Shown here piece after piece: positions 1-64,000 of a stretch of 64,000 nucleotides of DNA. This DNA comes from Spisula solida (taxonomy: Eukaryota > Mollusca > Bivalvia > Venerida > Mactridae). Both the position numbers and the translations under genes were made by a program. Location of the stretch: assembly GCA_947247005.1 (NCBI GenBank), contig OX365944.1, positions 25,953,501 through 26,017,500 on the forward strand. Direction: 5' to 3'. The notes under the pieces were generated by a model that was not told where the DNA came from, ran no database searches, and worked only from the letters and a program-made list of their open reading frames with translations. Within the stretch, counting starts at the first letter, position 1. Every line of letters begins with the position of its first letter.

Positions 1-967
1 ACAGTAAAACAATATATTTTAAAATTGTATTTTCGCCCATATCCATTGCAGCACCTCTAAACTTTTATATATTTGCGTTTATTATTAAGTTTCTTGTTTA
101 TTGTGTAAGAACAAGATAAAGGGTGTTGAAAAATGCGTGTATTGGTTATTTCCACTTATTGCATTATGATACATGTAGTAACTGCAGTTTTGCCGAGGCA
201 TAACGTAAGTAAACTAGTTAAATCGATCTGTTGGAACTATTAATTTCCTTGTGAGATTGAGAACGTCGTGTTGTAGGTTATTAACTGTATTGCATCGGTG
301 ACAGATAACATTGCAAGATAGAGTTTATGCTTCGAAATGTATGAATACCAAAATAACATTTAGATAATTTAAATCATTACAGTGAACTAAAAATCAACCA
401 CTAGTTTGTACAACACAAACATTTATATTTTATTATGTAACTCAGAGTGTTGCATGTTGCAACCACAGATGATGTGTTCTGTTCACACATTGAATGATTT
501 ATGGGTAACAAAACAGGCACATTATTGCCATCAGCTGGACTATTGTCTTAAATTGCTGATAAATTGTTCCGAAATTGTATCGCCACGTTTGTGAATAATT
601 TCCCAACAGTGTAATACTCTCATTTGCATGCGTTTCGTGGTGATGCAAATTCAAAATCAATTTTCTTAAGGTGAAACTTAACTTGGTATGAAAGGATGAT
701 GATAATAGTGTCAAACCGATCTAAATTCCTTCGTCACTTTTATTGTTCTTGGTTTGTTTTGAATTTGACTCTTTTCTGTCCTGTTCTGTGTATACGTGTT
801 TGTCAGTGTAATAAACAAAAACTGCGCAAATGAGCAGGTGTCAACTAAGGTTCATATTGTGAATATTTTTACAAAAACTACCACACATTGTATAAAATGT
901 GTAAGCGCCTCGTCCCGGTCTCTATATATGGGTAGTCCGAGAAAGACGCGAACATTTATTTTTAATC

Positions 968-1600
968 CCCCGCACCAAAGTGGGAAAGGATTATAGGAAT
1001 GGTCTCCGTCCGTGCGTCCGTCCGTAACAAAATTGTGTCCGCTCTCTAACTTTTAAATGCCTTTGCCGAATTGCATGAAACTCATACCAAATATGTAACT
1101 AATAAAGACGACGTGCAGGACCCACATTCAAATCATACCGGTTCAGGGTCAAGGTCACAAAGCAAGGTCAAAGGTTTGAATCTTACATTTGTTTCCGTTC
1201 CATAACTAGTTAATGCCTGGGCCAAATTGCATGAAACTCATTCCAAATGTATAACTAATAAAGCTGACATGCAGAACCAACATCTCGACCATGCGGGATC
1301 AAGGTCACAGTTCAAGGTCAGAGGTTTAAATCTTACATTTCGTGTCAACTCCATAACTTTTTAACGCCTGCACCGATTTGCATGAAACTGATACCAAATG
1401 TGTAACTAATAAAGATGACATACAGAACCCTCATTCCAACCATGCCGGTTCAAGGACAAGGTCACAGTTAAAAGGTCAAATGTCTGAACCTTACACATCC
1501 CGTCCGCTCCTTAATTGTTAACGCCTGGGCCAATTCGCATGAACTCATTGCAAATGTGTAACTTATTAGGCACTTTCACTGTTCATTAATGCGGCGGGGG
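968..1600. repeat. 154-bp tandem repeat beside a CCGTCCGTCC run
   Basis: Four imperfect copies of a unit of about 154 bp start near 1,050, 1,205, 1,358 and 1,513. Each carries an 'aatgcctgggcc...gcatgaaactcat' core and an 'aaggtcacagttcaaggtca' tract. The array is entered through 'cccccgcaccaaagtggga' and a CCGTCCGTCC stretch, and exits at 'gcggcgggggattatagcc'. This type of array is a familiar mobile or tandem repeat of bivalve genomes (from general knowledge). It is non-coding. Confidence 0.75.
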
Positions 1601-2220
1601 ATTATAGCCGTCTTTTGGACTGCCTTGTTACTATTATATTGTCGTATAATGTATCGTGCCAGCTGTAGATCTGACCGGCATACACATATGACGAAAAGGA
1701 CGTTATTCCATTAGTTTAAGCAACAGTTGTTACTTTGGATTTAGGATAACGTCGGCAAACACTCATCCTTCAAACTATACTGTTGAAGTTTCGATAGACA
1801 TATGACATCTTTCTTAAAGGTCCAATAAAATATTATGTTGTATACCTATTACGTAACAAGGATTCTGATTGGCTAAGACGGCCTGCACGAGAGGTATATA
1901 TATTTTAATATACACCTCCCGAAACCGAGACTGGGGTGGATATAACTGTTTTATGTCGTGACGTCATTTCCTGCGACATTCCAAACAACGTAACGTGCCG
2001 TTAATAAATACGGAAAGAATGATAAATTTTATTTTTGTTAATAAATATGTGAATACTCTCTCATACATATACATAATAAGAGCATTGTTAGCTAATACAT
2101 TTGAAGAGTCGTCTTTTGTTTCTATTTCATACACTTTCCTGAAGAGAGACTGAGGTTGTTATAATTTGAAACTAGTCAATAGGTTTTATTTCCTTGACTT
2201 ATGGCTTGGTATATTATATA

Positions 2221-2353
2221 ACAGTTGTCGACTTATGTTTCGATGAATGTGATGTTAAGTTGACCTTCAAAAAGTGATATTGACCTCTGACTTCGTCATC
2301 GGTCAATATCACTTTTTTCAGGTCAACACAACTTCATATTCTCATCAACATAA
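2221..2353. repeat. Long imperfect hairpin, copy in unit A
   Basis: Near-palindromic segment. The left arm includes 'gacttatg...aagttgacctt' and 'aaaagtgatattgacc'; the right arm has the complements 'ggtcaatatcactttt', 'aggtcaac' and 'cataagtc'. The loop is about 15 nt around 2,288-2,300. It looks like a small inverted-repeat element. Equivalent copies lie at 6,973-7,109 and 16,709-16,845. Confidence 0.7.
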
Positions 2354-2497
2354 GTCAATAACAGTATAATGTACACTACCTTTACATCTTCAATACATCT
2401 GACATAAAATCACAGTCTGATAACTGTATTCGTGGTTAGTGCGTGCTCATGATTTAATTACTTCACATCAAAACTCGTGTCGTCCATACTTTATTTA

Positions 2498-2668
2498 AGA
2501 AATAAAAATCTGTTCGCGTTTATTGTCTGTGAATAAAACACGGGCAGGAGTTCGGATGCGGAAAAATTTAATCACGAGTGCGTAGCACGAGTGATTTAAT
2601 TTTCCGTATCCGAACGAGTGCCCGTGTTTTATTCACCGACAATATACAAGAACAGAGTTTTTATTTCG
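2498..2668. repeat. 171-bp near-perfect palindrome (MITE-like)
   Basis: Arms 'aataaaaatctgttc' and 'gaacagagtttttatt' enclose nested pairs such as 'aataaaacacgggc/gcccgtgttttatt' and 'aaatcacgagtg/cacgagtgattt', with a tiny loop near 2,582. It lies in the approximately 700-bp stretch (2,492-3,193) that is missing at the matching point of the 4,869-7,578 block and of unit B. It is either a mobile-element insertion in unit A or a loss from the other lineage. Confidence 0.75.
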
Positions 2669-5600
2669 ATTCTAAATACGATAATATCCCGCACTATTTA
2701 ACTGCGCGCATTCCATTTTCACTCATTTGACATTGAACATAATTCCACGCTGAAATTGAGTGGCTTATAAGCTGGTACAATTACCTCCCTCGTTAATGAA
2801 AACGACTTTCGTAATTTTCTGAAGGAAATACCACATTTTAAACATTGAAACAATTTTAATAACACGAGTATATTGTATCTATTTCATAAAATGAAAAATA
2901 TAAATGAATTGATTATCAGAAGCTTTAATAAAACTTGGTTTCTAGAGTATATTGGAGTTCCTAAAAATAGATGCGTCATAGCTGTAACACTGGATTCTCG
3001 TGCAACTCGCTTTGTCATCGTGACTCGTAGAAAATTTTACTATAAAGTTTACGTTCATTCATTAATAAATATGTCACGTGATACTGGGCGTAAATAGAAA
3101 CAGCCAATTTGATAGGTATGTTTTATGGGGGTAATGATACATTGTTAGGTCCGCTCTATATTTAAACGATTAATCCGCAGATCGTGTTAGAATATACGTT
3201 AAATACAGGAACATAATCAATGATTTCTCGAATAAATACGACATTGTACAGTTAAAGGTCATATAAGAGACTAATTGTAATGTTTCATATTCGCAAGAAA
3301 ATCACGCGACTCCTAACGATGTGGAAATGACTGTTGCACAGTGATCAATTCCACCGCTCTTTTGTTATATTGCATACTAATCGCAATCAAGTAACACCAT
3401 CACGGTTTTTCTCAATGTTTTTCTTAATGTATTTATTATGTTGCATAAAATTATCATTTACATACAAAACGCACTGTACTCAATCATTGAATAACTTTAA
3501 AATAATTGAAATAGCTCTGGTACTGATAGCACTCTGACGTTGATTATGTTGAAATCAGACCCGAAATGCTACACATTACTGAATTATTTATCGTACAAGT
3601 TTACAAATTGACTTGTTGATTAAGATAAGGATATTGCATGTGAAACTGTGGTTTGATTGCACATTTCTTTATTATTTTCTTTTGAAGACATGATATCCCC
3701 TCCACTTTCAACGTTCCGTAGATAACTTAATGACGCCCGGTATCTTCATCCGAAATAAACACTTGGTGGTGATTGCACTCCGGTGGCTAATCAAATATTG
3801 TAAGTGTTCGTGCTGCGCAGTTTTGATTGTATGTTTTAACATGCGCTGTAGAGCTACTGTAATATCTTTGTATATAGTATCAAATCAAATTGTATTAGCA
3901 TTTAATTAAATACTGCAATGTTCCCTTATTAATCAACATAAAGTAAACTGCTGGTACTGTTTTGGAAACTTTGTTTCACATCGGATTCTGTTAAAACAAG
4001 AGACTCTGAAATAGATGAACAGATGCGATAAACTAAAAATAGTGACTGGTTTGTTTTAATGTGCCTTACATGTTTTGCCCAATGTCTTATTTCTAAGGTG
4101 GTGCATTAAAAGCTTTTCTGTTTTTACATGCTCCTGTAGTTCTACGACACACTAGTATACCGAATAATATTGCTATATTTATACAGATTCTCCTGCAAAC
4201 CAGTATCTATAGGCTAACCTTCAGTATTCGGCTTAATTTGAATTGCTGGTACGCACGTTTCTTACAAAATATTCCAATATATCGTTGATTTGCGCGCATA
4301 TCCATAAGTTGCAGTGTAGTTATATTTAAATAGTTGATTTTTTCGTTCAGTTGTGTGTTGGGCATTGTGTCGTGTAATGGTGGCCTGTGTTTGTTTATGT
4401 TTTCATTGCTCGGCGCTCCCTTCCCTACCGCTTTTTCACTATATTTTTATCAAATAGATTGATGGATTTGGTTGATTACTTATTCCTGTTTGTTCAACAA
4501 TGTATGGAGAGTGAGTGTTGTTTATACGATTCCAATTTATTATTCATTAGCCGAATCAACATAAATATTTCTCAACAATAAAACATTATTGTGTGAAACG
4601 AATAGATACTGACCGGAACATAAATTAATGCTATAAAATGTTGCCATTACAATCGTGTTTGTTTTTGTCTAATTCATAACTTAAAGCTCGTGTTCCGTAG
4701 AAGTGGATGTAGCATAATCTCTTGATTGGAAGCCAGGGGCCCGTATCCTAGACACATTTAAGCTAAGATCGGACTTTTCCACAGATTATTGAGAGCATAC
4801 AGGGTAGACACAAACTTGTTCATACTGTGAAAATGGTTGTTTATGAATGTACTTACTGTCATAATTTGTTAAATGTGTTATTGCACGGGTCTTCTAATTA
4901 AACTTTTTCCCTTGAGCACTCGACCGCTAATTCCGTGCATTGGAAATACAGTAAAACAATATATATTAAAATTGTATTTTCGCCCATATCCATTGCACTA
5001 TCCCAAGCACCTCTAAACTTTTATATATTTGCGTTTATTATTAAGTTTCTTGTTTATTGTGTAAGAACAAGATAAAAGGTGTTGAAAAATGCGTGTATTG
5101 GTTATTTCCACTGATTGCATTATGATACATGTAGTAACTGCAGTTTTGCCGAGGCATAACGTAAGTAAACTAGTTAACTTGCCGAACAGTAATCGATCCG
5201 TAGGAACTATTAATTTCCTTTTGAGATTGAGAACGTCGTGTTGTATGTTATTAACTGTATTGCATCGGTGACAGATACATGTAACATTGCAAAATAGAGT
5301 TTTTGCTTCGAAATGTATGAATACCGAACTAAAGTTTGGTAATATTCGGTGCCGATTAAATTGCTTAACCGGCGCCCCCGTCCTGCACAATGCTCCCTAG
5401 AGCAACTAGCTAATATTTCATACTTGTGAACGCACGACAGTTCTGAGCTCGGAGGTAGATGCTATATTATGCAGTTAGACTGGTGCGATTATGTTCTATT
5501 GTCACCTTGAAGCATACGTCTCGACTAGTTTCATCTCATTATATGGTACCTCTCGATTAGCATTTAAGTGCTATACTTAAAGTACTAACCGTGCGAGATT

Positions 5601-6485
5601 AATAACCACACAAACATGCATTCCTGAGGTAGTCAATGCTTTGTATTTGCGTTATGTAGGGTTATTAGTTTAATTATTGCAAAGTAACATATGAAAGGTA
5701 AGCCCTTCAGTACAGATGATGTTCTATGTACATTCAATTACGTAATTTCAAATCGACAATATCATGTACAACAATAGGAAGCGTCTGCTGGAAATAGACA
5801 TGCTATTTATTCACGCAGTCGAACCCGTGTCATAAGTCACTTGAAATTATACAATCGGCCACCATTTTCAATTCACCCGAATTTTACAACGAAATGTAAA
5901 TGCTTTTAAAAAGCAACCACTAGTTTGTACAAAACAAAAACAATATATTTTATAATGTAACTTAGAGTGTTGCATGTTGCCACCACAGATGATGAGTTCT
6001 GTTCACACATTGAAAGATTTATGGGCATTAAAACAGGCACATTATTGCCATCAGCTGGACTATTGTCTTAAATTGCTGATAAATTGTTCCGAAATTGTAT
6101 CGCCACGTTTGTGAATAATTTCCCAGCAGTGTAATACTCTCGTTGTTATGCGTTTCGTGGTGATGCAAATTTAAAAGCAATTTTCTTAAGGCGAAAATTA
6201 ACTTGGTATGAAAGGGTGATGATAATAGTGTCAGACCTATCTAAATTCCTTCATCACTTTAATTGTCTTGGTTTGTTTTGAATTTGACTCTTTTCTGTCC
6301 TGTTCTGTTTATACGTGTATGTCAGTGTAATAAACAAAAACTGCGCAAATGGGCAGGTGTCAACTTAGGTTCATATTGTGGATATTTTTACTAAAACTAC
6401 CAAACATGGTATAAAATGTGTAAGCGCCTCGTCCCGGTCTCTATATAAGGGTAGTCCGAGAAAGACGCGTACATTTATTTTTAAT

Positions 6486-6895
6486 CCCCCGCCACAAAGT
6501 GGGAAATGATTATAGGAATGGTCTCCGTCCGTGCGTCCGTCCGTAACAAAATTGTGTCCGCTCTCTAACTTTTTAATGCCTTGGCCGATTTACATGAAAC
6601 TCATACCAAATATGTAACTAATAAAGGCGACGTGCAGAACCCACATTCGAATCATGCCGGTTCAGGGTCATGGTCACAAAACAAGGTCAAATGTTTGAAT
6701 CTTACATTCGTGTCCGTTCCATAACTGTTTAATGCCTGGGCTGAATTGCATGAAACTCATACCAACTGTGTAACTAATAAGGACGACGTACGTAACCCAC
6801 ATTCTAACCATGCCGGTTCAATGTCAAGGTCACAATGCAAGGTCAAAGGTTTGAATTTTACATTTGTGTCCGTTCCAAAACTATTTAATGCCTAT
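6486..6895. repeat. 154-bp tandem repeat, shortened copy in the inserted block
   Basis: Same family as 968-1,600 but only about two and a half units. It breaks off at 'aatgcctatcc' and joins directly to 'atacactttcctgaagagag', which in unit A lies about 600 bp further on. Confidence 0.75.
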
Positions 6896-6972
6896 CCATA
6901 CACTTTCCTGAAGAGAGACTGAGGTAGTCAATAGGTTTAATTTCCTTGACTTATGGCTTGGTATATTAAATA

Positions 6973-7109
6973 ACAGTTGTCGACTTATGTTTCGATGAAT
7001 GTGATGTTAAGTTGACCTTCAAAAAGTGATATTGACCTCGTCATCGGTCAATATCGCTTTTTTCAGGTCAACAAAACTTCATATTCACCTCAACATAAGT
7101 CAATAACAG
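6973..7109. repeat. Long imperfect hairpin, copy in the inserted block
   Basis: Same element as 2,221-2,353, with the same arms around 'aaaagtgatattgacc' and 'ggtcaatatcgctttt'. The loop is shorter: about 4 bp of the 'tctgacttcg' loop region is lost. Confidence 0.7.
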
Positions 7110-8016
7110 TATAATGTACAACAACTTTACATCTTCAGTACATCTGACATATAATCACCGTTTTCGTGGTTGGTGTGTGCACATGATTTAATTACTTCGC
7201 ATCAAAACTCGTGTCGTCCATACTTTATTATACGTTAAATACAGGAACATAATCTATGATTTCTCGAATACATACGACATTGTACATGTCATGTAGGTCA
7301 TATAAGAGACTAAGTGTAATATTTCATATTCGCAAGAAAATCACGCGGCTCCTAACGATGTGGAAATGACTGTTGCACAGTAATCAATTCCACCGCTCTT
7401 TTGTTATTATTGCATACTAATCGCAATCAAGTAACACCATCATGGTTTTCCTCAATGTTTTTCTTAATGTATTTATTATTTTGCATAAAATTATCACTTA
7501 CATACAAAACGCGCTGTACTCAATCATAGAATAACTTTAAAATAATTGAAATAGCTTTGGTACTGATAGCACTTTGACATAAGTGGATCATTACTGACGA
7601 ATGTTTTCTTATCGATTACTTTTTTTGCTAAGTAGTGTTGGCATTTCTTTAAACGGTATTGTGTTGTTTCCTTGAGAAATTAGTGTTATTACTTATTAAT
7701 GGTCGCAAAGATGTTGAACATTGAAATATAAGATTTATAATTCTACCGTTCTGCTCTTTTTCGGACTCGCTTGGTAGCTGTGATGTATTAGACATTGCTT
7801 CTATACACAATCTATAATTATTGGAAGCAGGTAAAAGTTATCACATCGGTGTAACTGGTGTCGAGGTTAATTAATAGAAGATAGTGAGCTTTCTGAATCA
7901 ACATAATGCACATATTGAACTTATTTGATTTTTATAATACACCATGACTGTTGTACAAATTGATACAATTATCATGTCCTTAAAAAACTCTCCGAACATG
8001 TACGGTACATAATCTA

Positions 8017-8583
8017 CACTTTGAAAACGCAACATTTACACTAATATAGCTTATACGTATGCATGTACGTATTTACCCATTGCTCAGCAAATATGCGTTT
8101 AATTTTGCTGAAATATTCAACATTTCTAGCTAAGATATCTGGCATGACAATCAAATTCATTTCATTTAGCTATGATAGGACCTTTGCAACCACAAAAAAC
8201 AATGACGACATAATTAAAAGCATAGTTGGGGCCGTGCGTTTTTCTGCGTTTTTCAGATTGTTAAAGCTGATGTGTACTTATTTGTCGGATAAGGTTCGTA
8301 AACCAGTGTCCGTGCTTATCATGAAGACAGAAAAAAGCCAAACAAAGACAAATACAAAGCTCAATTTAGATTTAGAAAAGTTCAAATTTATTACTCAATC
8401 CCTATCCAGAATAACTTCCCCTTGATTGTAAAATTAGAAGTATTTTTCAGTAGACTTGAAATTTAGCGTTTTTAAACGTAAATACCACTACTTTGCGGAG
8501 TGGTAAACCGTCTTTTTTGTGTTTTCAATCCATGGGTAGCCAATAACACGCACACAAAATTTAGTCTTCAAAGCCACCCAGTG
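8017..8583 (+). mobile_element. CACTGAGCGG inverted-repeat element, short and damaged copy (unit A)
   Basis: The element is flanked by TA on both sides. The left end 'cactttgaaaacgcaaca' has lost 7 bp of the terminal repeat. The right end reads 'cttcaaagccacccagtg'. At 567 bp it is shorter than the 800-bp full copies. The matching copy in unit B (19,461-20,039) keeps the complete left terminus, so the insertion predates the A/B duplication. A 120-codon open frame inside (8,063-8,425) is not intact in other copies. Confidence 0.8.
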
Positions 8584-11500
8584 TAGAAAAGGGTTGAGAA
8601 AATCAAATATATTTTGGGAACTGGTGGAGTATTTACAATTTACAATAGTACATGTAGCTCAATGTGTTGGCACATCATTAGGAGCTATTCATACATTTGC
8701 CAGGCATATTACAAAAAATAGGACGATACATATAGTTTGGGTACCCGTATCTGCTTTGAGACGCCAGCACATATGCCTTTGTAAACACTGGTTCATTTTA
8801 TCACCCATGCGACAGATCCATAAACAAATATGGGCTAGCAAAGACAGAACAAAAGTATGCATTGCAAAACAATTCATGGACGCCAGTAGAAATGTACACA
8901 TTTTTCCATAAAAAAGTTTCTACCATTTAATTTGATGTATAAAATGGATAATGGGTTAATGCCAAGCTTAACAAAAGTAAATTTCTTCAGCAATTGAAGA
9001 AATACTCCAACAATCGCTGCCAAGCCAAATATTAAAGGATGACACGCTATTGCAGAGCAATTGGCCTCCATCTGCAGCAGCCATTAACCCGAATTTCTGA
9101 GAAGCGTGAAGGTTCCTGAGTTTTCCGACTATTCTTATTTGTCAAGAATTGTCACTTGTGATCTTCATTTGTTTCAAACGACTCTTAAATTGCATAGTCG
9201 GAAAAAATATGAAATACGTTAAGATCTCGGTTTGTCTCATGTCCAGTATATGCACAGTGTACCTAGGAATGATAACAAAATCGCATTTTAATAAAGGAAT
9301 AACAGAATGAAACTTCGCATATATCTATCGGAGATAAATACTGCAATGGGAGCAAAGGCTTGTTTCATTAGTATCTATCAAGGATAAATTGTTATGGGCT
9401 TAGTTGCATTCCATTACTGTTGAGGACCCAAGTACGTACCAACATCTTGACACCAGTTAGTGGATGACAAAGCAAGCTGTTAGGTGAGAGCACTGTGTTA
9501 TGATTCTGAATATTTGTGAGGGACATGAGTCATTGCGAAATATGTGTTCTGTTAACTGATATACTGTTATGTTTTGAGTTTCTCCCCGTGCCATGATACA
9601 CTTACGGACTTTGAAAACGCACCACTTTTTAGGGATTTGTGTTTTTTGTTTGAACTATTTAGCTGACTTTGTATAAATGAAATGATGTTCCTGGTTAATA
9701 ACCTTGTCAGTAGAAAATATCTGACACGTGTTGTACCATGCAATCTATAAGTGGTAACCACGTAGCCAAATCTCATTTTTCGCTCGTAGATCTCGCGTGG
9801 ATAAAAATATCCGAACTGTGTGAATGTATATTTGTACATGATACATAAACATGCAAAAAAATCACATTTTCAATCATCTAAAAGCATTAGTTGGCATGTC
9901 AAGTTCACCAGAAAATGATGTCTCTAGAGGTGTGTCGTTTTCGCCTGATTTCATTTTCATGACATAACAAATATTCGTCCACATGAACCCTTTATGAATA
10001 CTGGCACCTTCACTGGCCGACCAAGGCAGGATAAAAGGCCTAAAACGGCTATTTATACGGATGAATTAATGCGCATGGGTATGCAAAATACGTTTGATAT
10101 TTTCTAAAATACATTTTCATTTAGAAGAGTTCGCCAGTTTGTGTTCAATCTTACGTCAAAGACGTTCTTCAATATTTAGCCGTTCCCTTCTTGTGACACT
10201 ACGTCCTGTAACAACGATATTAGCTTTAGACATCATGATAATATTCATTCGCATAAAGTACGGAAAATAATCATTTTTATGGACGAAAAACATGCCAATG
10301 TGATGGATACTCCAGTTTTATCCTCAGATTTTGCTCTCATTGAAAAAAGATGGCATGCTGTTACAAAGACATGTCCACGGGTGAGTGCCGATACTCGATC
10401 TACCGGCGAGCTTCTCCAAACGTTTGTCCATGAATGGTGGAACATTCCCTCAGCAGCAAATTTAAAATTTGATGTTGTTTATGAGTAGCCGTTGTTGTGA
10501 ATGCACCACTAACAAATCGTTATACACAAACTACTTAATTGTAAATTTGGCATTGGAGACATGAACACATCGATGTCACGTGACTTTGCTACTTTGTTCA
10601 CTTTTATTATAATATTTTGCTAGTCGATTAAATATACAATAAGCATTTTATTACCAGTTTTTGTTTTAAATTAATATTGTTTACTATATATTTGCGTGGT
10701 TTGCATAAGTTGTTCGTTTTCAAAGTCTTTAAGTGTACAGAAACGTTTGCCATTATGACCGTACAGCTTAATTTGCAAGTAAAATATCCGTTTGTGACAC
10801 ATACTGCGACATGAAAGTTTTTGAGTGTGATGTAGTGCGTCTATAAGAACAACATTTATATAACTAGCAGTGTCTCTGAAGATCTCCTGATATATAACAC
10901 TACTTTACTTTGGTACTCAAACCTGCATATTAACACAATGTTACTTAATGGCAGATTATGTCAATTGTCTACAATATCACCTGTTACCTCTTGTGACATG
11001 CATTACAGCTCACAAACATTCTTACATTATCAACACATGAGTTGTTGATATATTATGTAATAAATAGTTTAAGTGATGCATTTACCACATTAGCTGCATT
11101 AACCTTGGCTGACAATATCGCTACACCTTAACCGATGCAATAAAATGAACAATTATTCATTTCGAAAATTCCTTGATGGTTAACCTCGTGCCAAGAGGCA
11201 TATAATCTATTCGTGTTACCTTTTGTTTACTGCTGGATAAAAATAATGTTATTGTTAGTTGAATAGTGAGTACCAAACTATTGTTCTACCAAACACGTTT
11301 AGATCTATAGTAGAGCATTAACGCTACATTTACACACCCTTTAGACTTTGTCTTACATGTTTTGGAACTGCTCCATATAGAATTACAAAGGCTTTTTCTG
11401 TAAATGGTGAACGAAACGACCAAAAAAAATTGTTATTATTTGTGTCGTGTGCCACTTAGAGGCTAATTGACTCCGTACATGGCATGTTTTTGTCATTCAT

Positions 11501-14500
11501 ATGTGTATTTATTATTGTACCCAATTCACAAGGAATACATAACTATGGTATGTTATGCATTGTTTGGACAAATACATGTGTTTGTTAGATGGCCGGGACA
11601 CTCGGTGATATTCAGGCCAAAAGAACACCAATTACATTTGCATGTCATGATAAATCAGTCGTAATGATCAGACTCATTCACACGGGACACCAATGTATCC
11701 AAGTGTATTATGTTGATTGCGGTGATAATGCGTCAATATCAAGCCGACTGAATACCAAACATGGGGAATATTACTGAACTCAATGGTATTATTTGGGAGT
11801 TCCCTTTTCCTTTTCGCTAGGTATTCGATTAGGCAAGAAAGTGCCACATGAAACTAAAACTAGCTTTTACGTATTTTCGATTACCGCTGTACATTTTTGG
11901 GAATACCGTTACATCAAATAACGTTTGAATTACGTTTGTGACGCTGTACAAAACGAGACGTAGGTGGATAGTGTTTAAAGTTCTGTGTTCATTGCAATCA
12001 TTTGTTTCTAATTCTCTCTGAATCAAATAAATTGTAAATGGTATAATGAGCAAACCTGAATTATTGTACATTTTAATGCATTATACAATAAAAAAATCAT
12101 ATAAATCAATTATCGTACAAAATGACTTGACGTAAGTCAATAATTTAACGTCAATGTATGATTGACTTGGATTAAATAAGGTATTTATTAAACACTATAG
12201 GCTCTGATGACGTATCGTTGTAAATGTTTAGGCTTTCTCAAATTCCAGTATATTTCATAGCAGCATTCAATAAATCCGAGTGTTATTGTTTAATACTAGC
12301 CATTACTTTGGTTACACTACATTATGTTCTGTAAAAGTGTCAGTTAGCCAATTGATGGAGTTATGGTCCTTGACACGATCATCGGCAGCAGATATTTTCT
12401 ACATCATATAAGTCAACATTGAACACTAGGATCAAGTAGGTGCAAGTTATAGCCCTTTATTCTAGACATCGCTAGATATGACCGACCTGGGATAAAGAAC
12501 ATTAAGTTGAACATGGTCAACCATGTTGAGCTATCACCATGAATGCCCTATTTCAAAATAGTTAAAAAGTACAAAACAATAATAAAATGCACCATTTAGA
12601 TTCTTCAATAACATAATCCCGAACTTTATTCACTATTCAATCCAATACAAGGCCCAAATGCCACGAACAAAACTCAAGTTATTGATCAGCGGAGTCTGCT
12701 ATTTTAAAAGCTTATTTTGTTGGTTGATTATGGCTTAAATGTATAATTTTAAATATTGTTTCCTCTCAGTGAGATGCCAATTAATTTCATAGAGCAATAT
12801 ATATAAAGTCTGATTTATGGATTTATATATTAAGGTTACAAACGTCTAGACTAAATACTTAAGTATGTTAAAACAGGCTCAAGTACAAGGTTTATTATTG
12901 TTCATTACTGTTGGATTTCCATGAGCATTTCATTAAAAAATCACCGACAATATTATTATTTTTCAATAAATACACAGTTTCTGATATTAATCGACCTCAC
13001 AAATAATTCTAAATAGCAGCTTCAGCTGAGCAATAACTTAAGTTTTTTTACCACAAATGTAACATTTATAGTCCGGACTAACATACAGTACTGTACATGT
13101 AATACTATTACGCAAAATGAACGTACACAACTATCAACAATTTATCATACATGTATTAAGTATGCGTACAGTTACAACAAAGTGTGGAGTTATTTCAGGT
13201 GAATGGCCTGTCACAACATTAAAAATCAAATTGTCCTTACGACAAAACAAGGTTGTATCACACCGAATGCTATATAGTGACAAACGATATTGTCGGGCAA
13301 AATGTCGCTTAACATGTTTAGTTGGATAACATAAACACCCTTGACCGTTCCATTTTCCCGTAAATAACATACCCAGTTGTCTCCCCTACCTGTCGTGAAT
13401 ATCGTGACGTATATTCATAACTTGAATTTTATCGTTTATGACGGAACAATAATGAAACATGTATTCATAAGTAATGTTTTACTCGAAACAAGAAAGTATG
13501 ACATGACGTCATAAATATAACAAGTCCAATGATCCCAACCACCTGTGGGAGTTTGTACATATTAGTACATTAGATCTAGTTATAAAGTAAACACTAAATG
13601 TAATCTTGTTTTTATTGACAATGAGCCTACAAATATTTGGAATTGGTCAACCAATGAAGTAAGATACTTGATAAGTATCATTCCGATGAGTACAAATACA
13701 ACAGGCAGCGTAACAATTGTCTACACTTTTTGTGATACCTGTAACATGCCCTCCAAATCAATGTTCATACGCCCACCACGAAATGATTCAGTACTATTTA
13801 TTACGCGCATGTATAATTATAATGATAAATGATATGTCGTATGTAAGAAATATACAAGTTTATCAACACAGCTGTTCTGTTGTATTACTCAAATGACATA
13901 ATAGCATGGCAAAATATACGGGGGCGATAACACAATAAAAACAGTATACTTTATAACTAGCCTGGTGTTTATTTGAATAGTGTAATTATGTGTTGTATAC
14001 AGTAAGGTTCCAAGGCTGCTCCTCCCCTTCCAGGCACCCAGTACATCACAATACATCATACAAGTTACATTCTACAACATATTGTTTATCATTCGTCGAA
14101 ACCAATCACTTCTCTCTCATATTCAATGAATGATATGAGAGTATTATTTCCAACGACCACACCAATGATGCATTTCCGCTGCCTACAAGTCTGTTCTGTG
14201 ATTATACTGAAATATGATATATTTGCACACAATAAAACACTGCATTGCACTGTATTGTACAACAATATCGCGTGAATAATTGTGTTTTCGAGCAGAAACA
14301 ACCCAGCTAATGTTTTTGCATTTGTTCCCTTTTCCCGGATATTGACATTAAAACTGTTTCCCCATGGAAACAAAACATACTCAGTCAATAGTGTTATAAA
14401 GTTAACATGACGTAAGCAGGATATGTACATAGTCTGTAAAGTAATGTACATGATGTGAAGTGTAGGTTCCACTTTGGTTCTATTTACCAGAGACATGCAG

Positions 14501-16221
14501 TCATCAGATTACAACAATGCAACCATGGTTGTGTTGAACAGGTACTTTCACGCCTGGTTGCAATAGTCTCATCCTGTATAATCGAATGTAATACAATGTA
14601 TTTATTAAATGTGTTATTGCACGGGTCTTCTAATTAAACTTTTTCCCTTGAGCACTCGACCGCTAATTCCGTGCATTGGAAATACAGTAAAACAATATAT
14701 ATTAAAATTGTATTTTCGCCCATATCCATTGCACTATCCCAAGCACCTCTAAACTTTTATATATTTGCGTTTATTATTAAGTTTCTTGTTTATTGTGTAA
14801 GAACAAGATAAAAGGTGTTGAAAAATGCGTGTATTGGTTATTTCCACTGATTGCATTATGATACATGTAGTAACTGCAGTTTTGCCGAGGCATAACGTAA
14901 GTAAACTAGTTAACTTGCCGAACAGTAATCGATCCGTAGGAACTATTAATTTCCTTTTGAGATTGAGAACGTCGTGTTGTATGTTATTAACTGTATTGCA
15001 TCGGTGACAGATACATGTAACATTGCAAAATAGAGTTTTTGCTTCGAAATGTATGAATACCGAACTAAAGTTTGGTAATATTCGGTGCCGATTAAATTGC
15101 TTAACCGGCGCCCCCGTCCTGCACAATGCTCCCTAGAGCAACTAGCTAATATTTCATACTTGTGAACGCACGACAGTTCTGAGCTCGGAGGTAGATGCTA
15201 TATTATGCAGTTAGACTGGTGCGATTATGTTCTATTGTCACCTTGAAGCATACGTCTCGACTAGTTTCATCTCATTATATGGTACCTCTCGATTAGCATT
15301 TAAGTGCTATACTTAAAGTACTAACCGTGCGAGATTAATAACCACACAAACATGCATTCCTGAGGTAGTCAATGCTTTGTATTTGCGTTATGTAGGGTTA
15401 TTAGTTTAATTATTGCAAAGTAACATATGAAAGGTAAGCCCTTCAGTACAGATGATGTTCTATGTACATTCAATTACGTAATTTCAAATCGACAATATCA
15501 TGTACAACAATAGGAAGCGTCTGCTGGAAATAGACATGCTATTTATTCACGCAGTCGAACCCGTGTCATAAGTCACTTGAAATTATACAATCGGCCACCA
15601 TTTTCAATTCACCCGAATTTTACAACGAAATGTAAATGCTTTTAAAAAGCAACCACTAGTTTGTACAAAACAAAAACAATATATTTTATAATGTAACTTA
15701 GAGTGTTGCATGTTGCCACCACAGATGATGAGTTCTGTTCACACATTGAAAGATTTATGGGCATTAAAACAGGCACATTATTGCCATCAGCTGGACTATT
15801 GTCTTAAATTGCTGATAAATTGTTCCGAAATTGTATCGCCACGTTTGTGAATAATTTCCCAGCAGTGTAATACTCTCGTTGTTATGCGTTTCGTGGTGAT
15901 GCAAATTTAAAAGCAATTTTCTTAAGGCGAAAATTAACTTGGTATGAAAGGGTGATGATAATAGTGTCAGACCTATCTAAATTCCTTCATCACTTTAATT
16001 GTCTTGGTTTGTTTTGAATTTGACTCTTTTCTGTCCTGTTCTGTTTATACGTGTATGTCAGTGTAATAAACAAAAACTGCGCAAATGGGCAGGTGTCAAC
16101 TTAGGTTCATATTGTGGATATTTTTACTAAAACTACCAAACATGGTATAAAATGTGTAAGCGCCTCGTCCCGGTCTCTATATAAGGGTAGTCCGAGAAAG
16201 ACGCGTACATTTATTTTTAAT

Positions 16222-16631
16222 CCCCCGCCACAAAGTGGGAAATGATTATAGGAATGGTCTCCGTCCGTGCGTCCGTCCGTAACAAAATTGTGTCCGCTCT
16301 CTAACTTTTTAATGCCTTGGCCGATTTACATGAAACTCATACCAAATATGTAACTAATAAAGGCGACGTGCAGAACCCACATTCGAATCATGCCGGTTCA
16401 GGGTCATGGTCACAAAACAAGGTCAAATGTTTGAATCTTACATTCGTGTCCGTTCCATAACTGTTTAATGCCTGGGCTGAATTGCATGAAACTCATACCA
16501 ACTGTGTAACTAATAAGGACGACGTACGTAACCCACATTCTAACCATGCCGGTTCAATGTCAAGGTCACAATGCAAGGTCAAAGGTTTGAATTTTACATT
16601 TGTGTCCGTTCCAAAACTATTTAATGCCTAT
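16222..16631. repeat. 154-bp tandem repeat, copy in unit B
   Basis: Identical by eye to 6,486-6,895, including the truncation point; same family as 968-1,600. Confidence 0.75.
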
Positions 16632-16708
16632 CCATACACTTTCCTGAAGAGAGACTGAGGTAGTCAATAGGTTTAATTTCCTTGACTTATGGCTTGGTAT
16701 ATTAAATA

Positions 16709-16845
16709 ACAGTTGTCGACTTATGTTTCGATGAATGTGATGTTAAGTTGACCTTCAAAAAGTGATATTGACCTCGTCATCGGTCAATATCGCTTTTTTC
16801 AGGTCAACAAAACTTCATATTCACCTCAACATAAGTCAATAACAG
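16709..16845. repeat. Long imperfect hairpin, copy in unit B
   Basis: Identical by eye to 6,973-7,109; homologous to 2,221-2,353. Confidence 0.7.
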
Positions 16846-18290
16846 TATAATGTACAACAACTTTACATCTTCAGTACATCTGACATATAATCACCGTTTT
16901 CGTGGTTGGTGTGTGCACATGATTTAATTACTTCGCATCAAAACTCGTGTCGTCCATACTTTATTATACGTTAAATACAGGAACATAATCTATGATTTCT
17001 CGAATACATACGACATTGTACATGTCATGTAGGTCATATAAGAGACTAAGTGTAATATTTCATATTCGCAAGAAAATCACGCGGCTCCTAACGATGTGGA
17101 AATGACTGTTGCACAGTAATCAATTCCACCGCTCTTTTGTTATTATTGCATACTAATCGCAATCAAGTAACACCATCATGGTTTTCCTCAATGTTTTTCT
17201 TAATGTATTTATTATTTTGCATAAAATTATCACTAACATACAAAACGCGCTGTACTCAATCATAGAATAACTTTAAAATAATTGAAATAGCTTTGGTACT
17301 GATAGCACTTTGACGTTGATTATGTTGAAATCAGACCCGAAATGCTAGACATTACTGAATTATTTATCGTACAAGTTTACAAATTGTCTTGTTGATTAAG
17401 ATAAGGATATTGCATGTGAAACTGCGGTTTGATTGCACATTTCTTTATTATTTTCTTTTGAAGACATGATATCCCCTCCACTTTCAACGTTCCGTAGATA
17501 ATTTAATGACGCCCGGTATCTTCATCCGAAATAAACACTTGGTGGTGATTGCACTCGGGTGGCTAATCACATATTGTAAGTGTTCGTGATGCGCATTTTT
17601 GATTGTATTTAGGATAACAAATGTTTTATCATGGGCTGTAGAGCTACTGTAATATCTTTATATACAGTATCAAATGAAATTGTATTAGCATTTAATTAAA
17701 TACTGCAATGTTCCCATATTAATCAACATAAAGTAAACTGCTGGTACTGTTTTGAAAACGTTGTTTTACGTCGGATTCTGTTAAAACAAGAGACTCTGAA
17801 ATAGATGAACAGATGCGATAAATAAACATTCACATCGCTAAATTAGTGACTGGTTTGTTTTAATGTGCCTTACATGTTTTGCCCAATGTCTTATTTGTAA
17901 GGTGGTGCATTAAAAGCTTTTCAGTTTTTACATGCTCCTGTAGTTCTACGACACACTAGTATACCGAATAATATTGCTATATTGATACAGATTCTACAGC
18001 ACACCAGTATAGGTTAACCTTCAGTATTCGGCTTAATGTGTATTGCTGGTACGCACGTTTCCAATATATCGTTGATTAGCGCGCATATCCATAAGTTGCA
18101 GTGTTGTTATATTTGAATAGTTGATTTTCTCGTTCAGTTGTGTGTTGGGCAATGTGTCGTGTAATGGTGGCCTGTGTTGTGTTTATGTTTTCTTTGCTCG
18201 GCGCTCCCTTCTATACCGCTTTTTCACTATATTTTAATCAAAGAGATTGATGGATTTGGTTGATTACTTATTCCTGTTTGTTCAACAATG

Positions 18291-18449
18291 ACGACAATTA
18301 AATTTCATGATGATTTACCGCTAATCGAGTTGATAAAGATGGACGGTGCTGAACTGTCAAATACGTCAGTATCGAGCCATCGATGTATGAAATAGGTAGC
18401 ACAAGGTCCACATTTAATACCACAGGGACGAACACATTGTGTTGTAAAG
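18291..18449. other. Segment present in unit B only
   Basis: In unit A, 'ttcaacaatg' at about 4,500 runs almost directly into 'gagagtgagtg'; in unit B the same two motifs are separated by about 159 bp. The segment creates a 35-codon ATG frame (18,288-18,395), which is not found elsewhere and is not recognised. No terminal repeats are visible, so it may be either an insertion in B or a deletion in A. Confidence 0.5.
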
Positions 18450-19460
18450 GAGAGTGAGTGTTTATTCGATTCAAATTTATTATTCATCAGCCGAATCAAC
18501 ATGAATATTTCTCTACAATAAAACATTATTGTGTGAAACGAATAGATACTGACAGGAACATTAACTCATGCCATAAAATGTTGCCATTACAATCGTGTTT
18601 GTTTTTGTCTAATTCATAACTTAAAGCTCGTGTTCCGTAGAAGTAGATGTAGCATAATCTCTTGATTGGAAGCCAGGGGCCCGTATCCTAGACAAATTTA
18701 AGCTAAGATCGGACTTTTCCACAGATTATTGAGAGCATACAGGGTGGACACAAACTTGTTCATACTGTGAAAACGGTTGTTTATGATAATTCTAGTTCAC
18801 ATAACTTTGCTTGAATGTACTTACTCTCATCATTTGTCGAAAATAGCATTTGAAAAAGTCATATATTAGCTAAGATACGTTATGTATTGTATGTCTCTGA
18901 AAAGAGCCCCGGATGTTTCTCTTGTCGACGTTCTATAAAATATTAACAAATTTAGTAAGGTTTTAAGGATGATAACTATCATTTCCATATTCAATTTCTC
19001 TTGATTATAAGTGGATCATTACTGACGAATGTTTTCTTATCGATTACTTTTTTTGCTAAGTAGTGTTGGCATGTCTTTTAACGGTATTGTGTTGTTTTCT
19101 TGAGAAAAAAGTGTTATTACTGATCATACTGAAACATAATGTCATAATTGATGCCCGTATAAGATGTTGAACATTGAAATATAAGATTTATAATGCTACC
19201 GGTCTGCTCTATTTCGGACTCGCTTGGTAGCTGTGATGTATTAGACATTGCTTCTATACACAATCTATAAGTATTGGAAGCAGGTAATAGTTATGTCATC
19301 GATGTAACTGGTGTCGAGGTTAATTAATAGATTATGGTGAGCTTTCTGAATCAACATAATGCACTTATTTGATTTTTATAATGCACCATGACTGTTGTAC
19401 AAATTGATACAATCATCATGTCCTTAAACAACTCTCCGAACATGTACGGTACATTATCTA

Positions 19461-20039
19461 CACTGAACGGCTTTGAAAACGCAACATTTACACTAATATA
19501 GCTTATACGTATGCATGTATGTATTTACCCATTGCTCAGCAAATGTGCGTTTAATATTGCTTAAATGTTCAACATTTGTAGCTAAGATATGTGGCAAGAC
19601 AATCAAATTCATTTCATTTAGCTATGATAAGACCCTTTACAACCACAAAAAACAATGACGACATAATTAAAAGCATATTTGTGGCCGTGCGTTCTTCTCA
19701 GATTGTTAATGCTGATGTGTACTTATTTTTCGGATAAGGTTCGTAAACCAGTGTCCGAGCTTATCATGAAGACAGAAAAAAGCCAAACAAAGACAAATAT
19801 AAAGCTCAATATTAATTATTTAGATTTAGAAAAGTTCAATTTTATTTACTGAGTCTCTATCCAGAATAACTTCCCCTTGTTTGTAGAATTAGAAGTTTTT
19901 TTCAGTAAACTTGATATTGAGCGTTTCTAAACGTAAAGAACACTTCTTTGCGGAGTGGTAAACCGTCTTATTTTGTGTTTTCAATCCATGTGTAGCCAAT
20001 AACACGCACGCAAAATTTAGTCTTCAAAGCCGCCCAGTG
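19461..20039 (+). mobile_element. CACTGAGCGG inverted-repeat element (unit B copy)
   Basis: Terminal repeats 'cactgaacggctttgaaaac' and 'cttcaaagccgcccagtg', flanked by TA at 19,459-19,460 and 20,040-20,041. At 579 bp it is a short version lacking about 220 bp of the 800-bp form. It is the counterpart of 8,017-8,583 in unit A. Confidence 0.85.
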
Positions 20040-23000
20040 TAAAAAAGGGTTGAGAAAATCAAATATATTTTGGGAACTGGTGGAGTATTTACAATTTACA
20101 ATAGTTGTGTTGGCACATCATTACGAGCTACTCATACAATTGCCAGGCATATTACAAAAAATAGGACGATACATATAGTTTGGGTACCCGTATTTGCTTT
20201 GAGACGCCAGCACATATGCCTTTGTAAACTGTCCAAAATGGGCCAGCAAAGACGGAACAAAAGTATGCATTGCAAAACGCTCAATGGATGCCAGTAGAAA
20301 TGTACACATTTTTCCATAAAAAAGTTTCTACCATTAAATTTGATGTATAAAATGGATAATGGGTTACTGCCAAGCTTAACAAAAGTAAATTCCTTCAGAA
20401 ATTGAAGAAATACTCCAACAATCGCTGCCAAGCCAAATATTAAAGGATGACACGCTATTGCAGAGCAATTGGCCTCCATCTGCAGCAGCCATTAGCCCGA
20501 ATTTCTGAGAAGCGTGACGGTTCCTGAGTTTTCCGACTATCCTTATTTGTCAAGAATTGTCACTTGTGATCTTCATTTGTTTCAAACGACTCTTAAATTG
20601 CATTGTCGGAAAAAATAAGAAATACGTTAAGATCTCGGTTTGTCTCATGTCCAGTATATGCACAGTGTACCTAGGAATGATAACAAAATCGCATTTTAAT
20701 AAAGGAATAACAAAATGAAACTTCGCATATATCTATCGGAGATAAATACTGCAATGGGAGCAAAGGCTTGTTTCATTAGTATCTATCAAGGATAATTGTT
20801 TATTGGCTTAGTTGCATTCCCTCGTATAACTTGACACAGTACTGTTGAGGTCCCAAGTACGTACCAACATCTTGACACCAGTTAGTGGATGACAAAGCAA
20901 GCTGTTAGGTGGGAGCACTGTGTTATGATACTGAATATGTGTGAGGAACATGAGTCATTGCGAAATATGTGTTCTATTAACTGATATACTGTTATGATTT
21001 GAGTTTCTTCTCGTGCCATGATACACTTACGGACTTTGAAAACGCACCACTTTTTAGGGATTTGTGTTTTTTGTTTGAACTATTTAGCTGACTTTGTATA
21101 TATAGAAAACATCTGACACGTGTTTTACCATGCAATCTATACGTGGTAACCACGTAGCCAAATATCATGTTTTGCTCGTGGATCTCGCGTGGATACAAAA
21201 ATCCAAACTGTGTGAATGTATATTTGTACACGATACATAAACATGCAAAAAACAAAATTTTCAATCATCCAAAAGCATAACTTTGGCATGTCACGTTCAC
21301 CAGAAAATGACGTGTCTAGAGGTGTAGAAATGTAACATACCGGAAGTTACCTCCACACATGTCCAAGGCAGGATAAAAGGCCTAAAACGGATATTTGTAC
21401 GGATGAATTAATGCGCATGGGTATGCAAAATGATTTAATAACAATTTAAATACGTCGTAAGACATTTTCATTTAGTAGAGTTTGCCAGTTTGTGTGCAAT
21501 CTTACGCCAAAGACGTTCTTCAATATTTAGCCATTCCCTTCTTGTGACACTACTTCCTGCCACAACGATGTTAGCTTTAGACATCATGATAATAATCATT
21601 CGCATAAAGTACGGAAAATAATCACTTTTATGGACGAAAAACATGTCAATGTGATGGATACTCCAGTTTTATCCTCAGATTTTGCTCTGATTGAAAAAAG
21701 ATGGCATTCTGTTACAAAAACGTGTCAACGGGTGAGTGCCGATACTCGATCTGACGGCGAGCTTCTCCAAACGTTTGTCCATGAATGGTGGAACATTCCC
21801 TTAGCAGCTAATTTAAAATCTGATGTTGTTTATGAGTAGCCGTTGTTGTGAATGCACCACGAACAAATTGTTATACACAAACTACTTAATTGTGAATTTG
21901 GCATTGGAGACATGAACACATCGATATCACGTGACTTTGCTACTTTGTTCACTTTTATTATGATATTTTGCTAGTGGATTAAATATACAATAAGCATTTT
22001 ATATACCATTTTTTGTTTTAAATTAATATTGTTTACTATATATTTGCGTGGTTTGCATAAGTGGTGCGTTTTCAAAGTCTTTAAGTGTACACAAATGTTT
22101 GCCATTATTACCGTACAGCTTACTTTGCAAGTAAAATATCCGTTTGTGACACATACTGCGACATGAAAGTTTGTGAGTGTGATGTAGTGCGTCTATAAGA
22201 ACAACATTGATATAACTAGCAGTGTCTCTGAAGATCTCCTGCGATATATAACACCACTTTACTTTGGTACTCAAACCTGCATATTAACACAATGTTACTT
22301 AATGGCAGACTATGTCAACTGCCTACAACATCACTTGTTTCCTCTTGTGACATGCATTACAACTCACACATTCTTACACTATCAACACATGCGTTGTTGA
22401 TATATTATGTAATAAATATTTTAAGTGATGAATTTACCACATTAGCTGCATGAACCTTGGCTGACAATATCGCTACACCTTAACCGATGCAATAAAATGA
22501 ACAATTAGTCATTTCGAGAATTCCTTGATGGTTAACCTCGTGCCAGGAGGCATATAATCTATTCGTGTTACCTTTTGTTTACTGCTGGATAAAAATAATG
22601 TTATTGTTAGTTGAATAGTGAGTACCAAACTATTGTTCTACCAAACACGTTTAGATCTATAGTAGAGCATTAACGCTACATTTGAACACCCTTTAGACAT
22701 TGTCTTACATGTTTTGGAACTGCTCCATATAGAATTACAAAGGCTTTTTCTGTAAATGGTGAACAAAATGTCCTAAAATAATCACATGAAATTGAATTAT
22801 TATTATTTGTGTCGTGTGCCGCTTAGAGGCTTATTGACCCTGTACATGTCCTGTTTTTGTCATTCATGTGTGTATTTATTATTGTACCCAATTCACAAGG
22901 AATACATAACTATGGTATATTATGCATTGTTTGGACAAATACATGTGTTTGTTAGATGGCCGGTGTCGGGACACTCGGTGATATTCAGGCCACAAGAACA

Positions 23001-24546
23001 CCAATTACATTTGCATGTCATGATAAATCAGTCGTAATGATCAGACTCATTCACACGGGACACAAATGTATTCAAGTGTATTATGTTGATTGCGGTGATA
23101 ATGCGTCAATATCAAGCAGACTGAATGCCAAACATGGAAAATATTACTGAACTCAATGGTATTATTTGGGAGTTCCCTTTTCCGTTTCGCTAGGTATTCG
23201 ATTAGGCAAGAAAGTGCCACATGAAACTAAATCTAGCTGTTCGTGATTTCGATTACCGCTGTACATTTTTGGGAATACAGTTACATCAAATAACGTTTGA
23301 ATGACGTTTGTGACGCTGTACACAACGAGACGTAGGTGGATAGTGTTTAAAGTTATGTGTTCATTGCAATCATTTTTTTCTAATTCTCTTTGAATCAAAT
23401 AAATTGTAAATGGTATAATGAGCAAACCTGAATTATTTTACATTTTAATTGAATTATACAGCAACACGAACAATAAAATATCATATAAATCAATTATCGT
23501 ACAAAATGACTTGACGTAAGTCATTAATTTAACGTCAATGTATGATTGACTTGGATTTAATAAGGTATTTATTAAACACTATAGGCTCTGATGACGTATC
23601 GTTGTAAATGTTTAGGCTTTCTCGAATTCAAGTATATTTCATAGCAGCATTCAATAAATCCGAGTGTTATTGTTTAATACTAGCCATTACTTTGGTTACA
23701 CTACATTATGTTCAGTAAAAGTGTCAGTTAGCCAATTAGTCAGTTATGGTCCTTGACACGTTCATCGGCAGCAGATATTTTCTACATCATATTAGTCAAC
23801 ATTGAACACTGGGATCAAGTATAGCCCTTTATTCTAGACGTCCCTGTTGGAATAGTACAGCGCTAGATATGACAGACCTGGGAGAAAGAACATTAAGTTG
23901 AACATCGTCAACCATGTTGAGCTATCACCATGAATGCCCTATTTTAAAATAATAAAAAAGTACAAAACAATAATAAAATGCACCATTTAGATTCTTCATA
24001 ACATAATCCAGAACTTTATTCACTATTCAATCCAATACAAGGCCCAAATGCCACGGAAAAAAACTCCAGTTATTGATCAGTGGAGTCTGCTATTTTAAAA
24101 GCTTATTTTGTTGGTTGATTATGGCTTAAATGTATAATTTTAAATATTGTTTCCTCTCAGTGAGATGCCAATTTGATAGAGCAATATATATAAAGTCTGA
24201 TTTATGCCGAAAACAGTTTTTTAAAGTATCCAACGTCTAGACTAAACACTTAAGTATGTTATAACAAGCTCAACTACAAGGTTTGTTATTGTTCATCACT
24301 GTTGGATTTCCATAAGCATTTCATTCAAAGATCACCTACTATATTATTATTTGTCAATAAATACACAGTTTCTGATATTAATCGACGTCACAAACAATTC
24401 TAAATAGCCGCCTCAGCTTAAACTTTTTTACCACAAATGTCACATTTATAGTCCGGACTAACATACAGTACTGTACATGCAATACTATTAGGCAAAATAA
24501 ACGTCCACAACTATCAATACTTTATCATATTAAGTATGCGTACAGA

Positions 24547-24767
24547 AATAAGAGCTAGGCGCACCTCTGCAGCGCTGGACATGCCTGTATCTAAGGTATC
24601 TCTCTCCCTTCAGGGGCTTTCACTCAGTCTGTCCCTCTGGTCAGATCATGCTGTATCTGCACTGGTAGAGGATGAACCTGTGCCCTTGTTGCTGCAACAT
24701 GGGTAAAGTGCCTATGACGTGCGTTCGCACGAAAAGGGCGCTATATAAAGCTGGTATATGTATTTAC
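24547..24767 (+). mobile_element. 3' end of a retroelement, 5'-truncated (inferred)
   Basis: This GC-richer block occurs in unit B only. In unit A the same interval (about 13,161-13,365) holds unrelated sequence between shared flanks 'taagtatgcgtacag' and 'cccagttgtctcccctacc'. An open frame of about 54 codons from 24,541 ends at a TAA after '...EPVPLLLQHG', followed by a short tail containing 'gggcgctatataaagctgg'. Tails of the 'gcgctatataa' type are typical of non-LTR retrotransposons and SINEs (from general knowledge). The family and protein domain are not identified and no clean target duplication is visible. Confidence 0.45.
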
Positions 24768-24815
24768 ATAACATCCCCAGTTGTCTCCCCTACCTGTCGT
24801 GAATATCGAGACGTA

Positions 24816-25615
24816 CACTGAGCGGCTTTGAAAACGCAACACTAATGAAAATCAAGATAACTTTTTCATTGATAAATATTTCTCAACGAAATTGTGTGTG
24901 CGTATTATTGGCTACCAATGGATTGTAACTTGATGTTCTTTCCAACTAAATTCGCTACAATGGTGCACTGAACCATGAAATAGATCAAACGAAACACGTA
25001 AGAGGAACTGATTGTACAAAAATGTACGATGCAATTATTATATTATGTAAGGTCAATTTGAATAGTCAACCAATCGACAAATTCGAAAAACACGAAATAA
25101 GACGATTAACCACTCCGCAACATAGTGGTCGTGAAGTTTCAAAGACCCTTGATAGCAATGTTTCAGATTTACCGAAAAATACTACAAATTTTACAGTCAA
25201 GGGGAAGTAATTCTGGATAGAGATAGAGTGAATATAATTCATTTTTTTCTGAATCTAGATTGAACTTTTTATTTAGCTGTGTTTTATTTTATTTCTTTCT
25301 CCATGATATGCACGGCCACTTGTTACCGAACTTTATACGAAGAATAGGTACACATCGACATAAACAATCTGAAAAACGCAGGACATAGGGCATAAAAATT
25401 ACTTTTGTTTATGACATCATTGTTTTAATGTGGCTGTAAAGGGTCTTATCAGATTGTCATGGAATAAAATTGATTGTTATGCCAAATATCTTAGCTACAA
25501 ATGCTGAAACTTTCAGCAAAATTTAATGCATATTGGCCGAGTTATGGGTAAATACATACATGCATACATATAAGCTAAGTAAGTGTAAGTGTTGCGTTTT
25601 CAAAGCCGCCCAGTG
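24816..25615 (-). mobile_element. 800-bp CACTGAGCGG element with TA target duplication
   Basis: Complete copy. It has terminal inverted repeats of about 27 bp beginning 'cactgagcggctttgaaaac' and ending 'caaagccgcccagtg', flanked by TA at 24,814-24,815 and 25,616-25,617. Unit A preserves the empty site as 'gtgacg-ta-tattcataac' (about 13,409), which shows insertion at TA with duplication of TA, as in the Tc1/mariner (IS630) superfamily. The element is too short for a full transposase of about 340 codons. It carries a 62-codon open frame (25,022-25,210, plus strand of the window) also found open in other copies. I call it a non-autonomous derivative. Orientation is arbitrary: minus means the 'cttatatgtatgcatg' end is on the right. 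Confidence 0.85.
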
Positions 25616-28600
25616 TATATTCATAACTTGAATTTTATCGTTTATGACGGAACAATAATGAAACATTTATTCATAAGTAATGTTTTACTCGAAACAAGAC
25701 ATTATGAAATGATGTCATAAATATAAGTCCAATGATCCCAACCACCTGTGGGAGTTTGTACATATTAGTACGTTAGATCTAGTTATAAAGTAAACACTAA
25801 ATGTAAGCTTGTTTTTATTGACAATGAGCCTTCATATATTTGGGATTGGTCAACCAATGAAGTAAGATACTGGATGAGTATCATTCCGATGAGTAAAAAT
25901 ACAACAGGCAGCGTAACAATTGTCTACACTTTTTGTGATACCTGTAACATGCCCTCCAAGTCAATGTTCATACGCACAACCACGGAATGATTCAGTACTA
26001 CATGTATTTATTACGCGCATGTATAATTATAATGATAAATGATATGTTGTATGTAAGAAATATACATGTAGATATAACTGTTTACAAACACTAAAGCTCT
26101 GGTAGGTCAACAACAATTTTATCTTTATATGTGTTATTAATTACTTACACTGCATTGATGCAGAACAGCAGGTGCTAAGAAATCACGCATATACCAATTT
26201 ATATGCCGAGTAGTATTTATTAGCTCTTGCCTCCTCCAACGTTGCTATCAAAGTAGCTTACAGTAAAATGAAAAAGAGGTTTCACTCCATGGGCACACTA
26301 CAACTAGCTGTCAATCATGATTAGAACTAACTTTAATTAACGTATTTTTAAGTGCAAGTTCTTCTCTATGATTGTTTCTATCAACACAGCTGTTCTGTTG
26401 TATTACTCAAATGACGTAATAGCATGGCAAAATATACGGGAGCGATAACACACTAAAAACAGTATTAGGTTTAACTAGCCTGGTGTTTATTTGAATAGTG
26501 TAATTATGTGCAGTCCACAGTAAGGTTCGAAGGCGGTTCCTCCCCTTCCGGGCAACCAGTACATCGCAATACATCATATAAGTTACATTCTACAACATAT
26601 TGCTTATTATTCGTCGAAACCAATCACATCTCCCTCAATTTCAATGAATGATATGAGAGTATTATTTCCAACGACCACACCAATGATGCATTTCCGCTGC
26701 CTACAAGTCTGTTCTGTGATTATATTGAAATAAGATATATTTGCACACAATGAAACACTGCATGCATTGCACTGTATTGTACCACAATATCGCGTGAATA
26801 GTTGTGTTTCCGAGCAGAAACATCACATGTAATGTGTTCGCACTTGTTCCGTTTTCCGGCTGTTTACATTAATTCGTTTCCCACTGGAACCAAAACATAC
26901 TCAATCAACAGTCTTATAAATTTAACATGAAGTAAGCAGGATGTGTACAATTTCTGTAAAGTAATGTACATTATGTGATGTGTATGTTCCACTTTGGTTC
27001 TATTTACCAGAGTCATCAGATTGCAACTATACAACCATGGTTGTGTTGAACTGGTACATATGTACTGTCATGCCTGATTCCAATGGTCTCAACCAGTATA
27101 ATCAAATGTATGTATTTATTAAATTAGCTATTACACGGGCCTTTTAATAAAGCTCTTTCCCTTGAGCACGCGACCGCTAATTCACAGCACTTGAAATCTG
27201 GTAAAAGTGTATGTTCGCCCATGACAGGTAGGAAGAATCTACTGCAATAACCGTCATTCAATTTTCAAACATCTCTTAACGGTTATATATTAGAGTTTAT
27301 TATTAAGTTTTCTGTTGATTGTGTAGGAGCAAGATGAAATGTGTTGAACAACTGGAAGTGTTGATTCGTCAACAGATCGTATTATGATAGTGACTGTATT
27401 TTGCCGAGAAATAACGTAGTAAACTAGTTAACATGCCGAACAGAGATCGATATTAGCTGTGACAGAGTTATGCATTTGTCGTTTGACTTCCCGTTCACTG
27501 TTTCCCAAGCGTTGAGAAATTAGAGGGACATTGCTGTGCATTTCTAATTCTACCTTGGCTTTTCATGGGCAACAAATAAGCCAGCATTGATTGACAATTA
27601 TATATGATTCTGTTATTCAAATTTCGTGTGCAGTATTGGTAAATCAAGGACAACAACAACTTCCGAAAGTTTAGATCTCAGAAATAATTAATCACGTCTA
27701 AGGCCTTATCGTCAGAGATATTCCATCAAATGGCCCAATAACGTTAACTTTAATAACAACGTATGCCAAATGTACGGTGTTTATAGGTCAGGGTTACGTG
27801 TTACTCAAGTGAACAGCACAATAAGATACGTTGTCGTACGCCAACATTGGTATGTCGAGAACGCTAGAGACGTATACCCTTCTTTCAAATAAGGAATACG
27901 TTACCATTGTATTATACCTAAGATATATATTCGTTGAGGATACGTCCAAAGGAGGTTGGTATACATTGTTGTAAAACGTTGTAGTATACATGTAACAAGG
28001 CTATGGAAAGCGCAAACTTGTCCGTAATATCTGAGTATGACCACTAAGTAAGCATTTAGGTATTCCAATAATGTCCATGATTCAGTCGTTGGTTTTATGT
28101 TTATCGTACTAACTTTGTACTGCGAATCCTCTCAAACCACACACAACATTGGTAACGCATCACTCACAAACATGTGTACAGTCTGTACCATCAATTAATT
28201 GTCATTTGGGTCTATCGCCGAACTATGTGTATGGTTTATTAATTCATCCATGTGGATAATGCCATATCATTCCCTTTTTTTAACGCCTTTCACACAAAGT
28301 TAGGATTACAAGTGACAGCTGCAAAGAGTTCACAAATGTTTCAGAATGGTATTGCTATTTCTTGTGGAAACCTATTAGTGGAAGATCTATATTAGTATAA
28401 TTATAATGTTTGGATGTGAATACACTCATGTTCACGAATAACATATACTTATAACTGATAGCAATTGTATCGTTGGTCATCATGTTCGTTGTACTCGGTT
28501 ATGTTTGGTATTATACACAGCGTCCATTTTTTAGATTGAGTTGACATTGTACTTTTAACTTAACATATCATCCATGTCAATGCAATCATTACTTTTGTCC

Positions 28601-30040
28601 GCATCACCGCGAATCTATTTACTGGTTTCAATACCTTCTATTACAACACTTGTTAGACTGTTTCCTCCGACGACATGATTTACTGCTCACACATTCCTAC
28701 AGCGAGCGCATACTTTGTTGATATATTACACAATCAACGGTTCAAGTGATACGTTAACCAAACAATTCACATACTTAAACTTGTCTGACACTTGTGTTGC
28801 TTTTAGTTCACACAATCACTTAAAAATGTTCGAAGTCAGCAATTATTCATGTCTAGCATTCATATGGTTAACCCTGTGCTAAGAAATATAAATAACACCT
28901 TGACGTTTCTGAAACTACAAGAAATAGATGAAGTTATTGTTCTTCTTGGGGCGAGTGTCAAAGAATTGTACAATTCATCACCCTTGCATCTACAACTATA
29001 GATCATTTATACCGTACAATTTGGATTGCTTTCCTTTGATTTAGGCGCACTTCAGATATATTGTTTTAGAATAACAATGTATGATATAATGTAGTCTGTT
29101 AATAATAATGTACTTATATTAACCCAAATGAACATTGTATAGATCGTTGACACAATGCGTAGTCTTGGGTAAAAAGGGATATTTCCACTTGTAATTGTCA
29201 ATGACGTGATTACTAGCGTACCGACTACCCACCTCACTAGGGAATGTGCGTAGACAATCGTAGACAATGACAAGTAACGTATTGTTTAAACAGAGGGTTT
29301 GGATAAGTTAGAACAGATGACACGTAATGGCAAGATGACAAGGACAGATTCAGGCCTCATTGACGCACTACCCACGATAAATCAATCATATTAACCAATT
29401 TTATTCACATGGGGACAGCAAGGTGATCAAGTGTAAGTTGATTGTTATGATAAATGCGTCGATGTCAATCCGAGGACAAGTATGGAAACTATTGTGAATA
29501 CTTCAAGTATCAATAGTATGCAATATAAAATCAGGTTGTGTGATATTGGGGGATATTTCACCGTTAGGCAAGGATATAAATGAGTCTATTCAGGAAACAG
29601 GTCGTTACTGTAGTGATAATCAGGTCAAATGTCTGTAAGAACTTTTAGAATGTGGCCGATAATTTCACTTGGCTTACATTATCGTTTGATCGACATCTAA
29701 GTATGTAGACCATCTTATCGTGTAGCAAACCCATTCAAAATGTGAATCAGTTATTTACTCTTAAACACAGAATATGACTATAATGTATACATCTGAATTT
29801 GTCGAAAACAGTATATGTCATAAATGTATACCATGTATAAGGAGAACAAAACATGTTGGTTTCTGATCGTTATACTGTGAAACGATAAGATATCGTGTGT
29901 TCAATGTGTTTGTACGCTCCTATTGACCTGATATTCTCAAAACACAGTCAATTTAGTCAATGCGACGTATATGTTATAATGCCGAGCATATCCTTTTTTG
30001 CCAGTCAACTTTCTGTTGAAATATGACAGGCATATATGTG

Positions 30041-30101
30041 TGCCTCCACCCGGATTTAAACCCGGGTCGCCAGATCACGCTAATCACTGAGCTACGGAGG
30101 C
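30041..30101 (-). pseudogene. tRNA-like sequence lacking its anticodon arm (tRNA pseudogene or SINE head)
   Basis: Read on the minus strand, it has an acceptor arm GCCTCCG pairing with TGGAGGC (one G-T) and discriminator A. Box A is 'TAGCTCAGTGATTAGCG'. A T arm with box B 'GGTTTAAATCC' is flanked by CCC/GGG pairs. Only about 9 nt separate the D region from the T arm, so the anticodon arm is largely deleted and the total is 61 nt instead of about 73. It cannot work as a tRNA, but both Pol III internal promoter boxes remain. No SINE body is evident next to it. Confidence 0.7.
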
Positions 30102-30189
30102 CACATAATATTAGATATTTGTATAATACCAAACACATAACTAATACCGTGTTTGTTAAATGCACTTTCTTGTTTGCCTTGTACATGTA

Positions 30190-30991
30190 CACTGAGTGGC
30201 TTTGAAAACGCAACACTTACACTTACATAGCTTATATGTATGCATGTATGTATTTACCCATAACTCGGCGAATATGGATTGAATTTTGCTGACATTTTCA
30301 GCATTTGTAGCTAAGATATATGGCATAACAATCAATTCCATGACAATCTGATAAGACCCTTTACAGCCACAATAAAACAATGATGTCATAAATAAAAGCA
30401 AATTTTATGCCCTTTGTCCTTCTGCGCTGTTCAGATTGTTAATGCCGATGTGTATCTATTCTTCGTATAAAGTTCGGGAACAAGTGCCCGTGCATATCAT
30501 GGAGACAGAAATAAAATAAAACACAGATAAATATAAAGTTAAATTTAGATTCAGAAAAAATGAAATTTATTCACTCTATCTCTAACCAGAATTACTTCCC
30601 CTTGACTGTAAAATTGGTAGTATTTTTCGGTAAATCTGAAACATTGCTATCAAGGGTTTTTGAAACTTCACGACCACTATGTTGCGGAGTGGTAAATCGT
30701 CTGATTTTGTGTTTTTCGAATTAGTCGATTGATTGACTATTCAAATTGACCTTACATAAAATGATGATAGCATCGTACATTTTTGTACATGTACACTCAA
30801 TTCCTCTTACGTGTTTCAATTTATCCTTTATGGTTCAATGCACAATTGTAGCGATTTTAGATGGCAAGAATATCGAGTTACTATCCATTTGGTTGCCAAT
30901 AACACGCACACAAAATTTCGTTGAGAAATATTGATAAATAAAAAAGTAATCTTGATTTTCATTAGTGTTGCGTTTTCAAAGCCGCTCAGTG
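30190..30991 (+). mobile_element. CACTGAGCGG element, complete copy in unit C
   Basis: 802 bp, termini 'cactgagtggctttgaaaac' and 'caaagccgctcagtg', flanked by TA at 30,188-30,189 and 30,992-30,993. The internal 62-codon frame of the family, read on the minus strand here, is broken by a stop at codon 20 (AAA to TAA at the 'GACAAATTCG' motif). Confidence 0.85.
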
Positions 30992-31444
30992 TACATATGT
31001 ATAATATTTATACACCTTATTCTTTACTAATAATGATACATTGTGTAGGTAAAGATGAAATAGAGTTTTATTTGTTTTTATATCTTATTAATTACCTACT
31101 CTATGATGATGCAGTATAGCAGGTGCTAAGTAATTATGTATATATTGGTTCATTGACCTATGTTTTATAAAACTTATTATGAATCAAAGTAGCTTATGAT
31201 ACAAAGAAAAGTTATGTTTCACACCAAGGGTACATTACAACTAATTGTTAATCTAGATTAGAACTGAATTTAATTTACGAATGTTTAAGTGCAATATAAT
31301 GCTACAACCAGACGCAGCTGTTATGTTTTATTACCTCTAATTGGCATACACACATGACGAAAATATGGTAGGGATAACGAAATAAAAGCAGCATTCCGTA
31401 GTGGTGTGTTTATTTGTAAAGTGTAATCATATACCTTACCTTAC

Positions 31445-31516
31445 GGGGCACTCGGTACATCCTCACACTATGGGGCACTCGGTACATCCTCACACTATGG
31501 GGCACTCGGTACATCT
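31445..31516. repeat. 27-bp tandem repeat, 2.6 copies
   Basis: 'ggggcactcggtacatcctc' starts at 31,445, 31,472 and 31,499 with an exact period of 27. Units A and B have a single similar motif at the matching place, so this is a local expansion in unit C. Confidence 0.9.
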
Positions 31517-31830
31517 CAGTATATCTTGCGCTAGTTATATTTTTTCAACATGATCAAAAGAATGTTGTCAAAACAAATCACTTCACTCTGATTGTTAAAG
31601 TATGTTATGTGTGGACATTTTGTAACGCACGAATAATACCATTCCCCCGCCGACGAGTTTGTCTCTATATGTGGATTTTTGGGTCACAAATTATTGTGTG
31701 AATAGTCGTATTTACCAGTAGCAACTTCCCAGCAAATATGTTAGCATTTGTTCTGTAAGCAGATCTATACATTTGTGTCCCCATTGGAAATAAACTATAA
31801 CACGTGCTGACACTGGGGTGATGAGTATTC

Positions 31831-32480
31831 CTATACTAGTATATTTTGCCTCACACTTCATATAGCTTCAGAACGTTATGATAATTCATGGAACTCTATA
31901 GCATAAAATGAAAGTGCAAAGTTTAACGAACCCAGTAAAAATGGTATGATCATAACTTGGGGTTAAATTACACAACATGACTGAGTATTAATAAGTCTTG
32001 TAAAGGCTACAGATAAATGGCATGAACAAAGTATAAATGTCAATTAAAAGTGCAATGGCTTTCTGGAATTTGATCTGACCATTGTGTGCCTAAAATATGT
32101 ACTACTGACAGATGAGTTCTGGGAAGTATCGTTGAAATCCGACACATGGTTACTAAGAATAAGTGTGAAAGAAAATGACCAACAGAGGGACCGACCAACT
32201 AACCTACCAACCAACTTCATACATAATCCTAATATATATCAGTCAAACAGTGTCTAGAACTCAATAAGTACACCTCATTTTCAATCATATTTTATTGCAA
32301 ATTAAAATCCCCTTTATTACTCAGCATAACTTAACAGAAACGGTGTCATAACTAAATGAAGCATGCAAGTGCCGTCAACCGTATGTTTGGTTCTGGTTTT
32401 GCTGAGATTGAAAAAAAACACGGAAATATGCATGCTCGTGACGGCATTTATGAGCTTTAATTAATAGTACATTAATTATA
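31831..32480. other. No gene; degenerate repeat sequence
   Basis: Homology to units A and B fades out near 31,830. The segment 32,100-32,240 ('cgttgaaatccgacacatgg...gaccgaccaactaacc') resembles a decayed copy of the 160-bp repeat seen at 58,020-58,695. Nothing else is supported. Confidence 0.4.
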
Positions 32481-33246
32481 CACTGAGCTGCTTTGAGAAC
32501 GCATTACTTACACTTTCATAGCTTATATGTATGCATGTATGTATTTATCCATAACTCGGCCAATATGCATTTAATTTTGCTGGAATTTTCAGCATTTGTA
32601 GCTAAGATAAATGGCATAACAATCAATTTCATTTCATGACAATCTGATAAGACCCTTTACAGCTACAATAAACAATGATGTCAACAACGAAAGCAAATTT
32701 GATGCACTGTGTCCTTCTGCGTTTTTCAGATAGTTAATGCCGATGTGTACCTATTCCTCGTATAAAGTTCGTGAACAAGTGTCCGTGTCTATCATGGAGA
32801 CAGAAATAAAGTAAACCATAGATAAATATAAAGTTCAATTTAGATTAAAAAAAATATTTTTTTATTTACTTTATCTCTATCCAGAATTACTTCACCGTGA
32901 CTTTAAAATTGGTAGTATTTTTCGGTAAATCTGAAACATTTCTATCAAGCGTTTTAAAAACTTCACGACCACTATGTTGCGGAGTGGTAGATCGTCTTAC
33001 TTTGTGTTTTTCGAATGTCTCGATTGATTGACTGTTCAAATTTACCTTACATAGAATAATAATCGCATCATACAATCAATTCCTTTTTCATTTTTTCGTT
33101 TTATCAATGCACCATTGGAGTGGATTTAGATAGAGAGAACAACGTGCTACAGTCCATAAGTACTATTAAGTAGCCAGTAACAGGCACATACAATTTCGTT
33201 GAGAAATCTTAATAAATTTTCGTTGCGTTTTCAGAGCCGCTTAGTG
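32481..33246 (+). mobile_element. CACTGAGCGG element, diverged copy
   Basis: 766 bp between TA at 32,479-32,480 and 33,247-33,248. Termini 'cactgagctgctttgagaac' and 'cagagccgcttagtg' show several substitutions, so it is older than the copies at 24,816 and 35,658. The 62-codon frame is nevertheless intact on the minus strand (32,887-33,075). Confidence 0.8.
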
Positions 33247-33248
33247 TA

Positions 33249-35136
33249 GTTGAATTATTCTTAGTAACAAAGGGTGCTTTGTTCTTCAGCAAAAAAAAAC
33301 CGATTAGAAAATAAAACGTTATTACTGAGTTTTTGTATCCGCAAAATTAACGCTATTTACGTTATAGCAATACGTGTTATGTAGAAGTTTTTATCTCTAG
33401 TATAGATCCCATGTAAACTTTTCCGCTGACATGCAACAGGTTGCAATTAGAATCACAAAGACGCACAGTCGTTAATCTGGTACTGTCAACAATGCCACTG
33501 ATTCGTTTTTATATGTACAAATATGTAGTTGTAAACGTTTAAGTGAGTAAGTTTTTGCCACGGAGAGCGCTCCTGCTAATGTTCGAGTCGTTGGTTCAGA
33601 TTCTGACCAAAGCGCAAGTTATAATTAAGACAATACAAAATATAGTTACAAATCGGACACAAAAAAACATCAGCTGAATCACTAGAGCACAAAGAAGCAC
33701 ACACACGAACATCAAGACATAATGTTTAGTATCAAGAACGTGCCTCGATGCCCAGACAGCCTGCCGACCTAGTCAGTCAAACATAGCTTTTACGGTGCTT
33801 GTACCATTAACGTTATGTGAATGTGACAAATTAGTTGTGATTTTCCTTCAAAATCCACATAATCCTCTGTTCTGCAAATGTCAATGCTGAATGACAGTTA
33901 AATTACAATCTAATTATTAAGTTGTTGGAGTGTTCGCCTTCAACAATATTGTGATCCTATCCAAGGGATAAAGATCCAGAGAAATGACGTGTTCAGTTGG
34001 TGGCAGAACCTTTCAAATATAACCGAATCTCTCTACACTAACTGCTTATAATGTAACGCAACTCACACAAGCATTTCTATATTGTGACTCAGCACTTATC
34101 TTTCTTGTGTACCGCGCATACTCATTGCAAAATAAATTATGGGGTCTACACTAACAATATATGTTTCTGCTCACTGGATATTACCTCATAAAGCTACAGT
34201 GTAATTACTACGATTGTTTTACGAAGCTTTTAAAACATTTTTTGTTTTGAAAAAAAACGCCTAAACGTTGTCGTAATGTTTTGTTCAGTTGATAGATGCG
34301 CGAAATTATATGATGTTCTAATTTCCTAATATCCTGTTTACTGCCCTACTTAGACTTAAATTGCATCATTTCAAAGTTTCTGTCAACATTTTTATATTTT
34401 TTGTTAACCATAAAATCTCAAAAAGGCTGACATTAATTTTGTAGTCTTAAAACGACATTCTTGATAAAAACAGCAAACGGAAAAGTGTTTTATAACCAAT
34501 AGTCCATGGAACTGTTTTGAAATTTAGAGTACCTCTCAATCAATTTAATATTAAGTACATATTCACGAATCCCTTTTGTCGTTTATATCATTTCAAAAGC
34601 TTCACAATGCATTAGCGACATCGCGGTTTTTAATGAATTTAAAAACTTAAAGTAAAAAGGTGAAAATAAAGGAAGATACAATGAAGGAACTAATTGAACG
34701 AATTGCGTTTTCAGTAAATAATTCATGGTGTCACCGTTAGCATGGTTCATTGTATTTTAATTATTTGATCGTTTAAAGCCCGGAGCAGGACCATTTTTGC
34801 AAATTATTATATTAGTTAAATTCGCCAAACAGAATTTATGTTATACCTAATTATTGAATTGTTGTAAATTTGTTTCCCAGAAGAAATTAGGTCGATAATT
34901 AATCGAATGGTACCAACCGTATTTTGTTTTGCTATTCTGTTATCTAATTATCTAATTAGCTGCATCTGCAACTTTTGTTCACACATGTTACCGAACAATT
35001 CGTTTGCTTTTTGATCATATATACACCTTGTCATCTTATTTTAATATAAAGTCATAAGGACCTGTATTTAGTGTTTTGCTAAAGTTATATTGTTGCAATT
35101 CCTGATTAAATTATTATCGCACTAAATGCTCCTACA
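33249..35136. other. No gene or repeat recognised
   Basis: AT-rich sequence without ORFs over 60 codons, tandem repeats or inverted repeats that I can support. Confidence 0.5.
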
Positions 35137-35138
35137 TA

Positions 35139-36573
35139 CACTGAGCGGCTTTGACAACGCAACACTAATGAAAATCAAGATAACTTTTTTATTAATTAAT
35201 ATTTCTCAACGAAAATTTGCGGGCTAACACATTGGCTACCCATGGATTGTAACTCGACGTTCTTTCCATCTACATTCGGTACAATGGTGCATTGAACCAT
35301 TAAATGGATAACACAAAACACGTAAGATGAATTGATTGTACAAAAATGTACGATGCAATAATTATTTTATGTAAGGTCAATTTGAATAGTCAATCAATCG
35401 ACAAATTCGAAAAACACAAAATCAGACGATTTACCACTCCGCAACATAGTGGTCGTGAAGTTTCAAAAACGCTTGATAGCAATGTTTCAGATTTACCGAA
35501 AAATAATACCGATTTTACAGTCAAGGGGAAGTAATTCTGGATAGACATAAAGTGAATAAAAATCTACCTACCGAAAATGTCTACGGATCAATATTATTAA
35601 CTGACTTTTGAAACCACATTTGGACGGAATACACAACCAATAATAATTAGTATACTACACTGAGCGGCTTTGAAAACGCAACACTAACACATACATAGCT
35701 TATATGTATGCATGCATGTATTTACCCATAACTCGGCCAACATGCATTAAATGTTGCTGAAATTTTCTGCATTTGTAGCTAAGATATATAGCATTACGAT
35801 CCATTTCATTCCATGACGTTCTGATAAGACCATTAACAGCCACAATAAAACAATGATGTCATAAACAAAAGCAAATGTTATGCCCTATGTCCTTCTGCGT
35901 TTTTCAGATTGTTAATGCCGATGTGTACCTATTCTTCGTATAGAGTTCGGGAACAAGTGTCCGTGCATACCATGAAGACTGAAATAAAGAAAAACACAGA
36001 TAAATATAAAGTTCAATTTAGATTAAGAAAAAATGAATTTTATTCAATCTATCTCTATCAAGAACTGACTGTAAAATTGGTACATGTAGTAATTTTCGGT
36101 AAAACTGAAACATTGCTATCAAGCGTTTTTGAAACTTCGCGACTACTATGTTGCGGAGTTGTAAATCGACTGATTTTGTGTTTTTTTAATTTGTATATTG
36201 ATTGACTATTCAAATTGACCTTACATAAAATAATAATTGCATCGTACATTTTTGTACAATCAATTCTCTTACGTGTTTCGTTTTATCCATTTCATGGTTC
36301 AATGCACCATATTGTAGCGAATTTAGATGGACAAAACATCGAGTTACAATCGATTGGTAGCCAATAACACGCACACAAAGTTTCGTTGATAAATATTAAT
36401 AATTAAAAAAGTTATCTTGATTTTCATTAGTGTTGCGTTTTCAAAGCCGCTCAGTGTATCTTAGCTACGAATGTTGAAAATTTCAGCCTATTTCCCGAGC
36501 AATAGGTAAATACCTACATGCATACATATAAGCTATATTAGTGTAAATGTTTCGTTTTCAAAGCCGCTCAGGT
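35139..36573 (-). mobile_element. CACTGAGCGG element interrupted by another copy of the same family
   Basis: The outer element's left part, 35,139 to about 35,563, begins 'cactgagcggctttgacaac' after TA and includes an intact 62-codon frame (35,346-35,534). Its right end resumes at 36,459 ('tcttagctacgaatgttg') and finishes at about 36,573 with a damaged terminus ('gccgctcaggta'). Between them lies a complete second element in the opposite orientation (35,658-36,456). A 90-bp stretch at 35,565-35,655 does not match the family, and roughly 240 bp of the outer element is missing. The insertion was therefore accompanied or followed by a deletion. Confidence 0.75.
35658..36456 (+). mobile_element. 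CACTGAGCGG element, complete inner copy
   Basis: 799 bp with near-perfect termini 'cactgagcggctttgaaaac' and 'caaagccgctcagtg'. TA flanks both ends (35,656-35,657 and 36,457-36,458), and the right flank 'TA-tcttagctac' is internal sequence of the outer element. The 62-codon frame survives on the minus strand only in altered form (36,058-36,249, with a frameshift near its 3' end). Confidence 0.9.
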
Positions 36574-38005
36574 AGGTATTATAGAGAACACCAGACATGT
36601 CACAACACATATGTCTCTAAAGTACTGGCGTATCAGTGGACCCAGTGAGTACAAACCCATTCGGCACACAACTGTTATTCCTGATAATAATGTAATAAAT
36701 CTTTTTGTCGAATATTTCTTGTTTTGCATGCACCATTGTATTACACGAATCTCACATTAATCTAAGAAAACATCCGCAAAACAACTAAGAAGCGCATGGT
36801 TTGCATAACTCTAGGTGCTAATATATTCATTGAATAAATACCTTTTTCTTCGCCATTAACACATTATTCTGAAACGTTAGAAATTTACAAGAAACATTGT
36901 CTAGACTGAAGTGAGCAATACTTTTCTTTTAATAAATTAGTGGTTATCGATTATAACACATCCATAAAACGCATTTATGTCTGACAGCTTAAGTCCTTAA
37001 TATCTCCCTCGGAATCCCCAATACGATGCTGCTCGGAAGTTTACAAATAACGATGAGGAAAACCTTAAGATATTCGATGAAAATGAATTATGTTGTATTG
37101 AAATGTATTATACAACAGTTCCTGCTTTTTCTTGGAGAAGTGAGAAACAAGTTGGCATTTTTAACGCCATTTCGATAATTTTCTAATGTTCTTTAAAAAG
37201 GAGATTGGGTGTCAATAGTAACACTTCAGTAGCAAAACGACGCACAACGATTGCTACTGTTTACAAAAGGAATATGGTTTGGGGCGATAAATGTGCCAAT
37301 TTCAACTTGCACTATTGGACAAAATGCAAAGTGTTGCCTAGTATTATAGTTGAACTGTAATCGACTAAACTAAACATACATAATATATGTATTGTGTAAT
37401 AGTAAAAAACACTGATTATGCACTTTGAATTCCAAATAAGCCTATGTAACATAATACGAATTCTTTAACATCTAGATTGTCACTGCGTGTAATATATTCT
37501 GCCATCACCCAAGCAATGCTAATAATTGATGACCTAATTCACGAATGAAGAATTATTTATAATTGCTAACATGCTTTTTAAAGGCAACAATACAGTAACT
37601 GTTTCAATCACAGAGGATGCAACTGTTGTCTTCCTAGACGATCAGCCAAACTAGACACGAGGTCTTGTTCGCGACTTAAGTGCATTACAACGACGGAGGA
37701 GTGGGAACTGTAAATATAATTAGCACATTGTTGGATCTTGGGACAATGAATCAGAAGTGTCGTCTAGACAAGCAAATGAAATATAACTGTATTATATAAA
37801 TACTGTAGCGCACAACAATACAACGTTACAAAGTAACAGCGACATCACATAATTATCGGCCTAGTCACCCACGCAAGTGTCAGATATCGTCCATATCCCC
37901 CAAACTAGACGTTACAAGCTAGCCTATATGTATAGGTTATCATTCATATATTAGAATAATAAACGAATTAAGTACAAGTGAGCGAATATGTAATCTATAA
38001 CCGGC
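36574..38005. other. No gene or repeat recognised
   Basis: AT-rich unique sequence. I see no ORF, repeat or RNA gene that can be supported. Confidence 0.5.
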
Positions 38006-38311
38006 TTATAGTTTACCCGCCCACTTTTTGGTGTCATTTCCAATGCTTTTGTTTGCAAACAATAGCATGCCCATTAAAGGGATGATCAACAAATACGCAG
38101 GAATATGCTTTGAAATCTTTATAACGTGGCCAACACTTAAAATAATTGGTCGTATAAAAGATTGAGGTATTACAAAAATTAATACACAATGTACATAGCT
38201 ATAAAACATAAAACTCGAGGTAAAATTTGATCGAAACAACATAGAAACTGTAACTTTAAAAAATAGCTGTACAGCCAGATACACTTCATAGACCTGTAAA
38301 CCGAAACTCAT
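38006..38311 (-). CDS. Candidate small membrane protein (101 codons), unverified
   Basis: An ATG-to-TAA frame of 101 codons starts 'MSFGLQVYEV' and ends 'DTKKWAGKL'. The sequence is strongly hydrophobic, with about four possible membrane segments (residues ~11-27, 33-50, 53-68 and 74-87), followed by a short polar end. An N-F-T sequon lies near residue 30. Composition is slightly less AT-rich than the surroundings and the frame is longer than chance frames nearby. However, high AT content alone gives hydrophobic frames rich in Phe, Ile and Leu. I recognise no family, see no convincing splice acceptor or promoter, and cannot exclude a chance ORF or the terminal exon of a larger gene. Confidence 0.3.
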   Translation of the reverse strand: MSFGLQVYEVYLAVQLFFKVTVSMLFRSNFTSSFMFYSYVHCVLIFVIPQSFIRPIILSVGHVIKISKHIPAYLLIIPLMGMLLFANKSIGNDTKKWAGKL

Positions 38312-39451
38312 TTTTTCCTTTACAACTTACATGTAAATTATAAGAATTAGCTATTGGAGATCATTAGTATTGATGACGTAATTTGTTATTGATGTCGTAT
38401 AGCCTATTTGCATGTCGGCATTGATTTCACACGGCTACATATGATAGCATAAATATACCAAGCATACACCTGTTTTGTTTGCTATTACATACCCCGGTTG
38501 TTCTTGCTTTGTGCATTATTGCCATTAGTATGTTATGACGTTTTAATCACAACCACACTTCATCGCCGATTTCTGTATCGTACTCATTTTCTGACGACTT
38601 TGAAGCAAATAGTTCTAAAACGGAATTGTGACATTAAAATTTGTTTTTGAAATCATGAATGTAGTATTCATAACCCACCCTTTAAACAATTACAAACGCA
38701 CACATGATACGTCATCGTTTGCTACGTCCAACGTTGGAAAATATGAAAATTTGGGCCGCATAATGTCAAAGAATATAGGACACCGCATTTGTTACGACTT
38801 TGGTTAACATTGATGATCGGCGGTGACATTTATCTTCATGTATAGAAAATTTCATTCACTTACAATGACAAATAAAGAAATTTGGGTTTTGTATTTTTTT
38901 GATCACCCCTCGTATATAAGCTGGTAATTGCTGATATAGAAATAACTGTACAATTTAGAGGGAAGCGGGTCTAGTTTTCCATATATGGACACAGCAAAAT
39001 TGTCCTAATACATGGATTTACTTCATGAACCACTTACTAGATATTGTGTCCATTGCAAAAATAAATGGATTAGAGGTCCAAAAATTTGAAAATCCCTGGC
39101 TTTTGATTGGACAAAGAAGTAGGGTAAACTATAAATATACATATTTTTTAGAAAACGAAAACATTACATCTAACAACAATCAATTATAATTTGTAATATT
39201 TGAGTTACTGCTCGGGTTCTACATAACGAACAAATCAACCCGTGTGGAAATGTCATTTTTGGAAGAAGAGTTATGTTCGTATTGTCAGTAATCAACGGAA
39301 ATCAGATAATTTAACTAATTTAAACGTAAATGATATCCCTGGTGTAGTAACCTAGTTTCTAAAAAGTCACAAGTAATTTTGTTCTTTTTAGAAACATTCT
39401 GTCCATCTTTCAACAATGGTGCTTAAGAGGTTAATTGGCAAGTTGACGAAA
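38312..39451. other. No gene recognised
   Basis: AT-rich sequence without a supported feature. Confidence 0.5.
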
Positions 39452-39511
39452 AATGATTGACGCTCCCACCAGTACAGTCAATATGATTGACGCTCCCACC
39501 AGTACAGTCAA
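39452..39511. repeat. 30-bp direct duplication
   Basis: 'atgattgacgctcccaccag' starts at 39,452 and again at 39,482; both 30-bp copies are identical. Confidence 0.95.
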
Positions 39512-39752
39512 TATGATGAGTTAGATACGTTACAATTGTGCCAAAAGTCAAAGTCGCACAGAACAAGAAATGAAAAAAGGGTGGGAAATTCGTGTTTTCA
39601 GTAATGAGGACGTTTTTCTATCATGTTTTAGTAGTACTAGTATGATAACATGTGTTGATTATTTATTTTATGTTTCGTGTTTTACATTTATGTTATCACC
39701 TATGGCTATGGCCCTTAGTTTAGGGGGCATTGCATTGCGGGAAACTGTTACT

Positions 39753-39845
39753 TACGAGTAGCATTCCGGATTTAATCGTTGCACACATTTTAGAATAAAG
39801 ACATTCAAGTGATACTACTTGATTGAATCCGGAATGCTACTCGTA
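39753..39845. repeat. 93-bp inverted-repeat element with 20-bp arms
   Basis: Arms 'tacgagtagcattccggatt' (39,753-39,772) and 'aatccggaatgctactcgta' (39,826-39,845) are exact complements around a 53-bp centre. No other copy is seen in the window. It may be a very short MITE or a hairpin-forming site. A 63-codon frame (39,570-39,761) ends inside the left arm and is not trusted. Confidence 0.85.
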
Positions 39846-40116
39846 CCCATGCTAATATAAAAGCAAGAACAAATGTTGACTCGGGCAAGTATATTATGAA
39901 TATTAAGGATATGAAGATGGGGAGAGCTGATGATGATTGAGCTGTTCTAGAAATCTTGCTGCAATCATCGACGATAGACGAATCAACCTCTTTGATGAAT
40001 ACTGTCTCTCAGAGATTCGTACACGCACTATTATTGTGGACCTCTCATATAGTATTGCAAATATAAGCGCTTAACTATCACTATGTGCGCCCATTACACA
40101 TACAATTATATCAGGG

Positions 40117-40360
40117 TGGTATTCACAAAGCATCTAAGCAGAAATCTTAGAAAATTCTTAAAATTTTCTAAAGTATATCTACTAAGCAAGAAAATCAAGA
40201 TGATTAATATTTTACAGAGTTTTGAAGCATTATGTAAACATCTACTATAATCACTAAGAAAACATGCATTTTTCTTCAAATTGTTGACCATATGACCTAT
40301 ACAAATTTTTAAATTAAGTCAAAATATTTAAGTTTTCACTTAAGATGCTTTGTGAATACT
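40117..40360. mobile_element. Small inverted-repeat element (MITE-like), 244 bp
   Basis: Ends 'gtattcacaaagcatctaag' and 'cttaagatgctttgtgaata' are inverted repeats of about 19 bp with 1-2 mismatches. The interior is AT-rich and partly self-complementary ('aaattcttaaaattttct'). Elements ending in 'TATTCACAAAGCATC' are, to my knowledge, common in mollusc genomes. It is non-coding. Confidence 0.65.
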
Positions 40361-40934
40361 AGTGAATAAACAGATGTTTATAAGCGACTTGTAATCATGG
40401 AAATGCAAAACTTTACAGCAAATATCAATACTAACAAACTAATGTAGGAGTCCCATGAAAATAGTAACGTCACCAGACGATTCAGTTAAGACAGTAAATA
40501 ATAGTGATTGAAGTGCGAACTGGTCAATAGTCCGAATAAATTCATTTTATTTCTCACTACGGTTGGCAACAAAGAAGTATAGATATATTTAATATGTTAT
40601 CATTTGTGGTATTTATAAGATAGTGTTTTGAAGCATATACAACCACTGGACACTGAATTTGTCGGTGTAGTACTTTTTCTAGCTTTAAAGTAGTTAAGCA
40701 ACATAATTATGTATTTTGTCAAAATGTGCATTTTAGTGTAATTAAATTGAGACCGGACTGTATAACACGTGTTTATTTTGGTGAAACAAACATAACTCAA
40801 AGCCCATTTAAGCAAAGGCATCGTCGCATAGAGTGTTGTTTGCAAAATATAAAGTCGATTAAGGACACGATATCAACTTAACAAATCTTATAAATGTGCA
40901 CGTGATGCTATCGTATAATTATATTCATTCATTA

Positions 40935-41520
40935 ATATTTCTGCACGGAAGTATGGGTGTATGCTTTTGGTTACCAGTAGATTGGAACTAGGGAGTTTTC
41001 CATTTAAATTATATAAAACAGTATTTTAGATACATGTAGATCAAACTCAACAAACAGAATACAGTATAAGGTGTTTTGTTGTCATTTAGGAACATGGTGG
41101 TCTTTAAAACCTGCTGGTTAAATATGGTCATTTTACGGTAATCCGTTAGGGGTGCTATTGAGTGGACAAAAGTCGGCGTTTCTAAACATAAATTGGGCTT
41201 TATTTGAATTGTAGTTTGCTTTATGTCTGGCTCCGTGATAAGCACAGACACAAAAGTCTTGAAAACGAACGTATTGGCAAAACAACCTGACAAACGGCCC
41301 CAAAAAGTAATGTTGCACATTTTGTGCCGTATTTACGACACACCACATGCAACATTAACTTTTGTTGACGGCATTATTTGTTTGTGTCGGTTGTGATCAT
41401 ACTGTGATATAATCAATTAAAGTGTCAGCCCACATAACCTAGCTACATTTAATGCAGATTTCAGCAAGATCAAATACTTATTGACCGAATTATAGGTACA
41501 GATATACATGTACGCTTGCA
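40935..41520 (-). mobile_element. Degenerate CACTGAGCGG-family copy
   Basis: There is no intact terminus, but the internal order matches 24,816-25,615. 'taatatttctgcacgg...ttggttaccagtagattgg' matches the left part. 'cataaattgggctttattt...gataagcacagacac' matches the middle. 'agctacatttaatgcagatttcagc...gaattataggtaca' matches the right part. It is much more diverged than the other copies and shows the family has been active over a long time. Confidence 0.55.
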
Positions 41521-41974
41521 AGATTTGTCAGAGCATATGAATGGCGATTCCAAGGGAAGTATTAAGGATTGCTGGAGCCAGATATGAATGTAGTGTTCGG
41601 ATTCAATGTTTTCATTGAACGATTTCATCGAAGAGAGATCATGACTCACATTTGTCCAGACAATATGTCTTGTAAATTTGTAAACAATTCTGAATAATGC
41701 GAAAATGTTATATATCCAATGAATATATTAGCAGTAGAGTTGTACAAACAATGTGCTGTCCAGTTTGTTTTTGGGTTCTCCCCCGGATGAATGTTCCATT
41801 CATTTAAGATAACGATACAATCATGCAAAACAAACAATGCTAGGAAAGTCGAGTTATAATAGTATGCTCTGCTGGTAACGTTGAGTGATGCCTTCCCTGT
41901 CTGACATAACATATTCTTTTTTTATAATAGTACTAATACTATTTATAAAGCAAAGAAGAAAATGTAATACAAAC

Positions 41975-42130
41975 CAGTTTGCTGTTTGGACTGGAACTGG
42001 ATTCATATAGGTCCGCTTCATCGATACTGCTGTGCTTGGCGTCTTCAGAGTTGGCCCAAGGCATCCATGTATACGTACGGTTAACCAGTTTAATAGACAT
42101 GCGTCCAACATGTCTCAAATGGAAAGTCAT
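41975..42130 (-). CDS. Candidate first coding exon (52 codons), gene unknown
   Basis: An ATG at 42,130 opens a 52-codon frame starting 'MTFHLRHVGR' and ending 'SSSSPNSKL', immediately before a possible 5' splice site (CTG|GTTTGT, intron from 41,974). The stretch is less AT-rich than its surroundings. Its composition is protein-like: acidic and serine-rich in the second half, with W22, M23, P24, W25. An in-frame TAG lies upstream, so it could be a first exon; an internal exon beginning at 'ccatttgag' (an AG near 42,119) is also possible. I find no following exon on the minus strand and recognise no family. The donor is weak. Confidence 0.3.
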
Positions 42131-42170
42131 AGTCACTATGATAAACTACGCTCTATATCATAAGTTATAG

Positions 42171-44784
42171 TACTTTAAAATACGTTCGCGATATTTGCTA
42201 TAGCTGGTTTCCAATTTTGTGTACGTCTGAGACAGTTGTAATGTATGGCTAATCGGTTTTATCTCAGCCTAATTGGCCATTGACCTCCGGCTTCGAGGGG
42301 GCAGGTTTAATTAATGTTGTTAGCTCATATTAGATAGTTGTTGTGTTGAAATTTATGTTTTGACACACCTCAATTCAGTGTTTTTTACTACCATAACTAT
42401 ATCAAAACAATAAATGTCATCACAAAACCCTTTCCAAATCTCTGGGAAGGTCTTAATGGTATTTGGATACTAAACTATGTTGGGCAATGTGTGTTCATAT
42501 CGTAGAATAATAGTGGAATGGCTTGTTTGTCATTCTTAGTATTACACACTGCTCTAACACACTAGGAGTAACAATGTTCAAACTAAGTACCCAAGTCTCG
42601 ACATTCTTCTCAACTTTACGTATGTTTACGGATGATTATTTGGTTCAAATATGAAATGCATTATTTGTGTAGGTCGTGAGAATGCGACCGCGCTTCAAAG
42701 TCAATTTACGTTGCTGAATCATGTTGGTTTATGAACGTGAATGTTGCCACATTGTTTATGAAGAATCTGCTTAGCACACGATTATCAATCCTGGTAACAC
42801 ACGAGACGTCAAATGAACGCCTTACTTTATCCTTTTAGTGTTGTTGATCGACCTAGCATTTGAACACTTCAAAGTTTTTTATTTACATGTTGTGTCATTT
42901 GCGACTCAATTTATACACGTCCGCTAATGATAGCATACGTTTATAATACTGCATTCACTAAAAGTGTGTTATTATCTTAATATTTCATAAAATATAATAA
43001 CATTATTGTTCTCTTGACATACACTGTCTAGCCACTGGATGTTATGTAACAATGTGTTTATTTCGCTTTCGGTGATTGCTTTTTTATTTTTATTTGACCT
43101 TCGATCGCACATATTTTTCATGTTATTTGCAAATTGTAGCTCGTATTTAGTAATTCTCATTTTTAGTTATATTTGGTTGAATGCATCACTGTATGATCGT
43201 GATTGTTTTAGAACATTACAATGTCTCATCGTGTAATTGGCTGTCTCAATAGAAGATATGGTAACGGCAATCAACTAATAGTATATATTGTGAATATTTA
43301 TTTTACAATTCGGTAGCTACTTCGTGTTAGAAGATATGAATGTGAGAAAAATTATATTTTTGAAATACGACGCTCTTTTGTTGTCATCCAACCACTGTGA
43401 CGAAGCACGCGCCGTTTACAAACTGGTAGTAGATACTTTTGATACATGTAATAGGTGTTTTTGATTATTGATTTTCTATTTACTTTAGCACACAAAATGC
43501 AGCTTACATTTGTACTTCGCTGGTTGGAAAAGAGGGAAATATTGCCCAACATTCACTACTAAAGATATTGACACACACATCATCGTTTTCATTTGTTGAA
43601 CGTGTGTAAACGCCTTTGCTTCACCACACTGAAGGCCTGAACATATGACAAACATTAGACTAATCTTCACTTTCGAACTTTCCCAATCGAAGGGAGATTT
43701 CTTTCCAAAGTAATTTTGTACATTATAGAAACAAACTGCTCATCTTAGAAGTTTGATAATTGGCAATGACTAGATTGATGAAGGAGGAACGATTGTGACA
43801 CCACAAGGAAACAAGCCGATGATTATGAATGAGTTGTAAACCTAACAACTGTTACTATGGGGTTTGAATATGTAGTAGTCGACTTGGTGCTCAGCAATAA
43901 TAAAGATGTTTTGATATGTCCATAGTGTAATATAATTCTTGACAAAACGTATTGATGCCTGACATAACAGAGAGCATTACAGTATGATAAAACAAAATCT
44001 AGTTTACATAAGAAGCAATCAGTAAAAGTCCTCAACTATCACTACAGCTACAATGTATAATACTATATCATTGGAACAGCTCGGCTGTAATAACCTTAAC
44101 ATCAGTCATATAAGTACATAATTCATTGTTAAACATTCGGGCGTATAAGTATATAACATAATCACTGACTCACTACTTTATGAAGATGCGTTGTATACAC
44201 ACGTACTCAAATTTGAAATACTTTTGACACATACGCATCACATTTAATTTGATACTGTATTATCGAAGCAAAGCCAAATCAAAGCAATTGAATTACGAAA
44301 ATCGTAAATTTGAATTATTTTCAGTTCTTCAACAACAGCGAATTAGGGACACGTAGGGATTGTAGGAGTTGACTGAATGAATATTTATTAGCATTACATG
44401 TCCATTTAAAAGTATTTTACGGAATTTAACTTTAAACGCAAGTTTAGGAGATCCGTAAGTGCTTTGATAAAGCAATACCATTATATGTAATTTGCGAACT
44501 TTGGTAAAGTAATTTGTATGATGAAGATTATATTTACAATACAACAAATCAGTTATCAAGATACAGATACAGTAAGTAAATAAATTTCTATGCAGCAAAA
44601 TGCTATTTATAGCATTTACAATCTTAACAAAACACCGACATTCGTTAATGATGTCTTAGCACAATCTAGTTATAAAACATTAAAACGTGAGTAGTCATTT
44701 GCCCAAATGTATAATACATGTATTATTGTCGTATGTACACGAATCATCGGTGAAAGTGAATTACGAATTGGCTACGAAAGTTGT
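42171..44784. other. No gene recognised
   Basis: Unique AT-rich DNA with short unconserved ORFs only; this is the region downstream (3') of the four-transmembrane gene. Confidence 0.5.
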
Positions 44785-44790
44785 TTTATT
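44785..44790 (-). promoter_or_regulatory. Poly(A) signal AATAAA
   Basis: The canonical hexamer on the minus strand lies 36 bases after the TGA of exon 3 at 44,827. It would give a very short 3' UTR, so a more distal site may also be used. Confidence 0.6.
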
Positions 44791-44826
44791 AACAGATCAT
44801 AATTACAACATCATATTATTCATTCC

Positions 44827-45275
44827 TCATAATTTCTCGGAAAACACAGGATTATCCTGTCCAACCTTCTCATTGTCTGACTTCTCATTAACCTTTACTA
44901 CTTCCGGTACAGTGGGTACTGTCACAATCGCCTTTGGCTTACTGGCGGGAACATCTGCGATGACGGGTTTAGTTGATAAGGTAAATTCGGTGCTAACTGG
45001 AGTGGGAGTTGAATCAAAATCGCTGGATGCTATCTTAGGTGGCTCAGTCGTATCGGAATCATAAATCCTCTTCTTTGCAACAGGCTTTGGTACAAACAGA
45101 ATAGAAGCAATGCTTACATCGACGAGCATGAGGAGAATCGCCGAACCTACTAACATCGCCAGACAATACGGAAATCCTAAGTAGGAATGATCCCGGTCTG
45201 AATCAAACGAATTCAGTTCCAGTCTGTAAGCGCTGCCCACGATATCGTAACATACCACGGTTAGAACTATTCCCG
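44827..45275 (-). CDS. Exon 3 of the four-transmembrane gene (last coding exon)
   Basis: 449 bases: two bases completing the Ala codon at the junction, 148 codons and TGA. The acceptor is 'cttgtattttcag|CGGGA'. It encodes the second half of TM3 ('GIVLTVVCYD'), a charged loop, TM4, a KKR stop-transfer and the long Pro/Thr/Val-rich tail ending 'NPVFSEKL'. The opposite-strand frame at 44,687-45,064 is a shadow. Confidence 0.85.
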
Positions 45276-48200
45276 CTGAAAATACAAGCGTAGTATTTTA
45301 GCCATTAATATAGCTATAGATACATGATATACGCTCTTAAGAACGCGATCAAAGTTTATGTATTATAAAAAGCCGATGGATTTAAAGGTTGGTCGGACAT
45401 TTCGTTCATATTGCCGTATTTTCTGCAGTCAGACATATGGGTATTATTACTTCTACTGCATTGAATTAGACTCTTCGGTTTTCCTAGAAGAAATGTTAGT
45501 TAATGTGTTGACAAATTTGATTTTCTAAAATCCATTTCCTTCTCAATAATTGTATAGAATCATTTAGAGCATGTGGTGATTTGGCCGGTGTCATGTCTCG
45601 CATTACATCTCCGATACCAACGTAAACACCTTGCTATAACATGAAAACTTAATTTAAAGCTTCACAAACACGCACGTCTATCAATAATTGAATTAGCACG
45701 CTTTGAAGTGTGTATGAGCGTATCTTGCCCGGGTGAAGTGCCCGACTAATACGGACTTGCACGCTTAACTGTTTGCGAGGCATGAAACCTCGTGTTCGTG
45801 TGTATAATACTATGATTATGCATACTTTTATATTTTCAAAAGCAGCTTTCGTTTAATAATGCACGTGTAAACACTTGCCTGGTTTAACACACATTTGACA
45901 GTAGAGATTATATATGAAGATTGGAACATATAAATAATATTATTATACCTCTCTATGTATTTTCTCCATAGGCCTGTCGGGTGATATTGTGTTCGATCAC
46001 ATAGTAATAAGACATGGCATAAACGAGTTATTTATAGAAATATGTACTGTCGGAAAGCTAGAGATTACCATGATGTTATTGATATAATTGTGTATATTGC
46101 ACAGGCTATTTTTAGTAAATCTTGTCAATTTCATCCATCAAATCATAAGAAGCTTATACGGAATGCATATTATCATACCGACAATCTAAGTGCTGCTTAC
46201 ATTTGTTGATATCTTATTTTGTAAAAATCTTGTAATTTTGTTCGGTATGAAAGAATAAATAACACATGGCTGCTCAGATGACAGTTAATATTATTATACC
46301 TCATGTGACCTCTCAATGTATTTCCCCCATAGACCTTCCGTGTGATATTTTGTTCGATCACTATGTGATATTTTGTTCGATCACTACTAGTAAAAACGAG
46401 GCTGGGCTATTTATAGAAATTTGTACTATTTGAGTCCGGAAAACACCCTGCTAGAGAGTATCCGTATGCTATTTATATGTTTGTGTACCCACAAAGCTAT
46501 GTGTTATTTATATATTATTATACCCCTCACTATTTCGTAATGTTAATTTCCAATAGGCAAACATAGAATATTTTTACTGTCACGTCCATAGTACCACGTG
46601 GCTGAACATTTTTTTACTGTCACAGGGTGATAGTAAATGTTTCACAGTATTATCTTGAAAAAAAAAGGTTCATGGTAATAAAATAAATTACACAAAGCTA
46701 TGTGTTATTTATATACTATTATTCTCGCAGCTATGTATTATTTATATAATACCTTATAATGACAATTTACTCAGTTGTAACTTATTCATTGTTGCATATT
46801 AAATACATTACTCACAATTGTGATGTACTTTGAACGTTGTCTTCAGTTGTAGTTCATGGATATGCGCAAGCTTGTGATTAATAGTAGTAAATTAAGTTCA
46901 ACCATGTGGGGGATACTTTTTAGGGTTTTCACGCAGGATATTATAGAGACGTGTGAAGATGCTTGTCGAAAGGTGTATATATCATTTGACAAGATTGCAA
47001 CCATCGTTTGATCTGTGAATCACTACGTACAAAACAGTTGCCGTGTGTCAGACGTACGTGTCTAAATTAGTTTTAATTACTAAACATAACTTGGCTGTCC
47101 TAATACAATTCGCTGATATGGACGTTATAACTTTCCATCTAGTGAGGGTCGATCTTAGGTCAAATGACAACACTGTTAGTAAAATAGCTCCCTTTAATAC
47201 GCGCAACGACGGGTTGGCCCAGTGTCAGAATATTATGGCTCGGTAAACTATATGATACATTTCACTGAAATTCAAATGCAGTATTCTCCGGAGCAAAGGC
47301 TAACAATCACTTTAAGTATGCATTTAAGAATGCTACATTCAGTCATAACATATAATTGGTTTGGGATGTATGAGTAAATCAACATAGATTTCGCAATTTG
47401 GAACGTACGTTTGAGCGCAAATGTTTAACGTAAACGTAGTGAATCATGATCAACGTTGCTTGTGTGTATTTGTCAATATTTGACAGGGGAGTTACAGGAT
47501 GTGACTTACCTGATACAGCAGCCAGGACAGCCGGGGAAGTTACAGGATATGACTTACGTAATACAGCAGCCAGGACAGCCGACGAAGTTACAGTATGTGA
47601 CTTACCTGATACAGCAGCCAGGACAGCCGGGGAAGTTACAGGATGTGACTTATCTGATACAGCAACCAGGACAGCCGGTGAAGTTACAGGATGTGACTTA
47701 TCTGATACAGCAACCAGGACAGCCGGGGAAGTTACAGGATGTGACTTATTTGATACAGCAACCAGGACAGCCGGGGAAGTTACAGTATGTGACTTATTTG
47801 ATACAGCAGCCTGGACAGCCGGGGAAGTTACAGTATGTGACTTATTTGATACATCAGCCTGGACAGCCGGGGAAGTTACAGTATGTGACTTATTTAATAC
47901 AGCAACCAGGACAGCCGGGGAAGTTACAGTATGTGACTTATCTGATACAGCAACCAGGACAGCCGGGGAAGTTACAGTATGTGACTTATCTGATACAGCA
48001 ACCAGGACAGCCGGGGAAGTTACAGTATGTGACTTATCTGATACAGCAACCAGGACAGCCGATGCAGTTACAGGATGTGGCTTATCTGATACAGCAACCA
48101 GGACAGCCGGGGAAGTTACAGTATGTGACTTATCTGATACAGCATCCAGGACAGCCGGGGAAGTTACAGTATGTGACTTATCTGATACAGCAACCAGGAC

Positions 48201-51200
48201 AGCCGATGCAGTTACAGGATGTGGCTTACCTGATACAGCAACCAGGACAGCCGGGTAAGTTACAGTATGTGACTTATTTGATACAGCAGCCTGGACAGCC
48301 GGGGAAGTTACAGTATGTGACTTATTTGATACAGCAGCCTGGACAGCCGGGGAAGTTACAGTATGTGACTTATTTGATACAGCAACCAGGACAGCCGGGG
48401 AAGTTACAGTATGTGACTTATCTGATACAGCAACCAGGACAGCTGGGGAAGTTACAGTATGTGACTTATCTGATACAGCAACCAGGACAGCCGATGCAGT
48501 TACAGGATGTGACTTATCTGATACATCCACCAGGACAGCCGATGCAGTTACAGGATGTGACTTATCTGATACAGCAACCAGGACAGCCGGGGAAGTTACA
48601 GGATGTGACTTATCTGATACAGCAACCAGGACAGCCGGGGAAGTAACAGGTTGTGACTTATCTGGTACAGCAACCAGGACAGCCGGGGAAGTTACAGTAT
48701 GTGACTTATCTGATACATCCACCAGGACAGCCGATGCAGTTACAGGATGTGACTTATCTGATACATCCACCAGGACAGCCGATGCAGTTACATGATGTGA
48801 CTTATCTGATACAGCAACCAGGACAGCCGGGGAAGTTACAGGATGTGACTTATCTGATACAGCAACCAGGACAGCCGATGCAGTTACAGGATGTGACTTA
48901 TATGATACAGCAGCCTGGTCAGCCGCAGAAGTTACAGTATGTGACTGATCTGATACAACCAGGACAGCCGGAGAAATTACAGGATGTGACTTATCTGATA
49001 CAGCAGCCAGGACAGCCGAGGAAGTTACAGGATGTGACTTATCTGATACAGCAACCAGGACAGCCGGGTAAGTAGCAGGATGTGACTTATCTGATACAGC
49101 AACCAGGACAGCCGGGGAAGTTACAGTATGTGACTTATTTGATACAGCAGCCATGCAAGCCGGGGAAGTTACAGGATGTGACTTATTTCATACAGCAGCC
49201 AGGACAGCCGACGAAGTTACAGGATATGACTTACGTGATACAGCAGTCAGGACAGCCGGGGAAGTTACAGCATATGACTTACCTGATACAGCAGCTAGGA
49301 CAGCCGACGAAGTTACAGGATATGACTTACCTGATACAGCAGCTAGGACAGCCGACGAAGTTACAGGATATGACTTACCTGATACAGCGGCTAGGACAGC
49401 CGACGAAGTTACAGTATGTGACTTACCTGATACAGCAGCCAGGAAAGCTGGGGAAGTAACAGGTTATGACTTACCTGATACAGCAGCCAGGAAAGCCGGG
49501 GGAAGTAACAGGGTATGACTTACCTGAAACAGCAGCCAGGACAGCCGATAGTACAAGTAGCTTGACGTTATGTCTCCGCCGTCTCATAAACATTGCTCCT
49601 TGCAGAATGACGCCTATTAAGGATAGTGATGCTGCAGCCACTGTCAACGTTTGCTTGCATAGTAAGGTGTGGTAATAGAAATCTGAAAAAGATTAACCGA
49701 ATGTAAGGACCGTACGGATGTTTACTCATGACTCATTGTGTGGTTCAACGGCAACTATCAAACAACATAAAACTTAAAAAAATACTTTCAATACTTATTT
49801 CTTTATGACGTTAATCACCAACCCAATTGGTGCATGGTATAAGTAACAATAATTAGCTAGATTAAGCGGAACCGCAAATAATTAAGCAGTTAAAGCGTCG
49901 AATATCACATTTAAAAGTTCATGACACCAGGTATTATATCCGTACATTTGTTGTCCTTGAAATGTCCAACGGCCATTACTGACATGATTTAATTCAGGAT
50001 TATTATAAATGGTCCACTATATCTTAATTTGTTACGATACAGTTAAGTGTTGATAAATTGTTAAATGTGAACATAACTTTTTGTGTCTCTTTTTTTTCTT
50101 ATATATACATTTGCATACCAGAACGATGTTAACACAGCTGTGTGTGTAGATGAAGATGTAATAAAACAAGATTTCATACATTTGTAACCATTTGGTATAA
50201 GATTTCCACGCGTAGTTTGTGCATAACTCAGAATCTAACATGAATTTTCATGTTTCTTAAAGTGTTAAAACATTTGGACATAATGCTACAATGCAGCTTT
50301 CGCACAGGACTTGATAAACAATGTTCATTTGTTGCCAAAATGCCTAACGTACATTTCGAAATGTTGTAACTTTGAAAGACATAGTATTTGACCTACTGAA
50401 TTTTCAGGAGAGAAACTATTTCAATTTTCTTGAAATTGATATTTGTGCAAATATTCAACAAATAAATATACATTGGTGCTTATTCTACATTACTTTCGTG
50501 TCGAAACCTACGGTAATCGATGTCAAGTGGCAAATACATCAACAGTTACTTTTTCCTTAACTTCAATTACATCTGACGAAATATCGTAGCTGCAATGCTA
50601 CGACATCTATGACTAAAACGTGCTAGTATTGACCAAAATGACGTTGTCAATTGCTTGTGGTATGGATTTTACAATGTTTCGTATTATTGGTGACGATATA
50701 CTCATAGAATGATTTGGCAAACCAAACAAACATTACACAAACTGTAACAAAACAATAACGGTAATTGCAATGGCTATGATATCATTGAAAACTATTAAAG
50801 TAACATATATAACAATCGGCAACCAATGTACCTATCAACATCTAAGGGTACAATCGGCAGTGAATGTTGCAATCAATTGGTAACTGATGTTGCAATCGGC
50901 AATTAATGTAACGATTGGTAATGGATAGTTTTAATTACTGAAAATTAATGTTACACACGGTAATTAATGTAACAAACGACAACTAAAGTAACAATCGGTA
51001 AAAAAATGTTACATTCATCAATGAATATGACAATTGGCAAAATATGTAACAATGTGGTACCAAATTCGGGCTGTGGTCATGGACATTAAAAACACATACA
51101 TGTTGCATATAAGTGTACGACAGGTAATAAAACCGCTTTAATAACTTGATAATATATTCATGATTCTACGAATAGTAAATCTGTGTCTAAATATAAATAT

Positions 51201-52976
51201 TCAAAATCATTAGCATTTCCACATTGTCACGTGGTCTATACAGCGTCATTGAGTTCATTTAACACTAAGTACTTTTGCATACCTAATTAATTCTGATTAG
51301 TGATCAGGATTGAATGCAATAAAGGTGGGACTGTGTGTTATGTTGCTGTTGATAAGCAATGGTACCAATGCCTCGGTGTCATAAATGCTACCTTGTCTGA
51401 GCATGCATTAGACCCTCCGAAACAGTAATTAACTTGTACGTTTATAAGGAGTTCGTTGTATGATCTTTGGTTTATTTAAATTATGAATTAGACATACTAT
51501 TTGTGTAATTTGAAATAGTTGCATAACGATAGTTATACTAAATAAATATGTATCATACTACAGTAACTGTTACACTTTAAGATGTTTATGAAGTGTACCT
51601 GGCTTAAACAGACAATAATGAATTACTTTGCAATTGAACAAAACACTATCATAAAATTTATTTATTTTGCAAATGTCGGAATTTCATATTTATGCTTGTG
51701 CGAGTACCGTTAGAGACTTATCTAGAGTTGCATTTTCAAGTGGTCATGTTAAATAAAACGTCAACGTGATTTTAAATGTTCCTATTTCAGTGAAATATTT
51801 TATGTACGCATGGATGCTAGGGTGAAGGTTGAAGTCAATGTCATTTCAAGGTTTGCAAAATAACAATGTTTCAAAATAAAGACATTTTAATGAGCGATGA
51901 CGTTTGTCAAAACAGCTGTTTAGACTTTATTTATGGTTGTTTTATTGAAATTAAACGGAATCTGCATGAATCCACTGCGCTTGCGCGGTGAGTGTATGGA
52001 ATATTTTATAAATGGTACGTCAGTACCAAGAATAAGGTGGTTTATGAGTCATACATTTACAGGTGAAAGTCGGGATAAAATTAATTATTCATTTTTTCGT
52101 ATGATTTATTTGTTGTTGCATTTTGATAAATGTGTTTGCTATTTATGATGCGTTGTGTTAACTTTCACGCTTTTCGTGGTGTTAATACACTCATATATCT
52201 TGGTAGTTGTCCTTAACAGTCTTTAAGTATTTAGCTAGTTTTCAAATATTCTTATATTAGCCAAGTCACTGACAAAAGTATTGTATTATTACAATGTATC
52301 TCAAGAGTCGTATCATTAACGACAGAAACGACACTATAGTACAATGTGTGTAATCATAGTTGAAATACTTATTTCTACAGCCTCACACAAAGTGAGCCTT
52401 AGTAATAAAAGCACACCGACACAAGAAATTAAGATTCCATGTTCATTGTTTTGCATGTTATTTAACATGGAGATTCTGATATATGGTCATAAGTACGGTT
52501 TATTATCTTTAAGGGACAACACAAATGCAAATACACAGTTGTCACCGTTGTGTATATACTTTTCTATAAGTATTGGTACTTATTCATGTGCTTTGCCTAT
52601 ATGTGCTTGCAATAATAGCTTCATTCTGCCTTAAATGTTTCTATTTGCGTTTTTTTAAACGAAAGTGTTCAAACGTGGATTGCCTTTTCTGAGTAAAACA
52701 AATGATCTTACCAACTTCAGCAACTGTAGATTGTCTCACTTTGCCGTCGATGAGTTTCTCTCTTTCCCTGTTATATATTTCACTAAATGACTTAATATCA
52801 CACACGCTTACAACGCTCAAAACGTGACATGTTCTCCTGTAAAACAGACTATTCCCATGTTCCAGGTTTCCATCCACTTCTATAAGCCATCCAGGAGCTG
52901 CTATAGACGCCGCCTGTATAAGGAAGGCAATAATCACTAATCCTGCAGTAAGCTTTCTTAACGAAGACTTCCCCAT
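44827..52976 (-). CDS. Claudin/PMP22-like four-transmembrane protein, 3 exons, 290 aa
   Basis: Reconstructed as join of 52,976-52,712, 49,682-49,524 and 45,275-44,827 on the minus strand. Both junctions are phase 1, and the joined frame is open from ATG to TGA. Predicted topology: short cytoplasmic N-terminus; TM1 at about 10-29 ending 'APGW'; an extracellular loop to about 98 with W30, a SLF motif, C50, C59 and C97, which recalls the claudin W-GLW-C-C signature; TM2 about 101-121 followed by RRRR; TM3 about 130-150; a short loop; TM4 about 174-202; then an 88-residue Pro/Ser/Thr-rich cytoplasmic tail. Claudin-superfamily proteins act in junctions or as membrane regulators; no specific role can be given here. 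The start ATG at 52,976 is the first in frame. Intron 2 opens with a 43-copy repeat of its own splice-donor region. Confidence 0.85.
45276..47490 (-). other. 3' part of intron 2, with local direct repeats
   Basis: Non-coding. Two related stretches of about 120 bp, about 45,938-46,060 and 46,290-46,430, share 'attattatacctc...ctatgtattt', 'gtgatattttgttcgatcac' and 'ttatttatagaaat'. Inside the second, a 23-bp unit 'tgtgatattttgttcgatca' is directly doubled (46,341-46,386). 'acaaagctatgtgttattta' recurs at about 46,490 and 46,693. Confidence 0.65.
47491..49547 (-). repeat. 43-copy, 48-bp minisatellite made of a 5' splice site
   Basis: Contiguous tandem units begin at 47,491 and recur every 48 bp, except a 3-bp deletion in unit 31 (48,931) and a 1-bp insertion just before unit 43. 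On the gene strand a unit reads from 'GCTGTCCTGGCTGCTGTATC' through AG|GTAAGTCA to 'CCTGTAACTTCCCCG'. That is 24 bp of exon 2 end plus 24 bp of intron start. The authentic donor is unit 43 (intron starts 49,523). GT at the exon/intron position is kept in units 1-3 (47,491-47,634), 16 (48,211) and 37-43 (49,216 onward). The other 32 units have lost it, nearly all with AT (the GGTAAG to GATAAG change). Because 48 is a multiple of 3, several frames are open for long stretches on both strands; these are not independent genes. Confidence 0.95.
49515..49532 (-). promoter_or_regulatory. Authentic exon 2 5' splice site
   Basis: GTTTCAG|GTAAGTCAT with the exon/intron boundary at 49,524/49,523. This is the only member of the repeat family joined to unique exon sequence upstream. 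The next six units downstream offer equally good GTAAGT sites within 310 bp. Confidence 0.8.
49524..49682 (-). CDS. Exon 2 of the four-transmembrane gene
   Basis: 159 bases, phase 1 at both ends. The acceptor is 'taatctttttcag|ATTTC' and the donor is 'GTTTCAG|GTAAGTC'. It encodes the end of the first extracellular loop (C97), TM2, the RRRR cytoplasmic turn and the first half of TM3. The last 24 bases (49,524-49,547, encoding most of 'SAVLAAVS') form the exonic half of the 48-bp repeat unit that is then reiterated through intron 2. Confidence 0.85.
50811..51052. repeat. Degenerate minisatellite in intron 1
   Basis: About ten imperfect units of 20-25 bp around 'caatcggcaattaatgtaa', including 'caatcggcaaccaatgta', 'caatcggcagtgaatgttg' and 'cacggtaattaatgtaa'. 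It lies inside intron 1 (49,683-52,711). The remainder of that intron shows no supported feature. Confidence 0.75.
52712..52976 (-). CDS. Exon 1 of the four-transmembrane gene (coding part)
   Basis: 265 coding bases: 88 codons plus one base. Starts 'MGKSSLRKLT' and ends '...STVAEV' plus G. The donor is GTTG|GTAAGATC, a good match to consensus. It encodes TM1 and most of the first extracellular loop. The frame is open a further seven codons upstream but without an ATG. The 5' UTR and promoter are not resolved. Confidence 0.85.
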
Positions 52977-55190
52977 TACTTTGTTCGGAATTAACAAAAC
53001 TCGAAATTATCCACACAAGCGTCCTTTTTGCCCTTGACAAAGTGTACGAAATGAAACTCCGTTTATTCACCGACCTTTAGTACCTTTTAAATAAATTATT
53101 ATTTTCTGATGCATTAGTAAAGAATATAATCCAAGTGGTTAATTTTGCATTTGAAATTAAATATTTAAATGAGAGGATGTATTTTGTCACTCGGGTCTAA
53201 TTGCGTTGCCTGGGGCAAATGAACGCACTATCTACGGTTTTAAAGTTATAATGGATTACATTAACTGTATACATGCGACACTAGCCGTTAACGCACCACC
53301 TAATACGTACAAATTCGTTTTCTACTGAGTATAATTAATGACATTACACCGCTAATAAAGTGTAGGTAATTGCTCGTATCAAAGTGACTTATTGACGCTC
53401 TTTTGTTCTGTAGCCTTGCCAAATAACCACATTGTCAATTTTAACAAATTAATGAACCCATCTCATTATTAGGAATTACACTGAATATAATTCGAAACAG
53501 AACATGTATAGTATATGCAGGTATATAAAGTCCCGAAAATGGTATTTGCAACGTATACTGTGTGATACTGAACAGTGAACATACGACTATAACTACTAAA
53601 ATGACTATGTTCTGTATTATATCGTGCACCATCTTATACTTGACAGGTGTTAATTTTTCTAGCATCGTTTAATTAATTTATTTCGGATTATGCCCCTTTC
53701 TGAGCGTATACAATCTGAATATATTCCAAAACTGCTCTAAACTAGCTCTACAACTTGAAATGCATTACTACCCTTGGTATATATCATGGTGAAGTGTCCA
53801 ATGCATCTACTAGATGTAGGTGTTCGAGGGCATGCTTGTGGTGGTACTGGGTCGAGAAAAGGTGTTCAATAAATCAGTTTGCTTTCCCTTTCAATACAAG
53901 CGTCACTTTGCCTTGATGTAACTGGTTTTATAAAGTATGTGCATGAAGATGTTATTATTACATATATATCATTATCTTTATACACAACAGGCAGCCGATC
54001 GAAGTGCCATATTTAGTTGATAGTGAAACGATACTAAAATGTCTCATTTTCCAAGACATGGTTATTGTTGATGTATCGTTGTCATTATGTCGTTTATTGT
54101 AAAACAAGGCGTGGTCGTGTTATCTGCACTTGATGTCACATTGCTTGTTAATTTTCAGTCGTGTGATCTGCACTTGATGTCATATTGCTTGTTAATTTTT
54201 AGAACATGTAGTCTGATCGAACCACATAACCATGGCCTCTAGTTGTATAATGATCTAGGTGACATTAGGTCAGTAAATGAACTAATGAAGGAGTATACGG
54301 TGCACAAAGAATGTTCAAATTGTTTAACGTTTGCTTTTTTGTTTTCTATTTATTGTTATTTGTTCATTCCTATGATAACGAACAATAACGTAAACAAATT
54401 TTTGACATTTCCAAACATTTAGGAATGTTTGTATTGTTTCTGAATCGGAATGTTTCGGAGTGTGTCGTATTTCAGATCATATTCTGCGGGAAGTTAAGGA
54501 CTGATTTCGGAAATTGTCAGTATACGTGTCGTGTATATGCCTTTGACGTTTTCGAAATCTTGAATTCGGGTGGCGACCGGAAGTACTTATTATTATGGGA
54601 ATGGTTGTATTCTCTGAAAAGTCGCTAAAAGAATACATCCTTATGTTTAGCAGTGGTATAATTAAGACTGATCACTTGTCGGGATTGTCGCAAACAGTAA
54701 TAGAAGAAAGCCATCCGTTTTGTTTCAGCATGTAATATTCACCGCATTTGTTTATAGATCAATCTGTGAATATGAATGTTCACTTAATGTTTCGTGAATT
54801 GCAACCTTGTAACAATAGGATAGCATACATATACACACGGTTTATAAGCAGTAATTAAATTATCTCTATTAATTAAGATACACATAATGACAATCAATTA
54901 CAACTTGCTGTACGCCTTCTAGAATGGATGTGTTACTGCGTATTCCGAGAACTAATCGTGATAATTAATTATAACAATTAATACCGTCCCCTGTGAAACA
55001 CAATCAGTAAGCTTAGATCGTACGGGTAATTAACAAAGATTCATTAAAATCAATTTTATCAAGTTAATAATAATTACAACGAATTCGTCGCAACATTAGG
55101 AGCATTAAGTGTGTTTAAGTTTTTCTACCTATTCAACTTTCTTAATACGACGAATAAGGCACCATATTTCAAGGGTTGCTAAAATATAAT
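52977..55190. other. Upstream region of the four-transmembrane gene
   Basis: The promoter and any non-coding first exon should lie here, but no TATA box or initiator can be assigned with confidence. ORFs are short and unrecognised. One perfect-looking duplication lies at 54,114-54,201. Confidence 0.4.
54114..54201. repeat. 44-bp tandem duplication
   Basis: 'gtcgtgttatctgcacttga' at 54,114 recurs at 54,158 as 'gtcgtgtgatctgcacttga'; the two 44-bp copies differ at about three positions. Confidence 0.9.
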
Positions 55191-55199
55191 GTTTAGTCA

Positions 55200-55545
55200 G
55201 ACGGGGAACGCAGCCCTAAACACAAAGAACCAACCGAAAAGCCGAACGACGCAGCCCCAGCAACCAAAAAGCCGAACGCCAAAGCCGAACGACTAAGCCC
55301 CAACAGCAGAACGAGCCGCCAGAAGCCCCAAAAAGCAGAAAATCAGCACCAAAGGCCGAACACCAAGCCTCCAGTCAAACGACCCAGTTTCAGCAAAAAG
55401 GGGCTGAATGCTCAGCCGGATGACCCAGTTACAACAAGTTTAATGCCTAGGTTAGAATGCCCACATTAAAAAGCCGAGTGCAACTGTAGAACGACCTTGC
55501 TCTAATAAGCTTCAAATGCCCCCAAACTGAATGACCCACCTTACA
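55200..55545. repeat. Purine/cytosine-rich degenerate repeat (AAGCCGAACGA type)
   Basis: A block that is GC-richer than its surroundings, with strong strand asymmetry (A and C rich on plus, few T). Motifs 'aaaagccgaacgac', 'aagccgaacgcc' and 'aagccccaa' recur at irregular 15-25 bp spacing. Later copies are degraded ('gctgaatgctcagccggatg'). No frame stays open through it. Confidence 0.65.
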
Positions 55546-55971
55546 CAATTAGTATTCCCGGATCCTATAGCATGCTTAATATTGAGATTATTGCACTGTT
55601 GATCAAGCAAATTGAGTCAAGAAATTCTAAATCGTGATACATGAACCGCATTATTATCATTGATGTGTATTTCTATGCATTCAATTAACCGCTATCTAAA
55701 TAAATTGTCGTGTGTTTTTTTGCTAATTAATAGTCGGTTAATTGTAAACCATTCATAGACTGAGTATGTTAATGTGTCGACGTTTTTTGTTTATAAATAA
55801 CGGTTAATGAATATACCAGTATATATCCCCTCGTGCAGTCCTAAAACAGCGTCTGTGTATTTTAAGTACCAATTAGTGTAGAACAATAAACCAGACAAAT
55901 TGCCGATTAAGGAAAGTATCAAATTCTTATTGCATATGAACGAAGTTTGTTGATTACTATATGTTAAAGTG

Positions 55972-56346
55972 TCAAACTAAATTCAGTAGCCAGCACCAAT
56001 AACTTATACTTATCATTTTTACAACATCAAAGTTACTATACCAACTTCCTACTACATAGTTTTCATCAGAGTATTTTAACTCGCGTGACGTCCGTGTGGA
56101 CATCGTGGACTTGTACGAGAATTGTAGAGATTTGTGGAAACCGTAGTTGACGTGAAAACTCAATGGAAATGTTTCACCGAGCCCCCGAGTTATCTTCGAG
56201 CTGGTTGGGTTTTGAAGTCGTCCGTGTGAAGCGCGACATAGTCCCGTGTAGGCACCACATGAGCATCGTGTACGGTCCGTATTACCGATGTTGGCAGAGA
56301 GCATAAGGCATGACTTGGCATATTTATCAACATAATATAAATTCAT
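55972..56346 (-). other. GC-richer block with a 124-codon ATG frame, doubtful coding
   Basis: An ATG at 56,346 opens 124 codons starting 'MNLYYVDKYA' and ending 'WCWLLNLV'. The middle (about 56,080-56,300) is much GC-richer, with self-complementary pieces such as 'cgtccgtgtg...cacacggacg'. This suggests an old repeat or mobile element rather than an exon. No family is recognised. Confidence 0.25.
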
Positions 56347-56557
56347 TCTCCTCTAGATGTAGACATGGTACGTATTTTTGTAAAACAATGTTTCTAGTTC
56401 ATTTAGTCTCAAATAATGTGTCGAGTGTAAGCGGAAATGATTTGTATTCGCTACAAAATGACTGCATTCTTTTACATTGCATGTGAGCATACGGGCTTAA
56501 ATGATGTTGACAAAAAGATAATACTAAGTCAGACAGGGCAGGTATCACTCAAACCAG

Positions 56558-56760
56558 CCGAGCACAGAAAACATAAAAAAACACACAAGACACAATGCCC
56601 AACCGAACCAACCGAGCACAAAAAACGTAAAACACATAAAAGGCACAATGCCCAACTAAACAAGTAAAGATTCGCCCAAGTCAAAGCTGGTGAAAAGTAT
56701 ACAATGTCCAACTAAACAAATAAAGATCCGCCCAAGTCCAAGCTTGCGAAAAGTTTAAAG
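56558..56760. repeat. Two short tandem duplications (~54 and ~56 bp units)
   Basis: 'ccgagcacagaaaacataaa' (56,558) recurs about 54 bp on as 'ccgagcacaaaaaacgtaaa'. Both units end in 'cacaatgcccaac'. A second pair, 'taaagattcgcccaagtcaa' and 'taaagatccgcccaagtcca', follows at about 56 bp spacing. The block is A/C-rich like 55,200-55,545 and may be related to it. The 76-codon frame across it is a by-product. Confidence 0.75.
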
Positions 56761-58019
56761 AATTAGTTTCAGCAACCAAAAAACTGAACCAGATAACAGT
56801 GTATACACATTAAACGTTTATACAGAAATATAACTGACACCAAATATTAACCATCAGGAAGGATCCCGAGCAGGAAAACGATTGGAATCAAGGTGGACAG
56901 TTTGGCAGATGCCTGGGTCACAAATACAGTCCGATCGCCATCCGGTAATCGGACGGCATATATTTTGGCTAATCAGGTTCAAGGTTGGGCGGACATCAGA
57001 CATTGGGGGATTGGCTGGAGAAATTTTAAATTATCAATTGAAATATCAATGCTACTCTCATCGGCCTTGAATGGTCAAGGAAACATTTCTACAGTCAGTC
57101 AAACTCGTAACATACGTATACAGCACCATCAGTGTAGTAAAACGAAACGCTGAATGAATCAACGCATGCTCAAGTTCTAAATGGTTTAAGAATGATTCAG
57201 AAAGGCATTACATCAAAAAGTTCGCATGTCCTAGATATTTAAAGAAACACAAGTGTTTAGCTATAAACTACCGTAATTCGTTGGATTGAACCGATTGGAT
57301 TGTTCTACTTTAACTCACTCCATTTAGAACAGTTACATAAAGTAGTATACTCTTACGTATGTCATAATCACTAATCGTTAAATAAAAATTGTTAACTTTG
57401 TTTCGTAACAACTCTTTCATACTCGTGTATCAAAGCAGAGTAGAGTATAAAGGTCGTCCGAAAAATAACATTAAAACGAGATTGTTAGACAAAACAAATA
57501 TCACTGTGTCTGGTATGCACAAGCATTGCTCTAACATCATGTTACATGTAATGTTTCATAGTAAATTGTTATGGATATTAACTTCAAAGATGTTTGCTAT
57601 TTATATAGTAAGCGTTTTACAAGTTCACCATTTATTTCAAATACTAAATGGTTATATGTTGTTATCAGTAGTATAATTACAGCTACGTCGAATACGATTG
57701 TAGATTTAGTCATATACATGTATTGTTACTCACTTCTTCACAGCTTCATCCCCAATCAATCAGTGATAACAATTTGTTTTAGATGTAGTTACCTGCGATC
57801 ACCTCTGTATGAAAGGCAAGCACTATGCAACTTCATACTTTAATTCTAATTATCACCGAATCGTCATTTTGGTGGAATGGATAACTAAGATATAACGGAT
57901 TTGCATCGTTGTGTAGTTCAAGCTTGCAAATTTAAAAAGGCTGTTTCTGTATCCCGTCAAGCTTACTGCTTGTGACTTAATTGTACAGGCATGATATAAT
58001 TACCTTGGTGAACAAGAAA
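56761..58019. other. No gene recognised
   Basis: About 56,870-57,070 is less AT-rich and open in two overlapping frames ('LADAWVTNTV' and 'DWNQGGQFGR'), but no splice-bounded exon or homology can be supported. The rest is AT-rich unique sequence. Confidence 0.4.
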
Positions 58020-58695
58020 TATCACTGAATGTGATGAATATCCCCAGAATCTGCTTGACACAGTCAGATATGCACAACTAGACTTGGTACTGATCGGTTA
58101 TGCAAAGTTTCATTGAAATCCGACCTTTGTTTGCTGAGATATAGCACAGACATAATTGTTAGTTTAAATCAACAAAGGACTACAACTCCATTCAAATTTA
58201 TACGACCAACGTGTCCTGACGCCTATGCACAACAAGACTTGTTACTGATCATTCATGCAAAATTTCATTGAAATTCGACCATTGGTTACAGAGAAATAGC
58301 GCTGACAAAATTTATAAGTGTAAAAAAACAGGGGTATAACTACCTTAAAATTGATCCACCTATGTGTACCAACAATATGCACAACTAGGCTTGGTACTGA
58401 TCATTCATACAAAGTACCCTAAATATCCGACCAATGGTTACAGCGAAATAGCATGGACAAAATTTATAAGTGTAAAAAAACAAAGGGCCATAACTACCTT
58501 AAAATTGATCCGATCAACGTGTGCAGACGATATGCACAACTAGACTTGGTAATGCTCATTCATACGAAGTTTTGTTAAAATCAAAGCAATGGTTACAGAG
58601 AAATAGCGCGGATAAAGTTATACGGACCAACCAACCAACCAACCTCAAGCATGAATCCAATATAGCCCCCAGATACTATGTATCTGGGGGTATAA
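58020..58695. repeat. 160-bp tandem repeat array ending in a perfect hairpin
   Basis: Four units share 'atgcacaactagacttggta', 'aaatccgaccattggttaca', 'gagaaatagcg' and 'aaaattgatcc'; unit starts are near 58,071, 58,225, 58,377 and 58,532. The array ends in an 'accaaccaaccaacc' run, then the perfect hairpin 'cccccagatac-tat-gtatctggggg' (58,666-58,690), then 'tataat'. This arrangement is a known repeat type of bivalve genomes (from general knowledge). It is non-coding. Confidence 0.8.
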
Positions 58696-58699
58696 TTAA

Positions 58700-60789
58700 A
58701 ATGTACAGAATACAGAAAAGATCATATGATTAGAACTTACAAAAATACACGTGCATTACTTTTTATAAATATACGTCCATGTACATTAGTTGTAAACATT
58801 ATTCGTGACTATTTTAAAAAATGCAATTAGAGACTCGTACAGTTCTTCTGCTGTGCTTTCATTAAAATGTTCGCAAGCAACCAATAAAATCATTATACAA
58901 TCAGTCACGTCAGTTGCAATTAAAACAAATAACAGTTTGTAAAGATACAGCGACACCACCTTAACAATACTGTGGAAAATAAACCTAGTGGTCCTATGTC
59001 AAATGAAAATAACCACGTGGTAAAGGATGTGTTTGTTTTGAGGTTATTTGTACACACATACCTTATGTAACATATTTTGTTACGCAAAGCAGGGAAATAA
59101 AATAATGACAGTAATTTTGCTGAGGCGTAGTGTGACGTGTTTGCATTTATAAACAATATTCATTTTGCGTAACGTTGAACATTACGTAATATTCTAGTTA
59201 AAAAAATTGTTACCATGCATGGGAATCAATGTCAAATGCGTTTCTACAACCATTGTTATCAGGCATAATTTTGTTTAGGCCAAGTAAAGATATATGAGTA
59301 CAGTATGCGGTTCATGTAAGAAGACGAACAGTATAAGGATCGGAAGATTGTGAAATAGGTTTTTATCTACTTTAGTTTTAGTTCAGACCATTCTTATCAA
59401 GTCAGATTTTGCATTTATTAATGTTATCCGTTTAAAATGCACACGGTGTAGGTTTATTGCTTTGAATCAAATTAAACTTATGTTGAGAAACTATCTTTAA
59501 CACAGACGAAATGTGTTATTATGAAATAATTAAAACCTGATTGGTTTAGTCTGACAAATCTAGGACAAGCCATTTAATACGAGAAGGCATTCGGGAGGTA
59601 CTGTGCGTACGAAATTTAAATGTCTCATAAGCCAATTTGGCTAGCTATTTCGATAATAAACAAAACAATTATCTTAAACTTTTTATAATATGTTTGACTT
59701 AGCCTAAGTATCACCAGATAAATGCTGGCTTAACATGGTGAATTACAGCTGTCGGTTTCATGAAGTTGGCTGCTTCGTGCAAAGAAGTAACTGACTGTGA
59801 ACTGTAATCAATCTAGGCCACGTAGTATTGTGTTATGTATTTTTACAACAAGATTAACTTACGCAGCGTAGTTTACCTGACGTTTTTCTGTCTTGCGTTT
59901 AATGGATCTTCTTTTTTCACCTTTTTGTAATATTAAAAACCGTTAATAATAAAAACGCGCACTATTATATTTGTTATATGTTTTTCTCGTTCGTCAAAAA
60001 TTACGTAGTTGATGTCGTATAGTAATTCTGACGTGGTAATACTTCACACAATACGGAACACGTTGTCAAGTCCTCATATGTCATATTTTGGAACCCATAT
60101 TTATGCGTTCACCGTCACCGTCATGATCATAATATTGAAAGAAAGATATTTTTTTAAATAAATGAAATTTTATTCAAGAAAAAGGCAAATATGCCTATCA
60201 TTCTACATGTATAAACAATTTCACATATGTTACAATGGTTAGTGGTGACATAATTAGCATAGTCAGTTATAATCGTATCAAATTCATTCATTTAATAATA
60301 AACAATGTAATCAATTTTAAAGTGTTAACTTAAGCATACAATATATATCGGTTTGAATGTATGATATTATATATCCGTAATTACAGGTTGGTGAATTAGG
60401 GGCGTGTTGGATTTTACCAGTTCAAATATTATGCAAATACTATAACTAAGTGCACCATGTCACCTAATAAACCCTGTAACACAGAACTGATTTTGCAAAC
60501 TCGAATATTGTTTTCTATTGGTGGCTGTCCCCAGAGTACACAGCTGTGCCTAAATCCTGTCATAATATACGTACACATGAGTATGTAAATTAGTGAGCAC
60601 AGTACATAGGAATATGCTATAAAACGACTGACGCTTCCTAAATATTAAGACACAAGGAACAGCCAAGCACATCTGAGTTGATCGTCCTCCATCTGTATGC
60701 TACAAATCATATCTTAAAACAAGTATTCTACATAATTAACCTGGTATTTATATAAGGTCAAACATAATGGTGCAGGAAACTTTACATGA
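58700..60789. other. No gene or repeat recognised
   Basis: AT-rich unique DNA; the short frames are unrecognised and not supported. Confidence 0.5.
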
Positions 60790-60791
60790 TA

Positions 60792-61570
60792 CACTGAGTG
60801 GCTTTGAAAACGCAACACTAATGAAAATCAAAATAACTTTTTTATTTATTAATGTTTCTCAATGAAACTGTGTGTGCGTGTTAGTGGTTTCCCATGGATC
60901 GTAAATCAATGTTCTTTACATCTTAATTCACTTAAATGGTGCATTGAACCATGAAACGTAAAACAAAGAAAAATGTACGAGGAATTGATTGGTTGATGCT
61001 AATTATTTTATGTACGGTCAGTTTGAATAGTCAATCCATCGACAACATCAAAAAAACACAAACTAAGACGGTTTACTACTCCGCAAAATAGTGGTCTTTA
61101 AGTTTTAAAAACGCTTAATAGCAATTTTTCAGGTTTACCGAAAATTACGACTATTTTTACAGTCAATGGGAAGTAATTCTGGATACAGATTGAGTGAATG
61201 AAATTCAACTTTTCTAAATATAAATTGAGCTTTGTTTTGCTTTATTTCTGTCTTCATGCTAAGCACGGACACTTGTTCACGAACTTTTTCCGAAAAATAA
61301 GAACACATCAACATTAACAATCTGAAAAACGCAGAAGGCCGCACGGCATCAAATATGCTTTTGTTTGTGTCATCATTGTTTTAGTGTGGTTGTAAAGGGT
61401 CTTATCAGATCTTAATGAAATGACTTTGATTGTCATGCCACATATCTTAGCTACAAATGTTGAAATTTCAGCAAAATCAAACGCATATTGACTGAGCTAA
61501 GGGGAAATACATACATGCATACATATAAGCTATTTAAGTATAAATGTTACGTTTTCAAAGCCGCTCAGTG
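60792..61570 (-). mobile_element. CACTGAGCGG element, complete copy
   Basis: 779 bp with termini 'cactgagtggctttgaaaac' and 'caaagccgctcagtg', flanked by TA at 60,790-60,791 and 61,571-61,572. The 62-codon frame of the family is destroyed here by indels. A short frame on the other strand (61,135-61,344) shares 'VREQVSV..MKTEI' with the copies at 8,017 and 35,658. Confidence 0.85.
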
Positions 61571-61993
61571 TATTTCAGAAACCTTGTTTTAAAAGTACGT
61601 CCGAAAATGACATGATGAAATTATTGACAATTATGCATCTTATGCATACAGAAGGTCGTTCTTAAGAACACCGACCGCTTTACTTAGTCGGAGAATGTTT
61701 TTATTTTAGTCGGATTTAAATCAATAAGGAATTATCAATCTCACCAACACCTTTTGTTCTTGATCTTAAGATATCTTTCAAAAAGCCTACGTCATAACAG
61801 TCTTGTAACAGCCGTGTATCTGTATACAATCATACACTTGTCCAGGCATTTGTCGTCCGCTCATGCGACAGCTAACAACCTCGCGAAACAAAATCGCCAC
61901 AAGGTGAACGCCACGTCGCAAACCAATTCTTCAGCATGTCGAATTTTTTCACCTTTTACTTGCGATTATCGACGCAGCAATATTGCATATAAC

Positions 61994-62320
61994 ATGTATA
62001 TCCATGTAACTTATGGTTCTGCCAGCATTGTCATGTATGCGACTGGTGACACATGTTTTAGGGTGAATCGGAAACTATTGGACAGGTCGAGTGATCTGAA
62101 CCGCATTACTATCATATTATTTAGTTTAGCCTTTATACGTGTCATTATATATCTATGCAACAAGCAAATAGTCACCAAAGGGCTACAAGATCAGTGTAAT
62201 GGCCATCTTTCACTAGTAGAAGACATAAAAACACAAAGTCACTTATGTACAAGAATGTTACACGGTGACCGTAACAGAAACTTTAACACTATTGTAAATG
62301 GATTTAAGTCATACCATTAA
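61994..62320 (+). other. ATG-started open frame of 108 codons, doubtful coding
   Basis: The frame is open for 188 codons from 61,754, but the first ATG is at 61,994, giving 108 codons that start 'MYIHVTYGSA'. One possible membrane segment, 'IIILFSLAFIRVIIYL' type, lies near the middle. No domain, splice signals or neighbours support a gene. It is reported because it is the longest stop-free stretch outside the minisatellite. Confidence 0.2.
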
Positions 62321-64000
62321 TTGTTACTACACATGTCGTTATTCTGACGTGACGAAAGTTAGAAGATAAATCAGAGGTGTAGATGTATAGCTGGACGGTG
62401 TGAATGAACTGTAGTCTAGTCGGTCGGATGTACATGTATGTGCTTACAATTACCATATTTACATACGAATATACAGAAACAACAGTCATTGATTAAATTA
62501 CACACTGTTCCGATTAAGTACATAAAATTAGTCTTAGAAATAATGTTAAACATCAACACATTCATATAATAAATTCATTGCATAATAATGTCAAAATTTG
62601 GTAACATTAAACGAAAGTTTCAATGTCTAAATTCATGTTATTTCAAAAATTTAGAAGTTCGGAAAAGAACGGTTTTATATGTGAGCGATTGGTGAGTTCT
62701 TGGCATCAAAGAAAAAAGAGAAGGCGTATTTCATTATCACTGCCAAAGTAAATATATTTGCCGACATACAATACTAGTAAATATATTTTCTTGTTGTCAT
62801 GTACTAGAAACCAATTCTGTATTACTTAATAACAAACAACATGGCGTCAATACAAGTTTAATACCTTCCATACGTGTGCTGACTGTGTTAATAATATCTA
62901 ACGACCGAAACGTACTTTCTTCATTCCCTTTATATTGTGGACACTGACCTAACGCCCAGACAAATGAATATCGCCGACAGAAATCTGCATAATGAAATAT
63001 ATCCTAAATAGAACGATTATAGGATAAGTGTGCTGCCACAAATAGCGAATCTATCAATGATTCAACTAATACAGAACAGTCTGTGGAGCGTCGTTAAGAT
63101 AAATGAGATAAAAACGTCACGGTGTCACGAGTTAGCCAAACGAGGATACACACAAATCAAACAGGACAGTCCGCGTTCAACAGAAGAGCATGAATAGCGT
63201 AAATAGCGTAAAAAGAAAATCACAAAATAGAAGTCAAATAGGTAATTAGATTGACTGCGTTAGATAACTCTTACCATATCTTACAATGATTGATTCGACA
63301 TTCCACTTAACCATATAGTTACACGTCGTGTTGCTATGATACAACTGTCTAACTTATCACATGAACCCGTTCCCCCAATAAATTTGCACCGCTCATGTGC
63401 ATCGAAATTACGTGGACGTGCACCGCCATAACTCGGTGCATCATTTAAAACGCAATCAATTTTTTATTTTTCGTATTTAATAAAATGTTAATGTGACATG
63501 ACATATTCATATCCTTATGACATATTCATACGCTCAACAGCAATTCGGCCAGTAATGTTTCTTAACTACGCACATACCATTCTTAGATTGAAAACCCGTG
63601 TTTAATTACAGTGGAAACATTATTTGTCGAATTGTTACCGACTTCAAAGACTCCATTGTTGTAATTTATAGTTCTAACCTTGAAACAAACATCTCGACAA
63701 CTATTTCAACCATTCGTGGAACCTCACCTACGAGCAATATCAGTAATTATCATAGACAAACTTCGTTATTAAATTATGATTGCTTTTACACTAGACAGTC
63801 GTCGGGGGACAGTAAAATAGAACTTTCCACTCATTCTTGATGGTTGGCTGAACTTTCGTTATGTATCAAATTCTGATTGACTATCTTAGTGCAAATCATC
63901 AAGTATGCATCATAGCAAGACTAATCAAAGAACGTGCATTCTATTTCATGTTTTCATGCTTTATGTTATGCGTTTTCAACTTTTATATCAAGTAGGCAAA
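62321..64000. other. No gene recognised
   Basis: AT-rich unique DNA. The only structure seen is a 19-bp direct duplication of 'atgacatattcata' at 63,498 and 63,517. An 80-codon frame at 63,598-63,840 is not supported by anything else. Confidence 0.5.

Follow-up and report, generated by a model that had tools for sequence, protein, structure and literature searches.

A 43-copy minisatellite built from an exon/intron border in a predicted clam gene, with most of its copied splice donors lost

The border between exon 2 and intron 2 of a predicted gene is repeated in tandem 43 times within the 64-kb window (the whole stretch of DNA analyzed), and most of the copies have lost the GT of the splice donor. 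We read this array as a neutral minisatellite that arose by tandem duplication of this border; splicing would normally use unit 1, with units 2–6 perhaps giving rise to some unproductive transcripts (probability about 0.72). Coordinates are collected in Table 1, and a slash marks splice borders throughout.

Table 1. Positions of the array, its donor classes and the predicted gene within the window
Feature	Position	Strand	Remarks
Tandem array, 43 units x 48 bp	47485..49546	(-)	Repeat finding and unit split from the exon side
Predicted exon 1, coding part	52712..52976	(-)	ATG at 52,976; donor TTG/GTAAGA; phase 1
Predicted exon 2, 159 nt	49524..49682	(-)	Exon part of unit 1 forms its last 23 nt; frame supported by relatives
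Predicted true donor, CAG/GTAAGT in unit 1	49518..49526	(-)	+1 at 49,523
Predicted intron 2, 4,248 nt	45276..49523	(-)	Array makes up 2,039 nt of the intron
Predicted exon 3, coding part including stop codon	44827..45275	(-)	Acceptor TTTTCAG, G at 45,276; protein ends ...NPVFSEKL
Units 2-6, five extra copies with identical CAG/GTAAGT 9-mer	49258..49497	(-)	Unit alignment
Units 8-40, A at intron +1 in 32/33	47629..49209	(-)	Exception is unit 28
Units 41-43, far end, GT in 3/3	47485..47628	(-)	Unit 42 reads TACGTAAGT

Tandem Repeats Finder placed the array at 47,486–49,547 with a period of 48, 43.0 copies, 91% matches and a score of 3044. Splitting it into units from the exon side, with unit 1 at 49,546 and the array end at 47,485, likewise gave 43, in agreement with the preliminary description of 43 tandem copies of 48 bp. 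The units lie head-to-tail, are read on the minus strand, which is that of the gene, and fall within the minisatellite range of about 15–100 bp. Forty-one are 48 bp long; unit 1 ends in an additional C and has 49 bp, and unit 13 has 45 bp (three bases missing). Each unit combines 23 bp of exon end with 25 bp of intron start. The match to the border described earlier thus holds, with its proportions shifted from the 24 + 24 bp first given. Leaving out the extra C of unit 1, 35 of the 43 unit sequences are distinct, and the sole run of identical units is 32–34. Adjacent units differ at 4.19 sites compared with an average of 5.66, and units 23–27 each differ from their counterparts in units 33–37 at one site or none, a pattern of local and block duplication. 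Searching the rest of the 64-kb window with the 48-bp unit returned matches of 10 bp at most.

The window also contains other repeated sequence. Two 2,715-bp stretches (4864–7578 and 14600–17314) are 99.9% identical and are accompanied by further pieces matching at 89–94%, such as 10021–13171 with 21363–24545; together these reflect either recent segmental duplication or an assembly in which one haplotype appears twice. Dispersed repeats of ~600–800 bp, 80–90% alike and in both orientations (24813–25620, 30185–30994, 32477–33074, 35652–36458 and 60788–61577), are probably a mobile element. Short arrays with 151–156-bp units occur at 1033–1455, 6554–6893, 16290–16629 and 58067–58607.

Joining the three predicted exons, with phase-1 borders, yields an open frame of 290 amino acids. 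A protein search recovered six relatives of the predicted product. The nearest is from Mactra antiquata, a hypothetical protein with 58% full-length identity, followed by one of Ruditapes philippinarum (39% identity); the remaining four come from short contigs. These relatives point to a bivalve as the source of the window. A second search, with alignment, returned five of the same six and no new relative among the best 7,997 candidates scored. Residues at the exon 2/exon 3 junction (LSAVLAAVS/AGIV) align ungapped with all six relatives. L133, A135, A139 and the AGI at 142–144 are invariant across the seven aligned proteins, and all seven have the C-terminal VFSEKL in common. None of the six carries a 16-residue insertion at the junction. 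This supports the donor but carries no information on whether the extra copies are used, as the relatives may lack the array. The product looks like a four-helix protein with a claudin-like four-transmembrane layout; the Pfam claudin models scored below cut-off (Claudin_3, 16.2 bits against 28.7; Claudin_2, 13.1 against 29.1). No paralogue with a credible score was found within the 64-kb window. Comparison with the related proteins gives good support to the predicted gene and to a donor at 49,523. Together with the open frame, it bears out the earlier proposal that the real donor lies in the unit adjoining unique exon sequence, as well as the positions proposed for the donor (49,524/49,523) and acceptor (45,276).

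The state of the copied donors is less uniform than first described. GT at +1/+2 is present in 11 of the 43 units (1–7, 28 and 41–43), that is, in 10 of the 42 extra copies. The complete CAG/GTAAGT is kept in eight units, seven of them extra copies (2–6, 41 and 43), and these eight are the only occurrences of the 9-mer in the window. The remaining 32 units, all extra copies, have AT at the donor position. A count of 42 further splice donors, as proposed in the preliminary description, is therefore overstated about four-fold if GT is required and six-fold if the full native donor is required. The AT units form one block, units 8–40, with a single break at unit 28; this gives five runs along the array, and none of 100,000 shuffles produced as few. 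Amplification of a single inactivated unit would be expected to confine the dead copies to one block in this way. The consensus of units 1–7 and 41–43 differs from that of units 8–40 at 3 of 48 sites, +1 among them, again as for one amplified ancestor. Unit 28 (48,205–48,252, reading CAGGTAAGC) is the sole GT unit inside the AT block, and has a +6 C and a GCATC end in common with the AT-bearing unit 31; it would then be a back-mutation (reversion) or the product of exchange with another unit. As a counterpoint, the full CAG/GTAAGT in five exon-proximal and two far-end copies means that the array is not inert on paper. The donors of units 2–6 are identical to the true donor and lie at most 241 nt from it.

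The consequences of using an extra donor were computed from the reading frame. Each of the 10 extra GT donors would add between 49 and 2,014 nt, always 1 mod 3, because unit 1 is 49 bp long. Splicing from unit 2 is predicted to give a protein of 181 instead of 290 amino acids, with the stop in exon 3. The other nine donors all lead to a predicted 158 amino acids; their stop precedes the junction by 44 nt for unit 3 and by up to 1,961 nt for unit 43. As background, like the donor/U1 consensus, we use the rule that an mRNA is subject to decay when its stop precedes a junction by more than about 50 nt. On that basis, splicing from unit 4 or any later donor would expose the transcript to decay. 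With every extra donor shifting the frame, the array could act as a sink only and would supply no in-frame protein variants. RNA folding of units 1–5 together with the 14 nt that precede the array gave z = -2.04, with 8 of 200 shuffles folding as well, and made no strong case for structure.

To assess selection on the donor positions, changes were assigned by parsimony to a maximum-likelihood unit tree with unit 1 as its root. The nine donor positions took 12 of 64 inferred changes against 12.0 expected, with two at +1 and five at -1. Their mean diversity was 0.120 against 0.113 for the whole unit, placing them 19th among 48 circular windows. The donor positions thus show neither greater conservation nor greater decay than other positions of the unit, in a test that is weak because the tree rests on 48 sites and units may exchange sequence. 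The raw count of GT losses ranked 4th of 47 dinucleotides, a position that one amplified change yields and that purging of decoys would yield as well.

From these observations we infer the following order of events. A 48-bp segment across the exon 2/intron 2 border would have been duplicated in tandem and would then have grown inside intron 2 via unequal exchange or slippage. One G-to-A change at +1, followed by amplification of the unit carrying it, would have left the older type at both ends. The bulk of the array would accordingly be descendants of a +1-dead unit, removed as inert intron and evolving in a near-neutral way. Splicing would normally proceed from unit 1, since unit 1 alone keeps the frame. 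Some leakage into unproductive transcripts may occur, probably confined to a few exon-proximal copies, units 2–6 at most. If units 2–6 are used, they would offer a naturally occurring set of identical 5' splice sites, spaced almost regularly at 48 nt, from which a position-only ranking of donors could be read. If they are unused, an exon border would have been multiplied 43-fold in place and yet be harmless, with GT gone from most copies.

A functional array of decoy donors, as put forward in the preliminary description, would have the extra copies bind U1 snRNP and compete with the true donor, lowering or tuning the amount of productive mRNA with copy number as the dial. We consider this unlikely. 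Seven of the 42 extra copies do carry the native 9-mer, five of them close to the exon, and the truncated products expected upon their use mean that competition would have an effect. However, the loss of GT from 32 copies would leave a dial of 10 steps at most rather than 42, and the donor positions show no conservation (12 changes against 12.0; diversity rank 19 of 48). Another proposal, that selection acted against decoys, would explain the dead block as a trace of purging, with expansion possible only for units without GT. It accords with the identity of the expanded block, with the frame-breaking nature of all 10 extra GT donors and with the rank of GT loss. Yet the +1 state takes only two inferred changes, pointing to one or two events; there is no excess of change over the donor sites, and one locus cannot separate such purging from chance. 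We hold this explanation to be improbable. Units 1–6, all with CAG/GTAAGT, might alternatively form a graded splicing sink or a short-step ladder for recursive splicing, the number of live units setting gene output. On a ladder, a step to a later AG/GT unit would be reversible by re-splicing from the regenerated donor, and any final mis-step would lead to a truncated protein. This possibility appears distinctly improbable. An assembly artefact is very improbable: tandem arrays are often miscounted in assemblies, and the copy number may still be off, but the 35 distinct units, the ordering of variants along the array and the restriction of identical units to 32–34 all argue against it.

Two forms of translation of the array as a coding repeat were also weighed: continuation of exon 2 into AVLVAVSDKSHPVTSP repeats, in a 602-residue open frame, and a plus-strand frame of GKLQDVTYLIQQPGQP repeats. 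Both strands do contain long open frames. The plus-strand frame matches Pfam Integrase_p58_C with 111.4 bits summed over the repeats (2e-32), and a consensus peptide of two units passes the cut-off of 27 with 29.3 bits (8.9e-7). Integrase_p58_C, an integrase C-terminal domain, belongs to a Ty3/gypsy-type family. Codon-position diversity speaks against translation, as third positions are not the most variable: their mean is 0.079 both in the exon-type frame and in one plus frame, and the KLQ plus frame has 0.110, whereas the remaining class of sites has 0.149 (values for plus frames derive from minus-strand columns mapped onto them). Read-through from exon 2 would stop in unit 2 as a result of the extra base in unit 1, and three stops interrupt the KLQ plus frame within the array. 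Single KLQ copies score 12.9–16.4 bits with Integrase_p58_C, two other two-unit peptides reach only 18.7–19.2 bits, and the unit-1 peptide gives no match. The plus-strand frame had no homologue at E <= 1 among the best 7,996 candidates scored. The coding readings on both strands were rejected on codon-position diversity, stops, Pfam and protein search, and we give them hardly any credence. Origin of the unit from a Ty3/gypsy-type integrase was likewise set aside: one copy scores no more than 16.4 bits, an edge-type copy has 12.9 and the unit-1 peptide is without a match, and the exon end in question aligns ungapped in six related proteins. Against this dismissal stands the two-unit consensus peptide, which does pass, while two-unit peptides of two other frames scored only 17.4 and 20.7 bits with other families, under the cut-offs of those families. 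In our judgement, which falls short of proof, the Integrase_p58_C match is probably due to chance and mostly the sum of weak copies.

The neutral minisatellite that we favor has a human counterpart in the 6-16 (IFI6) gene, whose minisatellite is reported to have a 12-bp unit and to be polymorphic. The title of a study on this gene (G1P3/IFI6) describes the minisatellite as providing multiple splice donor sites for an interferon-induced transcript (Turri, Cuin and Porter 1995, Nucleic Acids Res 23:1854). The preliminary description knew of no standard category for an array of this type; going by that title, one had already appeared in print. A minisatellite with donor-like units is common to both genes, the extra clam donors being putative, and the clam repeat extends across the exon/intron border in that the exon 2 donor lies within unit 1. 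The two differ in that several donors are reportedly used in the human gene, whereas the clam copies are mostly dead and the extra donors would break the frame.

Intron gain through tandem duplication of AGGT segments offers a second comparison (Rogers 1989, as recounted in PMC4974935). In the fission yeast genes SPOG_01682 and SOCG_00815, an intron spans four or two tandem 24-bp AGGT copies (PMC4974935). Tandem copies of a short AG/GT segment are present in these cases and in the clam. Both yeast splice sites derive from the copies in that account; in contrast, 2.2 kb separate the array from the clam acceptor at 45,276. A third parallel is with the ratchet points of recursive splicing, described in PMC8605326 as conserved sites in long introns. 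Juxtaposed AG/GT inside the intron, the sequence form of a recursive splice site, is found in 9 of the 43 clam units and in 8 of the 42 extra copies (2–6, 28, 41 and 43). Unlike the ratchet points of that account, the clam sites are putative and lie in a 4.2-kb intron. The pyrimidine content before the AG is 0.58 in the units, a value equalled or bettered by 24% of 667 other minus-strand CAGs. It falls between that of other CAGs in the window (0.50) and those of the real acceptors of exon 2 (0.70) and exon 3 (0.60), and so neither supports nor excludes use as an acceptor. Literature searches on VNTRs with a splice donor and on proximal/distal donors returned nothing, and no description of this array stood among the matches listed for literature naming bivalves. 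Human DNA already provides an example of the phenomenon; the novelty lies in this particular case, in its size and in its block of dead copies.
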